Assembly: GCF_025909975.1 (NCBI RefSeq) | Contig: NZ_JAPCIO010000005.1 | Location: 124,001-188,000, forward strand | Direction of reading: 5' to 3' | Source of the DNA: Flavobacterium lacisediminis | GTDB taxonomy: Bacteria > Bacteroidota > Bacteroidia > Flavobacteriales > Flavobacteriaceae | DNA length: 64,000 bases | In this document: positions 1-64,000 of the stretch, one piece after another | How the letters are laid out: every line of letters starts with the position of its first letter | Position numbering within the stretch: position 1 is the first letter of the stretch | Notes under the pieces: generated by a model | Databases searched by the model: none | What the model saw: only the letters and a program-made list of their open reading frames with translations | Told to the model about the DNA's origin: nothing | Made by a program: the position numbers and the translations under genes

Positions 1-1
1 A

Positions 2-1456
2 CCTCGTGTTCCTTCAAAGCCTAAATTAATTCATGTTGCTGATGAGGTGGCTGAATTATTCGGGATTTCTAAAGCAGAAACACAATCTCTTGATTTTTTA
101 AATTTGGTTTCAGGAAGTAGTGTTTATCCAGATTCAAAACCTTATGCCATGGCGTATGCTGGACATCAATTTGGGAATTGGGCAGGACAACTTGGTGATG
201 GAAGAGCGATTAATTTGTTTGAAGTTTTACACAATAATCAGCGTTGGACATTACAATTGAAAGGAGCAGGGGAAACGCCTTATTCGAGAACAGCAGATGG
301 TTTTGCCGTTTTACGTTCTTCTATTCGTGAGCATTTGTGTAGCGAAGCGATGTATTATTTGGGTGTACCAACCACTCGTTCGTTATCCTTGGTGACAACT
401 GGTGACAAAGTTTTACGAGATGTTTTATACAACGGAAATGCCGCTTATGAAGATGGTGCAGTAGTGTGTAGAGTAGCTCCTTCGTTTATTCGATTCGGGA
501 ATTTTCAATTGTTTGCTGCTCGTAAGGATATCAAGAATTTAAAGACATTAGCCGATTATACGATTCAGTATTTTTATCCTGAAATTACTGTTTCGGGAAA
601 AGAAAAGTATTTGCAGTTTTATCAAGAAGTGGTGAATAGAACGGTGGAAATGGTGTTGCATTGGCAACGCGTTGGTTTTGTTCATGGTGTGATGAATACG
701 GATAATATGTCGATTTTAGGATTAACTATTGATTACGGTCCGTATGGATGGTTGGAAGATTATGACCCAGATTGGACACCGAATACGACTGATGCAGAAG
801 GCAGAAGATATCGCTTTAGAAACCAACCTGATATTGCTTTGTGGAATTTGGTACAACTTGGAAATGCTTTGTATCCGTTGATTGAAGATATTGCTTCGAT
901 GGAACAAGTATTGAATAGTTACAGTCAGCAATTTGACAGTCAATTTCCGATACTGCAACAACAAAAGTTGGGTTTACTAGCGGAATATGATACTCCTTTT
1001 CAAGATGAATTAATTACTTTGTTAACTGCTTCAGAAACGGATATGACGATTTTCTATCGCAACTTGGCCAATGTAGTAAAAACAGATACTTCTGATGAAG
1101 CGTTAGCTAAAATTGCCTTAGCGTTTTACCAACCCGATAAAATTGTAGCGACATTAAAAACGAGTTGGTTGAATTGGATGGAATTGTATTTGGAGAAAAT
1201 TAAAGCAGAAGTTCTTTCAGATGAAGAACGAAAACAAGCTATGAATACCATTAATCCCAAATATGTGTTGCGAAATTATATGGCACAATTAGCCATTGAA
1301 GCCGCAGAGAAAGAAGATTATACGCTTATTGACGAATTATATACGTTGCTTAAAAATCCATACGACGAACAACCGCAATATGAAAAGTGGTTTGCCAAAC
1401 GACCAGACTGGGCGCGACATAAAGTTGGGTGTTCTATGTTGTCGTGTAGTTCTTAA
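2..1456 (+). CDS. selO: Protein adenylyltransferase SelO (YdiU/UPF0061), 5'-truncated by window edge
   Basis: SelO is a pseudokinase-fold enzyme that transfers AMP from ATP to Ser/Thr/Tyr of target proteins and is linked to redox stress. The reading frame is open from base 2, and upstream codons (PRVPSKPKLIHVADEVAEL) fit the family N-terminus, so the GTG at 47 is internal and the true start lies left of the window. Visible family blocks are the Gly-rich YAGHQFGNWAGQLGDGRA, KGAGETPYSRTADGFAVLRS, and HGVMNTDN with a downstream IDYGP metal-binding segment. The C-terminus ends in the typical CS(S) tail with a Cys that in studied homologues forms a regulatory disulfide. The visible 485 residues are close to full family length, so little is missing. 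No operon partner is evident; ytxJ follows after 93 bp, also a redox-related gene. Confidence 0.93.
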   Translation, partial: PRVPSKPKLIHVADEVAELFGISKAETQSLDFLNLVSGSSVYPDSKPYAMAYAGHQFGNWAGQLGDGRAINLFEVLHNNQRWTLQLKGAGETPYSRTADGFAVLRSSIREHLCSEAMYYLGVPTTRSLSLVTTGDKVLRDVLYNGNAAYEDGAVVCRVAPSFIRFGNFQLFAARKDIKNLKTLADYTIQYFYPEITVSGKEKYLQFYQEVVNRTVEMVLHWQRVGFVHGVMNTDNMSILGLTIDYGPYGWLEDYDPDWTPNTTDAEGRRYRFRNQPDIALWNLVQLGNALYPLIEDIASMEQVLNSYSQQFDSQFPILQQQKLGLLAEYDTPFQDELITLLTASETDMTIFYRNLANVVKTDTSDEALAKIALAFYQPDKIVATLKTSWLNWMELYLEKIKAEVLSDEERKQAMNTINPKYVLRNYMAQLAIEAAEKEDYTLIDELYTLLKNPYDEQPQYEKWFAKRPDWARHKVGCSMLSCSS

Positions 1457-1549
1457 ATTGCTATAGGTTTTAAGCTATATGCAATACGCTTTTTAAATAA
1501 TATTCTTGCCAATAGCCTAGAGCTTATGGCATAAAGCAAATAAAAAAAT

Positions 1550-1885
1550 ATGAAAAACTGGAATCCCATAACTACTGAAGAACAAGTAAGAGAAATTGTT
1601 GAAAAATCGAATGAAAAACCTCAAATTATCTTTAAGGATAGTGTGACTTGTGGTATTAGTGCTTATGCTAAGGAGCGCTTGGTTAGTGGAAATGATGTGT
1701 TAATTGCTAAAGCCGATTTCAATTATTTAGATTTACTTTCATATCGAAGTGTTTCTAATTTTATTGCAGAGGAATTAAGTGTGATTCATCAATCGCCACA
1801 AATTATTGTTTTAAAGAATGGGGAAGTGGTGTATCGTGTTTCGCATCATAGCATTCAGGCAGAAGACATTGCTAAGTATTTGTAG
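1550..1885 (+). CDS. ytxJ: YtxJ-type monothiol redox protein (bacillithiol system)
   Basis: A 111-residue thioredoxin-fold protein with one cysteine in the segment IIFKDSVTCGISAYAKERL, where YtxJ/BrxC-like proteins carry their single active Cys (usually KHSTRCxIS). The family acts as a monothiol de-bacillithiolase-like protein in the cytosol. The later part (a QSPQIIVLKNGEVVYRVSHHSI segment) matches the cis-Pro thioredoxin-fold end. No signal peptide is seen. It follows selO in the same direction with 93 bp between, so co-transcription is possible but not shown. The family name is secure; the physiological substrate is inferred. Confidence 0.85.
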   Translation: MKNWNPITTEEQVREIVEKSNEKPQIIFKDSVTCGISAYAKERLVSGNDVLIAKADFNYLDLLSYRSVSNFIAEELSVIHQSPQIIVLKNGEVVYRVSHHSIQAEDIAKYL

Positions 1886-2025
1886 TTTTGGATTTAAGTA
1901 TTTTCTAAAATAGGAACCGATTTTATATCTGTGATTTCTGTAATTTTTTCTAGAAATAGTATAACACTTTAGTCAATTGAAGTGTATAATTTTATGTTGT
2001 AAATAATTACTAACATTATACTATT

Positions 2026-2343
2026 ATGAAAAAAACAACTCTTTACTTATTGATGCTAATAATGTCGATAAGTTTCTTTCCAAACACTATGACAGCTGCT
2101 GGTAATCCATCCAATACACCTGTTGCAAAACCTATTGAAGTTCCTGCGCATGTACAAGTACAGTTAGATCGTTTGAATGAAATAAAAGCAATGGACAAGT
2201 CAGAAATGACTTCAACAGAAAAAAAAGCACTTCGAAAAGAAGTGAAAGTTATAAAATCTTCATTACGAGATAGTAATAGTGGTATTTACTTATCTGTTGG
2301 GGCTGTAATTATTATTATTCTATTATTGATTTTATTGTTATAA
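2026..2343 (+). CDS. Small secreted/membrane-anchored hypothetical protein
   Basis: 105 residues. Residues 1-24 form a signal peptide (MKKTTLYLLMLIMSISFFPN, then TMTAAG). A Pro-rich linker follows, then a charged helical stretch (about 45-85, rich in Lys/Glu), and a strongly hydrophobic C-terminal segment of Val/Ile/Leu (about 88-105) that should anchor it in a membrane, with almost nothing after it. This architecture is common among small Flavobacterium proteins of unknown function. It is convergent with the next gene, only 3 bp apart. I do not recognise a functional family. Confidence 0.7.
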   Translation: MKKTTLYLLMLIMSISFFPNTMTAAGNPSNTPVAKPIEVPAHVQVQLDRLNEIKAMDKSEMTSTEKKALRKEVKVIKSSLRDSNSGIYLSVGAVIIIILLLILLL

Positions 2344-2346
2344 TAC

Positions 2347-2640
2347 TTATTTTTTCTTTCCAATTACAAAATTTAATCCTTTTTTGATTGTATTTTGTAA
2401 TTGGAAAAATAACGATGGTGTATTCGTTATGGCTGATTTGCTATAATGGATGTCAATACATTCTTTGCATAGTGAAATCGTATAATCTGAAGATTTTGTT
2501 TCTGCAATTACTTCTTCAATTTTTGTAAAATCTCCAAGATTTGCAAATTGACTTGAGTTATTTAAATAAGAACATCCTGCTACATGTAAGCAATAATTTC
2601 CTTTTGCATCAGGTTCGGTATGTAAATAGTAGTTAGGCAT
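2347..2640 (-). CDS. Hypothetical protein, 97 aa
   Basis: A small cytosolic protein starting MPNYYLHTEPDAKGNYCLHV. Three conserved-looking cysteines (C17, C23 and the CKEC pair near residues 58-61) and His residues suggest possible metal or thiol chemistry, but no family is recognised. A candidate operator for the neighbouring response regulator lies 46-63 bp upstream of its start, so it may belong to that regulon. Its last codons overlap one arm of a 16-bp perfect inverted repeat (2357-2372 with 2392-2407). Confidence 0.6.
   Translation of the reverse strand: MPNYYLHTEPDAKGNYCLHVAGCSYLNNSSQFANLGDFTKIEEVIAETKSSDYTISLCKECIDIHYSKSAITNTPSLFFQLQNTIKKGLNFVIGKKK
2357..2407. repeat. 16-bp perfect inverted repeat at convergent gene ends
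   Basis: TTTCCAATTACAAAAT (2357-2372) is repeated exactly in reverse complement at 2392-2407, with a 19-base loop. It lies inside the 3' coding end of the 97-aa gene and just past the end of the converging small gene. There is no T-tract on either side, so it is not a classical rho-independent terminator, but position suggests transcript ending or 3'-end protection for both genes. Confidence 0.55.
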
Positions 2641-2685
2641 GAAATAGCGTTGTTTTGTACAAAGCTAACCTCAAGAAAATTTAAT

Positions 2686-2703
2686 TCCGTACGGAAATCC
2701 GTA
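2686..2703. promoter_or_regulatory. Candidate response-regulator operator, site 1
   Basis: TCCGTACGGAAATCCGTA lies upstream of the 97-aa minus-strand gene. Nearly the same 18-mer occurs at 5125-5142 (other strand), between the kinase operon and the divergent lipoprotein gene, and at 34348-34365. Placement on both sides of the kinase/regulator pair suggests it is that regulator's binding site. This is inference from recurrence and position only. Confidence 0.5.
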
Positions 2704-2718
2704 AATGAATAAAAAGAT

Positions 2719-3384
2719 TTAGATAATACCTAAATCTTTTGAAAGAGCTATAAGGTGGATAGTAGTTTTTGCTTTAAAGACATCTTTAAGTTTGCTAACT
2801 CTTTTTTCGATATAACTTTTACTGTTAGGTTTAATGTCTTTCGATTTAAATAATAGTTCCATTTCTTCAATGGTTACTCCTTTAGCTAAGTGTGTTAGTA
2901 CCTCTACATCGTAATCTTCTATTTCATTAAAATTAGTATCTTTCAATGCATGAGCTAAATTTTGAGAGATAAAGTTTCCACCAAATAATATTGTTTCCAT
3001 AGCCGTTTTTAATTGACTGATACTATTTCTGCCTTTATGAACAAAAGCATTCACTTTTAAATCCTTAATTAAGGTTTTGATTACAAAAGATTTGTCTTCT
3101 ACTGTGTATACTAATACAGGTATTTCAGGTTGTATTTTTCTAATAGCCATAATTAATTCTTCTCCACTTTTTAAAGAAACGGTTCTGTAGTCGGTTTCAA
3201 AGGATAAATCACTGATTAATAAATCAAATGGAGCTTTGTCTTGTATTGCTTTTTTAGCTTTTAGTAAGGCATCATCGCAATATTTAGCGTGTTCAATTTC
3301 TTTTACCCCCATATTTTCAAGGGTCTGAATTAAGGCGATATTGATACTATCAAAATCTTCGGCTATTAGTACTTTGGTAAACAT
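2719..3384 (-). CDS. LuxR/NarL-like response regulator
   Basis: A 221-residue two-component regulator. The N-terminal receiver domain (about 1-135) has the acidic pocket E9/D10, phospho-acceptor D59 in DLLISDLSF, the switch Thr in VLVYTVED and the conserved Lys in VHKGR. The C-terminal part (about 150-221) has the spacing of a LuxR-type helix-turn-helix (DVEVLTHLAKGVTIEEMELL, then a recognition-helix region). It starts 2 bp downstream of the histidine kinase gene on the same strand, so the two form an operon. The repeated 18-bp site at 2686 and 5125 flanks this operon and may be its target, implying autoregulation. Confidence 0.88.
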   Translation of the reverse strand: MFTKVLIAEDFDSINIALIQTLENMGVKEIEHAKYCDDALLKAKKAIQDKAPFDLLISDLSFETDYRTVSLKSGEELIMAIRKIQPEIPVLVYTVEDKSFVIKTLIKDLKVNAFVHKGRNSISQLKTAMETILFGGNFISQNLAHALKDTNFNEIEDYDVEVLTHLAKGVTIEEMELLFKSKDIKPNSKSYIEKRVSKLKDVFKAKTTIHLIALSKDLGII

Positions 3385-3386
3385 AC

Positions 3387-5027
3387 TTATTTCGGAATTG
3401 TAATTTTTACTTTAAAACCTTTATTAGGTTCAGTATCAAAAGTAATGTTTCCGTTGATAGAAAAAATGCGGTTTTCCACATTTTGCAAACCATTTTTTAT
3501 TTGTAATTGATTATCGGTCCCTTTTCCGTTGTCTGAATAGTTAATTTCTAATGCAGAATTAGTCTCTTTAAAGCTTATCATTACTAACGAGCAATTGCTA
3601 TGCTTTTTCATGTTTACCATGAGTTCTTGTAGTACACGATATAAAGCAATTTTAATTTCTGAATTTAAAGGTACTTCATGTAATGCACTCGTGTTTAAAA
3701 TTACATTGATGGTATCGCTTGAATACGCATTAATCATGTGTTTTAGTTGTTCTAAATAGTTTTTACCAGTGTTAATTTCCTTATTTTCATTGGAAATGTT
3801 TCGCGCACGTTGGTAAATAGTGTCTAGGTTATCTAAAAGTGTTTCTTTGTTTTGTTGGTCTTCCAAATTCTGAGTTTCGGCAAAGGCAATGGTGTTGTGA
3901 ACATCATTGGCTAATTCATCATGTAAACGTTTGGCAATTTTAGTTTCGGTAGTGTATTGGGTTTCTAAAATTTTGCGTTTGTTTCTTTGAATAGTTAAAC
4001 GATAAAGCAAAATGAAAACGGCTACACTTAGTATTAATAATACTATAAAACCATACATTTTATATTGATAAGCTGTTTTTTCTGTTTCCGCTTTTTCGGA
4101 ATCGTATTTGATTTTAGCAAATTGGTTTTTAGCTTGTTGTCTGGCTTGTTGCAAGCTGTCATTAATGTGAATATAAGTATCGTGATATTGGTTTTTTAGG
4201 TCGTTGTTAGTAGTGGTGGTAAAGAGAAGGTTTAACGCCTCTAATCGATCATCGGGAATAAATGCTTTTGTAGCTGAATGGTATGCTTTCTGAGTCCATT
4301 CTTTTGCGGTTGCGGGCTCTTGGTTTTTATAATATTCGGCTAAATGCATATAAGACGATACAATTTGCGAATCGTCATTATTGGTTTCTCTAATTGTTTT
4401 TGCTTTTTTTAGATAGGATAATGCCAATTTATCATTTAAGTGAAACAACGCAATTCCTTTGTTATCTAGTACGCGAGCATAATCTAAAGGTGATTCTTGA
4501 AGGATTTTTTTGTTTTCTATTTCGGATAATAGGCGAACCGCTTTTTGATATTCTTTTTGTTTGATGTATAAATACCCAATGTTGTTTTTTGAAATATAAA
4601 CGGTTAATGAATCTTCGGTTATTTGAATTGCTTTTTCGAACATTTTTTTTGCCTCTTCATAGTTGGCTAGATGCATATAATTTAATCCCAACGAGTTGTA
4701 GGCATTAGTTTGATAGGGTACCGGAATAGTTTTGTCAAATAGCTTTATGGCTTGTGTAGTTGTGGCTTCACTTCCTATATAATCGCACTCTAAATTTTCG
4801 ATGTGTGCCATTCGTAACAAGTTAAAAACAGCTCGTTTGGTATTGTTTTGTTCTTTGTTGAAGAGAAAAGATTGATTGTAATAATAATAGGCTTTTCGGT
4901 ATTGTTTTGTGGCGAAAAGATTTTCTGCTTGTTCTAAATTCGCATCAAGCGCAGGATTTTCTTCTTGGTTTTTACAAGAAATAATTAGGAATAAGAAAGC
5001 AAGAAAAGCAATTTTTAAGCAAGACAT
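3387..5027 (-). CDS. TPR-containing sensor histidine kinase (HisKA_3/HATPase)
   Basis: I place the start at the ATG at 5027 (MSCLKIAFLAFLFLIISCKN), which gives a lipoprotein-like signal sequence with Cys at the lipobox; an upstream TTG at 5060 is less likely. The periplasmic part (about 25-300) contains tetratricopeptide repeats (NAYNSLGLNYMHLANYEEA and others). A transmembrane helix near residue 325 precedes the dimerisation helix with the phospho-acceptor His in RLHDELANDVHN (about H369). The C-terminal ATPase domain has N-box and G-box features (DNGKGTDNQLQIKNGLQNV; GFKVKI). It pairs with the response regulator immediately downstream. The signal sensed is unknown; TPRs suggest a protein partner. 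Confidence 0.9.
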   Translation of the reverse strand: MSCLKIAFLAFLFLIISCKNQEENPALDANLEQAENLFATKQYRKAYYYYNQSFLFNKEQNNTKRAVFNLLRMAHIENLECDYIGSEATTTQAIKLFDKTIPVPYQTNAYNSLGLNYMHLANYEEAKKMFEKAIQITEDSLTVYISKNNIGYLYIKQKEYQKAVRLLSEIENKKILQESPLDYARVLDNKGIALFHLNDKLALSYLKKAKTIRETNNDDSQIVSSYMHLAEYYKNQEPATAKEWTQKAYHSATKAFIPDDRLEALNLLFTTTTNNDLKNQYHDTYIHINDSLQQARQQAKNQFAKIKYDSEKAETEKTAYQYKMYGFIVLLILSVAVFILLYRLTIQRNKRKILETQYTTETKIAKRLHDELANDVHNTIAFAETQNLEDQQNKETLLDNLDTIYQRARNISNENKEINTGKNYLEQLKHMINAYSSDTINVILNTSALHEVPLNSEIKIALYRVLQELMVNMKKHSNCSLVMISFKETNSALEINYSDNGKGTDNQLQIKNGLQNVENRIFSINGNITFDTEPNKGFKVKITIPK

Positions 5028-5124
5028 CACGATTGGATTATATCGCCCGAAAATAGGCAATTTCTTATAGTTTTAAAAGTTTTTATGGTACAAGTTGTGT
5101 TGAAACTTATAATTTTTTGTTTGA

Positions 5125-5142
5125 TACGGAAATACGTACGGA
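5125..5142. promoter_or_regulatory. Candidate response-regulator operator, site 2
   Basis: TACGGAAATACGTACGGA; its reverse complement TCCGTACGTATTTCCGTA matches site 1 (2686-2703) and site 3 (34348-34365) at most positions. It sits between the kinase operon (start 5027, minus) and the lipoprotein gene (start 5229, plus), so it could control both divergent units. Confidence 0.5.
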
Positions 5143-5228
5143 TTTCATATTGTAATCTTTTAATTTTAAAAATGTTATGCACTAATTGTAATTTATTAAC
5201 GTTTTACTATTAACCAAATCTTATTATT

Positions 5229-6605
5229 ATGAAAAACCGTTATTTTTTACTCATTGTATTGTTTTCAATGAGTTTGTTTTCTTGTAAAGAAAAGGAAGAA
5301 ACAGCTAAACCTCAAGCTGCTACTGAAGAACGATTAGTTCCACCAATTCCTGCAGCAGATATTGTTGCGGATGAATTTCAAATTTCACCCACAAAGGATA
5401 CGGTGATTTATCACAAATCAGGTTCGGTGATTTCGATACCTAAAGATGCTTTTTTAGATGAAAAGGGTAATGTAATTACGAGTCCAGTGGCTTTAAAATT
5501 CAGAATGTTTTCCAATCCGTTAGACATTTATTTAGCGGGTATTCCAATGAATTTTACCAATGAAAATGGCGAAGAATTGGTTTTTGAATCGGCAGGAATG
5601 TTCGAAATGAATGCTTCGAATAATGGAAAGGCTGTTCAGGTCAATCCAAATAATAAAATAAAAGTCGATGCAGTAAGTTTTTCAGAGGATGCTAAATTTA
5701 ATCGTTATGATTTAGATCCTAAAACGAATACATGGCGTGAATTAGGTAAGGATGAAATAAAAACAGCTACAAAGAAAGAAGAATTAGAACGTTTGCCAGA
5801 AGCTCCAATTCCTCCAAAAGAGGCGGGAAAATTTGCTTTTCAGGTCACAGACAATCTGAATGAAAATGATAAATTGAAAGCATACAAAAACGTTTGGTTT
5901 GAGCCAATTGATGGTAAGCAATGCGGTTTTAGTTTTGCAAAAGACATTTTAGTGAATGACTTAAAGAATGGTACTTATGAAGTGACTTTTGTTCCTTGGG
6001 GTGAAATACCTGATACGGCAAAAACTAAATGTACTTGTTATTTAAGTTTTAAAGACAAAGTAAAGTATTCTAAAGAATTAAATATATATAAGAAAAAATA
6101 TGCGGGTTTAATTTCTAAAATTGAGAACGAACGAAAAAGAATAGATAATGCTTGGGCAAATTATAATAGAAAAGCAAATGAATATAACCGATTTATGCAA
6201 CGCAAAGAGATTGAAAGTTTAACAGGTAGTAAAAAAATAATGAGAACGTTAGAGGTAAATCAGTTTGGTGTAGTGAATTTAGATTATCCTCATGTGTATC
6301 CAAAAGGTGCTAAACTGGATGCTTCTTTTGTAGATGAAAATGGGAAGGCGTTGGATTTAAAACAAGTTGTGTTAGTGGAAATTGGAGTTAATGCTTTGTA
6401 TCGTTATACCAAAACGATTCATTTTAATCCAGAAAGTCAGAATGTGTTGTGGGGAATGACGGAAGATGGAAAACTAGCGTATTTTACTGCCTCAGATTTT
6501 AAGAACTTGGAAGCCCGTTCAGGAAAAGTGGCATTTAAAATGAGGGTTCATCCCGAAGAACTAAAAACGTATGATGATATTATGAACGTTTTGTTTAGGA
6601 GTTAA
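5229..6605 (+). CDS. Hypothetical lipoprotein, 458 aa
   Basis: The N-terminus is a lipoprotein signal (MKNRYFLLIVLFSMSLFSCKEKEE, shown here as two parts: MKNRYFLLIVLFSM and SLFSC), with Cys at about residue 19. The mature part begins with a beta-rich region (about 50-150: SPTKDTVIYHKSGSVISIP, then DAFLDEKGN) resembling ZU5-like folds seen in Bacteroidota surface proteins. A middle helical Lys/Glu-rich stretch follows (about 280-335) and then a second beta-rich domain. No catalytic motif is recognised. It is divergent from the kinase operon and shares the intergenic candidate operator, so regulation by that two-component system is plausible. It ends at a strong bidirectional terminator. Confidence 0.75.
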   Translation: MKNRYFLLIVLFSMSLFSCKEKEETAKPQAATEERLVPPIPAADIVADEFQISPTKDTVIYHKSGSVISIPKDAFLDEKGNVITSPVALKFRMFSNPLDIYLAGIPMNFTNENGEELVFESAGMFEMNASNNGKAVQVNPNNKIKVDAVSFSEDAKFNRYDLDPKTNTWRELGKDEIKTATKKEELERLPEAPIPPKEAGKFAFQVTDNLNENDKLKAYKNVWFEPIDGKQCGFSFAKDILVNDLKNGTYEVTFVPWGEIPDTAKTKCTCYLSFKDKVKYSKELNIYKKKYAGLISKIENERKRIDNAWANYNRKANEYNRFMQRKEIESLTGSKKIMRTLEVNQFGVVNLDYPHVYPKGAKLDASFVDENGKALDLKQVVLVEIGVNALYRYTKTIHFNPESQNVLWGMTEDGKLAYFTASDFKNLEARSGKVAFKMRVHPEELKTYDDIMNVLFRS

Positions 6606-6607
6606 TA

Positions 6608-6641
6608 AAAAAGACCTTCAAGTTAGCTTGAAGGTCTTTTT
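6608..6641. terminator. Bidirectional rho-independent terminator
   Basis: AAAAAGACCTTCAAG, loop TTAG, then CTTGAAGGTCTTTTT: a perfect 15-bp stem with A- and T-tracts on both sides. It serves the plus-strand lipoprotein gene and the convergent minus-strand gene, whose stop codon overlaps the 3' arm. Confidence 0.92.
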
Positions 6642-7197
6642 AATAATACAAAGTAAAACCCATCGCTTTGGCTAAGGTGTAGTGTTTTTCGAATAATTCT
6701 TCTACTATATCGGTAACATCATCGTATTCTTGACATAAGGCAAAGAATGGGTTGTCGATAATCGTACTTAAAATAGGAGCTGGGTTGCGATAGCCTGATA
6801 TGGAAATGGCTCCCGTGACATCTAAGAAATATTGAGCGGTTTCGGAATCTAGGTCTAATTGTAAGGTATTGGCAAAATGGATGCGTTTGTTGGTAAGTTT
6901 GCCTTCAAAGAACTCGGCTATTTCTTCTAGGCTGTACAAATAATTATCGATGATGATGTTGTTGTCTCTTCCTTGGAATACGAAGTAAATGATTTCGTAA
7001 TCATTGAAGTTTCGGTCTTCATAGAGTAGGGTGGATAGGCTTTCTTCTAATCCTTCTATGCTATCACAGGTTTGGTAAACATTAGTTATGTTGTATTGCA
7101 ATGCTAGTTTTTCTAAAGAGGGTAGGATGATGCTCGATGTTAGGGAAGTGACATCGGGAACGCTTTCTAGGCAAAATAGTTTGGAATTAGGGTGCAT
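6640..7197 (-). CDS. Hypothetical protein, 185 aa (possibly DUF6642-like)
   Basis: A cytosolic protein of 185 residues starting MHPNSKLFCLESVPDVTSL. It has an alternating strand/helix pattern (NDYEIIYFVFQGRDNNIII; KRIHFANTLQLDL; AISISGYRNPAPI) that resembles a caspase-like/Rossmann fold as reported for the DUF6642-type family of Bacteroidota. No catalytic His-Cys dyad can be assigned with confidence. It is monocistronic, converging on the 6608-6641 terminator. Assignment to the family is from memory and uncertain; the coding call is firm. Confidence 0.65.
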   Translation of the reverse strand: MHPNSKLFCLESVPDVTSLTSSIILPSLEKLALQYNITNVYQTCDSIEGLEESLSTLLYEDRNFNDYEIIYFVFQGRDNNIIIDNYLYSLEEIAEFFEGKLTNKRIHFANTLQLDLDSETAQYFLDVTGAISISGYRNPAPILSTIIDNPFFALCQEYDDVTDIVEELFEKHYTLAKAMGFTLYY

Positions 7198-7230
7198 TGT
7201 TTTTGATTTTTACAAAAGTAGGTGGTTTTT

Positions 7231-8054
7231 TTGAATGTTGAATCTTGATTAACGAATGTTGAATTTTGAAATTAAAACACATAGGCACATAGTTTAACTT
7301 TGTGTTGATTTTTTAGGCGTTGCACTTGGCATAGTTAACATTAGACTACACGCATAGTTTGTCATGCTGTTAAGCATTTCTTGAATGTTGAATCATGATT
7401 AACGAATGTTGAATTTTGAAATTAAAACACATAGGCACATAGTTTTACTTTGTGTTGATTTTTTAGGCGTTGCACTTGGCATAGTTAACATTAGACTACA
7501 CGCATAGTTTGTCATGCTGTTAAGCATTTCTTGAATGTTGAATCATGATTAACGAATGTTGAATTTTGAAATTAAAACACATAGGCACATAGTTTTTTAC
7601 ACAGAGCTGCACGGAGTTTTTTGGAAGTGGATTGTGTTGAGAGAGTTACACAGAGGCGTTGCACTTTTATAGTTCACAATAGACTAATCGTCTAGTTTGT
7701 CATGCTGTTAAGCATTTCTTGAATGTTGAATCATGATTAACGAATGTTGAATTTTGAAATTAAAACACATAGGCACATAGTTTTTTTCACAGAGCTGCAC
7801 GGAGTTTTTTGGAAGTGGATTGTGTTGAGAGAGTTACACAGAGGCGTTGCACTTTTATAGTTCACAATAGACTAATCGTCTAGTTTGTCATGCTGTTAAG
7901 CATTTCTTGAATGTTGAATCATGATTAACGAATGTTGAATTTTGAAATTAAAACACATAGGCACATAGTTTTTTTCACAGAGCTGCACGGAGTTTCTTTG
8001 GAAGTGGATTGTGTTGAGAGAGTTACATAGAGGCGTTGCACTTGATTTGGTACG
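7231..8054. repeat. Tandem repeat array with two unit types (150 bp and 188 bp)
   Basis: Five units begin with TTGAATGTTGAATC at 7231, 7381, 7531, 7719 and 7907. Spacings are 150, 150, 188 and 188, and the last unit is incomplete. All units share the first ~70 bp and, except the last, a ~55-bp end (through TTTGTCATGCTGTTAAGCAT). The two unit types differ in the middle: type A carries ACTTTGTGTTGATTTTTTAGG, type B a different stretch with ACAGAGCTGCACGGAG. Copies are almost identical, so duplication is recent. No reading frame of note spans it. Confidence 0.9.
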
Positions 8055-8453
8055 CGGATGAAACGGGTTTTCTTGTGCAAAACGCAGGTAGTGGCCGGTT
8101 TTTTTATTACCTTTTGCCTTCGAGAGCCTCAGGCAACGGTTGGAGTAGTTCTAATAAGAGTAATGTTTAGAAGGAATTGGGACATTAGGGGTGTTTACTT
8201 GTTTTGAATGTTGAATTATGGTTTTATTTAAACGCAAAGTGCGCTAAGGTTTATAGCAAAGAGCGCAAAGGATGTACTAGAGTTTAAATTTTTCTTAAAT
8301 TTTAGTTTTATTTATTTACTGACATTCAAATGGTTGGGAATGGGGTGAGGAGGAAAGTGTGTTTTTTTTACTTTTTTCTTTTGAAAACGTTTGCAGAAAT
8401 AAAAAATCGTTCTATATTTGCACTCGCAATACGGAAGTAGTGCGCGACTTATT
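8055..8453. other. Gene-free stretch between repeat array and tRNA
   Basis: About 400 bp with no convincing gene. It holds a short GC-richer patch (8055-8140), degenerate echoes of the GAATGTTGAATT repeat (near 8205) and AT-rich sequence leading into the tRNA. A minus-strand open frame overlapping the tRNA is not considered coding. Confidence 0.6.
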
Positions 8454-8538
8454 GGAGAAATGGCAGAGTGGTCGAATGCGGCAGTCTTGAAAACTGTTGA
8501 CTGTAACAGGTCCGGGGGTTCGAATCCCTCTTTCTCCG
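8454..8538 (+). tRNA. tRNA-Ser (anticodon TGA)
   Basis: The acceptor arm GGAGAAA (8454-8460) pairs with TTTCTCC (8531-8537), with discriminator G at 8538. The anticodon loop CTTGAAA gives TGA (Ser), and the T-arm contains GGTTCGAATCC. The long variable arm is typical of class II tRNAs such as tRNA-Ser. CCA is not encoded. A tyrosine integrase gene lies 288 bp downstream, so this tRNA 3' end is the likely integration target. Confidence 0.95.
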
Positions 8539-8562
8539 CGGAATAGCTTATCAAAAGTTATC

Positions 8563-8598
8563 AAAACCTCGAAAATCTTAGGAATTTCGAGGTTTTTT
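8563..8598 (+). terminator. Terminator after tRNA-Ser
   Basis: AAAACCTCGAAA pairs with TTTCGAGGTTTT around a short loop, followed by more T residues. It lies 25 bp after the tRNA and should end its transcript. Confidence 0.8.
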
Positions 8599-8652
8599 GT
8601 TTTTACTACCTTTCAAAATATTCATTCTTTTTCAAAAATCAAGAGACCCCAT

Positions 8653-8687
8653 CGAGACCCTAATAAAAACCTGATTTTTGGGTCTCG
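8653..8687. repeat. Inverted repeat CGAGACCC/GGGTCTCG beside tRNA
   Basis: An exact 8-bp inverted repeat (8653-8660 and 8680-8687, 19-base spacer), with a further direct copy of GAGACCC just upstream at 8643. It lies between the tRNA and the integrase gene, where recombinase arm or core sites are expected. Its role in attachment is inference. Confidence 0.4.
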
Positions 8688-8826
8688 CTAAATTGAAATT
8701 TTAGTTGCAGCGATTTTCAACCAATCCACTATTGGTAAACTGTTCAATAACCTTTTCAATTTTCAAACATCTTGATTTGTGGCAAACTTTAAAGTAAATT
8801 AATTAATAACTTAAAGGTTACCAAAA

Positions 8827-10074
8827 ATGAATTCAAAAGTCACATTGCATTTCTATGCAAAATCAACCAAAGCCAATGGTAATGGATTATTACCAATTTA
8901 TGTGCGATTAACAATCGAAGGAAAACGATTTGAGTACAGTACTAAAAAATTTATTGAGCCATCGAAATGGTCAACTGAATTAAGCAAAATGAAGGGTAAT
9001 TCAGAAGAAGCTCGTTCAATAAATAACTTACTTGATTTTACACGAAATCGAATAAACGAAATCCAATTCGAATTATTAAAAGATGGCGTATCATTAAACA
9101 TCGATGAATTTAAAAATCGTTTACTCGGTATAAAAGAACGCGAACGTCTACTAATTCCAATTTTCACAGAACACAATCGAAAAATTAAAGAGTTGGTGGG
9201 AAGCGAGTACGCTCCAGGAACACTTGAACGTTACGAAACATCTTTAAAACATACAAAAGACTTTCTTGAATGGAAATACAAAGTTTCTGATATTAATATT
9301 GAGAAAATAGATCATGCTTTTATTACAGAGTATGAATTTTATCTTCGTACAGAAAGAAAGTGTGCTAACAATACAGCTGTAAAGTATATTAAAAACTTCC
9401 ATAAGATTATAAACATTTGCTTGGCCAATGGATGGTTAACGAAGGACCCATTCGCAAATTATAAAGCAAAAGTCAAAGAAGTAGTTCGTGAATTCCTTAC
9501 AGAACAAGAAATTCAAAGTTTGATGGAAAAAGAATTCGTTTCAGAACGTTTGGAGTTAGTTCGTGACATATTTGTTTTCAGCTGCTTTACTGGATTAGCA
9601 TATATAGACGTGAAACAACTAACACCGGATAATATTGTTTTAGGAATTGATGGAGATAAATGGATAAACAAAAACCGCCAGAAAACGGATACTAATTCCA
9701 AAATTCCTTTATTACCAACCGCCCAATATATCATGGATAAATATTCTGATTATCCTGTTAATAAAAATAAGGGCACAATACTTCCAATATTGTCAAACCA
9801 AAAAATGAATTCTTACCTTAAGGAAATTGCAACGGTTTGCGGTATCAACAAAGAACTAACATTCCATATTGCCCGACACACCTTTGCAACGACAGTAACA
9901 CTTAGTAACGGAGTTCCTATTGAAACCGTAAGTAAAATGTTAGGGCACACAAATCTGAAAACAACGCAACATTATGCTAAGATTTTAGACAAGAAAATTA
10001 GTGAGGATATGAAAATACTTAAAGATAAATTTTCAATCAATGTAAATCGACGTAGTTGCCAAAACTCTTTTTAA
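8827..10074 (+). CDS. Tyrosine recombinase/integrase (Bacteroidetes mobile-element type)
   Basis: 415 residues. An N-terminal arm-binding domain (about 1-100) and a SAM-like core-binding domain (about 105-205) precede the catalytic domain. Visible catalytic residues are H347 and R350 (HIARHTF), H374 (LGHTNLKTTQHY) and nucleophile Y383, with a beta-hairpin Lys near KTDTNSKIPLL. The first catalytic Arg is absent: the motif reads TGLAYIDV with A258, as known for IntDOT-like integrases, which also lack that Arg. It lies directly downstream of tRNA-Ser, so it probably directs insertion there. A 3' fragment of a closely related integrase is present at 30211-30322. Confidence 0.93.
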   Translation: MNSKVTLHFYAKSTKANGNGLLPIYVRLTIEGKRFEYSTKKFIEPSKWSTELSKMKGNSEEARSINNLLDFTRNRINEIQFELLKDGVSLNIDEFKNRLLGIKERERLLIPIFTEHNRKIKELVGSEYAPGTLERYETSLKHTKDFLEWKYKVSDINIEKIDHAFITEYEFYLRTERKCANNTAVKYIKNFHKIINICLANGWLTKDPFANYKAKVKEVVREFLTEQEIQSLMEKEFVSERLELVRDIFVFSCFTGLAYIDVKQLTPDNIVLGIDGDKWINKNRQKTDTNSKIPLLPTAQYIMDKYSDYPVNKNKGTILPILSNQKMNSYLKEIATVCGINKELTFHIARHTFATTVTLSNGVPIETVSKMLGHTNLKTTQHYAKILDKKISEDMKILKDKFSINVNRRSCQNSF

Positions 10075-10107
10075 CAATATTTTATACAAACAACAATTCA
10101 TTTTTTA

Positions 10108-10115
10108 TACATTTG
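10108..10115 (+). promoter_or_regulatory. Candidate -7 promoter box TACATTTG
   Basis: The sequence matches the Bacteroidota -7 consensus TAnnTTTG, 19 bp before the ATG at 10135. No clear -33 TTG is seen at the right distance. Confidence 0.35.
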
Positions 10116-10134
10116 TGATGTTTTAAAATTAAAA

Positions 10135-10512
10135 ATGAAAAAATATCACATAATATTAATAGTTTTACTAGGCATGTTTTTAATGCCTAGTACGGCTATG
10201 GCTTGTGGTAACTCTAATTCAAAACATTCTTGTGAAAAAGAAGTTTCATCTACTAAAAAGGAAAAAAAGAGTTGTTGTGATAATGATAATTCAAAAGATA
10301 AAGACCATAAAGGTTGTGAAGGCAACTGTGGTCATTCAAAATGTGGATGTTCTTCAACTTGTCCTTCTGCTTCAGTAAGTTTTTTATCCGATACTATTTT
10401 TAAAAATTATACGTTTAGCTATTCTTCAATAGAGAAAGTTAAGTTTTCATACACGGCACCATCAATCTCAGATGGTTTTCATTCTATTTGGCTAATACCT
10501 AAAATAGGCTAA
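10135..10512 (+). CDS. Secreted Cys-rich putative metal-binding protein (DUF6660-like)
   Basis: 125 residues. A signal peptide (about 1-23, ending MAMACG-like: STAMACG) is followed by a Cys/Lys/His-rich segment (about 24-80) with CC, CEGNCGHSKCGC and further Cys, a likely soft-metal ligand cluster. The C-terminal part is aromatic and ends near HSIWLIPKIG. It resembles the 37571 gene, which ends GSIWQPPQLV, in size, layout and position at the head of a metal-efflux module. Probably periplasmic or surface-exposed copper binding. Family membership is inferred from layout. Confidence 0.65.
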   Translation: MKKYHIILIVLLGMFLMPSTAMACGNSNSKHSCEKEVSSTKKEKKSCCDNDNSKDKDHKGCEGNCGHSKCGCSSTCPSASVSFLSDTIFKNYTFSYSSIEKVKFSYTAPSISDGFHSIWLIPKIG

Positions 10513-10700
10513 ATTCTTTTTTTGACAGCCATTAGTGTGTCAAATTTATAGCATTTTGCTATCAGATTAATCATCAGTTTACTTTTCGTTTTTATAATTA
10601 TTATTAATTATTTCAAACCGATAGACTTCTAAACTGTAATTCATTATTTTTTTATCAACTTGTCAAAGGAATTCACTTTGATTACTAATACATTATTAAA

Positions 10701-11573
10701 ATGAAAAATTCATTTAAAAATATAATGCTAGCAACTTTTATATTGCTTAGTATTGCTGTCAATGCACAAATAAAAAATGCTAAAACCGAAACCGTTAAGA
10801 TTTATGGTAATTGCGGAATGTGCGAAACCAAAATCGAAAATGCAGGAAATATCAAAAAAGTAGCTAAAGTAGATTGGGATCAAGATTCGAAGATGGCCAC
10901 TTTAACTTATGATACTACTAAAACTAATCCAGACGAAATACTAAAAAGAATAGCATTAGCAGGATATGATAGTGATAAGTTTCTTGCACCAGATGATGTC
11001 TATGACAATCTTCATGGATGTTGTCAATATGACAGAGTTGCTAAAGTTCCAGTTAAAGAAGAAATCAAAGTGGAAGAAACTACTGAAATCCATAATAATC
11101 ATGTAAACCACAATGAAACTTCAAAGATGGTACTTCAAGAAGTTAACCAACTTAAAGTTGTTTTTGATAACTATTTTGTGGTAAAAGATGCTATGATTTC
11201 TTCTGATGGTAACACAACTTCAATTGCTTCAAAGGAATTACTAACTGCAATAAACAATGTTAAAATGGACAAATTGGATATGGATGTTCATATGGTTTGG
11301 ATGAAAGTTGTAAATCAAATTAAAAAAGATACTGAACTGATTTCAAAATCAAAAGATATTAATAAACAACGAAATCACTTTACAACATTATCAAAAGACA
11401 TTTATTCATTATTAAAAGTTGCAAAGTATGAGGTTCCAGTTTATTTCCAACATTGCCCTATGTACAATGATGGTAAAGGTGCAAATTGGTTAAGTAAAGA
11501 AAATGCAGTAAAGAATCCTTACTACGGCTCAATGATGTTAACTTGTGGAAAAACGGTAGAAACTATTAAATAA
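10701..11573 (+). CDS. Periplasmic HMA domain + DUF3347 protein
   Basis: 290 residues with a signal peptide (about 1-22). An HMA domain follows with the metal motif GNCGMCETK (C38, C41), ending near GCC at about 111. After a His-containing linker (HNNHVNHN) comes a DUF3347 domain (about 145-285) with its hallmark end HCPMYNDGKGANWLS and NPYYGSMMLTCG. DUF3347 proteins occur in copper-efflux operons and are thought to bind or hand over copper in the periplasm. First gene of the long copper operon; the next gene starts 6 bp downstream. Confidence 0.85.
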   Translation: MKNSFKNIMLATFILLSIAVNAQIKNAKTETVKIYGNCGMCETKIENAGNIKKVAKVDWDQDSKMATLTYDTTKTNPDEILKRIALAGYDSDKFLAPDDVYDNLHGCCQYDRVAKVPVKEEIKVEETTEIHNNHVNHNETSKMVLQEVNQLKVVFDNYFVVKDAMISSDGNTTSIASKELLTAINNVKMDKLDMDVHMVWMKVVNQIKKDTELISKSKDINKQRNHFTTLSKDIYSLLKVAKYEVPVYFQHCPMYNDGKGANWLSKENAVKNPYYGSMMLTCGKTVETIK

Positions 11574-11579
11574 TCTAAA

Positions 11580-12044
11580 ATGAGAAGAATAATTTTTGCA
11601 TTTTTTTTAATTACTAATATAGCCACTGCACAGATTGATGTTGGAGATACAATACCATCAATAGCATTAAAAAGTACTAGTAATACAGAGGTAAATATTA
11701 CATCTTTTAAAGGGAAATATGTATTAATTGATTTTTGGGCATCATGGTGTGGTCCTTGCAGATTAGGCAATAAAAAGTTAGTAAAACTACATAATGAAGT
11801 TAGTTCAGATAAAATAGAAATAATAGGAATATCAATCGATACAGATACTAATAAATGGCTAAAAGCTGTTGAAAAAGATAAAATTAAATTTACCCAATTG
11901 ATAGACTCAAAAGGTTTTGATGCTGAAACAGCAATACAATTTGGTGTAGAGGAATTACCATCGAAATTTTTATTCAATGAAGAAGGTGTTCTAATTGCAA
12001 AAAATCCAACAGAAGAAGAAATATTGAAATTAATAAAAGAGTAA
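11580..12044 (+). CDS. TlpA-like thiol:disulfide oxidoreductase
   Basis: 154 residues with a signal peptide (about 1-18). Thioredoxin/AhpC-TSA fold with the active site WASWCGPCR (C57, C60) and a cis-Pro region at EELPSKFLF. Acts in the periplasm; here probably keeps Cys residues of neighbouring HMA proteins reduced so they can bind Cu(I). Spaced 6 bp from the upstream gene and 2 bp from the downstream HMA gene, so clearly in the operon. Confidence 0.88.
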   Translation: MRRIIFAFFLITNIATAQIDVGDTIPSIALKSTSNTEVNITSFKGKYVLIDFWASWCGPCRLGNKKLVKLHNEVSSDKIEIIGISIDTDTNKWLKAVEKDKIKFTQLIDSKGFDAETAIQFGVEELPSKFLFNEEGVLIAKNPTEEEILKLIKE

Positions 12045-12046
12045 AA

Positions 12047-12544
12047 ATGAAAAAAATAAATATAGGTTATGTTTTGGTTGCATCAATGGTTTTGATGTTT
12101 TCAATGAAAAGTAATGCCCAAATTTCAAAAGCTGAAATTAGAGCAACCGGACTAACATGTTCAATGTGTTCGAATGCTATAAACAAGCAACTTAAAAGCT
12201 TACCCGAAGTGGTTAATGTAGAAACCGATTTAAATACAAACACGTTCACTATAACCCTTAAAGAAGGTAATGAATTAAGCCCAAAAGTATTTAAGGAGAA
12301 AGTAGAAAAAGCAGGTTTTTTTATCGGTTCATTAGTTGTAACAGCAAAACCTGAAACCATAGCTAAAAATTCTTACATTTTGGTTAATGACAGACCAAAT
12401 AACGTGACCGAAATACAATTTCAAGTAGTTGACAAGGGCTATGTTACTGAAAAGGAATATAAAAAATTATCCAAATCATATAAGAATGTCGAAACGTATG
12501 CTTCAAATAATGAAGATGATTTCCACATTAAAATTCTAAATTAA
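12047..12544 (+). CDS. Periplasmic HMA (CopZ-like) metal-binding protein
   Basis: 165 residues: signal peptide (about 1-24), then an HMA fold with GLTCSMCSNAI (C38, C41). The remaining ~70 residues carry no recognised motif. A secreted copper chaperone is the likely role. The TAA stop overlaps the next start (TAATG), which indicates translational coupling. Confidence 0.8.
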   Translation: MKKINIGYVLVASMVLMFSMKSNAQISKAEIRATGLTCSMCSNAINKQLKSLPEVVNVETDLNTNTFTITLKEGNELSPKVFKEKVEKAGFFIGSLVVTAKPETIAKNSYILVNDRPNNVTEIQFQVVDKGYVTEKEYKKLSKSYKNVETYASNNEDDFHIKILN

Positions 12545-13359
12545 TGAGAAAGATTATTTTATTTTTTGTTACAATAAGTTGTCAAAATGTTTTTAGCCAG
12601 GAATTATTTGTAATTACAGATCCTGCAAGTAATGTTCCAGCAAATTCACTTGGAGTTAATGTAATGCAGTCACTTTTTAAAGAGGAAATGAAATCAGGTT
12701 ATAATTATCATTTTATGCCCGAAGTATCATATGGATTAAATAAAAATATAATGTTTCGTGCTTCTGCTTTTGTGAGTAATAGAAATAGCCAATTAGTTAC
12801 TGAAGGTGGTAGTTTTTATACGAAATATCGTTTTTATTCTACAGATGATTTAAATAGTCATTTCCGATTAGCAGCTTATGGTAGATATAGTTTCAATAAT
12901 GCAGATATTCACCAAGAACAGATTGAAATTTTAGGACACAATTCAGGTTTTGAAACAGGATTAATAGCTACAAAATTGATTAAAAAAGTTGCAATAAGTT
13001 CTTCAATAAGTTTTGAGAAAGCTTTAGATAACAAACCAAGTTATCCATTTCCGGATAATATTGGTGATAATGCAACTAATTATACACTTTCTTTTGGTAA
13101 ATTGATGTACCCCAAAAAGTACACAAATTACAAACAAACAAACATTAATTTAATGGTTGAATTTGTTGGACAAACTATTAATGAAAATGGTAAATCTTAT
13201 TTGGATGTGATGCCTGCTGTGCAATTTATTTTTAATAGCCAAGCACGTTTGGACTTTGCATATCGTCAAGAATTGGTAAGTTCAATGGTACGCTCAGCTC
13301 CAAATGGATTTTATTTCAATCTGTACTATACTTTTTTCGATTTAAAAAAACAAAAATAA
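12544..13359 (+). CDS. Outer-membrane beta-barrel protein of copper operon
   Basis: 271 residues with a signal peptide (about 1-18). The mature sequence alternates polar and aromatic residues (NIMFRASAFVSN; FRLAAYGRYSF; ARLDFAYRQELV) and ends with an aromatic-terminated strand (FYFNLYYTFFDL), the pattern of an outer-membrane barrel. Similar proteins are common in Bacteroidota copper operons, but the substrate is unknown. It overlaps the upstream gene by 1 base and is 1 base from the methyltransferase. Confidence 0.7.
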   Translation: MRKIILFFVTISCQNVFSQELFVITDPASNVPANSLGVNVMQSLFKEEMKSGYNYHFMPEVSYGLNKNIMFRASAFVSNRNSQLVTEGGSFYTKYRFYSTDDLNSHFRLAAYGRYSFNNADIHQEQIEILGHNSGFETGLIATKLIKKVAISSSISFEKALDNKPSYPFPDNIGDNATNYTLSFGKLMYPKKYTNYKQTNINLMVEFVGQTINENGKSYLDVMPAVQFIFNSQARLDFAYRQELVSSMVRSAPNGFYFNLYYTFFDLKKQK

Positions 13360-13360
13360 A

Positions 13361-14017
13361 ATGAGTACAACAAAATTTATTCCAGCATTGGGTTATGATT
13401 TTTTAAGTGATTACTACGATTTAGCAATCAAAATAACTATGCCTGAGAAAAAATTCAGAAACAGGTTAGTAGATTTTGTTAACCCTAAAGAGGATGAAAA
13501 AATATTAGAATTTGGGTTTGGAACAGCTCAAAACATTATTATTCTCAAACAACGATTTCCTGATAGTGATGTTCAAGGTGTTGATATTGACCCTAAAATT
13601 AAATCAATAGCTGAGTATAAATTAAATAAGGCAGGAATTCACGCACCGCTTTTTTTGTATGATGGAAATAAGTTGCCATTTGAAGATAAATCATTTGATA
13701 AGGTTTATAGTTCTCTTGTTTTTCATCAGTTAGATAGTGTCACAAAATTAAAATGCTTACTGGAAATTAATAGGATACTAAAACCAGAGGGTGAGCTAAT
13801 TATTGGAGATTGGGGTAAAGCAAAAACAAAATGGATGCGGTTCTCATTTTACTTAGTTCAATTACTTGACGGTTTCAAAACCACCAATGATAATGTAAAT
13901 GGTTTAATGATAAAATACATTTCAGATGCAAGATTTAAAAATGTAGAGGAAATAGACCATATCAATACATCAATTGGTACTTATTCTTATTATTTAGCCA
14001 ATAAAATTAATTATTAA
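13361..14017 (+). CDS. Class I SAM-dependent methyltransferase
   Basis: 218 residues, no signal peptide, cytosolic. Motif I ILEFGFGTAQN (about 49-59), an acidic post-I strand VQGVDIDPK and a motif IV-like region FDKVYSSLVFHQL support the UbiE/Methyltransf_11 fold. The substrate cannot be read from sequence. It lies within the copper operon between a barrel protein and periplasmic proteins, which raises the possibility of metalloid or metabolite methylation, but the triple-Cys arrangement of ArsM is not evident. Confidence 0.82.
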   Translation: MSTTKFIPALGYDFLSDYYDLAIKITMPEKKFRNRLVDFVNPKEDEKILEFGFGTAQNIIILKQRFPDSDVQGVDIDPKIKSIAEYKLNKAGIHAPLFLYDGNKLPFEDKSFDKVYSSLVFHQLDSVTKLKCLLEINRILKPEGELIIGDWGKAKTKWMRFSFYLVQLLDGFKTTNDNVNGLMIKYISDARFKNVEEIDHINTSIGTYSYYLANKINY

Positions 14018-14052
14018 TCAGTTTCTTAAAATTAACTCTAAAAAAATGAATA

Positions 14053-14523
14053 ATGAATGAAATTGTAAAAAGAAATAACCAAATAATTATTGCAATATTA
14101 ATTGCAATAATGCCAATAATGAATTTATTCGCACAAAACGGAAACAATTCTAATGGTCCTCATAATGGAACCATCAAAAAAGTAAAAAGTTATCATATCG
14201 AAACTTTAATTAAGGATAGCAAAGTATATTTTTTCATACTTGATGAAAAATTGAAACCATTAAGCAATACTGAAATAACAGGAACAGCTTCATTAATATT
14301 TGCTGATGGAAAATCAAAGAAAGTTGAATTAACAAGTATAGATGCAGAAGCTTTTATTGTGAACGAAATAAATGCAAATATGTATACCGATATTCAAGTA
14401 ACTTTTAAGATAAGAGGAAAATCTATCTCAACAATATTTTCAAAAGATAGAAAACTAGAACGTATTCCTAAAGAAATAACGAAACATTATCACGAACAAA
14501 GCACAGAACATAGTTACAAATAA
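14053..14523 (+). CDS. Periplasmic hypothetical protein of copper operon
   Basis: 156 residues. A hydrophobic N-terminal segment (about 10-27, ending NLFAQ) looks like a signal peptide. The core (HNGTIKKVKSYHIETLIKD, then VYFFILDEKLKPL) resembles a beta-domain found in proteins and adaptor N-termini of RND copper operons, with His residues near both ends. No enzyme motif. Probably a periplasmic accessory protein. Confidence 0.65.
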   Translation: MNEIVKRNNQIIIAILIAIMPIMNLFAQNGNNSNGPHNGTIKKVKSYHIETLIKDSKVYFFILDEKLKPLSNTEITGTASLIFADGKSKKVELTSIDAEAFIVNEINANMYTDIQVTFKIRGKSISTIFSKDRKLERIPKEITKHYHEQSTEHSYK

Positions 14524-14558
14524 AAATTATTTAATAATAACTTCAAAATTTTAAAAAA

Positions 14559-15320
14559 ATGAAAAAAGTAGTAATTTTAATAGCATTAGTTACAACATTA
14601 ATCTCTTGTAACAAAACTACAAAGTCAGAGGGGGTTGAAAGTACATCAACTGAAAATAACATGAGTGATACTCAAAAAGATCAACTTTTCGCCTGTCCAA
14701 TGCACCCAGAAGTAACTGGTAAAAAAGGCGAAAATTGTTCTAAATGTGGAATGGAATTAACAGAACCTGTTGCTCAAGCTAAGTCAGAACACAACCATAA
14801 TGACGGTCTTCACGAACATAAAGACACTACAAAACTGAAAACTAATGAAGCTGAAAAAAAAGTGGTTGAAGCAGAAATTGCTAAATCACCATTTTCAATA
14901 AAAGAAATAGTTACAAACTATTTAAAAATTAAAAATGCACTAACAAAAGATGATGCTAAAACTGCGGCAATTGCTGGAAATTCATTATTCAAAGTTATGG
15001 CATCAACCAATACAAATGCTTTAACACCAAGTCAGAAAAAAGAGTATATAGACATTGTTGATGATGCAAAAGAACACGCGGAACACATAGGTAAAAATGC
15101 AGGTAAAATTGACCATCAGAGAGAACATTTTGCAATTCTTAGCAAAGACATTAATGATTTAATTAAAATGTTTGGAACTGATCAAAAGCTGTATCAAGAT
15201 TATTGTCCAATGTACAATGATGGTAAAGGTGCACTATGGATTAGTGAAACCAAAGAAATTAAAAACCCATTTTATGGTTCCCAAATGTTGACTTGCGGTA
15301 GTTTGAAAAAAACACTTTAA
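14559..15320 (+). CDS. Lipoprotein with heavy-metal-binding domain and DUF3347
   Basis: 253 residues. Lipoprotein signal ending TLISCN (Cys about 17). A short heavy-metal-binding domain reads FACPMHPEVTGKKGENCSK with CGMEL after it (about 44-67). A His-rich stretch (HNHNDGLHEHKD) precedes a DUF3347 domain with YCPMYNDGKGALWIS and NPFYGSQMLTCG. It would sit in the periplasm and bind copper. It shares its C-terminal domain with the operon's first gene (10701), suggesting duplication within the operon. Confidence 0.85.
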   Translation: MKKVVILIALVTTLISCNKTTKSEGVESTSTENNMSDTQKDQLFACPMHPEVTGKKGENCSKCGMELTEPVAQAKSEHNHNDGLHEHKDTTKLKTNEAEKKVVEAEIAKSPFSIKEIVTNYLKIKNALTKDDAKTAAIAGNSLFKVMASTNTNALTPSQKKEYIDIVDDAKEHAEHIGKNAGKIDHQREHFAILSKDINDLIKMFGTDQKLYQDYCPMYNDGKGALWISETKEIKNPFYGSQMLTCGSLKKTL

Positions 15321-15321
15321 A

Positions 15322-15795
15322 ATGAAACGCAAATTGAAAAAGATTGCATTAGTATTCTTTTTAGTGTTTGTAGCCATTCAATTCTACCAACCAAAACAGA
15401 ATATAAGTAATTCGTTCGATATTGGGAAAAACTTTGCAAACAATTATAATGTGCCACCATCAGTTCTCAATTCATTGCAAATAGCTTGTTATGACTGTCA
15501 CAGTAACAACACCAAATATTTGTGGTACGATTACATTCAACCTGCCAGAATATTTGTAGAAACACATATTAGTGATGGAAAGAAAGAGTTAAATTTTAAT
15601 GAGTTTGGCAGTTATTCAAATCGAAAGCAGCAAAGTGAGTTAGAAGCAATAAGCAAACAAATTAAATCGGGTGATATGCCTTTAAGTTCCTACACGCTAT
15701 TACATCATGATGCAATACTTAATGAGGCGCAAAAACAGGAAATAATTACCTGGATTAATTCAATAAATGAAAACAACAGTTTGTCGGAAAATTAA
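15322..15795 (+). CDS. Haem-binding domain protein (single CxxCH)
   Basis: 157 residues with an N-terminal membrane anchor (about 6-22). Contains a c-type haem motif CYDCHSN (about 52-58) followed by TKYLWYDYIQPARIF, the signature region of the haem-binding domain family. Redox-active periplasmic protein, perhaps an electron partner for Cu(I)/Cu(II) chemistry. It starts 1 bp after the upstream gene. A 92-bp gap separates it from cusA. Confidence 0.82.
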   Translation: MKRKLKKIALVFFLVFVAIQFYQPKQNISNSFDIGKNFANNYNVPPSVLNSLQIACYDCHSNNTKYLWYDYIQPARIFVETHISDGKKELNFNEFGSYSNRKQQSELEAISKQIKSGDMPLSSYTLLHHDAILNEAQKQEIITWINSINENNSLSEN

Positions 15796-15887
15796 GTGCT
15801 CTCCTATATTTTGAATATGTGATATATATCATAATGTAAAAGGACTCAATTGATTAATTTTATTTAAAAGGAAGAAAAAAGACAAAA

Positions 15888-17168
15888 ATGGTAGAAAAAC
15901 TAATTACATTCTCACTTAGAAACAGAGCAATTGTGCTACTGGTTTCGGCTTGTTTATTTGTGTGGGGAATCTATAGCGTGAAACAAAATCCTATAGATGC
16001 TATCCCTGATTTATCAGAAAATCAGGTTATTGTATTTACCGAGTGGATGGGTAGAAGCCCACAGGTAATCGAAGCGCAAGTAACTTATCCTTTGGTTTCT
16101 AATCTTCAAGGGATACCAAAAGTTAAAAATATACGGGGAGCCTCCATGTTTGGGATGAGCTTTGTCTATATCATTTTTGAAGACAATGTAGATACCTACT
16201 GGGCAAGAACCCGTGTGTTGGAACGATTAAATTATGCCCAACGTTTACTTCCACAAAATGTTGTTCCAACCTTAGGACCAGATGGTACAGGTGTTGGCCA
16301 TATTTTTTGGTATCATTTGGAAGCTAACGGAATGGATCTTGGGGAACAACGTGCCTTACAGGATTGGTATGTGAAATTTGCACTGCAAACTGTTCCCGGT
16401 GTAGCAGAAGTTGCTTCATTCGGAGGTTTTGAAAAGCAATATCAATTGGTTTTAGATCCACTAAAAATGCAGTATTATAATGTCAGTATGATGGAAGTAA
16501 TGAATGCTGTTAAGGCTAATAACAATGATGTAGGCGGCCGAAAGTTTGAAATGAGTAATATGTCTTATATCATTAGAGGTTTAGGCTACATAAAGAACAG
16601 TAAAGATGTCGAGGATATTTCGATTAAAAATTACAATTCTATCCCTGTGAAGGTAAAAGACATAGGTTCAGTACAAATGGGTGGAGATTTACGCCTTGGA
16701 ATTTTTGACCAAAACGGAACTGGGGAAGTCGTAGGCGGTATAGTGGTAATGCGTTACGGCGAAAATGCTGATAAAGTCATCAAAGCGGTTAAAGCAAAGA
16801 TGAAAGAAGTTGAAAAAGGATTGCCCGAAGGAGTGAAATTTAAAACTTCCTATGACAGAAGCGAGTTAATCGAAAAAGCTATTGAATCTGTCAAGGGAAC
16901 ACTTATAGAAGAAATGATAGCAGTTTCACTCGTTATCTTAATTTTTCTGTTCCATTGGAGAAGCGCCCTTATAATCTTAATTCAACTTCCTATATCCGTA
17001 GCAATTGGCTTCATATTGCTTGAAGCATTTGGTATTTCATCTAATATTATGTCATTAACCGGTATTGCACTCGCTATTGGAGTTGTTGTGGATGATGGAA
17101 TTGTAATGGTTGAAAACGCCTACAGGACAATCTCAGAGAAACAAGAAGAAATGATTGATAACAAGTAA
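15888..17168 (+). CDS. cusA: CusA/CzcA-family RND transporter, N-terminal half (interrupted by stop)
   Basis: This is the first 426 residues of an RND metal pump: TM1 (about 13-30), the first porter half (TGVGHIFWY; YDRSELIEKAI), and TM2-TM4 with the proton-relay segment ALAIGVVVDDGIVMVENAY (about 393-411), closest to copper-type CusA rather than the DFG motif of CzcA. The frame ends at TAA (17166-17168) and continues in the same frame at 17175 with the rest of the pump. The two pieces together (15888-19115, about 1075 codons) match a full CusA, so this is one gene with a premature stop, unless the stop is read through, an assembly error, or split subunits assemble. Confidence 0.85.
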   Translation: MVEKLITFSLRNRAIVLLVSACLFVWGIYSVKQNPIDAIPDLSENQVIVFTEWMGRSPQVIEAQVTYPLVSNLQGIPKVKNIRGASMFGMSFVYIIFEDNVDTYWARTRVLERLNYAQRLLPQNVVPTLGPDGTGVGHIFWYHLEANGMDLGEQRALQDWYVKFALQTVPGVAEVASFGGFEKQYQLVLDPLKMQYYNVSMMEVMNAVKANNNDVGGRKFEMSNMSYIIRGLGYIKNSKDVEDISIKNYNSIPVKVKDIGSVQMGGDLRLGIFDQNGTGEVVGGIVVMRYGENADKVIKAVKAKMKEVEKGLPEGVKFKTSYDRSELIEKAIESVKGTLIEEMIAVSLVILIFLFHWRSALIILIQLPISVAIGFILLEAFGISSNIMSLTGIALAIGVVVDDGIVMVENAYRTISEKQEEMIDNK

Positions 17169-17174
17169 AATGGT

Positions 17175-19115
17175 ATGATGATAGAAAAAATTAAAAATTT
17201 ATTTAAAAAGGAACACGACCCTTTATCCTCTGATGAAAAACTTCAACTAATTGAAAAATCATCAAAGTTAGTAGGACCGGGTGTTTTTTACTCAACACTG
17301 ATCGTAATTGCGTCTTTTCTACCGGTTTTTTTACTCACAGGTATGGAAGGAAAATTATTTAGTCCCTTGGCTTGGACAAAATCATTCATTCTAATCGTTG
17401 ATGCTTTTTTAGCCATTACACTCACACCGGTGCTTATAAGCTTTTTATTAAAAGGTAAACTTCGTCCTGAGAATAAAAACCCAATCAATAAAAAACTGGA
17501 AAGTGTATACACTCCTATTTTGGTTTTTTGTTTGAAATGGAGGAAAACGGTTTTAGGAATTAATGTAGTAGCTTTACTAATCGGTTTAGTCATGTTTACT
17601 CGTTTAGGTTCCGAGTTTATGCCACCATTGGATGAAGGTTCAGTACTTTTCATGCCGGTTACCTTGCCCGATGTTTCAAACTCGGAAGTAAAAAGAATAT
17701 TGCAGGTTCAAGACAAATTGATAAAATCAATTCCCGAAGTAGACCATGTATTGGGAAAAGCTGGTAGAGCCAATACTGCTACAGATAATAGCCCTATTAG
17801 CATGATTGAAACCATCATTTTATTAAAACCTCAAAGTGAATGGAGAGAAGGAAAAACAAAGAATGATATTATAACCGAAATAAATAATAAACTCCAAATT
17901 CCGGGAGTAACCAACGGCTTTACACAGCCTATCATTAATAGAATAAACATGCTATCTACTGGTATTCGAACAGATGTTGGAATTAAAGTTTATGGAGAAA
18001 GTTTAGATACCATTAATGCACTATCTCAAAAAATCAAAAAAGCACTCGAAGGTACTTCGGGTGTAAAAGATTTGTATGCGGAGCCAATAACTGGTGGAAG
18101 GTACATTGACATTGAGCCAAAGAGGGAGCTTTTGGGCAGATACGGCCTTTCAATTGACGATATTAATGCAGTTGTTGAAGCAGCTATCGGAGGAATGAAA
18201 CTGACAACTACAATTGAAGGACGACAACGCTTCTCTGTAAATGCAAGATATGCACAAGAATATAGAAACAGTATTGATGCACTGAAAAAATTGCAAGTCC
18301 AAACGATGCAATATGGCCCAATTCCTTTAGAAACCATTGCAGAGGTAAAAATAAGCGATGGGCCGCCTATGATAAATAGCGAAAATGCCATGCTTCGGGG
18401 AAGTGTGCTGTTTAATGTACGTGATCGAGATTTAGGTAGTACTGTGAAAGAAGCTCAGAAAAAATTAAATTCAATGATGTCTAAAATGCCAAAAGGATAT
18501 TACATTGAATGGAGTGGCCAGTGGGAAAATCAGTTGAGAGCCAATAAAACGCTAAGCATGATACTACCAATTGTGGTGATAATTATCTTCCTTATTTTAT
18601 ATTTTACTTACCACTCCATGAAAGAATCCCTCATTACAATGATAACAGTGCCTTTTGCTTTAATCGGTGGTGTTTTTATGGTCTATTTCTACGGAATAAA
18701 TTTATCTGTTGCGGTTGCGGTTGGTTTTATTGCCCTCTTCGGAATGGCCATTGAAACAGCTATGTTAATGACGATCTATTTAAATGAATCGATGAACAAA
18801 ATGGTTGAGAAATACGGAAATAGCAAAGAGGTTATCACCGAAGAAATATTGAGACAATATATTATTGATGGATCAGCCAAAAGGTTGCGACCAAAACTAA
18901 TGACGGTTTCTGTTTCTTTATTTGGTCTTATTCCGATACTTTGGGCAACAGGTACAGGTGCCGATGTAATGTTACCTATCACAGTTCCTCTTATTGGTGG
19001 GACAATTACTTCTACAATTTATGTATTATTAGTAACTCCTATTGTTTTTGAAATGGTGAAACTTCACGAATTAAAAACTAAAGGCAAAATAGAACTTATA
19101 GATGTTAAAGAATAA
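17175..19115 (+). CDS. cusA: CusA/CzcA-family RND transporter, C-terminal half
   Basis: 646 residues in the same frame as the upstream half, beginning with two Met codons six bases after the stop. The first ~35 residues form a hydrophilic loop between TM4 and TM5, then LVGPGVFYSTLIVIASFLPV starts TM5. The second porter domain (RLGSEFMPPLDEGSVLFMP; SGQWENQLRANK) and TM8-TM12 follow (IALFGMAIETAMLMTIYL). The loop is longer than in typical CusA, which makes it a tolerant place for a break. The reinitiation geometry (TAA, then ATG within 10 bases) could allow translation of both halves. tolC overlaps its end by 14 bases. Confidence 0.85.
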   Translation: MMIEKIKNLFKKEHDPLSSDEKLQLIEKSSKLVGPGVFYSTLIVIASFLPVFLLTGMEGKLFSPLAWTKSFILIVDAFLAITLTPVLISFLLKGKLRPENKNPINKKLESVYTPILVFCLKWRKTVLGINVVALLIGLVMFTRLGSEFMPPLDEGSVLFMPVTLPDVSNSEVKRILQVQDKLIKSIPEVDHVLGKAGRANTATDNSPISMIETIILLKPQSEWREGKTKNDIITEINNKLQIPGVTNGFTQPIINRINMLSTGIRTDVGIKVYGESLDTINALSQKIKKALEGTSGVKDLYAEPITGGRYIDIEPKRELLGRYGLSIDDINAVVEAAIGGMKLTTTIEGRQRFSVNARYAQEYRNSIDALKKLQVQTMQYGPIPLETIAEVKISDGPPMINSENAMLRGSVLFNVRDRDLGSTVKEAQKKLNSMMSKMPKGYYIEWSGQWENQLRANKTLSMILPIVVIIIFLILYFTYHSMKESLITMITVPFALIGGVFMVYFYGINLSVAVAVGFIALFGMAIETAMLMTIYLNESMNKMVEKYGNSKEVITEEILRQYIIDGSAKRLRPKLMTVSVSLFGLIPILWATGTGADVMLPITVPLIGGTITSTIYVLLVTPIVFEMVKLHELKTKGKIELIDVKE

Positions 19116-20355
19116 ATATTATATCGTTATAAGCTTTTTGATTTTAAGCTTTACAATTGCTAATGCACAGATTGTTTCACTGGATAATATCTTGAGCACA
19201 ATCAAAACCGATAATCCGCAGCTAAAAATGTATGATGCCGATATCCAAAGTATGGATGCTGCTGCAAAAGGGGCTAAAAGCTGGATGGCACCTCAAGTAG
19301 AAACCGGTTTTTTTATGACGCCCTACAATACCAAAATGTGGAAAGCAGATGATATGAGTCCTGGCATGGGCAGTTATATGATTGGAGTCTCACAAATGAT
19401 TCCCAATTCAAAAAAACAAAATGCCGAATACAAGTATATGAACGCAATGTCATCTGTTGAAAAAGAAAACAAAAATTACACTTTAAATCAGCTTTATGCT
19501 ATAGCCAAGACAAATTATTATCAATGGCTTGTACTAAACAAAAAAGTCAAAGTGGCCAATGATAACTTACTACTCTTAAAATACATGATAAAAAGCATGG
19601 AAATAAGATACCAGTACAATATGGATAAACTCCCCACTTATTATAAAGCAAAATCTCAATATAATGAGTTAGAAAGTATGATTATAATGCTTCAGAATGA
19701 TATTTCACAAAAAAGAATTATGCTCAACACTCTAATGTCAAGAGATAAAAATATGGTGTTTGAAATTGAAGAAGCATTCGAACTAAAGGAATACAATTCA
19801 CAACTATTGGACACCTCATCAATTTCCAAAAACAGAAGTGATATAAATGCCATCAAAAGAACCATGGAAGTAAACCAACTGAAAATTGATGCAGAAAAAT
19901 CAAAATTTCTACCCGAATTTGGAGTTAAATATGACCACATGTTTGCTTTTGGACAACAGCCACAGCAATTCTCACTAATGGGCATGATGACTATCCCCAT
20001 GCCTTGGTCAACAAAAATGAACAAAGCCAATATCAGTAGCTTTCAAATTAAAAATGAAAGTCTCAATTGGCAAAAACAAATGATTTTAAATGAAACAGTT
20101 GGAATGATTTCGGGCATGAATACAGAGCTTTCTAACCTCAATAAACAATACAATATCTCCGAAAAAAGCATCATCCCTTCATTGCGCAAAAATTATGATA
20201 CCGCCGTTTTGGCTTGGCAAAATAACACTGGTGATTTGTTCATTGTCTTAGACGCATGGGAAGCTTTGAACATGGCCCAAATGGACGCTCTCGACAAATT
20301 GCAGTCCATACTAAACACTCAGGTCGAAATCGAAAAACAACTCGAAATTAAGTAA
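19102..20355 (+). CDS. TolC-family outer-membrane efflux protein (CusC-like)
   Basis: 417 residues, signal peptide about 1-22 (FTIANAQ). Two long coiled-coil helical halves and repeat architecture typical of outer-membrane efflux proteins. Rich in Met (TGFFMTPYNTKMWKADDMSP; GMMTIPMPW), consistent with copper transport. It forms the outer-membrane duct of the Cus tripartite pump. Overlaps cusA by 14 bp; 2 bp before the adaptor gene. Confidence 0.88.
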   Translation: MLKNKYYIVISFLILSFTIANAQIVSLDNILSTIKTDNPQLKMYDADIQSMDAAAKGAKSWMAPQVETGFFMTPYNTKMWKADDMSPGMGSYMIGVSQMIPNSKKQNAEYKYMNAMSSVEKENKNYTLNQLYAIAKTNYYQWLVLNKKVKVANDNLLLLKYMIKSMEIRYQYNMDKLPTYYKAKSQYNELESMIIMLQNDISQKRIMLNTLMSRDKNMVFEIEEAFELKEYNSQLLDTSSISKNRSDINAIKRTMEVNQLKIDAEKSKFLPEFGVKYDHMFAFGQQPQQFSLMGMMTIPMPWSTKMNKANISSFQIKNESLNWQKQMILNETVGMISGMNTELSNLNKQYNISEKSIIPSLRKNYDTAVLAWQNNTGDLFIVLDAWEALNMAQMDALDKLQSILNTQVEIEKQLEIK

Positions 20356-20357
20356 CT

Positions 20358-21605
20358 ATGAATAAGTATATAAAATATGGTTTGATTCTAGGTATAATAG
20401 CAATAATCGGTTCTGCTATTTATTTCTATGTCATAAAACCTGAAGTACATGACGCAAGCTCTCATCAAAACGTTGTCTATACCTGTTCAATGCATCCGCA
20501 AATTATTAGAGATAAACCTGGAAACTGCCCTATTTGCGGAATGACTTTAGTAAAAAAAGTAATTGACAATCATGCTATTGAAGATTATAATATTGATAAT
20601 GTCATCAAGCCAACAGATAACTTTGTAGTAGGTAAATTTCAAACTATAACAGCAATAGATTCAACTTTAAGTGGTGAAATCAATCTTCCTGGCACTGTCG
20701 CTTATGACCCAAATTCAGCGGTAAATATTGCAGCAAGAATAAGTGGCCGAATTGAAAAAATATATGTGAATTTTAAATACCAACGAATTAATAAAGGACA
20801 AAAATTATTTGATTTATATAGCCCTGAACTTTTAACTGAGCAAGAAAACTTTATTTATTTACTTTCAAATGATATTGATAACAGCTCAATTATTGAGGCA
20901 TCAAAACAAAAGTTGTTGCTTTACGGTATGACTCAAAATCAAATAAGTGCTTTAGCTAATTCAAAAAAAGCCAATCCTAAAATAGCCATTTACAGTCCTT
21001 CTAATGGAATTGTCATAGGGTCAGAAACAATGGTTACTCCATCAAATTCTGCAATGCAAAGTATGAATAACAGTACTGAAAAACTTGAGTTAAAAGAAGG
21101 AAACTATGTCAAAAAAGGAGAAGTTGTGTTTAAATTAGTAAATACTGATAAAGTTTGGGGAGTATTCAACATTACTCAGGAAAGCAGCAGTTTTATTGAA
21201 GTCAATCAAGCCATTAAAATAACTTCTGAACTCAATGCTGAAGAATCAATAGAAGCGAAAATAAATTTTATTGAAACACAATTTAATGCTACCGACAAAA
21301 CCAATAGAATTAGGGTTTATTTAAACAACAATACACTCAAATTGCCGATAGGTTTGAGATTGCAAGGTATTATAAAAACACGGTCAATTAGCGGTCTTTG
21401 GATACAAAAAAACGCATTGGTAAGTACAGGTAATAAAAAAATTGTTTTTGTTAAATCTCACAATGGTTTTAAAGCAACACCGGTAAAAACAGGGTTTGAA
21501 CTGAACGGTTATATTCAAATCATTAAAGGTATTTCTGTTAGTGATACTATTGCAAAAAATGCACAATATTTAATCGATAGCGAAAGCTTTATTAAAACGG
21601 AGTAA
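20358..21605 (+). CDS. cusB: RND periplasmic adaptor (CusB-like) with heavy-metal-binding domain
   Basis: 415 residues with an N-terminal membrane anchor (about 7-25). A heavy-metal-binding domain is seen at about 40-65 (YTCSMHPQIIRDKPGNCPIC, then GMTL). The membrane-fusion core follows: barrel-sandwich segments, a helical hairpin (TEQENFIYLLSNDID), and a beta-barrel region with EGNYVKKGEVVFKLV. Joins CusA to TolC and delivers Cu(I). A second adaptor gene follows 2 bp downstream. Confidence 0.88.
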   Translation: MNKYIKYGLILGIIAIIGSAIYFYVIKPEVHDASSHQNVVYTCSMHPQIIRDKPGNCPICGMTLVKKVIDNHAIEDYNIDNVIKPTDNFVVGKFQTITAIDSTLSGEINLPGTVAYDPNSAVNIAARISGRIEKIYVNFKYQRINKGQKLFDLYSPELLTEQENFIYLLSNDIDNSSIIEASKQKLLLYGMTQNQISALANSKKANPKIAIYSPSNGIVIGSETMVTPSNSAMQSMNNSTEKLELKEGNYVKKGEVVFKLVNTDKVWGVFNITQESSSFIEVNQAIKITSELNAEESIEAKINFIETQFNATDKTNRIRVYLNNNTLKLPIGLRLQGIIKTRSISGLWIQKNALVSTGNKKIVFVKSHNGFKATPVKTGFELNGYIQIIKGISVSDTIAKNAQYLIDSESFIKTE

Positions 21606-21607
21606 GT

Positions 21608-22855
21608 ATGAAAAATTTAAATCAAATAGGCATCTTTTTATTGCTTTCCCTAATATTTACAGCTTGTAATTCTTCTAAAAAAGAAGACCATTCTCAGCAT
21701 GAGAATAAAAAAGAAGACCACTCTCAACATGATAAAAATAAAGAAACTACTTTTTATACATGTTCTATGGATCCTCAAGTAAAAGAAGATAAACCCGGCA
21801 AGTGTCCTATTTGCCACATGGAGTTAACACCCATAAAACAGGATGATAGTGAGGTTAACCAAATAAGTTTAAGTAAACAACAAATTCAACTTGGTAATAT
21901 CACAACTCAAGTTATAGGACAAACACAAAACAATTTAGAACAAAACTACACAGGTGTTTTAACATTCAATCAAGAAAAATCTAAAACCTTTTCTTCAAAA
22001 GCAATGGGTAGAATTGAAAAATTATATTTCAAATCCACTGGTGATTACCTATCCAAAAACCAGCCTGTCTTTCAATTATACAGTGAGGATATTGCAATAG
22101 CAAAACAAGACTATTATACAGCATTTAAACAACTGGAAATGCCCGGTAATTTTGGAAAAAACGCAAAAAATATAATGAATGCCGCCAAACAAAAACTCTT
22201 ATTCTATGGTTTGTCCAATACTCAAATTGAGAATATTAAAAGTAATAAAGATGTTTCCCCATATACCACATTTTATAGCACTGTCAGCGGCACAGTTTCA
22301 GAAATAAGTACTGCTGAAGGAAGCTATATCATGGAAGGCGAACCAATCATCAAAGTAACTGATTTGAATAAACTCTGGCTTGAAACACAAGTTAATATCA
22401 ACTACTTCAAAAGCCTCAAAATAGGCCAAATTGCTACAATAACATTTGTCGATTTCCCTGATAAATCAATAAGCGCTAAAATCTCATTTATCAATCCTGA
22501 AATAAACCCGGAAACCCGTTTACTTTTGATTCGATTTGAAATACCAAATCAAAATCTAATTTTAAAACCGGGAATGCAGGCCATTGCAAAATTGATGATT
22601 TCCGGCGGTAAAGGAATATACATTCCCACCGATGCAGTAATTAGAGAAGAAAACGCATCCTACATCTGGGTAGAAAAAAAACCGGGTGTTTATGAAAATC
22701 TAATGGTAGAAACAGGAATTGAAACTAATGGACTGATAGAAATCAAAACAAAAATTGCCAATGGTCAAAAAGTAGTGATAACGGGTGCCTATGCCATCAA
22801 TAGCGAATATAAATTCCGCAAAGGCAGTAACCCGATGGAAGGAATGAAAATGTAA
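21608..22855 (+). CDS. cusB: Second RND periplasmic adaptor (CusB-like lipoprotein)
   Basis: 415 residues. Lipoprotein signal ending LIFTACN (Cys about 20), a His-rich linker with repeated KKEDHSQH, then a heavy-metal-binding domain (FYTCSMDPQVKEDKPGKCPI, then CHMEL), and a standard adaptor core (TSTG-type lipoyl halves near SKAMGRIEKLYF and EGSYIMEGEPIIKV). Same length as the upstream adaptor but clearly divergent. Two adaptors per pump may form mixed hexamers, or one may load copper while the other seals the duct. Confidence 0.86.
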   Translation: MKNLNQIGIFLLLSLIFTACNSSKKEDHSQHENKKEDHSQHDKNKETTFYTCSMDPQVKEDKPGKCPICHMELTPIKQDDSEVNQISLSKQQIQLGNITTQVIGQTQNNLEQNYTGVLTFNQEKSKTFSSKAMGRIEKLYFKSTGDYLSKNQPVFQLYSEDIAIAKQDYYTAFKQLEMPGNFGKNAKNIMNAAKQKLLFYGLSNTQIENIKSNKDVSPYTTFYSTVSGTVSEISTAEGSYIMEGEPIIKVTDLNKLWLETQVNINYFKSLKIGQIATITFVDFPDKSISAKISFINPEINPETRLLLIRFEIPNQNLILKPGMQAIAKLMISGGKGIYIPTDAVIREENASYIWVEKKPGVYENLMVETGIETNGLIEIKTKIANGQKVVITGAYAINSEYKFRKGSNPMEGMKM

Positions 22856-22869
22856 TTTAAATAGTAAGA

Positions 22870-24114
22870 ATGAACAATTTTAATCAAATAATACAGCAAT
22901 ACAAAAACGATACAGAGAGTGTTTATAATACTTGGTTTGTTGACAATGACCAACGGTTAAAGGCATTCAGAACTATCCGCCGCGGAATTATTCAGGTTGT
23001 TGAAGATATCAAAAACAAATCATTCCCAAACGATTTTAAAAATAGCAGCTTAGAATTTGTACTGAATTGCATTGCCGAGCAAAAACAGGTATTTGTTGGG
23101 GTTTCACATCCTTTTTATTGGAAACCAAAACTCCGAATTCCTGATATCTATGAAAATCAAACCAATAAAATTGCTTTTGGCCAATTCTTAGAAAATTGTA
23201 TTAACGCAAAAAATGAAGAACAGGTACTTAAAGAAATTGTTAAACTGGACGAATTACGCATCAAAGGATTGGGGCCGGCCGTTGCCAGTATTTTGTATTT
23301 TTTGCACCCAACGTGGTTTCCTCCTTTCAACACGGCAATTGTAAATGGTTTTAATTTTTTATTCAAGGATAAAAAAAAATTGGGGAGCTGGAGTGAATAC
23401 TTAAAAATTAGAGAGACACTACTGGAAACAAATTCAAAATTCAAATCGGAACTATCCAATGATTTAGGTGCAATCGCAGGATTGTGTTTTGAAATTGGGA
23501 CTCAAAAAATGCTAATAGGAAATGATGATTATCTGAGTGAAGAAGAGCGTCATAAATTGGAAAAAAACATAGTAAAACGCCAAAAAGAAATTATCGAAGA
23601 AAAAAAAGAAGATAATCTGCATAGTGAAATGCAATACCATCTATTGAAAATTGGGGCATCATTAGGATTCGATGTTACACCGGCAAGTAATGATAAAAGC
23701 AAAGCTTTCAACGGACAAAATTTTTCTTTTATCTCTATAAATAAATTCCCTGAATTACCTTGTGACAAAGACACTCAGAACACCATCAAACTCATAGATG
23801 TTTTATGGTTTGAAAAAGGAACTGACAACATTATCGGAGCATTTGAAGTAGAAAAAAGCACTAGTATTTACTCTGGGATTTTGCGTCTTTCAGATCTTTA
23901 TTTCAGTATTTCTGATGGTGATGAAGTATTTTATATCATAATCCCTGACAGTCGCGAAAAAGATGTCATTCAGCAACTCAATAGACCTGTTATAAAAAAT
24001 TCAAAAATGAATATTAAATACATTCTCTTTTCAGAACTAAGAACCAATTGTGATGCAATTTGCAAATTCGGTACAGACCATTCGATCATGGATAAAATAG
24101 CAAAAACAATTTAA
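22870..24114 (+). CDS. Putative HhH + PD-(D/E)XK nuclease-like protein in copper operon
   Basis: 414 residues, no signal peptide. The N-terminal half includes a helix-hairpin-helix-like segment LDELRIKGLGPAVASILYFL (about 122-141), then HPTWFPPFNT, recalling HhH-type DNA repair folds. A Lys/Glu-rich helix (about 222-255) links to a C-terminal domain with IDVLWFEKGTDNIIGAFEVE, followed by K: the D...E-x-E/K pattern expected of a PD-(D/E)XK nuclease core. It resembles proteins annotated as type II restriction endonucleases, but no methyltransferase for a restriction pair is adjacent. Located between cusB and the HMA-AraC gene (7 bp), so co-transcribed with metal genes. Function inferred; DNA repair under copper stress is one idea. 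Confidence 0.6.
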   Translation: MNNFNQIIQQYKNDTESVYNTWFVDNDQRLKAFRTIRRGIIQVVEDIKNKSFPNDFKNSSLEFVLNCIAEQKQVFVGVSHPFYWKPKLRIPDIYENQTNKIAFGQFLENCINAKNEEQVLKEIVKLDELRIKGLGPAVASILYFLHPTWFPPFNTAIVNGFNFLFKDKKKLGSWSEYLKIRETLLETNSKFKSELSNDLGAIAGLCFEIGTQKMLIGNDDYLSEEERHKLEKNIVKRQKEIIEEKKEDNLHSEMQYHLLKIGASLGFDVTPASNDKSKAFNGQNFSFISINKFPELPCDKDTQNTIKLIDVLWFEKGTDNIIGAFEVEKSTSIYSGILRLSDLYFSISDGDEVFYIIIPDSREKDVIQQLNRPVIKNSKMNIKYILFSELRTNCDAICKFGTDHSIMDKIAKTI

Positions 24115-24121
24115 TAACTCA

Positions 24122-24685
24122 ATGATGAAGCTACACATTAAAAATATGGTATGCAGCCGCTGCAAGATAGTAGTAAAATCTGTATTTGAAAATATGGGCA
24201 TCAATCCTGTTTCAGTTGATTTAGGTGAAGTTGAATTGAAAAATGACATTCAGGAAATCCAAAAAAACGAATTATTAAAAAAGCTTCATGCTGTAGGCTT
24301 TGATTTGATTGATGATAGGAAAAGCAAAACTATCGATAAGATTAAAACATTGATTATTGATTTGGTTCAAAATAAAAACAATCATTTAAAAACAAATCTA
24401 TCCGAGTTTCTATTCCAAGAGCTACACCAAGACTATAATACCTTGAGCAACCTCTTTTCCGAAGTAGAAAACACAACAATTGAAAAATACTTCATTAATC
24501 TGAAAATTGAGAAAGTAAAAGAGTTGATCATCTATGATGAATTATCCCTAAGCCAAATAGCTTACTCTTTAAACTATAGTAGCGTTTCACATTTAAGTAA
24601 TCAATTCAAAAAAGTAACCGGCTTTTCACCAACACACTTTAAGAATATAAAAACCATTAAACGAAAGCAAATCGAAGACTTATAA
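24122..24685 (+). CDS. HMA-AraC fusion: putative copper-responsive regulator
   Basis: 187 residues. The N-terminus is a HMA-like fold with the ligand motif MVCSRCKIVV (C12, C15 region) and the family end AVGFDLID (about 52-62). The C-terminal part (about 90-180) is an AraC-type double helix-turn-helix: IEKVKELIIYDELSLSQIAY, then SLNYSSVSHLSNQFKKVTGF, SPTHFK. So metal binding and DNA binding are on one chain. It precedes copA by 78 bp and follows the nuclease-like gene by 7 bp. It most likely senses Cu(I) directly and controls this island; a promoter lies in the 78-bp gap. Confidence 0.83.
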   Translation: MMKLHIKNMVCSRCKIVVKSVFENMGINPVSVDLGEVELKNDIQEIQKNELLKKLHAVGFDLIDDRKSKTIDKIKTLIIDLVQNKNNHLKTNLSEFLFQELHQDYNTLSNLFSEVENTTIEKYFINLKIEKVKELIIYDELSLSQIAYSLNYSSVSHLSNQFKKVTGFSPTHFKNIKTIKRKQIEDL

Positions 24686-24763
24686 ATCTTGCAAATCAAA
24701 CCCAAAATTTTGCAAATACAAAAAGCAGTTATGATAGAAATTTGTATTAAAATAATATAAAAA

Positions 24764-27301
24764 ATGATACATACTTACAGCATTACCGGAATGACTTGCG
24801 ATGGTTGTCGCTCTAAAGTCGAGAAAGCATTGAATACTATTGATGGTATTGAAGCAAAAGTTTCATTAAGCCCACCAGTGGCCATAATTACTATGGACAA
24901 ACACATTCCAACATCAAAGTTGCAGGAAGCACTGACGACTGTTGGAAAATACACCATAGAAATGAGCAATGATAAAACTACAGAAGATACTACAACTAAT
25001 GAATCCGCTGCAAAGTCATGTTGTTCTACTCATGAGCATAATTATAAAAAAGAGGCTGTTATACCAACCAACGCCGCTGGTAAATATTATTGCCCAATGC
25101 ATTGCGAAGGCGAAAAAGTCTATGACAAAGCGGGCGATTGTCCTGTGTGTGGAATGGATCTAGTCAAAGCACCTGAACTAACCGTAAACAAGACACTATA
25201 TACTTGTCCAATGCATCCCGAAGTAATTAGTGAAACTCCGGGTTCCTGTCCTATATGCGGTATGGATTTAGTACCAATGGAACCAAGCGAAAGCGAAGAC
25301 CAAAAAACGTATAAAGATTTGGTAAAAAAAATGAAAATTGCAGTGTTGTTCACGGTTCCCATTTTCGCCATTGCCATGATTGAAATGGCACACAACAATC
25401 CTCTATTGCAATTAATGACTGCTTCAAAATGGAATTGGGTACAATTACTATTATCGCTTCCTGTTGTTTTTTATGCCTGTTGGATATTCTTTGTTCGCGC
25501 CTGGAAATCAATTATTACTTGGAATCTGAATATGTTCACACTCATCGGAATTGGAACGGGAGTGGCATTTTTATTTAGTTTAGTCGGAATGTTTTTTCCG
25601 GATATTTTTCCAAGTGAATTCAAAACAGAACACGGAACTGTATTATTATACTTTGAAGCAACAACAGTTATTCTGACTTTAGTTTTGTTAGGACAATTAC
25701 TCGAAGCAAGGGCACACAGCCAAACCAGCGGAGCTATCAAAGAATTATTAAAACTTGCGCCAACTGAAGCTACTTTGGTTATTGATGGCGGTGATAAAGT
25801 AATATCAATCCACGACATCAAAAAAGGCGATTTATTGAGAGTAAAACCCGGAGATAAAATTCCTGTTGACGGTAAAATAACCGATGGGGAAAGCAGTATA
25901 GATGAAGCCATGATTACTGGTGAGCCAATACCGGTTGATAAAAAGAAAGGCGATAACGTAATTTCCGGAACAATAAACGGAAACAAATCATTTGTGATGA
26001 TAGCCGAAAAAGTAGGTTCCGAAACCTTGCTATCTCAAATCGTGCAAATGGTAAATGATGCCAGTCGTTCACGAGCTCCAATTCAGAAATTAGCAGATAG
26101 TATCTCCAAGTACTTTGTGCCAATTGTGGTCATTATATCGGCAATAACCTTTTTTGTTTGGGCAAAATTTGGTCCCGAACCAGCATTGGTGTATGGCTTT
26201 ATAAATGCTATTGCTGTATTAATTATAGCCTGTCCTTGTGCTCTGGGTCTGGCAACTCCCATGTCAGTAATGGTTGGTGTTGGCAAAGGAGCACAATCAG
26301 GCGTTTTGATAAAGAATGCTGAGGCTTTAGAGAACATGAATAAGGTTAATGTTTTAATTACCGATAAAACAGGAACCATCACCGAAGGAAAACCATCTGT
26401 CGAAAAAATTTATGCATCCAATAACAACGATAGTGACTTATTGCAAAGCATTGCTTCCTTAAACCAATATAGTGAACATCCATTGGCACAAGCTGTGGTA
26501 ATTTATGCCAAAACAAAATCCATTTCTTTAATCGAAGTAAAAGATTTTGAAGCCGTTGCCGGAAAGGGTGTTATAGGAACAGTGATTAATAAAAAAGTGG
26601 CATTAGGCAATAAAAAACTAATGGAGCAAGTCAAGGCAACAGTTTCTGACGATTTAGAAAACAAAATAATTACCGAACAAAAATTAGGTAAAACGGTTTC
26701 ATACATAGCCATTGATGGAGTTGCTGTTGGTTTTGTATCAATTACAGATGCTATTAAAACTTCTAGCAGAGACGCAATAAAAGAATTAATGCAACAGGGT
26801 GTCGAGGTAATCATGATGACTGGTGACAATGTTAATACAGCCAAAGCAGTTGCTGATGAATTGGGATTAACAACTTATAAAGCAGGATGTTTACCCGAAG
26901 ACAAACTCAAAGAAATTAAAAAAATACAAGCCGAAGGCAAAATTGTGGCCATGGCAGGCGATGGTATAAACGACGCACCGGCATTAGCCCAAGCTAATAT
27001 TGGAATTGCAATGGGAACTGGAACAGATGTCGCTATAGAAAGTGCCAAAATAACTTTAGTCAAAGGAGATTTACAAGGCATTGTAAAAGCTAAGAATTTA
27101 AGCCATGCTGTTATGAGAAATATTAAGCAAAATCTATTTTTTGCCTTTTTCTATAATGTATTGGGAGTACCAATCGCAGCTGGAGTTTTATATCCTGTTT
27201 TCGGTATTTTACTATCTCCTATGATTGCAGCTTTAGCAATGTCTTTCAGCTCTGTATCCGTAATTGTAAATGCATTAAGATTAAGAAGTTTAAAACTCTA
27301 A
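24764..27301 (+). CDS. copA: Copper-exporting P1B-type ATPase (CopA)
   Basis: 845 residues. N-terminal HMA domain with GMTCDGCRSK (C12, C15), then two heavy-metal-binding domains (YYCPMHCEGEKVYDKAGDCP; YTCPMHPEVISETPGSCPIC). Eight TM helices follow, with the Cu(I) motif CPCALGLATP (C490-P491-C492), the phosphorylation site DKTGTITEG (D534), a HP motif in SEHPLAQA, and GDGINDAP. This metal motif is specific for Cu(I)/Ag(I). Pumps cytosolic copper to the periplasm, where the multicopper oxidase and Cus pump act. Followed by the MerC fusion after 18 bp. Confidence 0.95.
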   Translation: MIHTYSITGMTCDGCRSKVEKALNTIDGIEAKVSLSPPVAIITMDKHIPTSKLQEALTTVGKYTIEMSNDKTTEDTTTNESAAKSCCSTHEHNYKKEAVIPTNAAGKYYCPMHCEGEKVYDKAGDCPVCGMDLVKAPELTVNKTLYTCPMHPEVISETPGSCPICGMDLVPMEPSESEDQKTYKDLVKKMKIAVLFTVPIFAIAMIEMAHNNPLLQLMTASKWNWVQLLLSLPVVFYACWIFFVRAWKSIITWNLNMFTLIGIGTGVAFLFSLVGMFFPDIFPSEFKTEHGTVLLYFEATTVILTLVLLGQLLEARAHSQTSGAIKELLKLAPTEATLVIDGGDKVISIHDIKKGDLLRVKPGDKIPVDGKITDGESSIDEAMITGEPIPVDKKKGDNVISGTINGNKSFVMIAEKVGSETLLSQIVQMVNDASRSRAPIQKLADSISKYFVPIVVIISAITFFVWAKFGPEPALVYGFINAIAVLIIACPCALGLATPMSVMVGVGKGAQSGVLIKNAEALENMNKVNVLITDKTGTITEGKPSVEKIYASNNNDSDLLQSIASLNQYSEHPLAQAVVIYAKTKSISLIEVKDFEAVAGKGVIGTVINKKVALGNKKLMEQVKATVSDDLENKIITEQKLGKTVSYIAIDGVAVGFVSITDAIKTSSRDAIKELMQQGVEVIMMTGDNVNTAKAVADELGLTTYKAGCLPEDKLKEIKKIQAEGKIVAMAGDGINDAPALAQANIGIAMGTGTDVAIESAKITLVKGDLQGIVKAKNLSHAVMRNIKQNLFFAFFYNVLGVPIAAGVLYPVFGILLSPMIAALAMSFSSVSVIVNALRLRSLKL

Positions 27302-27319
27302 TAAAAAATAATAAAAAGA

Positions 27320-27928
27320 ATGAAAATAGCAAATAATATAGATAAATTCGGAACAATTGGTATGTTCTTCACAGCAATATTTTCACCTTGTTGCTTTCCA
27401 CTTTTTGCATTTGCAGCATCTGCTTTAGGTTTAGGTAGTTTTGAACTTTTTGGCGGATGGACGATGTGGATTTTTCAAGGTATGGTTCTAGTTTCTGTTA
27501 TTGGTTTTTTTCTTTCCTATCATAGGCATAAAAGTCTATATCCTTTATTAATAGCAATTCCAAGTACATTGGTCATTTTTTACAGCTATTATTTTTGCAA
27601 TAATGATTATCAAGTATATTTTTTATATGCTGGTATGTTTGGGCTTCTTATTGCTACAATAGTTAATTATTACAGAAATAAACTTCATAATGGTTGCGAC
27701 ACATGTACCATCTACAATGGTAAATTAGTAGAACTAAAATCAAAAATTACATGTCCAAATTGCGGTCATAAAAAAGAGGAAATAATGCCTACAAATGCCT
27801 GCGAGTTTTTTTATGAATGTGAAAATTGTAAAAAAAGATTACGTCCATTAGAAGGGGATTGTTGTGTATACTGTAGTTACGGAAGTGTAAAATGCCCGCC
27901 AATTCAAGTTGGAACTGGTTGTTGTTAA
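27320..27928 (+). CDS. MerC-like membrane protein fused to GDCCVxC domain
   Basis: 202 residues. The N-terminal half has four hydrophobic segments (about 10-120) with a Cys pair in the first (FSPCCFPLF), as in MerC mercuric transporters. A Cys-rich cytosolic tail follows: GCDTCTIYNG, CPNCGHKK, YECENCKKRLRPLEGDCCVY, then CSYGSVKCPP. The GDCCVxC module is normally a separate small protein near mer genes. Fusion of transporter and metal-binding tail suggests direct capture of the transported ion, Hg(II) or another soft metal. Ends with a C-C pair. Confidence 0.82.
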   Translation: MKIANNIDKFGTIGMFFTAIFSPCCFPLFAFAASALGLGSFELFGGWTMWIFQGMVLVSVIGFFLSYHRHKSLYPLLIAIPSTLVIFYSYYFCNNDYQVYFLYAGMFGLLIATIVNYYRNKLHNGCDTCTIYNGKLVELKSKITCPNCGHKKEEIMPTNACEFFYECENCKKRLRPLEGDCCVYCSYGSVKCPPIQVGTGCC

Positions 27929-27945
27929 AATATAAAATATTACTT

Positions 27946-30192
27946 ATGAAAATTAAATTATCAATTCTTATAGCATTTACTACATTAAGTATAACTGCTC
28001 AAAATATAGTACGTTACGATTTATACGTTCGCGATACAATTGTCAACTATTCTGGAAAAGAAAAAAGAGCTATTGCGGTGAACGGTCAAATTCCAATGCC
28101 AACCTTAACTTTTACAGAAGGCGATATTGCCGAAATTTACGTACATAACGAATTAAATGAAACTACTTCGTTGCATTGGCACGGATTATTTTTACCTAAC
28201 AAAGAAGATGGAGTACCGAATTTAACCCAAATGCCCATTCAACCTGGCACAACGCATAAATATACATTTCCCATCATCCAAAACGGAACGCATTGGTATC
28301 ATTCACACTCAGGATTACAAGAACAAATCGGAATGTATGGTATGTTCATTATGAATAAAAAAGAAAACGATCCTACTTTTAGAAAAGGTATCGATGATTT
28401 ACCAACTGTTCCAGTAATTTTAAGTGAATGGACCGATTTAAAACCCGAAAACATTCATCGAATGTTACACAACGCAACCGATTGGTTTGCCATCAAAAAA
28501 GGCACAACACAAAGTTATGCGGAAGCTATTAGGCAAGGTCATTTCAAAACAAAAATTGCCAACGAATGGAAACGAATGAACGCAATGGATGTAAGCGATG
28601 TATATTATGACAAGTTTCTAATTAATGGTAAAAATGAAAACCAATTATCGCAATTTAAAGGTGGTGATAAAGTTCGATTGCGAATAGCAAATGGCGGTGC
28701 TTCATCTTATTTTTGGTTGACTTATGCTGGTGGAAAAATTACTGTAGTTGCCAGTGATGGTAACGATGTTGAACCAGTTGAAGTTGATCGATTATTGATT
28801 GCAGTATCAGAAACCTATGATGTTATTGTTACAATTCCTGCCGATAATACTTCCTACGAATTTTTAGCAACTCCAGAAGATAGAACTAAATCAACTTCAT
28901 TATACATTGGCAATGGCATCAAACAATTAATTGCTCCTTTACCTAAATTAAAATATTTTGAAGGTATGAAAATGATGAATGGCATGATGAAAATGAACGG
29001 CGACTTGGACGATATGGGAATGAGTATGTCCTTAAACCAAATGGATATGAATGTAGTAATGTATCCAGAAATAACTGGTGCTACAAATGCAAAAAACAAA
29101 GAAAATGAGAGTAGTATGGAAATGAAAAATGACCATTCCAACCATAATCAAAATCAATACAATGCCAATAAGCTATCTAGTATTACAACACTCAACTATG
29201 CAATGCTAAAAGCAACTGATAAAACGACATTACCCAAAGATGCACCAGTAAAAGAACTTCGTTTTGAGCTTACAGGAAATATGAACCGATACGTTTGGAG
29301 TTTAGACAATAAAGTAGTTTCTGAAACCGATAAAATACTTATAAAAAAAGGAGAAAATATTAGAATTACGCTTTACAACGGTTCCATGATGCGTCATCCA
29401 ATGCACTTGCATGGTCATGATTTCAGAATTATTAATGGTCAAGAAGAGTTTGCGCCTTTAAAAAATGTAATGGATCTAATGCCAATGGAAACAAATATTA
29501 TTGAATTCAATGCAAATGTTGAAGGCGATTGGTTTTTTCATTGTCATATTTTATACCACATGATGGCAGGTATGGGAAGAGTTTTTACCTACGAAAACCA
29601 AGCTCCAAATCCACTTATTCCAAATCCCAAATTAGCACAAAGAAAATTATTTGCCGATGATAGAGCTTTTCACATTATGGCTGAAAATGATTTTGCTACC
29701 AATGGAAATGATGGAATGGCGATGATCCAAAATACACGTTGGAGTTTAGGAGCAGAATGGCGATTAGGGTATAATGATATGCACGGCTATGAAGCAGAAT
29801 TCCACTTAGGAAGATACATAGGAAAAATGCAGTGGTTAATGCCTTTCATTGGTTTCGATTGGCGTTACAGAAAAATGAACGGAGAAATCGAAAAAAATAT
29901 TTTTGGACAAGAAAACACCAAAGATAAAAGAGCCGTTTTAAGTGCAGGAGTTAATTACACACTACCAATGTTAGTAATTGCACAAGCCGAAGTTTTTCAA
30001 GATGGAAATCTAAGATTACAATTAATGCGAGAAGATATCCCTGTTTCCAAACGATTACGAATGGGCTTCATGGTCAATACTGATACTGAATACATGCTAG
30101 AAGCACGATACATTCTAAAACGAAATCTAAGCCTAAGAACACATTATGATAGTGATATGGGATTCGGAGTTGGGGTGAATTTAAATTATTGA
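27946..30192 (+). CDS. Multicopper oxidase (CopA/PcoA-like) with fused CopB-like barrel
   Basis: I choose ATG 27946 (MKIKLSILIAFTTL...), which gives a signal peptide and follows the upstream stop; an earlier in-frame ATG at 27892 lies inside the MerC gene. 748 residues. Copper ligands: HWHG (H77, H79), HWYHSHSG (H116, H119, H121), HPMHLHGH (484-491) and HCHILYHMMAGM (532-543). Met-rich stretches (about 345-370: MKMMNGMMKMNGD) bind copper. Residues about 600-748 form an outer-membrane barrel-like domain (EWRLGYNDMHGYEAEFHLGR; ARYILKRNLSLRTHYDS), equivalent to CopB/PcoB. Oxidises Cu(I) in the periplasm. Last gene of the copper module. Confidence 0.92.
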   Translation: MKIKLSILIAFTTLSITAQNIVRYDLYVRDTIVNYSGKEKRAIAVNGQIPMPTLTFTEGDIAEIYVHNELNETTSLHWHGLFLPNKEDGVPNLTQMPIQPGTTHKYTFPIIQNGTHWYHSHSGLQEQIGMYGMFIMNKKENDPTFRKGIDDLPTVPVILSEWTDLKPENIHRMLHNATDWFAIKKGTTQSYAEAIRQGHFKTKIANEWKRMNAMDVSDVYYDKFLINGKNENQLSQFKGGDKVRLRIANGGASSYFWLTYAGGKITVVASDGNDVEPVEVDRLLIAVSETYDVIVTIPADNTSYEFLATPEDRTKSTSLYIGNGIKQLIAPLPKLKYFEGMKMMNGMMKMNGDLDDMGMSMSLNQMDMNVVMYPEITGATNAKNKENESSMEMKNDHSNHNQNQYNANKLSSITTLNYAMLKATDKTTLPKDAPVKELRFELTGNMNRYVWSLDNKVVSETDKILIKKGENIRITLYNGSMMRHPMHLHGHDFRIINGQEEFAPLKNVMDLMPMETNIIEFNANVEGDWFFHCHILYHMMAGMGRVFTYENQAPNPLIPNPKLAQRKLFADDRAFHIMAENDFATNGNDGMAMIQNTRWSLGAEWRLGYNDMHGYEAEFHLGRYIGKMQWLMPFIGFDWRYRKMNGEIEKNIFGQENTKDKRAVLSAGVNYTLPMLVIAQAEVFQDGNLRLQLMREDIPVSKRLRMGFMVNTDTEYMLEARYILKRNLSLRTHYDSDMGFGVGVNLNY

Positions 30193-30210
30193 TTTTAAAT
30201 TAGTATATGA

Positions 30211-30322
30211 AATCCAGCACTACGCTAAGATTTTAGATAAGAAGATTAGTGAGGATATGCAAATATTGAAAGCAAAATTCAAAGCTAATATGCAAACGCA
30301 AAGTAAATCAGTTAATTACTAA
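30211..30322 (+). pseudogene. 3' remnant of a second tyrosine integrase
   Basis: From 30218 the frame reads HYAKILDKKISEDM, then QILKAKFKANMQTQSKSVNY and stop TAA (30320-30322). The first 14 residues equal the intact integrase's end (including nucleophile Y at 30221-30223), and the DNA is about 80% identical over the first ~50 bp. The rest of the gene is missing and upstream sequence belongs to the copper module. It is the scar of a deletion or insertion that joined two mobile elements. Confidence 0.85.
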
Positions 30323-30373
30323 AATATTATAGATATTGTAATATTTTTAAGATTTTATTTACATTTAATTTAA

Positions 30374-30407
30374 TAGATTTTAGTTTAATTTGACAAACTA
30401 AAATCTA
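30374..30407. terminator. 13-bp inverted repeat with T-tract abutting rteC start
   Basis: TAGATTTTAGTTT, loop AATTTGAC, then AAACTAAAATCTA, followed by TTTTTT just before the rteC ATG at 30415. It could terminate transcription from the copper module or act as an operator/attenuator for rteC. Confidence 0.65.
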
Positions 30408-30414
30408 TTTTTTT

Positions 30415-31254
30415 ATGATAACAACTATAAAAAACAACTCTTTGGTAGATTTTGAACACGAACTTTCTCTAATCCTTAACTCAAATTCTAATGAAGTAGA
30501 AAAAGCAAAAAAGATTATTATTTTCATTGAAGACATTTTAAAGCAGTTAACCGACTGGCTCAAAAACCACGTCTTCGATACCATTCAAGAAGAAATCAAA
30601 TTCTTCAAAGAAATCAAACCTAACATTGTAGCAAAATTGATTTTCTATAAAGAAATACTTTTACTTGTTGCAACTCTTCCTTTAGATAAAAGCAAGCGAG
30701 TAAAACATTATGAAAAAAAGATTGATGCAATCAACCAGTTTTATAGGAAAAATAGAGAATTTATCAAATACATTAAAAGTCATTCTACGCATTTTGATGA
30801 ATTATATTTTTCCAGGAAACAGTATAAGGATTTATTCTTAAACGATTGTATGGTTATCAATCAAGATGCTAAATTGTGTACCTCACATGACTATTTATTA
30901 GCAGAAGTAATTGCTTATGAATTACTCGCTTTACACATTGAAAATCGAATAGATAGTATTAATCAATCATGTGCAATCACTAACAATCAAATCAATTCCA
31001 ACTTACACTGGACAGCCAAAAAAGTCGATTTAATCGAACTCATTTACGCGTTACACGAATCTAAAGTGTTCGATAATGGGCAAGCCGACATAAAAGAGAT
31101 TACCCACGTTTTTGAAAAAGCATTTCAAATCGATTTAGGTGACAACATCACCAGAAGCTTTATCGATATCAAAAACCGTAAAACAGATCAAACCCGATTT
31201 TTAAATCAGTTGCAAGCGACACTGGAAACTAAAATCGAAAATGATTTAAACTAA
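30415..31254 (+). CDS. rteC: RteC family regulator of conjugative/mobilizable elements
   Basis: 279 residues, all-helical. The C-terminal part (LHWTAKKVDLIELIYALHES, then KVFDNGQADIKEITHVFEKA) is the RteC signature, and ends SFIDIKNRKTDQTRFL. RteC activates excision of Bacteroides CTnDOT-type elements. Here it stands between an integrase stump and an excisionase-like gene, the usual order in Bacteroidota integrative elements. No signal peptide. Ends at a strong palindromic terminator. Confidence 0.9.
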   Translation: MITTIKNNSLVDFEHELSLILNSNSNEVEKAKKIIIFIEDILKQLTDWLKNHVFDTIQEEIKFFKEIKPNIVAKLIFYKEILLLVATLPLDKSKRVKHYEKKIDAINQFYRKNREFIKYIKSHSTHFDELYFSRKQYKDLFLNDCMVINQDAKLCTSHDYLLAEVIAYELLALHIENRIDSINQSCAITNNQINSNLHWTAKKVDLIELIYALHESKVFDNGQADIKEITHVFEKAFQIDLGDNITRSFIDIKNRKTDQTRFLNQLQATLETKIENDLN

Positions 31255-31288
31255 TACCTACTAAAAACAACCAAATCACATAAAAATC

Positions 31289-31316
31289 GTTCCCAAGTTG
31301 GTACCAACTTGGGAAC
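31289..31316. terminator. Palindromic terminator after rteC
   Basis: GTTCCCAAGTTGGT and its exact reverse complement make a 28-bp perfect palindrome, followed by TTTTCTTTTT. Located 35 bp after the rteC stop codon. Confidence 0.85.
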
Positions 31317-31370
31317 TTTTCTTTTTCAAATGCAATTGTTTTGTACCAAATAACTTCAAAACATAGCATT

Positions 31371-31685
31371 ATGAACTTCAATCACAAAGCCCTGTTCCCA
31401 GAAACGGACAACATTGAATTACTTAACCACCAAATGGTAACGAAACGAGATTTGCTAAATTTTGGAAATCTACTACTACAAGAAATCAAAAATTCCACAA
31501 CAAAATCAAAAACATCTGAAGCTTTACCAAAACCTTGGCTCAAATCAGCCGAAGTCCGTGAAATCCTAAAAATCTCTCCAGGAACCTTACAAAACCTCCG
31601 CATCAATGGGACACTAAAATACAAACGCATCGGCGGAATCAATTACTACAACTACGAGGACATCGTAAAAATGCTAGAAAAGTAG
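31371..31685 (+). CDS. Helix-turn-helix excisionase-like protein
   Basis: I place the start at ATG 31371 (MNFNHKALFPETD); the earlier TTG at 31341 is less likely. 104 residues. The C-terminal half is a MerR-type/HTH_17 winged helix: KSAEVREILKISPGTLQNLR, then INGTLKYKRIGGINYYNYED. Such proteins serve as excisionase or directionality factors near RteC. Same strand and order as in other Bacteroidota elements. Confidence 0.85.
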   Translation: MNFNHKALFPETDNIELLNHQMVTKRDLLNFGNLLLQEIKNSTTKSKTSEALPKPWLKSAEVREILKISPGTLQNLRINGTLKYKRIGGINYYNYEDIVKMLEK

Positions 31686-31686
31686 T

Positions 31687-31794
31687 ATGAATGAAAACAC
31701 AAACACCTGTAACGGCACCTGTGAAGTTTGCACCTGTAAATCGGACAAACAAAGTTGTCATACTGCGCTTGCCAAAGTATCTCCTACGAAGTAG
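31687..31794 (+). CDS. Tiny Cys-rich ORF, 35 aa (speculative)
   Basis: An ATG at 31687, one base after the HTH gene stop, opens a 35-codon frame with CNGTCEVCTC, then CKSDK-like spacing (five Cys and one His: C8, C12, C15, C17, C24, H25). Its last ~12 codons run into a REP-like repeat (31755-31825), which supplies the stop. Spacing suggests translational coupling, but expression is unproven; the Cys pattern could bind metal. Confidence 0.35.
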   Translation: MNENTNTCNGTCEVCTCKSDKQSCHTALAKVSPTK

Positions 31795-31825
31795 GTTTTA
31801 ACTTTTAAGCGCAGCTTAAAACCAC
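31755..31825. repeat. REP-like dispersed repeat, copy 1
   Basis: Begins TTGTCATACTG and ends GCGCAGCTTAAAACCAC. A second copy with few changes is at 33480-33548. Contains the short palindromes CCTACGAAGTAGG and TTTTAAGCGCAGCTTAAAA. Typical of Bacteroidota intergenic repeats. Confidence 0.8.
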
Positions 31826-31851
31826 AACCTGAAACTTGAAACTTTAAAACC

Positions 31852-32811
31852 ATGAATTATATAAAACACCTAACCGGCTTCTTCGAAAAAGTAAGCGTCG
31901 ATTACGACCTCAACCCAACCCACATAAGCCTCTACATGGCCATATTCCAACTTTGGAACCAAAATCGCTTTCAAAATCCAATTAGCATTTCACGAGACGA
32001 ACTTATGCGCATTAGCAAAATTGCATCAACCGCAACCTACCACAAATGCATGAAAGATTTAACCGAAAGAGGATACGTGATTTACAAACCATCTTTTAAC
32101 CCATTCAAAGGGTCCATTTTGGAAGTCTGCAACTTGGATTTTTACTCCAAACCAGTGCCAAAAAAAGAACTAAAAAAGCGTGCAACCAAGTCAAAAAATG
32201 ACCAAGTCATTGAACAGGTTAATGAACAGGTTACTAAACAAGCTCTAAACAAGCATCAAACAAGCTCTAAACATGTACCTTATATAAACAATATAAACAA
32301 TACAAACATTATAAACATAGCTAAGCAAGAAAATTTAAAAAATGAAAAAAAATTAATTTTTACAAATTCAATTTTTGATGAGGTTCAAGAATCGGATTTA
32401 AAAATTGAAAAAGAAAAAGAAAAAAAGTTGCGCCAAAAAAAGAAAAAGAAAGATGAAAATCATTCTACTGTCACTTCGAGCGGATGCCTGTCCCGACCTA
32501 TCGGGATCGAGAAACCAATTTCAAAACAATCAAAACCCACTTTGGAAGAAGCTCAAATCTACTTCCTCGAAAAAAACTTCACCGAAATCGAAGCACAACG
32601 CTTTTTCAATTACTTCGAGAGCAACGGTTGGTTAGTCGGTGGCAGAACCAAAATGAAAGACTGGAAAGCTGCAGCAAGAAATTGGATGCTCAACGCTAGG
32701 AAGTTTGAAAATAAAACTAATGCTTCAGTTCAAACAGAACCCAAAACAATCAATTTAAACCCAAAACACCTCCACGTAACAAATCAAAAAAACTATGGAG
32801 AAGCACTTTAA
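31852..32811 (+). CDS. Winged-helix, replication-initiator-like protein of mobile element
   Basis: 319 residues. The N-terminal domain (about 1-100) has a winged-helix pattern (ISRDELMRISKIASTATYHK, then CMKDLTERGYVIYKP). A low-complexity Lys-rich middle (about 185-205) precedes a C-terminal DnaD/DnaC-loader-like segment (EAQIYFLEKNFTEIEAQRFF, then NYFESNGWLVGGRTKMKDWK, AAARNWM). This W-rich end is typical of phage/plasmid replication proteins that recruit helicase loaders. The next gene encodes a P-loop ATPase and overlaps by 17 bases. A REP-like repeat is inserted in frame at about residues 206-222. Confidence 0.7.
   Translation: MNYIKHLTGFFEKVSVDYDLNPTHISLYMAIFQLWNQNRFQNPISISRDELMRISKIASTATYHKCMKDLTERGYVIYKPSFNPFKGSILEVCNLDFYSKPVPKKELKKRATKSKNDQVIEQVNEQVTKQALNKHQTSSKHVPYINNINNTNIINIAKQENLKNEKKLIFTNSIFDEVQESDLKIEKEKEKKLRQKKKKKDENHSTVTSSGCLSRPIGIEKPISKQSKPTLEEAQIYFLEKNFTEIEAQRFFNYFESNGWLVGGRTKMKDWKAAARNWMLNARKFENKTNASVQTEPKTINLNPKHLHVTNQKNYGEAL
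32469..32516. repeat. REP-like palindromic repeat inserted in frame in a CDS
   Basis: TGTCACTTCGAGCGGATGCC followed by a CCCGA...TCGGG hairpin and ending ATCGAGAAACC. This form is usually intergenic in Flavobacteria; here it is read as part of the preceding CDS without breaking the frame, encoding STVTSSGCLSRPIGIEKP. Confidence 0.65.
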
Positions 32812-33454
32812 CACCATCAAAGACACTTTCGTTATTCAAAACGGATTCAAAGTTTACAACTTCAATTGGTGCTTAAACTACATCGAGTACCAGGGTAAAC
32901 TCATCTACGGTCGCTCTTTCAAAATTGAAGTGGTTGACCATCAAACCATTCTCAAATTGGTAATTTATGCCATTCGAGACGAAAAAAAGGCTTTAGAGCT
33001 CAATTTAGACCTCAACAAAGGTATTTTATTGTCGGGGCCAATTGGTTGCGGGAAAACGTCAATTATGGCGTTAATTCGACCATTTTTTTACCACAAACAC
33101 GACTACAAAATCAAGACATGTAGAGAAATATCTTTCGAATTCGCAAAAAATGGATTCGAATCACTACATCATTACACCCAAAAAGAGCACACGCAATCAC
33201 GTTTAACCGGCTACTGTTTCGACGACTTAGGAGCTGAACAAAACATCAAACACTACGGCAACGACCTCAACGTTATGGCAGAAATTATCATTTCACGCTA
33301 CGAAGATTTTGTACAAAATCAATCCATCACCCACATCACCACAAACCTCTCCGCAAGCGAAATCGAAGCACTCTACGGCAACCGCCTCCGCTCAAGGATG
33401 AGGTCAATGTTCAACCTAATCACCTTCAGCAATGAATCCAGGGATAAAAGATAA
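32795..33454 (+). CDS. P-loop ATPase (DnaC/IstB-like helicase loader)
   Basis: 219 residues. Walker A GPIGCGKTS (about 77-85), Walker B CFDDLGAEQ (about 141-149) and sensor-1-like THITTNLSASEIEALYGNRL, with an arginine-rich end RSRMRSMFNLI. These match AAA+ DnaC-type loaders. It overlaps the initiator-like gene by 17 bases, so both probably act together in replication of a mobile element. Confidence 0.8.
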   Translation: MEKHFNTIKDTFVIQNGFKVYNFNWCLNYIEYQGKLIYGRSFKIEVVDHQTILKLVIYAIRDEKKALELNLDLNKGILLSGPIGCGKTSIMALIRPFFYHKHDYKIKTCREISFEFAKNGFESLHHYTQKEHTQSRLTGYCFDDLGAEQNIKHYGNDLNVMAEIIISRYEDFVQNQSITHITTNLSASEIEALYGNRLRSRMRSMFNLITFSNESRDKR

Positions 33455-33479
33455 TTTTCAATATTTCTAAAGAATTGAA

Positions 33480-33548
33480 TTGTCATACTGAGCTTGTCGA
33501 AGTATCTCCTACGAAGTAGGCTTACTTTTAAGCGCAGCTTAAAACCAC
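33480..33548. repeat. REP-like dispersed repeat, copy 2
   Basis: Same element as at 31755-31825, starting TTGTCATACTGAGCTTGTCG. It starts 26 bp after the ATPase stop codon. The region to 33656 has no gene. Confidence 0.8.
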
Positions 33549-33656
33549 CCAGACAACCGACAACCAACAACCGAAAACAAAAAAATCCGTCAAACCCGCG
33601 CTTGAAAATCCGCTTCATCCGCGTGCCAACCAAGTGCAACGTAAAATCCGATAAAA

Positions 33657-34322
33657 ATGAACAAACAATTAAACCCTCGCCAAATAAAAACCATCCAAAA
33701 CTTCTGGACATGGTTCCAACAAAACGAACAAGCAATTTACCATGCCTACAAACTGGGAATTAATTCCGATGAGGTAATAGAAAACCTACATCGAAACCTC
33801 AACTATGTTTCAAAAAGAATCGTCATTTACATTTATATGCAAAACAATCAGCCTAACAAATTTTGTGTATTATTTTCTGCTCACGGTTACCGTAAACTAT
33901 TCCCTAAAATAATTGCATTAGGTGAAAAAACACCAAGATTAGAATACTTCACAGCTCACACATTTCTAAAGCCATTATGTGCCGAAAACAAAAACCAATT
34001 TTCAGACAAATTGATAGAGATGATTAAATCAATTTTAATAAAGTTAGAAGACTACAATACAGCTAGTAAAAAAATCATACTAACACTTTATATGCCTGAA
34101 AACATTTCAAATGAAGACAAGTTATATTCAAAAAAATATGTAAAATTATTATTGCGATTTACTTTGGGTGAAATAATCTTCAAAAAGCACATCAAAGAAG
34201 TTTATTTCAAACCTATACCAAGAAACACAAACGGCTTACTCTCACTATCAGAACTTCCTGAATTCATTGACTATCTTGCTAAAATCAACTACAGCAGAAA
34301 ACTAAAAATTTTCTTCGAATGA
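33657..34322 (+). CDS. Hypothetical protein, 221 aa
   Basis: 221 residues, no signal peptide. The N-terminus (TIQNFWTWFQQNEQAIYHAY) resembles the FWxWFxxNE start of a Bacteroidota protein group of unknown function. The remainder alternates strands and helices and has no catalytic motif that I recognise. It closes the rteC-initiator-ATPase segment. It precedes a double CCGTACGG palindrome by a few bases. Confidence 0.65.
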   Translation: MNKQLNPRQIKTIQNFWTWFQQNEQAIYHAYKLGINSDEVIENLHRNLNYVSKRIVIYIYMQNNQPNKFCVLFSAHGYRKLFPKIIALGEKTPRLEYFTAHTFLKPLCAENKNQFSDKLIEMIKSILIKLEDYNTASKKIILTLYMPENISNEDKLYSKKYVKLLLRFTLGEIIFKKHIKEVYFKPIPRNTNGLLSLSELPEFIDYLAKINYSRKLKIFFE

Positions 34323-34323
34323 G

Positions 34324-34365
34324 GAAAACCGTACGGTTTTATATAAATCCGTACGGTTTTACGTA
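34324..34365. promoter_or_regulatory. Double palindrome; candidate operator, site 3
   Basis: Two copies of CCGTACGG-centred palindromes (AAAACCGTACGGTTTT at 34325-34340 and a second at 34349). The second part, TCCGTACGGTTTTACGTA (34348-34365), matches the sites beside the response-regulator operon (2686, 5125). The rest of the gap to 34660 (about 290 bp) is AT-rich with no gene, holding only the promoter listed next. Confidence 0.45.
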
Positions 34366-34607
34366 TGCTTAAAACTTTTTTAAAATTTACTTTTGTTTTA
34401 AATACATATTATCTATAGTGTGAACTATACAAGGATTGTTAATTACACCTTTATAGCTATCTACATATTCATTATCTCACTACTTATGTTCTTTTATGTT
34501 TTATGATTTAATATCTTTTTTTGTAACGAAATAAACACCAATAATTAGATTTTTTGTCATATTCCATTAGTTATAAATCTTTTTCATACTATATTTTTTT
34601 TATTTAA

Positions 34608-34639
34608 TTTGTGTTTACCTAATTAATATTTTAGTTTTG
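34608..34639 (+). promoter_or_regulatory. Promoter of di-haem oxidoreductase gene
   Basis: A -33 TTTG (34608-34611) and a -7 box TAGTTTTG (34632-34639) are separated by 20 bp, matching the Bacteroidota promoter pattern. The ATG at 34661 follows 21 bp after the -7 box. Confidence 0.6.
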
Positions 34640-34660
34640 CCTAAAAATAATATTAAAGTA

Positions 34661-35842
34661 ATGAAAAAATTAATTTTATATGTTGCTTTTTGCACAATTG
34701 CTATGTCGTGCGAAACAAGTTATGTAGATATTCCAGCTGATGATGAAGTCTTAGACGGAACAATAGAAGGCTTATCAAATGAAGAATTAGCAAGGTTTTT
34801 AAGTGGAGACGGTGCATTTACTGAAGTTTTTACTCGTAATACAGGTTTAGGTTCAACATTTGTTGCCACAAGTTGTATAAGTTGTCACGCAGGTGATGGA
34901 AAAGGACATCCGTTTACAACATTAATACGTTTTGGTCAAGCTGACGAAAACGGAAATACATTTTTACATTTAGGAGGACCACAACTACAAAATAGAGCTT
35001 TGCCAGGATATACTCCTGAACAAATTCCTTTAGGAGCAACATTTTCAAAATTCACTCCGCCTGCAAATACAGGTTTAGGCTTTTTACAGTATCTAACAGA
35101 TGCAGATATTTTAGCAATGGCAGACCCAAATGATTTAGACGGCGATGGTATTTCGGGTGTACCAAATTGGATAACAATTCCAAGCTACATTAATCCTGAT
35201 GGTGCAGCTACACAAGGTGGAAAATATATAGGTCGTTTTGGAAAAAAAGCGGCTGCATTCAATTTATTGCATCAAACAGTAAATGCTTATAATCAAGATA
35301 TGGGAATAACATCAACTTTTAATCCTATCGATGTTTACACTAATGAAGAAATTGACCCAGAAGTAGCAAATGTAACGGTTAATGATTTAGTGTTTTATCT
35401 TAAAACATTAAAAGCACCTATTCAAAGAAATCAAAATGACACAGAAGTAATTCAGGGTAGAAATGTATTTGAACAAATTAATTGTACAGGCTGTCATAAA
35501 TCAAATTTAACAACTGGATATTCACCAATAACTGGATTATCATTCAAATCATTTTCACCTTATACAGATATGCTTTTGCATGATATGGGAAGTGGTTTAG
35601 ATGATGGTTACACAGAAGGTATTGCAAAAACTTATGAATGGAGAACGCCACCTTTGTGGGGATTAGGACTTTCTGCGAATTCACAGGGAGGTCAATATTT
35701 TTTAATGCACGATGGAAGAGCTCGTAGTATTGAACAAGCCATTTCTATGCATGGTGGTGAAGCAACTAGTAGTAGAACCGCATTTAATAGTCTTTCTCAA
35801 GCAGATAAAAATGCAGTACTAAAATTTTTAAAATCCTTATAA
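34661..35842 (+). CDS. Di-haem oxidoreductase family (DHOR) lipoprotein
   Basis: Start at ATG 34661 gives a lipoprotein signal ending AMSC (C17); an upstream TTG at 34637 lies in the promoter. 393 residues with two c-type haem motifs: CISCHAG (C72, C75, H76) and CTGCHKS (C275, C278, H279). Further family marks are DGDGISGVPNW and WRTPPLWGLG. The family (sometimes called thiol oxidoreductase) is a periplasmic redox protein related to haem peroxidases. One base from the Rieske gene and upstream of a porin, so all three form an operon. Confidence 0.88.
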   Translation: MKKLILYVAFCTIAMSCETSYVDIPADDEVLDGTIEGLSNEELARFLSGDGAFTEVFTRNTGLGSTFVATSCISCHAGDGKGHPFTTLIRFGQADENGNTFLHLGGPQLQNRALPGYTPEQIPLGATFSKFTPPANTGLGFLQYLTDADILAMADPNDLDGDGISGVPNWITIPSYINPDGAATQGGKYIGRFGKKAAAFNLLHQTVNAYNQDMGITSTFNPIDVYTNEEIDPEVANVTVNDLVFYLKTLKAPIQRNQNDTEVIQGRNVFEQINCTGCHKSNLTTGYSPITGLSFKSFSPYTDMLLHDMGSGLDDGYTEGIAKTYEWRTPPLWGLGLSANSQGGQYFLMHDGRARSIEQAISMHGGEATSSRTAFNSLSQADKNAVLKFLKSL

Positions 35843-35843
35843 A

Positions 35844-36284
35844 ATGAATAGAAAAGATTTTCTTAAAACATGCGGTTTTGGTTGTTTAGCAACTATTGCA
35901 GGTATTTCTTTATTAGAAAGCTGTTCCTCAGCACAAGTCTTGTCAAAAGAAATAAAAGGTTCAGATCTTTTAGTTCCAATTACTGATTTTGAAATTAATT
36001 CAAATGGAAAAATAGAATATAAAAAATACATTATCGCTCAGAATGAAATATTACAATTTCCTATTTGTATTTATCGATTCAATGAAACAGAGTATATGGC
36101 ATTGTTAATGGAATGTACACATCAAGGAGCAGAACTTCAAGTTTTTGGAGATAAACTTCAATGTGCAGCTCATGGTAGTGAATTTAGCAATAAAGGAATA
36201 GTTGAAAGCGGTCCTGCAAGCACAGATTTAAGAAAATTTCCAGTACGAATAGAAAATAATATTTTAAAAGTTTCATTAAAATGA
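35844..36284 (+). CDS. Rieske [2Fe-2S] lipoprotein
   Basis: 146 residues. N-terminus NRKDFLKTCGFGCLATIAG resembles a Tat-like signal followed by a lipobox LESC (C27). The Rieske cluster ligands are CTH (C91, H93) and CAAH (C107, H110), in CTHQGAELQVFG and LQCAAHGSEFS. The protein is an electron carrier at the periplasmic face. The stop overlaps the porin start by 4 bases. Probably exchanges electrons with the di-haem protein. Confidence 0.9.
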   Translation: MNRKDFLKTCGFGCLATIAGISLLESCSSAQVLSKEIKGSDLLVPITDFEINSNGKIEYKKYIIAQNEILQFPICIYRFNETEYMALLMECTHQGAELQVFGDKLQCAAHGSEFSNKGIVESGPASTDLRKFPVRIENNILKVSLK

Positions 36285-37510
36285 GAATCTCAATTTCCTA
36301 TATAATTTTATGTTTTTTTTTAATAAGTAATACAATCAATGCACAAATAGATCCTAGCCTATTAAAAAGAGTATCAAAAGATACAACCAAAGTATTAAAT
36401 ATGGATGCTATATATAATCGTCCAACTTTAAATATTAATAAAACACCAATTGCTATTGGAGGTTATGTAGAAACCAATTGGCAACATCTTACTACCGATG
36501 GTGTTTCAGAAGGACATCAGTTTCAAGCTAGAAGATTATCTATATTTATGTCTTCATCAATAGGTAAACGAGTAAAGTTTTTAAGTGAGTTAGAATTTGA
36601 AGAAGGTGGCAATGAAATTGCAATCGAATTCGCTTCTGTTGATGTTGAGTTTCATCCTTTGGCAAATTTTAGAGCAGGAATTATTGTTAATCCAATCGGG
36701 GCATTTAATCAAAATCACGATGGCCCAAAATGGGAATTTACAGACAGACCAATTCCAGCAACTCAGATGTTACCAGGCACTTTTAGTAATGTTGGGGCAG
36801 GTTTATACGGTAAAAAATACCATAAAAATTGGATGTATGGATATGAGGCTTATTTTTCAGGAAGTTTTGATAATTCAATAATAGAAAACACTCAAAATAA
36901 AACCTATTTACCAGCAGCTAAAGATAATCCAGATAGATTCGAAGAAATTAATAGCGGAATACCATTATTTACAGGAAAAATAGCCGTAAGAAATAGTAAA
37001 ATTGGCGAAATTGGTTTGTCTTATATGGGAGGTGTTTACAATAAGTTTCAAGAAGATGGCATTATTATAGATGAAAAGCGAAGTGTAAATATTTTTGCAA
37101 TCGATTTCAATACGACACTTCCAAATACAAAAACTTTTATTACTACTGAATTTGCTTGGATAAATGTTGATGTACCTAGTACATATTCACAACAGTTTGG
37201 AAGTAAACAACAAGGTGGTTTTATAGATATCGTTCAGCCAATTTTAAATCGTACAATGTTAGGTTGGGAAAAGGCAACATTAAATGTGGCTTGTAGATTA
37301 GAATATGTAGATTGGAATGTGGGTAAATTTAACGAAACAGGTGGTAATATAGGTGAAGATTTATGGAGTGTGGTTTCTGCTATACGTTTTAGACCAAATA
37401 GTCAAACAGTTATTCGTTTAAATTATAGATTACTAAAACAACGAGATATACTTTCGAATCCACCATCTATAACAGATGGATTCAATTTTGGGATATCAAC
37501 TTATTTTTAA
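36281..37510 (+). CDS. Outer-membrane porin (OprO/P-like)
   Basis: 409 residues with a signal peptide (about 1-22, INAQ). Repeated beta-strands with aromatic girdles (IGGYVETNWQHL; VKFLSELEFEEGG; NFRAGIIVNPIGAFNQNHDG) and a final aromatic F match porins of the phosphate-selective O/P type. The substrate is unknown; adjacency to two redox proteins suggests uptake or release of a redox-active anion or metal complex. Confidence 0.8.
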   Translation: MRISISYIILCFFLISNTINAQIDPSLLKRVSKDTTKVLNMDAIYNRPTLNINKTPIAIGGYVETNWQHLTTDGVSEGHQFQARRLSIFMSSSIGKRVKFLSELEFEEGGNEIAIEFASVDVEFHPLANFRAGIIVNPIGAFNQNHDGPKWEFTDRPIPATQMLPGTFSNVGAGLYGKKYHKNWMYGYEAYFSGSFDNSIIENTQNKTYLPAAKDNPDRFEEINSGIPLFTGKIAVRNSKIGEIGLSYMGGVYNKFQEDGIIIDEKRSVNIFAIDFNTTLPNTKTFITTEFAWINVDVPSTYSQQFGSKQQGGFIDIVQPILNRTMLGWEKATLNVACRLEYVDWNVGKFNETGGNIGEDLWSVVSAIRFRPNSQTVIRLNYRLLKQRDILSNPPSITDGFNFGISTYF

Positions 37511-37570
37511 AATAATAGCTCAATTTGTAATTATTTTTATTTTTTGTAAAAATATACTACTTTTACAACG

Positions 37571-37897
37571 ATGAAAATCTTAAACATCATATTATCAATA
37601 TATATAATTATGCTTACTGCCTATCCTTGTGCAGATGAGCATAATGATGTTACTACTATTTCATCGCATTCACAAGCTCACTCACAACACAATCATTCGC
37701 ACGATGAAGAAACAGATTTATGTTCTCCCTTTTGTGTTTGCAATTGTTGTGGTCAACAAACATTAACTTTTTTTGAAGTTCAATCTTTTCAATTCTTAGT
37801 TCGATTTCAAGAAATAAAAACTTCTATTTCTTTTTATAAGTCAACTTCGTTTTCAAATTTCTACGGAAGCATTTGGCAACCACCACAGTTAGTGTAA
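37571..37897 (+). CDS. DUF6660-type small secreted metal-binding protein
   Basis: 108 residues, signal peptide (about 1-18). A His-rich stretch (SHSQAHSQHNHSHDEETD) is followed by Cys-rich CSPFCVCNCCGQQ, then an aromatic segment ending GSIWQPPQLV. It is directly upstream of czcA-tolC, as is usual for this family. Likely a periplasmic sensor or buffer for Zn/Cd/Co. The 95-bp gap to czcA holds a CCCGA/TCGGG hairpin. Confidence 0.8.
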   Translation: MKILNIILSIYIIMLTAYPCADEHNDVTTISSHSQAHSQHNHSHDEETDLCSPFCVCNCCGQQTLTFFEVQSFQFLVRFQEIKTSISFYKSTSFSNFYGSIWQPPQLV

Positions 37898-37992
37898 TGA
37901 AGCCCGAGTAATTTCGGGTTAATAAGTTGTGTCTTTTAGCAACTTTAAAAAGAAAAACAGTTCTCTGTTTATTAATTCATTATACAATAAAA

Positions 37993-40900
37993 ATGTTAGA
38001 TAAAATCATTCATTTTAGTATCAATAATAAATTTATTATTGGACTTTTTACACTAGTATTAGTTATCGTTGGTAGTTATTCATTATATACTTTACCAATT
38101 GATGCGTTACCAGATATTACAAACAATCAAGTACAAATAATTACGAGTTCACCTACTTTAGCAACCCAAGAAGTAGAGCAATTTATTACCTATCCAATAG
38201 AGCAATCTGTTAAATCAATTCCTGATATTGTTGAACTTCGTTCAATAAGTCGTTTTGGATTAAGTGTTGTAACTGTAGTATTTAAAGAAGAAGTAGATAT
38301 TTATTGGGCAAGAGCACAAATTACAGAACGAATAAAAGAAGCCGAAAATACCATACCAAAAGGAGTTGGTACACCTGAAATGGCTCCAGTTAGTACAGGA
38401 TTGGGTGAAATATACCAATATGTTGTATTTCCAAAAAAAGGGTATGAAGAAAAATACAATGCATCGGATTTAAGAACTATTCAAGATTGGATTATAAAAC
38501 CCCAATTGATTGGTACAAAAGGAGTTGCTGAAGTGAATACCCTTGGTGGAAATCTTAAACAATATGAAATTGCTGTTCAGCCAGATAAGCTGAAAAGTAT
38601 GAATACTACAATTACCGAAATTTTCGATGCGTTAGAAAATAACAATGAAAATACTGGTGGTGCATATATAGACAAAAAACCTTATGCTTATTTCATTCGT
38701 GGTGTGGGTATGGTTAATGGTATTGAAGATATTAATAAAATTGTTGTAAAAAATCAAAATGGTATACCTATTCTTATTAGTGATGTTGCAAAGGTACAAA
38801 TAGGTAGTAGTATCAGATATGGAGCTGTCACAAAAGATGGAAAAGGCGAAGAAGTATCAGGAATGGTAATGATGCTTAAAGGCGAAAATAGTGGCGAAGT
38901 TGTTAAAACTGTCAAAGAGAAAATGGAACAAATCAAAAAATCACTTCCTGAAGGAGTAGAAATTGAGGCGTTTATGGACAGAACAGTTTTAGTAGATAAA
39001 GCTATTAGTACAGTTCAAACCAATCTTATTGAAGGAGCATTAATTGTAATTTTCATTTTAGTATTACTTCTTGGTAATTGGAGAGCAGGTTTAGTTGTGG
39101 CTTCAGTTATTCCATTAGCTTTATTATTTGCCATTTCAATGATGAAACTTTTCGGAGTAAGTGGAAATTTAATGAGTTTAGGCGCAATTGACTTTGGGTT
39201 AATTGTAGATGGTGCTGTTATCATTGTTGAAGCTATTATACATCGACTCCAAGTCAGTAAAAAAGGTAAACTCACCACTCAAGAAATGAATGATGAAGTG
39301 TATAAAGCATCTGCGAAGATTAGAAGTAGTGCCGCTTTCGGTGAAATAATAATTTTGATCGTATATCTGCCAATTTTAGCCTTAGTAGGAATCGAAGGAA
39401 AAATGTTTGGACCAATGGCACAAACAGTATCATTTGCCATATTAGGTGCATTTATATTGTCATTAACTTATGTGCCAATGATGTCTGCTTTGGCATTAAA
39501 AAAAGAAACAGGGCATAAAAAGAATTTTAGTGATAAAATAATTGATGCTATTTACAACTTCTATACACCTATTTTAGAAAAAGCATTACGAGTTAAAGCT
39601 GCTGTTATCGGTGTAGCTATTACATTATTTATAAGTTCATTAATCTTATTTAATACGCTAGGTGGCGAGTTCATTCCTACACTTGATGAAGGTGATATTG
39701 CAACGCATTTGATTATAGCTTCGGGTAGTTCTTTATCACAAGAAGTTGATGCAACCACAAAAGCAGAACAAATTTTAAGAGCCAAATTTCCTGAAATTAA
39801 AATGATAGTTACTAAAATTGGTTCGGCTGAAATTCCTACTGACCCAATGCCTATTGAAGCTGGAGATATGATTATTCTTTTGAAAGATAAAAGTGAATGG
39901 ACTTCAGCTGAAACCAAAGAAGAATTAATGGAAAAAATGGAACATGCTTTGTCTGATATTCCAGGTGCATTTACTGAGTTTTCTCAACCTATTCAAATGC
40001 GTTTTAATGAGTTAATGACAGGTGTAAGAAGTGATGTAGCAGTTAAGATTTTTGGTGAAGATATTGATATGTTAGTGAGCAAGGGTGAAGAAGTAGTTCA
40101 GCTAATCAATGGCATTGAAGGTGTGTCTGATGTGAAAGCTGAACGAGTTGCTGGATTGCCACAAATAACTATTCGATATAACAAAGACAAATTAGCACTT
40201 TACGGATTAAAAATTGGCGACTTGAATAAAGTAGTTCGTATGGGATTTGCAGGTGAAACAGCAGGTGTTGTCTATGAAGGAGAAAAACGTTTCGATTTAG
40301 TAGTGCGTTTAGCAAATGATAGCCGAAAAGATATTGAAAACTTAAAGGCGTTATTTGTAACATTACCATCAGGCAATCAAATTCCGTTAGAACAAATTGC
40401 CGATGTAAAATATGAAGATGGTCCAATGCAAATTTCTCGTGAAAATGGAAAACGTAGAATCGTAGTAGGTTTTAATGTACGTGGTGCAGATGTGAAAACA
40501 GTTGTAGAAACGATTCAAGCTAAATTAGACGAAAAACTTAAATTGCCTGAAGGATATTACACTACTTATGGAGGTCAATTTGAAAATCTTATCGAGGCTA
40601 ACAAACGACTTTCTGTTGCCGTTCCAGTAGCATTAGGTTTAATTTTAGTATTGCTTTATTTTACTTTTAAATCAATCAAACAATCTCTATTAATATTTAC
40701 TGCTATTCCATTATCTGCAATTGGCGGTATTATTGCCCTTTGGTTACGAGATATGCCATTTAGTATTTCGGCAGGTGTTGGATTTATTGCTCTTTTCGGT
40801 GTAGCTGTACTGAATGGTATTGTTTTAATTGGATATTTTAATGAACTTAAAAAACAAGGTATGGACAATGTGTATGACAGAATAAAAGAAGGTACTAAAG

Positions 40901-42342
40901 TAAGATTAAGACCTGTTATATTAACTGCTGCCGTTGCTTCACTTGGATTTTTACCAATGGCAATTAGTAGTAGTGCTGGTGCTGAAGTTCAAAAACCATT
41001 AGCAACTGTTGTTATAGGTGGATTAATAACAGCTACTTTACTTACTTTAATTGTCCTTCCAATTCTGTATTTATATTTTGAGAAAGGCATAAAAATTAAA
41101 AGAAAAACTATGAATAATTCGGCTTTAGTAATTACCTTTTTGTTTGGGATATTTGGAGCAAATGCACAAGAAACTCAAAAGCTTGATTTAAAACAAGCAC
41201 TTGAAATGGGTTTGAAAAACAATCAAAGTATTCAAGCTTCAGAATTAGAAGTAAAAATGCAAACACAGTTGCAAAAAACAGCATTTGAGCTTCCTAAAAC
41301 GGAATTGTCAGGAACATTTGGACAAATAAACTCACAAGCTCAAGATAAAAATTTTGGTATTAGTCAAAGTTTTAATCCATTTCAAATAAGTGCTAAAAGA
41401 AGTTTACTTAAAGAGTATAGTAATGCAAGTGCAACTAAATTAGGAGTTGCAAAACAAGAAATAACTTATTCTATTAGACAATCTTGGAATACATTGTTGT
41501 TTTATGAAAAACAAAATGCAGTTTTAGAAAAGCAATATGCTGTGATGCAAAAATTTGTAAAGTCAGCCAATCTGAAATTTCAAACAGGTGAAACAAATGC
41601 TTTAGAAAAAACAATTGCATTGGCGAAACAACAAGAATTAGAGCAAAAAATAAAGCAAAATAAAACACAAATCGCCATTGAAAAATCAAAACTAAAAGCA
41701 ATTTTAGATTTAAAAACAGAATTTATCGCAACGGACACTTCATTTGTGCCGTATCCCGCTATGGCGAAAGTTGATAGTTCAATGGTAAAACAAAACCCAA
41801 TTGTTCAATTAGCAGATCAACAAGTTAAAATTGCAAAAGCCAATCATAAAGTAGAAAAATCAGCATTGTCTCCAGATTTTTCAATAGGTTATTTTTTGCA
41901 ATCTATAACAGGTATTCAAGATGTAAGCGGAACACCAACATATTATAATAGCACACCTCAATTTCAAGGTGTTGTAGTTGGTTTGTCTGTTCCAATATTT
42001 GCAGGAAGTAGTATCGCTAGAGCAAAATCTGCAAAAACAAATATTGAACGAGAACAGAAAAATGCCGATTATATAAATCAGCAATTTAAAAGCCATTTAG
42101 AACAACAATCTGAGCAATTAGTCACGTATGCTTCTTTAATAGATTATTATAAAAATACAGCGATGCCAAACGCTAATTTAATAATTAAAAACGCTACAAA
42201 AGGGTATCAAAATGGTGATATTTCTTATGTAGAATATGTTCAAAGTTTAGAAACAGCAAGTCAAATTCAATTAAATTATAGCGAAGCGATTTATAATTAC
42301 AATCAAACTATAATTACAATTCAATACAGTATCAATCAATAA
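37993..42342 (+). CDS. czcA: CzcA-TolC fusion: RND heavy-metal pump with fused outer-membrane duct
   Basis: I place the start at ATG 37993 (MLDKIIHFSINNKFI), which aligns with RND starts; earlier in-frame codons are not expected. 1449 residues. About 1-1030 is an HME-RND pump with the proton-relay DFGLIVDGAVIIVE (D400...), the motif of Zn/Co/Cd-type CzcA. From residue 1040 (MNNSALVITFLFGIFGANAQ) a TolC-like protein with its own signal-like helix begins, without a stop codon between. Such fusions exist in Flavobacteriia. The barrel part must cross the periplasm, so the linking helix needs processing or membrane retention. Confidence 0.9.
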   Translation: MLDKIIHFSINNKFIIGLFTLVLVIVGSYSLYTLPIDALPDITNNQVQIITSSPTLATQEVEQFITYPIEQSVKSIPDIVELRSISRFGLSVVTVVFKEEVDIYWARAQITERIKEAENTIPKGVGTPEMAPVSTGLGEIYQYVVFPKKGYEEKYNASDLRTIQDWIIKPQLIGTKGVAEVNTLGGNLKQYEIAVQPDKLKSMNTTITEIFDALENNNENTGGAYIDKKPYAYFIRGVGMVNGIEDINKIVVKNQNGIPILISDVAKVQIGSSIRYGAVTKDGKGEEVSGMVMMLKGENSGEVVKTVKEKMEQIKKSLPEGVEIEAFMDRTVLVDKAISTVQTNLIEGALIVIFILVLLLGNWRAGLVVASVIPLALLFAISMMKLFGVSGNLMSLGAIDFGLIVDGAVIIVEAIIHRLQVSKKGKLTTQEMNDEVYKASAKIRSSAAFGEIIILIVYLPILALVGIEGKMFGPMAQTVSFAILGAFILSLTYVPMMSALALKKETGHKKNFSDKIIDAIYNFYTPILEKALRVKAAVIGVAITLFISSLILFNTLGGEFIPTLDEGDIATHLIIASGSSLSQEVDATTKAEQILRAKFPEIKMIVTKIGSAEIPTDPMPIEAGDMIILLKDKSEWTSAETKEELMEKMEHALSDIPGAFTEFSQPIQMRFNELMTGVRSDVAVKIFGEDIDMLVSKGEEVVQLINGIEGVSDVKAERVAGLPQITIRYNKDKLALYGLKIGDLNKVVRMGFAGETAGVVYEGEKRFDLVVRLANDSRKDIENLKALFVTLPSGNQIPLEQIADVKYEDGPMQISRENGKRRIVVGFNVRGADVKTVVETIQAKLDEKLKLPEGYYTTYGGQFENLIEANKRLSVAVPVALGLILVLLYFTFKSIKQSLLIFTAIPLSAIGGIIALWLRDMPFSISAGVGFIALFGVAVLNGIVLIGYFNELKKQGMDNVYDRIKEGTKVRLRPVILTAAVASLGFLPMAISSSAGAEVQKPLATVVIGGLITATLLTLIVLPILYLYFEKGIKIKRKTMNNSALVITFLFGIFGANAQETQKLDLKQALEMGLKNNQSIQASELEVKMQTQLQKTAFELPKTELSGTFGQINSQAQDKNFGISQSFNPFQISAKRSLLKEYSNASATKLGVAKQEITYSIRQSWNTLLFYEKQNAVLEKQYAVMQKFVKSANLKFQTGETNALEKTIALAKQQELEQKIKQNKTQIAIEKSKLKAILDLKTEFIATDTSFVPYPAMAKVDSSMVKQNPIVQLADQQVKIAKANHKVEKSALSPDFSIGYFLQSITGIQDVSGTPTYYNSTPQFQGVVVGLSVPIFAGSSIARAKSAKTNIEREQKNADYINQQFKSHLEQQSEQLVTYASLIDYYKNTAMPNANLIIKNATKGYQNGDISYVEYVQSLETASQIQLNYSEAIYNYNQTIITIQYSINQ

Positions 42343-42353
42343 TAAAAAGTAAA

Positions 42354-43643
42354 ATGAAAAAATCGAATATAATATATGCATCAATAGTAGGAGCAATAAT
42401 CCTTGCTATTATTTTATATTTTTCTTTGCGTCATACGGAAGGCGATGGACACGTACATACAGATGGTGAAGCTCATACAGAAGAAAGCCATTCTGAAGAA
42501 AAAGAACCAACAACAATTAAAGAAGTTGAATTAAATGAAGCTCAGTTTAAAGCATCAAGTATAACATTAGGTACTTTTTCAGATAAAAATTTAAGCGAAG
42601 TAATTAAGGCTAACGGCTATACGAAGTTACCACCACAAAATCAAGCGGATGTATCTGTTTTTACTACAGGAATTGTAAAAACAATAAATGTAATCGAGGG
42701 ACAAAGAGTAAGTAAAGGGCAAACTATTGCTACAATTGAAAGTCCTGAATTTACTAAAATTCAAGAAGCTTATCTAACTTCAAAAAGTAATTTAGAGTTT
42801 CTAAAATTAGAATTTGAAAGACAAAAAACATTAAGTGATGAAGAAGTAAATTCTAAAAAAGTTTTTCAAAAAACTAAATCAGATTATGAAATTGAAAGAG
42901 CAAGGTTTAATTCATTACAAAAGCAATTGAATACTTTACACATTAGTGGTAATGGAAACACTACGGCAACTGTTCCAGTTGTTGCTCCAATTTCAGGAAA
43001 TATTACAGAAATTTATATTAAAATTGGTAGTAATGTAGAAGCAGGTAAACCCTTAATGAATATAGTCGATAATTCTAAATTACACGTAGATTTATTAGTG
43101 TACGAAAAAGATTTATTCAAAGTAAAACAAGGTCAAAATGTTCGTTTTATCCTAACTAATCAAGGTAATACAGAAATTAATGGAAAAATATTTAGTGTTG
43201 GTAAATCATTCGAAAACGAAACAAAATCGGTAGCCGTACACGCTGATATTTCAAACTTTCAACAAAAATTAATACCAGGAATGTATGTAAATGCACTTAT
43301 CGATGCAGGAGCAAATACAGTTAAAGCTTTACCATCGGAAGCAATTATAAAAGCAGATGGTAGAGAATTTGTTTTTGTTTTAGAAGAAGGTCATAAAGAA
43401 GAAGTAGCTCACGATGAAAAAGACGGACATAATCACGAAGATGGAGACAAGCACGAAGAAGTAGAAGGAAAAACATTCCACTTCCAACGTATTGAAGTAA
43501 AAACAGGAACTTCACAATTAGGATATACACAAGTTACCTTACTTCAAAAAATTGAACCAAACGCAAAAATTGTCTTAAAAGGAGCATACTACATTCAAAG
43601 TCATTTACTGAAAAGTGAAGGCGGTGGCGGTCACGCACATTAA
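42354..43643 (+). CDS. czcB: RND periplasmic adaptor (CzcB-like) with His-rich segments
   Basis: 429 residues with an N-terminal membrane anchor (about 5-23), followed by a His-rich stretch (HTEGDGHVHTDGEAHTEESH). The adaptor core has lipoyl halves (FTTGIVKTINVIEGQRVSKG) and a hairpin (KIQEAYLTSKSNLEFLKLEF). A second His-rich loop (HKEEVAHDEKDGHNHEDGDK) near residue 350 and HAH at the C-terminus suggest Zn/Co/Cd binding. Eleven bases after czcA-tolC. Confidence 0.9.
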   Translation: MKKSNIIYASIVGAIILAIILYFSLRHTEGDGHVHTDGEAHTEESHSEEKEPTTIKEVELNEAQFKASSITLGTFSDKNLSEVIKANGYTKLPPQNQADVSVFTTGIVKTINVIEGQRVSKGQTIATIESPEFTKIQEAYLTSKSNLEFLKLEFERQKTLSDEEVNSKKVFQKTKSDYEIERARFNSLQKQLNTLHISGNGNTTATVPVVAPISGNITEIYIKIGSNVEAGKPLMNIVDNSKLHVDLLVYEKDLFKVKQGQNVRFILTNQGNTEINGKIFSVGKSFENETKSVAVHADISNFQQKLIPGMYVNALIDAGANTVKALPSEAIIKADGREFVFVLEEGHKEEVAHDEKDGHNHEDGDKHEEVEGKTFHFQRIEVKTGTSQLGYTQVTLLQKIEPNAKIVLKGAYYIQSHLLKSEGGGGHAH

Positions 43644-43673
43644 TAATTAATTTAACTCTAATAAACATAAAAA

Positions 43674-43991
43674 ATGAAGAAATCAATTTTAATAATAGCT
43701 TTTGCTATTGCAACATTTAGTACAGTTTCTTGTAACAAAAAAGAAAATACAGAAGCTACAACTGGACACGAAGGACATAATCACAAAGAAGGAGAAGCTC
43801 AAAAATTAGCTTACGAATGTCCAATGGATTGTGAAAAAGGTAAAACGTACGATAAAAAAGGAAACTGTCCTGTTTGCAAAATGGAATTAATTGAAGCCAA
43901 AGCTGATAATCACGAAGGTCACGACCATTCAAAAGAAAATCACGAAGGACACGATCATTCAAAAGAGAGCCACGAAGGACATAATCATTAG
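43674..43991 (+). CDS. His-rich heavy-metal-binding lipoprotein
   Basis: 105 residues. Lipoprotein signal ending TVSC (C20). A heavy-metal-binding domain (YECPMDCEKGKTYDKKGNCP, then VCKMEL; about 43-68) is followed by three decapeptide-like repeats of NHEGHDHSKE (last partial). The His repeats predict binding of several metal ions. It is likely a periplasmic metal buffer of the Czc system. Confidence 0.8.
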   Translation: MKKSILIIAFAIATFSTVSCNKKENTEATTGHEGHNHKEGEAQKLAYECPMDCEKGKTYDKKGNCPVCKMELIEAKADNHEGHDHSKENHEGHDHSKESHEGHNH

Positions 43992-44048
43992 TCTAATAAG
44001 TTAATTATGAAATCGATGATTCACGAAAACCAAAAAACAATAAAAATT

Positions 44049-44408
44049 ATGAGTAAAAATCCAATATTAAAAACATTTGTGTTAGCTGTATCATTATTTT
44101 TCTTTTCAAATTTTGTATCGGCACAAAAAACTACTCAAAAAGTAGTAATAAAAACATTTTTACATTGCGACCATTGTAAAGAATGTGAAACCTGTGGACA
44201 AAAATTCAAAACTGAAATGCTTAAAATTAAAGGTGTTAAGATGTACGAATTAGATGATAAAGCAATGACTTTTACCATTTATTACAATTCAAAGAAAACT
44301 ACTTTACAAGCCATTAAAGATGGTATTTCTAAGTTAGGTTATGATGCAGATGATGTAAAAGCTAATCCAGAAGCTTATGAAAGTTTAGATGGTTGTTGTA
44401 AAGCATAA
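44049..44408 (+). CDS. Periplasmic HMA-like protein with CxxCxxCxxC motif
   Basis: Start at ATG 44049 (MSKNPILKTFVLAVSLFFFS) leaves a clean signal peptide; an ATG at 44007 would add 14 residues. 119 residues. HMA-type fold with an unusual ligand cluster, CDHCKECETCG (C40, C43, C46, C49), and a family end SLDGCCKA. The extra cysteines compared with the single CxxC of HMA domains suggest higher metal capacity. Confidence 0.8.
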   Translation: MSKNPILKTFVLAVSLFFFSNFVSAQKTTQKVVIKTFLHCDHCKECETCGQKFKTEMLKIKGVKMYELDDKAMTFTIYYNSKKTTLQAIKDGISKLGYDADDVKANPEAYESLDGCCKA

Positions 44409-44410
44409 AT

Positions 44411-44776
44411 ATGAACTTTACTATTAAAATGCCAAATAAACTAATTCCTTTTTATCAAAAAGAGTTAGAAATATTTAAGGATAATTTACAGCAAGATAAT
44501 TTGCAAAATGCTTGGTGTCATTTAGAACGAGCACATATTATAGCACAAAAATATCCTTGTGAACACACATCTGTTCATTGGAAAATGTTACAATTTGGCA
44601 TTAAGATAAAAAGTTCAAAAGAAGTTATTGGTCAAATACCAAGATTATTGGTCGGTGGTGTAAAATCATTTGTTGGTCATATTCCATTAGGTAATACAGG
44701 TGGTGCGAATGTACCACCTTTAAAAACAATGGAAATACCAGAGGATATTCAAGAAATTTTAAAGTTGAACGCTTAA
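44411..44776 (+). CDS. DUF3703 domain protein
   Basis: 121 residues, no signal peptide. The N-terminal half contains WCHLERAHIIAQKYPCEHTS (about 36-55), and the second half VGHIPLGNTGGANVPPLKTM, both typical of DUF3703 proteins, which travel with metal P-type ATPases. Function unknown; the HxCxH-like set could bind metal. Two bases after the HMA gene, ten before the ATPase gene. Confidence 0.82.
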   Translation: MNFTIKMPNKLIPFYQKELEIFKDNLQQDNLQNAWCHLERAHIIAQKYPCEHTSVHWKMLQFGIKIKSSKEVIGQIPRLLVGGVKSFVGHIPLGNTGGANVPPLKTMEIPEDIQEILKLNA

Positions 44777-44786
44777 TTTATATAGT

Positions 44787-46778
44787 ATGGAACATAAACA
44801 CATTTATGACAAAGATGGAAAACAAATTTGTTGTTCATTAGAAGATAAGATTAATAATGATAGTGAACATCATTCTGATGGTGATGGTCACGACCACGAC
44901 CATTCTAACCAAGAAAAATCTACGTTTCAAATGTTTTTGCCAGCAATTATGAGCTTGGTGTTATTGATGTTTGCCATTGGATTGGATAACTATTTTACCC
45001 CATCTTGGTTTACAGGTTATATTAGAATAGGTTGGTATATTTTAGCGTACATTCCAGTTGGTTTTCCTGTTATAAAAGATGCATTTGAAAGCATCAAAAA
45101 GGGCGATATTTTTTCAGAATTTCTATTAATGAGTATTGCTACAATTGGTGCTTTTGCAATTGCCGAATTTCCCGAAGGTGTAGCAGTAATGTTATTTTAT
45201 GCCATTGGCGAAATCTTTCAAGCATTAGCCGTAAAAAGAGCTAAAGCCAATATCAAAACCTTACTCGACCAACGACCAGACGAAGTAACTATTCTCGAAA
45301 ATAATGTTGCTAAAACAATCAAAGCATCAAATGCAAAGATTGGAGATATTATTCAATTAAAAGCAGGTGAAAAATTAGGATTAGATGGCGAATTACTTTC
45401 AGATACTGCTTCTTTCAATACGGCTGCATTAACAGGAGAAAGTAAACCAGACACAAAAGCAAAAGGCGAAACTGTTTTAGCAGGAATGATAAACTTAAAT
45501 TCGGTTTGTCAAGTAAAAGTGACTGTTGCTTACACCGATAGTAAATTGTCAAAAATTCTCGAAATGGTGCAAGATGCTACTGCCAAAAAAGCACCAACCG
45601 AATTATTTATCAGAAAGTTTGCCAAAATATATACACCAATTGTAGTTGCTTTAGCTATCGCAATATGTGTTGTACCGATGTTATTTGTAGAAAATTACCA
45701 GTTTAGAGATTGGTTGTATCGAGCTTTAGTTTTCTTAGTTATTTCATGTCCTTGTGCATTAGTTATAAGTATTCCTTTAGGATATTTTGGTGGAATTGGA
45801 GCAGCTTCTAAAAACGGAATTCTTTTCAAAGGAAGTAACTTCCTTGATGTTATGGCTTCGGTTCAAAATGTTGTAATGGATAAAACAGGTACAATGACGG
45901 AAGGAGTTTTTAAAGTGCAAGAAGTTATTTTTAATTCCGATTTCAACAAAGATGAAATCTTACAATTGGTAAATGCTTTAGAAAGTCAAAGTACACACCC
46001 TGTAGCAACTGCCATTCATCAATTTGTTGGAAATATTGATAGTACTATAACACTAAAAGATGTAGAAGAAATATCAGGACACGGATTAAAAGCCTATGTA
46101 AATAGTAAAGAATTATTAGTGGGTAATTTCAAACTAATGGATAAATTTTCTATAGCTTATGATATTGACCCAACAAGTATCGTTTACACATTGATTGCTG
46201 TAGCTTACGATAAAAAATTTGTTGGCTATCTAACTATTGCTGATAGTATAAAAGAAGATGCACAAATTACAATCGATAAATTAAAAGCTTTAGGTATAAA
46301 AACCACAATGTTAAGTGGTGATAAAAATACTGTAGTTCAATTTGTAGCTCAAAAACTTGGAATTACAAACGCTTTCGGTGATTTACTTCCTGAAGACAAG
46401 GTAAACAAAGTAAAAGAAATCATTGCTAAAAACGAAACCGTAGCTTTTGTTGGTGATGGTGTGAATGATGCACCAGTAGTTGCTTTAAGTAATGTTGGTA
46501 TTGCAATGGGTGGTTTGGGTAGCGATGCCACAATTGAAACTGCCGATGTAGTTATTCAAGATGATAAACCAAGTAAAATTCCAATTGCAATAAACATCGG
46601 TAAACAAACCAAGAAAATTGTTTGGCAAAATATAATTTTGGCTTTTAGTGTTAAGGCAATTGTTTTAGTTCTCGGCGCAGGTGGTTTAGCTACTATGTGG
46701 GAAGCCGTTTTTGCAGATGTCGGTGTGGCGTTATTAGCTATTTTAAATGCGGTTAGAATACAAAGGATGAAGTTTTAA
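44787..46778 (+). CDS. Zn/Cd/Pb-type P1B ATPase (CadA/ZntA-like)
   Basis: 663 residues. Cytosolic His-rich N-terminus (HSDGDGHDHDHS), no HMA domain. Eight TM helices with the transport motif CPCALVISIP (C321-P322-C323), characteristic of Zn/Cd/Pb exporters, the phosphorylation site DKTGTMTEG (about D365), a HP site (STHPVATA) and GDGVNDAP. It exports divalent cations from cytosol to periplasm, from which CzcCBA removes them. Terminator follows. Confidence 0.93.
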   Translation: MEHKHIYDKDGKQICCSLEDKINNDSEHHSDGDGHDHDHSNQEKSTFQMFLPAIMSLVLLMFAIGLDNYFTPSWFTGYIRIGWYILAYIPVGFPVIKDAFESIKKGDIFSEFLLMSIATIGAFAIAEFPEGVAVMLFYAIGEIFQALAVKRAKANIKTLLDQRPDEVTILENNVAKTIKASNAKIGDIIQLKAGEKLGLDGELLSDTASFNTAALTGESKPDTKAKGETVLAGMINLNSVCQVKVTVAYTDSKLSKILEMVQDATAKKAPTELFIRKFAKIYTPIVVALAIAICVVPMLFVENYQFRDWLYRALVFLVISCPCALVISIPLGYFGGIGAASKNGILFKGSNFLDVMASVQNVVMDKTGTMTEGVFKVQEVIFNSDFNKDEILQLVNALESQSTHPVATAIHQFVGNIDSTITLKDVEEISGHGLKAYVNSKELLVGNFKLMDKFSIAYDIDPTSIVYTLIAVAYDKKFVGYLTIADSIKEDAQITIDKLKALGIKTTMLSGDKNTVVQFVAQKLGITNAFGDLLPEDKVNKVKEIIAKNETVAFVGDGVNDAPVVALSNVGIAMGGLGSDATIETADVVIQDDKPSKIPIAINIGKQTKKIVWQNIILAFSVKAIVLVLGAGGLATMWEAVFADVGVALLAILNAVRIQRMKF

Positions 46779-46796
46779 AGTTAATTATATAGTTAT

Positions 46797-46835
46797 AAAA
46801 AGATGTTTACTAATTTAAGTAAGCATCTTTTTTTT
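46797..46835 (+). terminator. Rho-independent terminator after P-type ATPase
   Basis: AAAAGATGTTTACTT pairs (one T-G wobble) with AAGTAAGCATCTTTT, followed by more T. Ends the Czc/Cad module 18 bp after its last gene. Confidence 0.85.
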
Positions 46836-46994
46836 GTATATATTCATTACCTCATTCATATGCACAAAAATCGCTCCTATGCCTGTACCGAAAACAATCG
46901 GTATCCAAGTATTCCTAGCATCAATGCTGCCGTTTGCTTCATTTCGTTAATAACTATTTTTACAACATTATTATTTTCTATTACAATACTTACT

Positions 46995-47002
46995 TAATTT
47001 TG
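46995..47002 (+). promoter_or_regulatory. Candidate -7 box of umuD promoter
   Basis: TAATTTTG matches TAnnTTTG and lies 7 bp before the umuD ATG. A perfect inverted repeat TACCGA/TCGGTA (46886-46891, 46898-46903) lies about 110 bp upstream of the gene, but no LexA-type link is proven. Confidence 0.3.
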
Positions 47003-47009
47003 TAGAACT

Positions 47010-47459
47010 ATGAAATTAAAAAGTTTACATACAACCGAAGTTTTCGAGTTTTACGCACCTGATTATTCAACAGAATTAGAACTACCATATGTTGATGTAG
47101 GTATTAGTGCCGGTTTCCCTTCTCCTGCAGATGACTTTATCGAATTAACAATAGACTTAAATAGAGAATTAATAAAACATAAAGACAGTACTTTTTTCGC
47201 CAAAGTAAAAGGGGATTCCATGAAAAACGCAGGTATTTTCGATGGCGATTTACTAATCATTGATAAAAGCTTAGAACCGCAAGATGGAAAAATAGCGATT
47301 TGTCAAATAGATGGAGATTTTACAGTAAAAAGAATCAAAAAAGAAAATGGAGTAGTTTGGTTAATAGCTGAAAATGAAGACTACAAACCCATAAAAGTAA
47401 CAGAAGAAAACGAACTAATGATTTGGGGAATAGTAATCCATAGCATTAAAACATTTTAG
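47010..47459 (+). CDS. umuD: UmuD-like S24 peptidase (LexA family)
   Basis: 149 residues. The self-cleavage site is Ala34-Gly35 in SAGFPSPADD, catalytic Ser70 in KGDSMKNAGI and Lys107 in FTVKRIK. UmuD' with UmuC forms translesion DNA polymerase V. It follows the metal module terminator and starts a small operon in which the next gene (hypothetical) begins 6 bp after its stop and umuC follows. Confidence 0.93.
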   Translation: MKLKSLHTTEVFEFYAPDYSTELELPYVDVGISAGFPSPADDFIELTIDLNRELIKHKDSTFFAKVKGDSMKNAGIFDGDLLIIDKSLEPQDGKIAICQIDGDFTVKRIKKENGVVWLIAENEDYKPIKVTEENELMIWGIVIHSIKTF

Positions 47460-47465
47460 TTAGTT

Positions 47466-47837
47466 ATGGATAGATTTAATTTAATTATCAATCATTTAGA
47501 AAGAATAAAATCAAACACAGCTAATAACGAAGATTATAAATTTATTGAGGATATTATCAAAATAGAAGCTGCAAATTACAACACATTTTCAAAGCTTATT
47601 TACGATATTTTTCTCTTTTTTGTTCAGGATGTAAAAGATTCAAATTACACATTTGAGGCTTATAAATCGTGGTATATCAAAACGAAAGAATTAGAAATGT
47701 TTTGGGATGGTCGAGATAGTTATCTTATACTTTGGGATATTAGTACTGGAGATAGAAAAACGCTCAAAATAGAAAATTCCGATATTACTAACTTTAAATT
47801 AATTGAAGAATACTTGGAAATTATTTCCAAAAACTGA
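47466..47837 (+). CDS. Hypothetical protein between umuD and umuC
   Basis: 123 residues, no signal peptide, mostly helical (LIINHLERIKSNTANNEDYK; FSKLIYDIFLFFVQDVKDSN). No family recognised. In most genomes umuD and umuC are adjacent, so this is an insertion into the operon, 6 bp after umuD and 34 bp before umuC. Confidence 0.6.
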   Translation: MDRFNLIINHLERIKSNTANNEDYKFIEDIIKIEAANYNTFSKLIYDIFLFFVQDVKDSNYTFEAYKSWYIKTKELEMFWDGRDSYLILWDISTGDRKTLKIENSDITNFKLIEEYLEIISKN

Positions 47838-47871
47838 ACACTAATAACTGAACACTGAACACTGTTTAAAA

Positions 47872-49131
47872 ATGTTTGCCTTAGTAGACTGCAACAACTT
47901 TTACGCCTCTTGCCAAAGAGTATTTGAACCACATTTAATTGGAAAACCAGTAGTAATACTTTCCAATAATGATGGTTGTGTTATTGCGCGTTCTAACGAA
48001 GCTAAAGCATTAGGTATTCCAATGGGTGCTCCTGCATTCGAATTCAAAAAACTATTCGAAGACAATAATGTATTTGTCTATTCTTCAAACTATGCACTGT
48101 ATGGTGACATGAGCAGCAGAGTAATGAACATACTTTCAACTTTTACACCCGATATTGAAGTATATAGTATTGATGAAGCTTTCTTAAAATTTGAAGGATT
48201 TGAATTCTTTAACCTGGAAGAATACGGAATAAAAATTCAAAAGACTGTAACTAAAAATACAGGAATTCCCATAAGTGTAGGATTTGCACCAACCAAAGCA
48301 CTAGCTAAAGTAGCCAATAAAATAGCAAAGAAGTTCCCTGAACGAACTAAAAGTGTCTATGTGATAGATACTGAAGAAAAGAGAATAAAAGCCCTTAAAT
48401 GGACTAAAATTGAAGACGTTTGGGGTATTGGACGAAAACATGCAAAACGCTTACAAGCAGTTAATGTTTTTAATGCATATCAATTCACACAATTACACGA
48501 TGATTGGGTTAGAAAAGAAATGGCAGTTGTAGGATTGAGATTAAAACATGAATTAGAAGGAAAACCAACATTGGATTTAGAAACTCCAAAAAGTAAAAAA
48601 ATGATTGCTACAACAAGATCATTTGAAAAACCAATGACAAAATTGGAAGATATTTCAGAACGTATAGCAACGTTCACAACTTCCTGTTCCGAAAAACTAA
48701 GAAGACAAAACAGCCATTGCAACATGATTATGGTTTTTCTTCACACCAACTATTTCAGAAAGGACCAACCTCAATACTCAAGAAATATAGTAATCAATAC
48801 CGATTTCCCAACAAACTCCACAATCGAGTTAAACAAGTATGCTCAAATTGGATTAAAAGCAATATTCAAAGAAGGCTACAATTACAAAAAAGCAGGCGTA
48901 ATAGTCATGGGCTTAACCCCAAACGACCAAACCCAATTATCACTATTCAACACCTCAAATCCAAAACACCAACCCCTAATGTCAGTAGTTGATAAACTTA
49001 ATAGAGCTTATGGCAAAAACAAAATCAAGTTCGCCAATCAATCCCTTGGGAGACAATGGAAAATGAAACAAGAAAAATTATCAAAATCATACACAACAAG
49101 ATTAGACGATATTATAACAATCAAAATTTAA
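47872..49131 (+). CDS. umuC: UmuC, Y-family DNA polymerase V catalytic subunit
   Basis: 419 residues. Catalytic residues D6 (FALVDCNNF) and D101-E102 (SIDEAFLKF) are present, with the little-finger region in the middle and a UmuC-specific C-terminus. It replicates past DNA lesions. The 3' end (49029-49161) recurs, in decayed form, at 54661-54781, marking the borders of an inserted segment. Confidence 0.95.
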   Translation: MFALVDCNNFYASCQRVFEPHLIGKPVVILSNNDGCVIARSNEAKALGIPMGAPAFEFKKLFEDNNVFVYSSNYALYGDMSSRVMNILSTFTPDIEVYSIDEAFLKFEGFEFFNLEEYGIKIQKTVTKNTGIPISVGFAPTKALAKVANKIAKKFPERTKSVYVIDTEEKRIKALKWTKIEDVWGIGRKHAKRLQAVNVFNAYQFTQLHDDWVRKEMAVVGLRLKHELEGKPTLDLETPKSKKMIATTRSFEKPMTKLEDISERIATFTTSCSEKLRRQNSHCNMIMVFLHTNYFRKDQPQYSRNIVINTDFPTNSTIELNKYAQIGLKAIFKEGYNYKKAGVIVMGLTPNDQTQLSLFNTSNPKHQPLMSVVDKLNRAYGKNKIKFANQSLGRQWKMKQEKLSKSYTTRLDDIITIKI

Positions 49132-49208
49132 AAAAAATGTATATATTTAATGATATAAAAAGTTAGTTGCAAGGTTGTTGCGACTCGATAATCTAACCAC
49201 AATTAACT

Positions 49209-49706
49209 ATGACAAAAGACACTCCAATAATAAATATCTTAACATATCAACTTCCGTATAATTTAGCTAACCAAATCTATAATGAGTATCAAAGTAGGCT
49301 TAAAGAAACAAACTATTTAATAGAGAATTATAAAACATATAAATCACTAAGAGATAGTTCAAGAACAATTGAACTTTTATTGTCATTATCTATTTTTCAT
49401 AGAAGAGTAATAACTAATTTAGACGGAGCAGTCAAATTCTACGGAACGGTAACTAAAAAAGGGAAAACTGACACTATAAGAATTGGAAGCTATGACTTAA
49501 CTTTTGAAGAAAAAAATAAAATACTTGCAGTAGTAATTAATTTTAATCACTTACTTGAAAGATTTTCCATTCCACCAATAGTTATGGAGTATCACGAAAC
49601 AAGAGAATTTCTAAAGAAAATAATAACATTGAAATCTGAACTTCAAAATGGCAATAAAGAAAAGCGAGAAGGAAACAAAAATAACGAAGAAGATATCCCC
49701 TTTTAA
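49209..49706 (+). CDS. Hypothetical protein, partner of PD-(D/E)XK-like gene
   Basis: 165 residues, no signal peptide. Helical, with YNLANQIYNEYQSRLKETNY and a charged end (KSELQNGNKEKREGNKNNEE, then DIPF). Its 3' end overlaps the next gene by 59 bases, a sign of a coupled pair. No family recognised. Placed between umuC and a Gabija-like operon, so a defence role is a guess. Confidence 0.55.
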   Translation: MTKDTPIINILTYQLPYNLANQIYNEYQSRLKETNYLIENYKTYKSLRDSSRTIELLLSLSIFHRRVITNLDGAVKFYGTVTKKGKTDTIRIGSYDLTFEEKNKILAVVINFNHLLERFSIPPIVMEYHETREFLKKIITLKSELQNGNKEKREGNKNNEEDIPF

Positions 49707-50436
49707 AGATTGGATTGAATTTGAAAAGGAAATTAGAACTTTTGCAAATAAATATAAAACTACAGTTGTTAATCAAGCAAAACGAACAAGTGATTATTTT
49801 GAAATGAGTTGCTTCAATTACATTGTAAGATTTTATGAATTAAATGGTTATGAATTGGAGGCTACAAATTTACAAGCTGGTAGAAGGTATAAATATAAAT
49901 GTTCTCCATCTGGTATTCAATCAAATTTTTCACACTTTGAAGCAACTTTTGATTCTGGATCTGAAAAGATTACTTTTGAAATTCACCACAATCTTGCAGT
50001 ACAATCTTCTCACGATAAAAATATTTTTACATCTCCAGATATTGCAGTTATTAAAAAGGATAGAATACAATATACTAAAAGTTATTATGATACAAATACC
50101 ACTTTTTCTTTTGTAAATAATAATGATTTAATGACATTTTGTGAGGTTAAACAATTTAATCCTTTTCCAGAATTATTGTTTAATTTCATTGGAGTTTTAA
50201 ATGAGTTAAAAAAAGAATACATGATTGACAATGGAATTGAACACATTCCAATTCATATCGCACCAAGTTTAATGATATCCGGAAAGTCTAATAAACAAAC
50301 TGACAATATTAAAGCTTCAATTGAAAAACGATACTGTGTTAACATCCTTTTTGATTTATTCTATAGCTCAACTTATACTTTTTCAAAGGGAAATATAACA
50401 AATTTAAGAAAAACGGGGAAAAAACCCATCAACTAA
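49648..50436 (+). CDS. PD-(D/E)XK nuclease-like protein, possibly C-terminally truncated
   Basis: 262 residues. Central motifs: SPDIAVIKKDRIQ (about 130) and TFCEVKQFNPFPELLFNFIG (about 168-187), matching the PD...(D/E)xK layout, followed by a helix with LNELKKEY. This predicts a restriction-type nuclease. The stop (50434-50436) coincides with what looks like the 3' boundary of a group II intron (ATCGAGTAG, 50436-50444), so the natural C-terminus may be lost. It overlaps the 49209 gene by 59 bases. Confidence 0.6.
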   Translation: MAIKKSEKETKITKKISPFKDWIEFEKEIRTFANKYKTTVVNQAKRTSDYFEMSCFNYIVRFYELNGYELEATNLQAGRRYKYKCSPSGIQSNFSHFEATFDSGSEKITFEIHHNLAVQSSHDKNIFTSPDIAVIKKDRIQYTKSYYDTNTTFSFVNNNDLMTFCEVKQFNPFPELLFNFIGVLNELKKEYMIDNGIEHIPIHIAPSLMISGKSNKQTDNIKASIEKRYCVNILFDLFYSSTYTFSKGNITNLRKTGKKPIN

Positions 50437-50520
50437 TCGAGTAGACGGCGAAGCCATTAACTGACGGCGTGCACCTCTCACAATACCGTGCGTACGTGTC
50501 ACGTACTCGGCAGTTAGTAA
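50437..50520 (-). mobile_element. Remnant of group II intron 3' end (domain V/VI-like)
   Basis: On the minus strand the sequence reads a GC-rich hairpin of domain-V type: CTGCCGAGTACGTGACACGT (part), continuing ACGCACGGTATTGTGAGAGG, then a GC-rich stem and the end TCTACTCGAT. Such ends are typical of bacterial group II introns. The upstream reverse-transcriptase part is absent. Beyond it, 50521-50769 has no gene, only fragments without motif and AT-rich leader. Confidence 0.5.
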
Positions 50521-50769
50521 AGAGTTGGGTTAAATTGTAAATGTAATTCGGTTAAGGATAAAAAACCTCTTTTCTTCAAGCGTTGTAAAGTGATGGTTTT
50601 GCCTAAAATAGGGCTTTGTGCAATAGCCAAATCTGATGAGATGCTTAAGTAAAAATACAACTATTTCACTATATTTGTTAATAAGATTGTGAGGTTTTTT
50701 CTCAGTCTGTCGTTTATTGCAAGTGTAAAGAGATGTCTACAGACGAAATAATTTTAGAAAACAAGTAAA

Positions 50770-52569
50770 ATGCATATATCAAACATTAAACTTTGGAACT
50801 ATAGGAAATTTGGTTCTGATAGTGAAATAGACCTTGAAAAACCAAATTTGGATTTAAACCTTAACAAAGGGTTGAATGTGATTATTGGGGAAAACGATTC
50901 AGGGAAAACTGCAATTATTGATGCGGTAAAACTTGTTCTCAAAACTCATAGTTATGATTATATAAGAGTTGAAAACAAAGACTTTTTCAAGGATGCAAGT
51001 CGTTTCAGGATTGAACTAATTTTTGAGAATTTAACTCCTAACGAAGCTAAAAACTTTACAGAATGGCTAGGGTGGAAAGGTACAGGAGAAGATGCAAAAC
51101 CTTTTCTTAAAATAAATTATGATGTAAGACAACAAGATGAAAAAATATTGCCAGCAGATGTAAAGGCGGGCATTGATGAAGATGGTTATCTTCTTACAGC
51201 AGAAGCTAAAGAATATCTGAAGGCAACATATTTAAAACCTTTAAGAGATGCGGAAAATGAATTAGTTGCCAAACGTAATTCAAGATTATCACAAATTCTC
51301 TTAGGCGATACAGCTTTTAAAGGAAAAGAGAAAGAACACGAACTTGTAAAGATATTTGAGAGCCTTAGTGAAGAATTAAAAAAGTATTTTAAAGGTGAGT
51401 TTGAAACCACTTTAACCAATGAAGCAGGAGAAGAACAAACAATTAGGCCACTTGAAGGAAAACAAATTAAAGATAAAATAGACGGATATATTAAAGGTTT
51501 CTATGGCAATAACTATGAAACAGAATTTAACGCCACATCAAACGATATAAAGAGCATACTTGAAAAATTAACTTTATTCTTGAAAGACGAACCGAATCCA
51601 GGATTAGGCACATTGAACAGATTGTTTATGGCTGCTGAGTTGCTTCATTTGAATAAATCAAATTGGAGTGGTTTACGCTTAGGATTAGTGGAAGAATTAG
51701 AAGCCCATTTACACCCACAAGCACAAATGCAGGTAATTGAGGCTTTTGAAAAGCAGGATACAATCCAACTTATTCTTACAACACACAGCCCCAATTTAGC
51801 TTCTAAACTAAAACTTGAAAATTTAATTATCAGCAATAATGGATATTGTTTTCCAATGGGAAATACATTCACTAAATTAGGTTCAGACAATTATAAATTC
51901 TTAGAAAAATTTCTTGACACAACCAAAGCAAACCTATTTTTTGCAAAGGGTGTAATTTTAGTTGAAGGATGGGCGGAAGAAATCCTTATTCCAAGCATTG
52001 CTAAGGCAATTGGAATCAATCTTACTGAAAAAGGTGTATCGATTGTAAACATTGGTCATACAGGGTTTGACCATTATGCGAAGATATATCTAAGAAATGA
52101 AGAGCCCTTTATGAAAATTCCTGTTGCTATTGTTACAGATTCTGACGTAAGAGATTATGAGAAGATCGGAGACGATTATTTAAAAAGAGACGCAAATACT
52201 GTTCAACAGGAAGAACAGCAAAAAATAGCGAATATAAATGGAAAGGCGGAACAAATTGTAAAATATTTTGCTGCCTCAAAATGGACGTTGGAATATTCAT
52301 TATTCAAATCAACAAGTTTAACAGCGGTCTTTCAAAATGCAGCTAAAACAGTCCATACAGGAACAGACTGGAATACCGACTTTGAAAAAGCACTTGCCAA
52401 AAAGTTAATTAAAAAAAGTCTTAAAAAAACAGAAATTGCTTATCAAATTGCAAACGCTATTGATGAAGATTTAATTAAACCATTTCGAACAATTCAGATT
52501 GCCGTAGATGATGATGCCGATAGTATAAATTACCTTATAAAAGCAATTAAATATGCCGCAGGAAATTAA
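50770..52569 (+). CDS. gajA: Gabija-like GajA: OLD-family ATPase/TOPRIM nuclease
   Basis: 599 residues. N-terminal ABC-type ATPase with Walker A GENDSGKT (40-47) and a Walker B/signature region LVEELEAHLHPQAQMQVIEA. C-terminal TOPRIM domain with E399 (ILVEGWAEE) and D457/D459 (VTDSDVRDY). OLD-family nucleases paired with a UvrD helicase define Gabija, where GajA senses nucleotide depletion and nicks phage DNA. It overlaps the helicase gene by 17 bases. Confidence 0.85.
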   Translation: MHISNIKLWNYRKFGSDSEIDLEKPNLDLNLNKGLNVIIGENDSGKTAIIDAVKLVLKTHSYDYIRVENKDFFKDASRFRIELIFENLTPNEAKNFTEWLGWKGTGEDAKPFLKINYDVRQQDEKILPADVKAGIDEDGYLLTAEAKEYLKATYLKPLRDAENELVAKRNSRLSQILLGDTAFKGKEKEHELVKIFESLSEELKKYFKGEFETTLTNEAGEEQTIRPLEGKQIKDKIDGYIKGFYGNNYETEFNATSNDIKSILEKLTLFLKDEPNPGLGTLNRLFMAAELLHLNKSNWSGLRLGLVEELEAHLHPQAQMQVIEAFEKQDTIQLILTTHSPNLASKLKLENLIISNNGYCFPMGNTFTKLGSDNYKFLEKFLDTTKANLFFAKGVILVEGWAEEILIPSIAKAIGINLTEKGVSIVNIGHTGFDHYAKIYLRNEEPFMKIPVAIVTDSDVRDYEKIGDDYLKRDANTVQQEEQQKIANINGKAEQIVKYFAASKWTLEYSLFKSTSLTAVFQNAAKTVHTGTDWNTDFEKALAKKLIKKSLKKTEIAYQIANAIDEDLIKPFRTIQIAVDDDADSINYLIKAIKYAAGN

Positions 52570-54586
52570 TATATCGGATGAAGATATTCGCTATGCCGAA
52601 AAGCTTCTACTTCCCTTAGGAAAAGAGTTTGATGATGAACGAAAAAACTTTATTCGCAACTTAAACAACATAGATTTACAAGCGGTTCCTGGTAGCGGAA
52701 AAACAACTGCTCTACTTGCAAAATTGGTTATTTTGGAAAGAAAACTTCCTTTTTCAGATGGTTCAGGTATTTTGGTTTTATCTCATACTAACGCAGCCAT
52801 TGATGAGATAAAAGAAAAGATACAGAAGCATAGTCCAAAACTTTTTTTATATCCAAATTTTGTTGGCACTATACAGAGCTTCGTTGATGAATTTTTGGCC
52901 ATTCCAATATACAATCTTGGTTTTAGAAAGAAGTTGAATTGGATTGATACGGAAAGATACCAAGAGGAGCTAGTAAAGCTTTTTAATATCATAGCTTGGA
53001 ATGAAGATTATGACCAACCTACAAAATGGTTTTATCAAAGACACATCAATAGAGCTACTTCAGAAGCAAATAATAACAATAATCTTAAAAAAGAAATTTG
53101 CAAAAAACTTATAGAAAATGAAGTTCGAGGCCTGTATTTTGATTTTATAACTAAAGAAATAAAAAACATTAATGGCGATGTTTTATTGAGAGACAAAACA
53201 AATAAAAAATTTATCGGTTTAAAAACAATAATCGTTGAGGTGCTCAAGAAAGGTATAATGTCATACGATTACGCATACCATTTTGGTGAACTCTATCTTC
53301 ACAAGATACCAGCGATTAAACAAATCTTACAAAAACGCTTCCCTTTTGTCTTTGTTGATGAAATGCAGGATATGGACACCCACCAATATAATTTATTGGA
53401 AAAAATATTTTATAATGAAGGTAATAGCATTTCAGTAATTCAACGAATTGGTGATAAAAATCAGGCAATATATAATTCAGTCAAAGCAACAGATGTTTGG
53501 ATTGATAGATTAGATGTATTAAGATTAAGCGGTAGCCAACGACTTAGTAAGCCAATCGCAGATATTGTGAAAAAATTTGCTTTACATAGTGATGCGGATT
53601 TTGATATTGTCGGTCTCAATGAGTGTGTTCTAAAGCCTCATATATTGGTCTTTGAAAATAAAAATATTACTAATGTCATTCCTTTTTTTGCCCAAATAGT
53701 TAAAACTTACAAAGAAAATGGCATCTTAACCAATCCCGACAAATCGGTTAAAGTTATTTGTTGGAATACAGACTGGAAAGATGATTTTGCCAGCCGACAA
53801 GATGAAGTAAAACTAAGATTAGAAGATTATCATAAAGGTTTTAAAAAAGAAAAAAACAAACCTAAACAAGATTATGATTGCCTGAAAGATTATTTGCTAT
53901 ATTACGATAAGAACAAAAAGACATTAGAACCTTTGCGCAAAAATATATTAAGTGCTTTCCTGAAAATATTACGTTTAGAAAACATTAATACATTAGACCA
54001 ACGACCTTATACAAAAAAAAAATTGATTGATTTTATCAGAGAAAAGGAATTTCAAAAATTAGATGAGTTTAATTTAAATTTGTACAATTGGTCAATCGGT
54101 ATAATCAAAGGAAAGACATATGATGTTTGGAACGAGATAAAAGCATACACGATTAATTTCTTTGCTATCTTTTCTGAAAATGCTCTTTCAGCTAGTTTAA
54201 CTTTCATCAATAATGACCCAGTAGGAATGCCTATCGTCAATGAAGAAGTATTGGAAAACACCAATTATTATAAAGTAGACGGGCTAGAAATTGAAATCAC
54301 AAGTGTTCACTCAGTTAAAGGTCAAACACATTGTGCAACATTGTATTTGGAATCATACTACCACAGCAATTACGAATCTGAAAGATTAACTCCTCAATTC
54401 TTGGGTAATAGTTTCAATGACAATAGAGTGCATCATAAAAGTTCAATAAAAATGGCATATGTAGGCTTTTCACGACCTTCGGATTTACTTTGTATTGCAA
54501 TTCATAAAGACAGATTTAATAATTTATTAAATAAAATAGATACAGATGTTTGGGAAATAATTGAGGTTACAAATATTGATGAATAG
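52553..54586 (+). CDS. gajB: Gabija-like GajB: UvrD/Rep-type SF1 helicase
   Basis: 677 residues. Walker A VPGSGKTT (45-52), Walker B FVDEMQDMD (about 266-274), and C-terminal motifs VHSVKGQTH and YVGFSRPSDLL (about 635-645). SF1A helicase; the paired GajB of Gabija activates on DNA termini. It is longer than described GajB proteins of about 490-500 aa, so this is a divergent or extended version. Coupled by overlap with gajA. Confidence 0.85.
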   Translation: MPQEINISDEDIRYAEKLLLPLGKEFDDERKNFIRNLNNIDLQAVPGSGKTTALLAKLVILERKLPFSDGSGILVLSHTNAAIDEIKEKIQKHSPKLFLYPNFVGTIQSFVDEFLAIPIYNLGFRKKLNWIDTERYQEELVKLFNIIAWNEDYDQPTKWFYQRHINRATSEANNNNNLKKEICKKLIENEVRGLYFDFITKEIKNINGDVLLRDKTNKKFIGLKTIIVEVLKKGIMSYDYAYHFGELYLHKIPAIKQILQKRFPFVFVDEMQDMDTHQYNLLEKIFYNEGNSISVIQRIGDKNQAIYNSVKATDVWIDRLDVLRLSGSQRLSKPIADIVKKFALHSDADFDIVGLNECVLKPHILVFENKNITNVIPFFAQIVKTYKENGILTNPDKSVKVICWNTDWKDDFASRQDEVKLRLEDYHKGFKKEKNKPKQDYDCLKDYLLYYDKNKKTLEPLRKNILSAFLKILRLENINTLDQRPYTKKKLIDFIREKEFQKLDEFNLNLYNWSIGIIKGKTYDVWNEIKAYTINFFAIFSENALSASLTFINNDPVGMPIVNEEVLENTNYYKVDGLEIEITSVHSVKGQTHCATLYLESYYHSNYESERLTPQFLGNSFNDNRVHHKSSIKMAYVGFSRPSDLLCIAIHKDRFNNLLNKIDTDVWEIIEVTNIDE

Positions 54587-54660
54587 AACACCCCCGATAC
54601 TGAGTGATTCCCATCGCGTGGTAATTAGTACAAATCAACATTCCATACGCTACCTAACTA

Positions 54661-54781
54661 TTCGTCAATCAATTCATAGGCAGACAATAGAAAATGAAAG
54701 AAGAAAAGTTATCAAAGTCATATACAACAAGAATTTACTAAATTATTAAAAAGTTGTAAATATTTTAAGATATTTAATAGT
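54661..54781 (+). pseudogene. umuC: Decayed duplicate of the umuC 3' end and its flank
   Basis: 54661-54733 aligns to umuC codons for FANQSLGRQWKMKQEKLSKS, then YTTR (49029 onward), at about 85% identity by eye, with a stop in place of Trp. Similarity continues past the umuC stop (TTAAAAA...GATAT blocks) to about 54781. This implies that the DNA between (about 49162-54660) was inserted next to umuC, or that an old umuC copy was left behind. Confidence 0.7.
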
Positions 54782-54805
54782 TATGTTTCAACTTAATTAC
54801 TTCCA

Positions 54806-55348
54806 ATGAATGTAAAAAAATATCAAATAGAAGAAAACGATAAAATTAGAATTACAGAATTATTTCAGTTAATTCCAAGCATAATAGAAAAAAATAACAT
54901 TTTGGAAAAAAATGAAAACTTGTTTTCACAAGTCAAACAAGAAATAAAATTAATTTACAAAAAACAAGAAGTTCCTACAAAAGAACAGAAAGTGTACTTA
55001 AAAAAGGTTAGATTAAATTTTGAAATTGTTCAAAAAGAATATTTTGTAGCTGTAAGTGCTTGGAATTTAGAGATGGATAAAATTATCGAAAAGTATAATT
55101 ACATTACTTTAAAAAAGTTCCTTGTAAAAAATCCATTAAAATCAATTGGAATAAATCCTGATTTAACATTTTCAGTAAACACAAAGAAGGTTGCAGAATT
55201 AATGAAGGTTCCTATACTACAATCTTTATATTCAGGCGAGCCAAAATTTCTAAATAATTATCCAGAAGATTGGCTTTTGAAAGTTTACATTGAAATTGAC
55301 AAAATGTCAACTCGAAAAAATTTCAAAATAGATATTAGTAAATTGTAA
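54806..55348 (+). CDS. Hypothetical protein, 180 aa
   Basis: 180 residues, helical and Lys-rich, with no signal peptide or recognised motif (ITELFQLIPSIIEKNNILEK; LKKFLVKNPLKSIGINPDLT). Starts 24 bases after the umuC remnant, so it may be the first gene of the original downstream region. Confidence 0.55.
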   Translation: MNVKKYQIEENDKIRITELFQLIPSIIEKNNILEKNENLFSQVKQEIKLIYKKQEVPTKEQKVYLKKVRLNFEIVQKEYFVAVSAWNLEMDKIIEKYNYITLKKFLVKNPLKSIGINPDLTFSVNTKKVAELMKVPILQSLYSGEPKFLNNYPEDWLLKVYIEIDKMSTRKNFKIDISKL

Positions 55349-55551
55349 AAAAATGTTATAAAAACTGTATGTTTCATTGGCTAATTTCATTATCCTTCTG
55401 TAAATCAGCTGTTGAATGTGTTGTTTTGTTATTTTAGTGTTATTTTGGTCATTAAAGTTTGAAGATATAACGTATTATTAAAACAATTTCCACATTCGCT
55501 ATAAACATTATTTTAGAGAAAAATAATTAGTTCTGATGTTTTAAAAATTCA

Positions 55552-55582
55552 TTGCTTTCTTTATTTAATTTCACTAGATTTG
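55552..55582 (+). promoter_or_regulatory. Promoter of endonuclease I gene
   Basis: TTG at 55552-55554 and TAGATTTG at 55575-55582 with 20 bp between fit the Bacteroidota consensus; the ATG at 55601 follows 18 bp later. The rest of 55349-55600 is AT-rich with no gene. Confidence 0.6.
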
Positions 55583-55600
55583 AATGAAACAAAAAATAAT

Positions 55601-56656
55601 ATGCTAAAAAAATTACTCTTTCTATTAGTCCCAACTTTATTCTATGCCCAAATTCCAGCATATTACTCTTCAATTGATTTTAGTCAAGAAGGTGATTATT
55701 TAAAAAACCAATTGACTACGCTTATAACAAACACACATACTACAAACCTTCCCTATACAGCAACAGGCGTTACAGATACTTGGGATGCATTATATCAAAC
55801 CGATTTAAACCCAAGTAACACAAACAATGTGCTTTTAGTTTACGGTTGGAATGATACTGATGCAGATATTACAAACGATTATTCCAGAGCTCAAACTTCT
55901 TCTTGTCATACATCTTCTTGTAGTGGTTTATGGGTAAGAGAACATGTTTACCCTCGTTCATTAGGTACACCTAATCTTGGTTTTGAATTCGCAGGTGCCG
56001 ATGCACATCACTTGCGTTCTATTGATAGTGATAGAAACAATTCAAGAAGTAATAGAAAATTTGAAGAGGGTAGTGGGATTAATATGTCATACATTACACT
56101 AGCAGGGAATTGGTACCCAGGTAATGAATGGAAAGGCGATGTAGCAAGAATGATTATGTACATGTATGTTAGATATCCATCACAATGTTTACCAAACAAT
56201 GTTGGTGTAGGTAGTACATCATATTCCAATTATGGGGATATGCCAAACGTGTTTTTAGATTGGAATGCTCAAGATCCAGTTTCACAATATGAAATGAACC
56301 GAAACAATATTCTTAACACAATACAAGGCAACAGAAATCCTTTTATAGACAACCCATATCTAGCAACAATAATTTGGAATGGACCACAAGCAACAGACAC
56401 TTGGGGTGTATTATCTTCAGATGATTATACACTATCAAACAACCTAATTTACCCAACAATCACTAAGGACTATATCTATATCAATAATACTGAAAACAAG
56501 ACATATAATTACTCTATTTACAACACTCTAGGTCAATTAATAACAATAAATACTACAACAAATACAATAGATTTATCAGGCAATTCAAAAGGTATCTACT
56601 TTATTACACTACAGTTAGAGAATAAAACTAAATCTTATAAAGTAATTTTGAACTAG
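55601..56656 (+). CDS. Secreted endonuclease I (EndA/NucM) with T9SS sorting domain
   Basis: ATG 55601 (MLKKLLFLLVPTLFYAQIPA) gives a signal peptide; the earlier TTG at 55580 overlaps the -7 promoter box. 351 residues. Endonuclease I core: WVREHVYPRSLG, DAHHLRSIDSDRNNSRSN (the His-metal finger) and EWKGDVARMIMYMYVRY. C-terminal ~75 residues (YPTITKDYIYINN; YNTLGQLITIN; KGIYFITLQLENKTKSYKVI) are a type A sorting domain for the type IX secretion system. Degrades extracellular DNA and RNA. Confidence 0.92.
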   Translation: MLKKLLFLLVPTLFYAQIPAYYSSIDFSQEGDYLKNQLTTLITNTHTTNLPYTATGVTDTWDALYQTDLNPSNTNNVLLVYGWNDTDADITNDYSRAQTSSCHTSSCSGLWVREHVYPRSLGTPNLGFEFAGADAHHLRSIDSDRNNSRSNRKFEEGSGINMSYITLAGNWYPGNEWKGDVARMIMYMYVRYPSQCLPNNVGVGSTSYSNYGDMPNVFLDWNAQDPVSQYEMNRNNILNTIQGNRNPFIDNPYLATIIWNGPQATDTWGVLSSDDYTLSNNLIYPTITKDYIYINNTENKTYNYSIYNTLGQLITINTTTNTIDLSGNSKGIYFITLQLENKTKSYKVILN

Positions 56657-56960
56657 AAGCGAAAGGCTCGGGCATTCTTGGTTTCCATATTCCCGCTGTC
56701 CGTTAAACATGGTATCACTCCCATCGGGGCTAGATAGTAAGCAAAAGGCTTTCTTGGTTTCTTTGTTTTAAATAGGAACGCTTCGCTGAAGTAGTTTCAC
56801 CCACCAGTCCATAGTTTATCTTGAACTCAGTAGAAGAATATCCGATTGTCATCAAAACATTTTACCAAAAATAAAGGATTATATAAATAGATTAAAAAGA
56901 GTTAGATTAGACTTTTTAAAATTAACACTATGTTTTGATTTTTTCCATACTTTTGTAAAG
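56657..56960. other. Gene-free stretch with dispersed repeat copy
   Basis: About 300 bp without a gene. It holds two similar fragments around AAAGGCT...TTCTTGGTTTC (56662 and 56741) and, at 56771-56811, a 41-bp repeat. A -7-like box TACTTTTG lies at 56948-56955 before the next ATG, without a good -33 element. Confidence 0.6.
56771..56811 (+). repeat. 41-bp dispersed repeat, left copy
   Basis: AATAGGAACGCTTCGCTGAA, then GTAGTTTCACCCACCAGTCC, A. A near-identical copy is at 63645-63686 in the same orientation, flanking the third RND operon. Confidence 0.85.
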
Positions 56961-57371
56961 ATGATAAAAAAGCAAATCTATATTTACTTTCTTTTTTTAG
57001 CTTGTTCGCTACAATTAGGACATAGCCTTTTTCCGCATACACATGCAGAAAAACACCATCATCACCATGGAGAAAAACATCATCACCATCATCATGAAGA
57101 AGAACATAATGATGACGACAGTTTATCTCATATTTTCTCCCATTTTAATCACCACTCAGATACTTTTTCGAACTCTCATGTAGAGGAAGTAACTAAAATT
57201 ATTAAAAAGGTTTCAAATGAAGTATTGGTATTTGAAATACCTTCAAATTGGAATCTAAACTTTACTATTCACAATAAAAAAGAAGTCGTTCGGAATAAAG
57301 AACCACTCATTTTTATTTCACCCCATTTACACTCCTTACAATTTCGTGGTCCGCCCACACTTTTTAGCTAA
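56961..57371 (+). CDS. Secreted His-rich metal-binding protein (heads third RND operon)
   Basis: 136 residues: signal peptide (about 1-22), an extreme His-rich stretch (HTHAEKHHHHHGEKHHHHHH; EEEHNDDD; HFNHHSD), then a conserved-looking aromatic/hydrophobic part ending LHSLQFRGPPTLFS. It resembles in layout the proteins heading the two other metal modules. Probably binds Zn/Co/Ni in the periplasm. Confidence 0.7.
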   Translation: MIKKQIYIYFLFLACSLQLGHSLFPHTHAEKHHHHHGEKHHHHHHEEEHNDDDSLSHIFSHFNHHSDTFSNSHVEEVTKIIKKVSNEVLVFEIPSNWNLNFTIHNKKEVVRNKEPLIFISPHLHSLQFRGPPTLFS

Positions 57372-57460
57372 ACTATTCATTATTTGAATTACAGGACACT
57401 TATTGCCTATTCTGGGCATTAAGTTATTTTCATATATACTAATTACTAAAAACTAAATCA

Positions 57461-57706
57461 ATGAAAAAAGTATTGTTTTCAATGACTGCTGTAGCATTTT
57501 TATTTACAGCTTGTAACGGTAACAAAACCGAAGAACACGGACATGATCACACAGATGGAACACACCAACACGCTGATGGTGAAGAGCATGCAAATCACGA
57601 AACGGATTCAGTTTCTCAAGAAGAATTTACCGTTGGTAAAGATAGTGTTGCAACAGAAGAAGCGCACGATCATCAACACGAAAATGGTGAAAAACACGAC
57701 CATTAA
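57461..57706 (+). CDS. Small His-rich lipoprotein
   Basis: 81 residues. Lipoprotein signal ending LFTACN (C18), then HGHDHTDGTHQHADGEEHAN, and a second His cluster at the C-terminus (AHDHQHENGEKHDH). Metal-buffering periplasmic lipoprotein of the RND operon. Confidence 0.75.
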   Translation: MKKVLFSMTAVAFLFTACNGNKTEEHGHDHTDGTHQHADGEEHANHETDSVSQEEFTVGKDSVATEEAHDHQHENGEKHDH

Positions 57707-57715
57707 TTAATTTTT

Positions 57716-57745
57716 GATGCCTATAATTTTGGAGTTATGGGCATC
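57716..57745 (+). repeat. Intercistronic hairpin before czcB
   Basis: GATGCCTATAA pairs with TTATGGGCATC (one mismatch) around a loop TTTTGGAG. There is no T-tract, so it is more likely an mRNA processing or stability element than a terminator. Confidence 0.45.
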
Positions 57746-57764
57746 ATTCAAATAATATACATAT

Positions 57765-59261
57765 ATGAAAATAATACATAAAATACTGCTACTTAATTTA
57801 TTCTTAATAGGATTTACAAGTTGCAACAACAAAGAAGAAGCTAGAGAAAGTTCTGCACTAGAACCATTAGCATACACTCTTTATACTGAAAATTCAGAAC
57901 TATTTGTTGAATTTAAACCTTTGATAGTAGGTGAAACTTCAAAGTTTGCAGCTCACTTTACCATTTTGGGTGAAAATTTTAAAGCTTTGACAGATGCTAA
58001 AATTACTGTTAGTTTACTTGTTGGAGATAAAGGCATTAAAAATTCTGTTGATGCTCCTAGTTCACCTGGTATATTTCGTTTGGCATTAAATCCGAAAACA
58101 GCAGGAACAGGAACATTAATTTTTGACATAGTAACCAAAGATTTTACAGATAAAATTACCATAGAAAATGTGGTGGTCTATCCTGATGAAAAAACAGCTT
58201 TAGCCAAACAAGCGCCTCATTCAGAAAGTACAGATGTCTCTTATCTAAAAGAGCAAGCTTGGAAAGTGGAATTTGCTAATCAAGCGATTAAAAAACAAAC
58301 ATTTAATGATGTCATTAAAACTAGTGGTCAAATTCTTTCTGCTCCTGGAGACGAAATGATTGTTACTGCTAAAGCCAGTGGTGTAGTTGTTTTTTCAGGT
58401 AAAAACACTATTGTGGGTTCAGCTGTAAATTCAGGCAACTCACTTTTTACCATTACGGGAGCTGATATGACAGAAAGCAATATTGATGCTTCTGTGAAAG
58501 ATGCTAAAGCTATTTACTTAAAAGCTAAAGCCGATTATGAGCGTTCTAAATTATTGGTCGCTGATAAAATTGTTTCGGAGAAAGACCATCAACAAGTGAA
58601 GCTACAATTTGAAAATGCACAAACTGCCTACAACACCGTTTCTAAAAATTACAGTGGTAAAGGTCAGAATGTGTTAGCTCCAATGTCGGGTTTTGTTAAA
58701 AATATTTTAGTTACAGAAGGACAATTTGTAGCTTCAGGAACTCCGTTAGCCACTATTTCAAAAAACAAAAGATTATTAGTTCAAGCTAATGTTTCTCAAA
58801 ACTACTTTAGTAGATTATCAAGCATTACATCGGCTAATTTTAAAACGCCTCAAAGTGATGTGGTTTACAATACAACGGCTTTAAATGGTAGAATTGTTTC
58901 TTATGGGAAAAGTGCTTCGGCTTCCACACCATTTATTCCAGTAACTTTTGAAATCAACAATGAAGGGCAATTAATTTCAGGTTCGATTATTGAAATTTAT
59001 CTTAAATCTTCAACTATTGCAGATGCTTTAGTAGTTCCGGTTTCGGCTTTAATTGAAGAACAAGGAATTTTCTATGTGTATGTGCAAACTGGTGGCGAAA
59101 GTTTCCAAAAAAGAGAAGTGAAACTTGGTGCAAGTGATGGTTTAAATGTACAAGTTCTATCAGGAATAGTTGAAAACGAAAGAGTAGTTACCAAAGGTGG
59201 TTATCAAATAAAATTATCTAGTGCATCAGGTGCTTTGCCTGCTCACGGACACGAACATTAA
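57765..59261 (+). CDS. czcB: RND periplasmic adaptor (CzcB-like) with extra N-terminal beta domain
   Basis: 498 residues. Lipoprotein signal ending GFTSC (C19). An extra N-terminal domain (about 40-150; VGETSKFAAHFTILGENFKA, then TAGTGTLIFDI) resembles FixH/YtkA-like beta domains. The adaptor core follows: AKASGVVVFSGKNTIVGSAV, hairpin KADYERSKLLVADKIVSEKD and barrel. C-terminal HGHEH. Couples CzcA to TolC. Confidence 0.88.
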   Translation: MKIIHKILLLNLFLIGFTSCNNKEEARESSALEPLAYTLYTENSELFVEFKPLIVGETSKFAAHFTILGENFKALTDAKITVSLLVGDKGIKNSVDAPSSPGIFRLALNPKTAGTGTLIFDIVTKDFTDKITIENVVVYPDEKTALAKQAPHSESTDVSYLKEQAWKVEFANQAIKKQTFNDVIKTSGQILSAPGDEMIVTAKASGVVVFSGKNTIVGSAVNSGNSLFTITGADMTESNIDASVKDAKAIYLKAKADYERSKLLVADKIVSEKDHQQVKLQFENAQTAYNTVSKNYSGKGQNVLAPMSGFVKNILVTEGQFVASGTPLATISKNKRLLVQANVSQNYFSRLSSITSANFKTPQSDVVYNTTALNGRIVSYGKSASASTPFIPVTFEINNEGQLISGSIIEIYLKSSTIADALVVPVSALIEEQGIFYVYVQTGGESFQKREVKLGASDGLNVQVLSGIVENERVVTKGGYQIKLSSASGALPAHGHEH

Positions 59262-59271
59262 AACCTAACTT

Positions 59272-62200
59272 ATGCTAAATAAAATAATTAAATTTTCGCT
59301 ACACAACCGATTTTTTGTAGTGATAGCATCGGTTTTACTGCTGATTTTTGGTAGTGTAGTTGCTTCAAGAATGGAAGTAGATGTATTTCCTGATTTGACT
59401 GCTCCAACTGTTGTTGTGCTTACTGAAGCTCACGGTATGGCTCCTGAAGAAGTAGAAAAATTGGTTACATTTCCTATTGAAACTTCAGTAAACGGTGCTA
59501 CTAATGTAAGACGTGTTCGTTCTTCTTCCTCCGCTGGAATTTCTATTGTTTGGGTAGAGTTTGAATGGGACACGGATATTTACAAAGCAAGACAAATTGT
59601 AAATGAGAAAATAACAGCGGTAGCAGAAAAATTACCGCAAGGTGTTGGAAATCCTACAATGGGTCCACAATCTTCAATTATGGGAGAAATTATGTTGGTC
59701 AGTGTAACAGCTGATAAAACATCTCAAATTGATTTAAGAACTATCGCAGATTGGACAATTCGACCAAGATTATTAGCAACAGGCGGCGTTTCGCAAGTGG
59801 TTGTTATTGGTGGAGAATTCAAGCAATATCAAATATTAGCTTCTCCTCAAAAGATGAATTATTACAACATTTCCCTTAATGAATTATTAAAGGCAAGTCA
59901 AGAAGCCAATGGTAATTCTTCAGGTGGTTTTATGAACGAATACAACAACGAATATATCGTTAAAGGTATTGGTAGAACATCTGATATTAATGAACTTGGG
60001 AAATCGGTTATCAAAACGGTTAACGGAAATACCATAAAAATTGAAGATGTAGCTGAAATAAAAATTGGAGCTTCTTTAAAAATTGGTGACGGTTCTTTGA
60101 AAGGAAAACCTGCTGTTATTATGACAGTTATGAAACAACCTTCAACCAATACGTTAGAACTTACAGAAACTATTGATGCATCGATTGCTGACATTCAAAA
60201 GAACTTACCAAAAGATGTCCAAATTAATACTAAAATCTTCCGTCAAGCTGATTTTATTAATGCTTCTATCAGTAATATTCAAAAAACGTTATTAGAAGGA
60301 ACTGCTTTTGTCATCATCATTCTGTTTTTATTCTTGATGAATTGGAGAGCTACGTTTATATCGTTATTGGCGATTCCAATTTCATTAATTGTTGCGATAT
60401 TAACTTTAAAATGGCTTGGTTTTACCATAAACACTATGAGTTTAGGAGGTATGGCAATTGCTATTGGTGATTTAGTAGATGATGCCATTATTGATGTAGA
60501 AAACGTATTCAAGCGACTCAAAGAAAATGCCCTAAAATCAAAAGCCGAACAAAAAGACAAAATAACCGTAATTTTTGATGGTTCTTTTGAAATTAGAAGT
60601 TCTGTTATTAATGCAACATTTATTATTATCGTTGCCTTTTTACCGCTGTTCTTTTTATCAGGAATGGAAGGCAAATTATTAGCACCACTTGGAATTGCGT
60701 TTATAGTGGCATTATTTGCTTCGTTAATCGTTTCAATTACACTAACGCCAGTATTAGCAAGTTACTTACTGACTAACGATAAAATGCTTTTAAAACAGCA
60801 CAAAGAAAGTTGGTTAGTAGAACGTTTGCAAAATGTATATGCTAAGGCTTTGAACAAAGTAATGGAAATAAAAAAAGCAGTACTGATTATTGCAGGAGGA
60901 TTATTCTTGGTTTCCTTATTAGTAATGAGCCAACTGGGAAGAAGTTTTCTTCCTGAGTTCAACGAAGGTTCCTTAGTAATTAGCGCTGTGAGTTTGCCAG
61001 GAATATCATTAGAAGAAAGCAACAAAATTGGTACACAAGTAGAAAAAGCATTATTATCGGTTCCTGAAATTAAAATTACCACCCGAAGAACTGGAAGAGC
61101 TGAACTCGATGAACACGCACAAGGGGTAAACGCTGCCGAAATTGACGCTCCTTTTACTCTAGAAGAAAGAAGTCGTGATGAATTTATGGCTGATGTTCGT
61201 GAAAAATTATCAGGAATTACAGGTGCAAATATTACTATTGGGCAACCTATCGGACACCGTATTGATCATATGCTATCAGGAACTAGAGCAAATATCGCCA
61301 TCAAAATTTTTGGTAATGATTTGAATAAACTCTTTACGCTTTCCAATGAAATAAAAGCCAAAATTCAGAATGTGGAAGGATTGGTAGATTTGAGTGTGGA
61401 ACAACAAGTGGAAATACCACAAATTCAAATTAAAGCCAAACGAGATATGTTGAACCAATACGGAATTACAATTGGTCAGTTTAATGAATTTGTTGATGTT
61501 GCTTTTGCAGGAGAAAAAGTATCTGAAATTTATGAAGGAAATAAAACCTTTGACTTGATGCTTCGTTTTGATGATGCTAATAAAGGTAAAATCGAGAACA
61601 TTAAAAATGCAATGATTGATACGCACGATGGAAAAAAAATACCGTTGTACTACGTTGCCGATGTAGTAAGCACATCTGGACCAAATACAATCAATCGTGA
61701 AAATGTGCAACGTAAAACGGTGGTTTCTGCCAATGTTTCAGGTCGTGACCAAAAAAGTGTAGTAGCGGATATTCAGAAAATCATAAATGAAGAAGTAAAA
61801 TTACCTGAAGAATACCATATCGAATATGGTGGACAATTTGAAGCCGAAGCGGAAGCCTCAAAAACATTGGTCTTAACTTCACTTATTTCATTATTGGTAA
61901 TCTTCTTAATTCTTTATCAAGAATTTAAAAAGGTTAAAACCGCATCTATCATTTTATTGAATTTACCATTAGCCTTAATTGGTGGTGTATTCAGTATTTA
62001 TTTTACGAGTGGCATTTTGAGTATTCCAGCAATTATTGGATTCATTACGTTGTTTGGTGTTGCCACCCGAAATGGAATTCTATTAGTTTCCCATTATGAA
62101 ACCTTAGAAAAAGAAGGATTATCGCTTTATGAAACCGTTATTCAAGGTTCAAAAGATAGATTAAGTCCAATTTTAATGACCGCACTAACCGCAGGATTGG

Positions 62201-62367
62201 CTTTAATTCCGTTAGCAATTGCAAGTGATTTACCTGGGAATGAAATTCAAAGTCCAATGGCGAAAGTTATTTTGGGTGGCTTATTGACTTCTACTTTATT
62301 GAACATTTTTATTGTTCCGGTAGTGTATTATTTATCTAATCGAAAAAAAGAAACAAATGAAAAATAG
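59272..62367 (+). CDS. czcA: CzcA/HME-RND heavy-metal efflux pump
   Basis: 1031 residues, full length. Proton-relay segment MAIAIGDLVDDAIIDVEN (about 394-411) differs from the CzcA DFG motif and the CusA motif, matching an HME-3-like subgroup with divalent substrates. Periplasmic porter loops (QLGRSFLPEFNEGSLVISAV; GQPIGHRIDHMLSGTRA) and 12 TM helices are intact. Gene 11 bp after czcB; stop overlaps tolC start by 11 bases. Confidence 0.92.
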   Translation: MLNKIIKFSLHNRFFVVIASVLLLIFGSVVASRMEVDVFPDLTAPTVVVLTEAHGMAPEEVEKLVTFPIETSVNGATNVRRVRSSSSAGISIVWVEFEWDTDIYKARQIVNEKITAVAEKLPQGVGNPTMGPQSSIMGEIMLVSVTADKTSQIDLRTIADWTIRPRLLATGGVSQVVVIGGEFKQYQILASPQKMNYYNISLNELLKASQEANGNSSGGFMNEYNNEYIVKGIGRTSDINELGKSVIKTVNGNTIKIEDVAEIKIGASLKIGDGSLKGKPAVIMTVMKQPSTNTLELTETIDASIADIQKNLPKDVQINTKIFRQADFINASISNIQKTLLEGTAFVIIILFLFLMNWRATFISLLAIPISLIVAILTLKWLGFTINTMSLGGMAIAIGDLVDDAIIDVENVFKRLKENALKSKAEQKDKITVIFDGSFEIRSSVINATFIIIVAFLPLFFLSGMEGKLLAPLGIAFIVALFASLIVSITLTPVLASYLLTNDKMLLKQHKESWLVERLQNVYAKALNKVMEIKKAVLIIAGGLFLVSLLVMSQLGRSFLPEFNEGSLVISAVSLPGISLEESNKIGTQVEKALLSVPEIKITTRRTGRAELDEHAQGVNAAEIDAPFTLEERSRDEFMADVREKLSGITGANITIGQPIGHRIDHMLSGTRANIAIKIFGNDLNKLFTLSNEIKAKIQNVEGLVDLSVEQQVEIPQIQIKAKRDMLNQYGITIGQFNEFVDVAFAGEKVSEIYEGNKTFDLMLRFDDANKGKIENIKNAMIDTHDGKKIPLYYVADVVSTSGPNTINRENVQRKTVVSANVSGRDQKSVVADIQKIINEEVKLPEEYHIEYGGQFEAEAEASKTLVLTSLISLLVIFLILYQEFKKVKTASIILLNLPLALIGGVFSIYFTSGILSIPAIIGFITLFGVATRNGILLVSHYETLEKEGLSLYETVIQGSKDRLSPILMTALTAGLALIPLAIASDLPGNEIQSPMAKVILGGLLTSTLLNIFIVPVVYYLSNRKKETNEK

Positions 62368-63535
62368 TATAATCCTATTTTTAGTAACGATGTCTTTTGG
62401 TTTGGGATATGCTCAATCCAATATTGACAATGTCTTAACTGAAATTGCAAAAAATAATAAATCCATTCAAGCCAATACTAACTATTGGAATGCTCAAAAA
62501 GTACAATACAAAACGGGCAATTCGTTATACAATCCAACGGTTGAATATGATTATTTAAAAGGAAGTCCAGCCGAAGCAGGAAATCAAACAGATATTATAG
62601 TAACGCAATCTTTTGATTTTCCAACGGTGTATGGTAAGAAAAACCAATTAGCGAATCAATTAGGTATTCAAGCCGATTTACAATTGAAAGCGGCTAACCA
62701 AGAGTTACTTTTAGAAGCCAAAAAGATTTGTATCGAATTGGTTTACCGAAATAAATTGCAAGTTCCTTTAACCAAAAGAAAAGAAGCAACAGAAAAATGG
62801 TTGGCTCATTTTAAGAAGAAATTGACCACAGGTGACGGCACTATTTTGGATGTAAATAAAGCAGAAATTCAATTGTTAGAAATTAGAAAACAGTTTCAAG
62901 ACAATGCTTCTGCCATTGCAAAACTCAACGAACAACTTACAAGTCTAAACGGAGGAATTGCAATACGTTTAACAGATGTCGGATATTTTGAAACTCCTGT
63001 TATTGCTGACTTTGATACATTCGTAAAAGAAGTTGAAGCACAAGATTACATTAGAAAAACGTTAGAACAAGAAAAAGTAATTGCTCAAAAACAAATTGAA
63101 GTAAGCAAAGCATTAGCCTTACCAAAAATGGAAGTTGGGTATCATTATCAAGGCATTTTAGGTCAAACCTATAACGGAATTCATACTGGAGTTGCTTTAC
63201 CGCTTTGGGAAAGTAAAAACACCGTAAAACTTCAAAAAGCCAAAATGACTTTTGCAGAAAGTGCTTTAAACGATCATAGTAATTTATACTATTATGAAAT
63301 AAAACAAACTTATGACCGTTATGAAAGTTTGAAAAGCATATTAAGTGAATACGAAAAGATAAATAAATCGGTTGAACCAATACAATTATTGGATAAAGCC
63401 TTATCAGCTGGACAAATTTCGGTTTTAGAATATTTTGTAGAATTAAATTATTACAACGACTCTCAAAATTCTTATTTAGAAATAGAAAAGGAATATTATG
63501 ATGTCATTGCCACACTATTAAAACACAAATTGTAA
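62357..63535 (+). CDS. TolC-family outer-membrane efflux protein
   Basis: 392 residues. Signal peptide about 1-19 (GLGYAQ). Two coiled-coil halves (QDNASAIAKLNEQLTSLNGG; LYYYEIKQTYDRYESLKSIL). Duct of the third RND system, translationally coupled to czcA. Confidence 0.88.
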   Translation: MKNSIILFLVTMSFGLGYAQSNIDNVLTEIAKNNKSIQANTNYWNAQKVQYKTGNSLYNPTVEYDYLKGSPAEAGNQTDIIVTQSFDFPTVYGKKNQLANQLGIQADLQLKAANQELLLEAKKICIELVYRNKLQVPLTKRKEATEKWLAHFKKKLTTGDGTILDVNKAEIQLLEIRKQFQDNASAIAKLNEQLTSLNGGIAIRLTDVGYFETPVIADFDTFVKEVEAQDYIRKTLEQEKVIAQKQIEVSKALALPKMEVGYHYQGILGQTYNGIHTGVALPLWESKNTVKLQKAKMTFAESALNDHSNLYYYEIKQTYDRYESLKSILSEYEKINKSVEPIQLLDKALSAGQISVLEYFVELNYYNDSQNSYLEIEKEYYDVIATLLKHKL

Positions 63536-63553
63536 GTTATTAATTCTAGTAAA

Positions 63554-63592
63554 GCACCCATTATTTCGAAAGGATTTAATGGGTGTTTTTTA
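63554..63592 (+). terminator. Terminator of third RND operon
   Basis: CACCCATTA (63555-63563) pairs with TAATGGGTG (63577-63585), then TTTTTT. Located 20 bp after the tolC stop. Confidence 0.85.
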
Positions 63593-63644
63593 TTTGAATC
63601 ATTTTGGAAATTTGAAATTTTAAAAAAAGAAATACATCAATAAA

Positions 63645-63686
63645 AATAGGAACGCTTCGCTGAAGTAGTTTCACCCACCCAGTCCA
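63645..63686 (+). repeat. 41-42-bp dispersed repeat, right copy
   Basis: Same sequence as at 56771-56811, with one extra C. A third, partial copy (AATAGGAACGCT) occurs at 63980-63991 at the window edge. Confidence 0.85.
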
Positions 63687-63704
63687 ACGCTCCCCACCGC
63701 ACTA

Positions 63705-63857
63705 GTGGTATTTTGTGTGTTTTTAGCACTTGTTTACCCCAGAGTAAGTCAATAAAAAAAGGCTCCCTGTTTTCCCAACCCCTCGCGCACAGTCCGCCTT
63801 TTTTTATCCACTTACACCCAATCCAAAAAACAAACGCTAAAAACACACAAAAACCAC
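63705..63857. repeat. 22-bp inverted repeat enclosing ~110 bp
   Basis: The arm at 63705-63727 (GTGGTATTTTGTGTG then TTTTTAGC) is matched in reverse complement at 63836-63857, with one extra base. The enclosed DNA holds an AAAAAAAGGC...GCC-TTTTTTT hairpin around a GC-rich stretch, without an open frame of note. Confidence 0.7.
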
Positions 63858-63870
63858 TCCAAAGCTATTA

Positions 63871-63945
63871 TTACATAATAAACCTTATAATTCATTCCCA
63901 ACACCCCACGCAGTCCCCCTGAAAGTTATAAGGGTTATTATGTAA
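63871..63945. repeat. 20-bp inverted repeat of dif-like sites
   Basis: TTACATAATAAACCTTATAA (63871-63890) and TTATAAGGGTTATTATGTAA (63926-63945) are inverted copies with one mismatch, 35 bp apart. Each fits the dif layout of 11-bp arm, 6-bp spacer, 11-bp arm: on the right, GAAAGTTATAA, spacer GGGTTA, TTATGTAAAAT. Recombination by XerC/D-type enzymes is an inference. Confidence 0.5.
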
Positions 63946-64000
63946 AATATCCGCTCCCAGCCGCACCCACCCGAAGAATAATAGGAACGCTACCGCTAAC

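Follow-up and report, generated by a model that had tools for sequence, protein, structure and literature searches.

A candidate attI-like docking site for integron-type cassettes behind umuC in Flavobacterium

Integrons are usually viewed as one integrase acting on one attI site next to one array of cassettes. Loot et al. 2024 reportedly described cassettes inserted into genomes at attG sites. In the deltaattI-type cassettes of class 1 and class 2 integrons, attI sequence lies within the array behind an ORF, according to the available part of PMC12901181. They are also usually considered rare in the Bacteroidetes. For this phylum, one complete integron, that of Salinibacter ruber, is named in the accessible portion of the IntegronFinder 2.0 paper, and other papers, in the excerpts available, count the phylum among those bearing integrons. 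A literature search that covered subscription papers and preprints thinly found no account of a Flavobacterium integron or of scattered attI sites, which is weak evidence of novelty. Here we describe a stretch of 64,000 nucleotides from Flavobacterium lacisediminis (the window), in which the 3′ flank of umuC is probably an attI-like docking site. It would serve an integron-type cassette system with its recombinase gene at another place in the genome.

The umuDC locus and its second umuC tail

Behind umuC, the window holds an attI-like flank, a two-ORF cassette, a group II intron remnant, gajAB, a repeat consisting of a umuC tail and an attI-like flank, a 180-aa ORF and a decayed attC, in that order. 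The assigned features are as follows.

47010 to 47459, plus strand: umuD-like S24 peptidase gene, upstream of umuC (Pfam Peptidase_S24, E = 3.6e-33)
47872 to 49131, plus strand: intact umuC, the candidate anchor gene of the docking site (Pfam IMS, IMS_C and DUF4113)
49132 to 49161, plus strand: short attI-like flank with the promoter-like TATATTTA, ending directly before GTT
49162 to 50437, plus strand: cassette 1, with a pair of overlapping ORFs of 165 and 262 aa, starting GTTAGTTGCAAGG
50438 to 50631, minus strand: remnant of a group II intron where the cassette ends, from its likeness to RF00029 and to F. tibetense
50656 to 50711, plus strand: right end of a TATATTTG-bearing repeat that abuts GTT at 50712
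50770 to 52569, plus strand: gajA of Gabija (PADLOC GajA, E = 3.9e-225)
52553 to 54586, plus strand: gajB of Gabija (PADLOC GajB, E = 2.6e-256)
54607 to 54660, plus strand: left part of the umuC-tail repeat
54661 to 54745, plus strand: copy of the umuC 3′ end (72 bp, 86% identical)
54746 to 54779, plus strand: decayed short attI-like flank, compared with the short flank by eye, ending right before GTT at 54780
54806 to 55348, plus strand: 180-aa ORF, presumed to be cassette-borne (no Pfam, PADLOC or NCBIfam match)
55357 to 55439, plus strand: decayed attC, from its likeness to attC sites of a F. celericrescens row and of this genome's own row
55601 to 56656, plus strand: endonuclease I gene (Pfam Endonuclease_1), the right flank common to relatives

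The original prediction placed a copy of the umuC 3′ end and its downstream flank near 54661 to 54781, with a nuclease pair, an intron remnant and gajAB between the two copies. The copy is real: positions 54661 to 54732 match positions 49030 to 49101 over 72 bp at 86.1% identity (blastn against the whole window, E = 1.8e-17; runner-up for the same query, E = 0.005), and a weaker alignment extends beyond this core to 54791, past the stop codon. Its local alignment score was 102, compared with a mean of 25.2 (s.d., 3.6) and a maximum of 43 in 500 dinucleotide shuffles, and chance similarity was thereby ruled out as its source. Translation gives 24 codons with one internal stop.

The presence of gajAB between the copies was confirmed, with gajA (ATPase and TOPRIM) adjoining gajB (UvrD-like helicase), both full length, as in the make-up of Gabija. 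The intron remnant received weak support, since the Rfam group II intron match on the minus strand at 50436 to 50515 falls short of the gathering score (40) at 27.2 bits (E = 0.0019); the stretch is 79.7% identical over 197 bp to sequence behind the umuC-attI junction in F. tibetense. No family search backed the nuclease pair: the ORFs of cassette 1 had no Pfam match over the cut-off and no PADLOC or NCBIfam match, and because the single-sequence fold of the second, 262-aa ORF gave no usable model (mean pLDDT, 31.8), its PD...EVK-like motif is an impression by eye only. At gathering scores, Rfam matched only tRNA in the whole window, and a tRNA attachment site at umuC was rejected, the sole tRNA being a tRNA-Ser at 8454.

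Variable cargo behind umuC in relatives

Relatives of umuC were examined in 80 loci, kept out of 274. Downstream content was compared for the window, F. celericrescens, two loci of F. odoriferum, F. sp. LMO8, F. succinicans, F. caseinilyticum and F. branchiophilum. In this comparison umuC was intact throughout, and the content between umuC and the next shared genes, encoding a SRAP-like MCFHSK protein and endonuclease I, differed among loci, which agrees with the suggestion that the 3′ side of umuC is a hotspot with variable cargo and does not agree with a conserved chromosomal order. The first gene behind umuC is common to F. celericrescens and both F. odoriferum loci; F. branchiophilum represents an empty site, with the SRAP-like gene directly after umuC; and in F. 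celericrescens, F. odoriferum and F. sp. LMO8 the endonuclease I gene follows different cargo. The variable DNA begins at a GTT, about 30 to 110 bp past the umuC stop codon.

The flank of umuC in relatives carries either the same short module or a longer one. That of the window is a mutated form of a short flank ending ACTA|GTT, which occurs in near-identical form in F. cauense, F. celericrescens, F. odoriferum, F. cucumis and another contig of this genome (C6). At one F. odoriferum locus the module is of the long form, yet the first cassette is the same as that of F. celericrescens, which has the short one. The umuC module of F. tibetense is 92.6% identical over 81 bp to the module behind the recombinase gene of that species. 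Judged by eye, 9 of the 29 umuC loci inspected have an attI-like flank, and three further loci (L153 to L155) share a different flank ending AAAACAAGTT.

Two umuC ends bracketing cargo beside an intact umuC were originally read as an insertion at the 3′ end of the gene, serving as attB, with rebuilding of the target: the element would have brought its own umuC end, and the old end would be the right-hand remnant. We regard this account as very improbable. The breakpoint lies behind the stop codon and not within the gene end, at a GTT where cassettes have matching termini of their own, umuC is intact in the compared loci, and no integrase was found between the copies in the window. In F. cucumis, moreover, two copies of this tail repeat flank a small ORF at a distance of about 750 bp from each other, and an additional umuC tail stands alone on contig C6 of the present genome. 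F. cauense and F. celericrescens carry cargo behind umuC, yet a whole-genome search returned only the umuC locus itself below E = 1e-10, and no comparable second tail was found.

The umuC tail in the window belongs to the longer repeat seen in F. cucumis, with 54607 to 54751 aligning to it at 77.6% identity over 147 bp. Repeat copy numbers are lower bounds, three candidates per genome having been scored, and the repeat matches in 51 genomes are mostly short pieces. More short umuC-tail frames occur in relatives, for example in genomes G008, G026, G085 and G107. A reading of contig C6 as an obvious plasmid was unsupported, as no replication gene was recognised by eye in its ORF list. We suggest that the tail at 54661 does not represent a rebuilt target but is part of a repeat of umuC tail plus attI that now serves as a spacer in the cassette rows of this clade.

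The tail could have been copied in more than one way. Plain homologous or illegitimate recombination, with the chromosomal order otherwise conserved, would suit the left edges, which vary among the tail copies, and the tail of genome G124, which lacks an attI-like flank; we think it unlikely, given that the gene order behind umuC is not conserved and that the other five of the six tails compared run into such a flank. A stronger candidate is an attC-targeting insertion sequence that, in place of the recombinase, carried adjacent DNA and so spread the tails. The docking-site reading would then be unchanged, apart from where the second tail came from. In F. cucumis, the left part of the repeat starts right after a cassette end (AACAGC), and a matching module is similarly placed in several other genomes. 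In genome G139, IS91-family transposase genes alternate with small genes, and repeats containing such a transposase match the left part of the repeat whose right end, at 50656 to 50711, is retained in the window (80 to 92% identity to the F. cucumis repeats), the left part being absent there. On the other hand, the left edge of the F. cucumis tail (AAAC|GTT) is one base off umuC's own CAA|GTT and would suit recombinase action, and no complete insertion sequence bearing a umuC tail was seen; the copy on contig C6 has a different left edge. On balance we place this origin slightly below an even chance.

Recombinase, attI modules and cassette ends

On another contig than the window, the genome encodes a 346-aa integron-type tyrosine recombinase (contig C33, 113862 to 114899) beside a cassette row. 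The protein scored 200.3 bits against TIGR02249, below the IntI cut-off of 265, and 223.1 against NF040815 (XerA/integron integrase), for which the cut-off is 220. None of the 199 genomes of the genus had a TIGR02249 match over the cut-off; matches below it occurred in 198 of the 199 and carry little meaning, because all 14 control genomes have them too. Between two aligned stretches, IntI4 has 66 residues (181 to 246), which we take to be the IntI-specific insert, where the recombinase has 24 (249 to 272). Judged from this alignment, the recombinase is without most of the insert, and together with the score below the curated cut-off this led us to reject its assignment as IntI. Alignments to solved XerA-like proteins and IntI4 show R, K, H-x-x-R, H and Y, presumably the active-site residues of a tyrosine recombinase.

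The long umuC module is homologous to a module, taken as attI, that lies 7 to 28 bp behind the recombinase gene or its remnant in 24 genomes. These 24 attI-model hits, hand-picked as pairs from the listed hits, are on the strand of the recombinase gene, each in a different genome, and six of the genomes supplied rows of the model. In some genomes the adjoining recombinase gene is broken or has a stop (G117 and G128; G078, G112 and G149), and 64 of the 126 genomes without a close recombinase have attI hits. In genome G139, with 14 attI places, the nearest recombinase is just 45% identical and has no model hit behind it. The sites can thus outlive this recombinase or be without it. Relaxing the recombinase cut-off to E ≤ 1e-45 weakened the association between attI hits and recombinase (82/116 versus 43/83, p = 0.0076). 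With places merged by hand over both strands, the 23 matches in G139 correspond to its 14 places and the 12 in the present genome to 7; in the latter, five additional attI sites lie behind other genes, each with a cassette.

The promoter consensus is TAnnTTTG, and many modules have a TATATTTG-like motif, a putative Pc promoter, before their boundary. No consensus pair emerged when 28 aligned attI modules were folded with RNAalifold, and the attI model is therefore one of sequence only; built from long forms, it misses the short umuC form.

The modules might instead be ordinary genomic spots, or members of a repeat family, at which cassettes integrated as at secondary sites. The attI-like hits in genomes without a close recombinase fit this alternative, as does the account of attG in the available text of PMC12444791 as sites in the genome distinct from both attC and attI. 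We consider it improbable: about 100 bp are common to the modules and to the module flanking the recombinase gene, which a loose consensus would not give, and the model (E ≤ 1e-5) matches 116 of the 199 genomes of the genus compared with 14 of 349 in a family-wide sample, 12 of the 14 being from other genera.

Over 19 pairs of cassette termini, the mean match was 6.05 of 7, compared with 3.19 (maximum, 4.26) in 2000 re-pairings; the score leaves out positions 1 to 3, where the search pattern itself fixes GTT and AAC, and is lowered by two pairs that jump an undetected attC. At position 11, the start has A in 18/19 pairs and the end strand has C in 18/19, and 17/19 pairs have both. A partner end in the site's own locus was found for 22 of 47 attI sites, compared with a mean of 1.5 and a maximum of 4 in 40 rounds with swapped starts; 25 sites failed this strict test, for which some loci end too close behind the site to show a partner. 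Among umuC-type sites 5 of 10 had a partner end, three of the five sharing the same cassette and one being weak, and in G139 3 of the 10 places tested passed, three more having no GTT and one being left out. The test omits a decayed site of the present genome (L307), both repeat copies of F. cucumis and, from G139, L313, L316 and L318 (no GTT) and L319; the module boundary in F. caseinilyticum was set by hand. In 28 attC candidates selected by pattern, L-box pairing was 11.4, compared with 6.4 (maximum, 7.5 of 500). The cassette ends have the hallmarks of attC, namely complementary R boxes, L boxes and a G|TT crossover, whose position we infer from the start of the variable DNA.

Within the window, cassette 1 alone has a partner end at the expected place: at 50437, 9 of 11 scored positions are complementary to its start, and at this junction 5 of the window's 1230 GTT sites reach as high a score. 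No convincing partner end was found in the window for gajAB or the 180-aa ORF, and for the gajAB start scores as high as 9/11 arise by chance within 4.5 kb. For the decayed attC, identity is 75% to one attC in the row of F. celericrescens (84 bp, E = 8.5e-9) and 73.5% to one in the genome's own row (83 bp). As part of the docking-site explanation, which we judge probable as a whole, the window would represent a partly decayed cassette row with gajAB among its cassettes. PADLOC matched 5 of 10 first-cassette proteins, at 4 of 9 sites; the proteins were mostly chosen as long ORFs, and these counts are not an unbiased rate.

L308: AriA-like and AriB-like
L312: PDC-S06
L315: HNH-type effector
L319 (module only partial): AAA ATPase

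Comparison with known systems

For the docking-site explanation, the sequence itself shows homologous modules, cassette boundaries, termini that pair, cargo that varies and a recombinase gene beside attI. Cassettes would join at G|TT directly after the promoter-like module and would therefore lie downstream of umuDC; the recombinase would act on distant sites, the module may serve as a promoter, and the cargo would be expressed. The genome would have several docking sites besides that behind the recombinase gene. The system looks like an integron with a Xer-type recombinase and dispersed attI sites, presumably an active one. More tentatively, and with slightly less confidence than doubt, we propose a distributed integron, in which one Xer-type recombinase serves in trans many attI sites behind different resident genes, umuDC being one such site, places accessory and defence cassettes at many chromosomal positions under local transcription, and is accompanied by mobile units of umuC tail plus attI that seed new docking sites.

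If this is true, an integron-like system with dispersed docking sites and phage-defence cargo has been overlooked in much of the genus, and it may escape tools that depend on IntI. It would also suggest that the IntI-specific insert is dispensable for cassette recombination, and attC recognition would become testable with a second, simpler enzyme.

Compared with Gabija as described, GajA and GajB are alike in being full length with strong profile matches, and differ in their apparent setting, a cassette row behind umuDC; the likeness concerns carriage only. In contrast to the deltaattI-type cassettes, as far as the available part of PMC12901181 describes them, attI is here joined to part of umuC, the anchor gene, in Flavobacterium and in a chromosomal setting. 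Insertion at attG is similar in that cassettes occupy many genomic places, but attG is a short, loose consensus, whereas a conserved module of about 100 bp is found here. With sedentary chromosomal integrons (IntI, attI, attC) the system has in common a recombinase gene beside the primary site, cassettes that mostly hold a single ORF and line up on one strand, a G|TT crossover and paired R and L boxes. It differs from these integrons in a recombinase below the IntI cut-off (200 versus 265 bits) with 24 residues where IntI4 has 66, in termini that pair over 10 bp and, past a conserved A.C mismatch, over 2 more, and in many attI sites distant from the recombinase gene.

Decayed umuC tail and the cassette row in the window

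The original prediction that the 3′ end of umuC recurs downstream held up. Aligned against the whole window, positions 54661-54732 match 49030-49101 over 72 bp with 86.1% identity (E 1.8e-17), and the alignment score of 102 far exceeded the maximum of 43 obtained in 500 dinucleotide shuffles. We found the gajAB genes between the two copies to be a complete Gabija pair, while family searches gave no support for the "nuclease pair" also placed there. For the intron remnant, the Rfam group II match falls below threshold (E 0.0019). The row reads as follows, attI denoting the docking module before a GTT and attC the cassette-end site.

Features of the cassette row in the window, left to right
Start of row: umuC, then a short attI-like flank
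49162 (GTT) to 50437: cassette 1, whose end agrees with its own start at 9 of 11 positions
After cassette 1: intron remnant, with a counterpart behind the umuC attI in F. tibetense
Directly before GTT at 50712: repeat end, upstream of gajAB
Between the repeat end and the umuC-tail repeat: gajAB
Preceding GTT at 54780: umuC-tail repeat, decayed
After the umuC-tail repeat: 180-aa ORF
About 55357-55439: decayed attC, right end of row

The score of 9/11 at the cassette 1 junction is reached by 5 of 1230 GTT sites. No convincing partner end was found in the window row for gajAB or the 180-aa ORF; for the gajAB start, 9/11 occurred only at scattered spots, which is chance level across 4.5 kb. The cassette row in the window is partly frozen.

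Further umuC tails were found elsewhere. The F. lacisediminis assembly (2.86 Mb, 36 contigs) carries one on contig C6, lacking the remainder of the gene. When 199 genus genomes were searched with the 50 C-terminal residues of UmuC, orphan tails turned up in F. cucumis and genome G124, together with other short umuC-tail frames. Several contig ends in draft genomes lie near umuC or umuC tails, as expected from repeats. On C6, ORFs at 11808-19245 resemble, by eye in the ORF list, TerD-like and von Willebrand-type tellurite-resistance proteins. The two F. cucumis tails are ~750 bp apart and enclose a small ORF, and the repeat exceeds the tail: it comprises a cassette end GCTAACAGC or similar, other DNA of ~150 bp, and the umuC tail with its flank, which contains TATATTTG and terminates AACAA|GTT ahead of the next ORF. 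Two origins are plausible for such copies. One is action of the recombinase, consistent with the AAAC|GTT at the left edge of the F. cucumis tails, one base off a CAA|GTT within umuC. The other is spread by an insertion sequence that targets attC sites, consistent with a match between the DNA to the left of these tails and a module that follows cassette ends in several genomes. In the C6 tail the left edge is different again. In several genomes (loci L141, L070, L071, L072, L073 and others), the cassette end AACAGC is immediately followed by a module that begins GTTCCTATGTAAAGCA or similar and may be one end of an insertion sequence targeting attC. In another genus genome (L125, G139:C1:1000001-1020000), ~2.5-kb repeats alternate with small genes, five in a row; besides a tyrosine recombinase they carry an IS91-family transposase (Zn_Tnp_IS91, Y2_Tnp), and they start within or near cassette ends.

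Variable umuC loci and paired cassette ends

Comparison of umuC loci in relatives confirmed variable cargo behind the gene, with the right-hand endonuclease I common to the window, F. celericrescens, one F. odoriferum locus and F. sp. LMO8. Judged by eye, 9 of the 29 umuC loci shown have an attI-like module. A short flank ending ACTA|GTT occurs in F. cauense, F. celericrescens, F. cucumis and one F. odoriferum locus, and the window carries a mutated version of it; a long flank (~105 bp) ending GA|GTT or AA|GTT occurs in F. tibetense, LMO8 and the other F. odoriferum locus. Beyond the GTT the loci diverge, apart from a first cassette shared by F. celericrescens and both F. odoriferum loci, whether the flank is short or long. 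The site in F. branchiophilum looks empty because a SRAP-like gene directly follows umuC; this gene is farther downstream in F. celericrescens, F. succinicans and F. caseinilyticum. Three umuC loci from Bacteroidetes MAGs (L153, L154, L155) share a different flank ending AAAACAAGTT and diverge beyond it, possibly another attI type.

We then compared cassette starts with the reverse complement of their own ends, using rows found by an attC pattern. Agreement at positions 4 to 10 averaged 6.05 of 7 in 19 cassettes, versus 3.19 for re-paired ends (maximum 4.26 in 2000). At position 11 the start has A in 18/19 and the end strand C in 18/19 (both in 17/19), with agreement resuming at position 12 (17/19 cassettes) and position 13 (18/19). 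Under a strict rule that includes the position-11 mismatch, a partner end in the same locus was present for 22 of 47 attI sites, versus a mean of 1.5 and a maximum of 4 with swapped starts (40 rounds). Among ten umuC-type sites, five have a partner (L146, L147, L151 [same cassette], L149 and L160 [weak]) and five have none in their own locus. Pairing of the L boxes scored 11.4 versus 6.4 (maximum 7.5 in 500) at 28 pattern-selected sites. At the level of sequence, paired termini, the position-11 mismatch and pairing L boxes are attC features.

Dispersed attI sites and their distribution

Judging by gene names read off the sequences, attI modules also lie behind hpf-like, PepSY-type, htpG-like, TonB-receptor, transketolase, lpdA-like and Crp/Fnr-like genes. 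The same resident gene can precede different first cassettes, as with a TonB-receptor/PepSY pair in G067, G023 and F. lacisediminis and a 390-aa PepSY-type gene in F. tibetense, LMO8 and G188. The F. lacisediminis genome has seven attI places (strands merged), one behind the recombinase gene and one decayed; each of the other five holds a cassette whose end matches at 9 or 10 of 10 positions, and four of these five pass the stricter partner rule. G139 (two contigs) has 14 places after merging, though its nearest recombinase is 45% identical; 3/10 tested pass the strict rule, three lack GTT and one was left out. The first cassette at one G139 attI (L308:3051-5304) codes for a PARIS-type pair, consisting of an AriA-like ATPase with an AriB-like protein. 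A transketolase-like gene adjoins the recombinase in F. tibetense and a one-cassette attI in F. lacisediminis (L283, L302).

The module behind the F. lacisediminis recombinase gene is homologous to the long umuC flank, and in F. tibetense the umuC and recombinase-gene modules are 92.6% identical over 81 bp. A sequence model built from 28 modules gave matches in 125 of the 199 genus genomes at E ≤ 0.001; at E ≤ 1e-5 it matched 116/199, versus 14/349 in a family-wide sample, where 12 of the 14 belong to other genera and at least 3 of the 349 genomes lie within the genus. Among the matches listed, 24 attI sites, each in a different genome, follow a recombinase gene or remnant at a distance of 7-28 bp, on its strand; six of these genomes had contributed rows to the model. 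Where a close recombinase is present (E ≤ 1e-118), 61/73 genomes have a match, versus 64/126 of the others (Fisher p 3.7e-6); with the recombinase cut-off at E ≤ 1e-45 the figures are 82/116 versus 43/83 (p 0.0076), so the association is clear, not strict. Since 64 of 126 genomes lacking a close recombinase have a match, many attI sites exist without one.

The recombinase and comparison with integrons

The F. lacisediminis recombinase gene is an open frame of 364 aa on contig C33, with small ORFs arrayed behind it on its strand, and its product carries the active-site residues of tyrosine recombinases. In several species the recombinase lies within a longer ORF, of 580-630 aa (L137, L299, L300, G188:C5); behind that of F. 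celericrescens (L137, ~600 aa) lie ten attC sites in a row. At L134:9862-10080, ~72 N-terminal residues of the recombinase, without a Pfam family match, precede its SAM-like domain.

Integrons have been detected in Bacteroidota (PMC8618304) and Bacteroidetes are listed among integron carriers (PMC2426708); the IntegronFinder 2.0 paper names one complete Bacteroidetes integron, from Salinibacter ruber (PMC9024848), and IntegronFinder reported none in a Tenacibaculum (PMC10013915). Other papers treat attG sites, genomic sites distinct from both attC and attI (PMC12444791), and unusual deltaattI-type cassettes of class 1 and 2 integrons (PMC12901181). A literature search of partial coverage found no account of a Flavobacterium integron-like system with dispersed attI sites, which is weak evidence for novelty.

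None of the 199 genus genomes passed the IntI cut-off. We do not file the recombinase with IntI integrons because its score is under the integron-integrase cut-off and slightly over that of a XerA-type family, and because it has 24 residues where IntI4 has 66. The Flavobacterium system appears to work like an integron, which it resembles in the attI and attC sequence features tested, and departs from IntI integrons in two respects: the type of its recombinase and its many attI sites.
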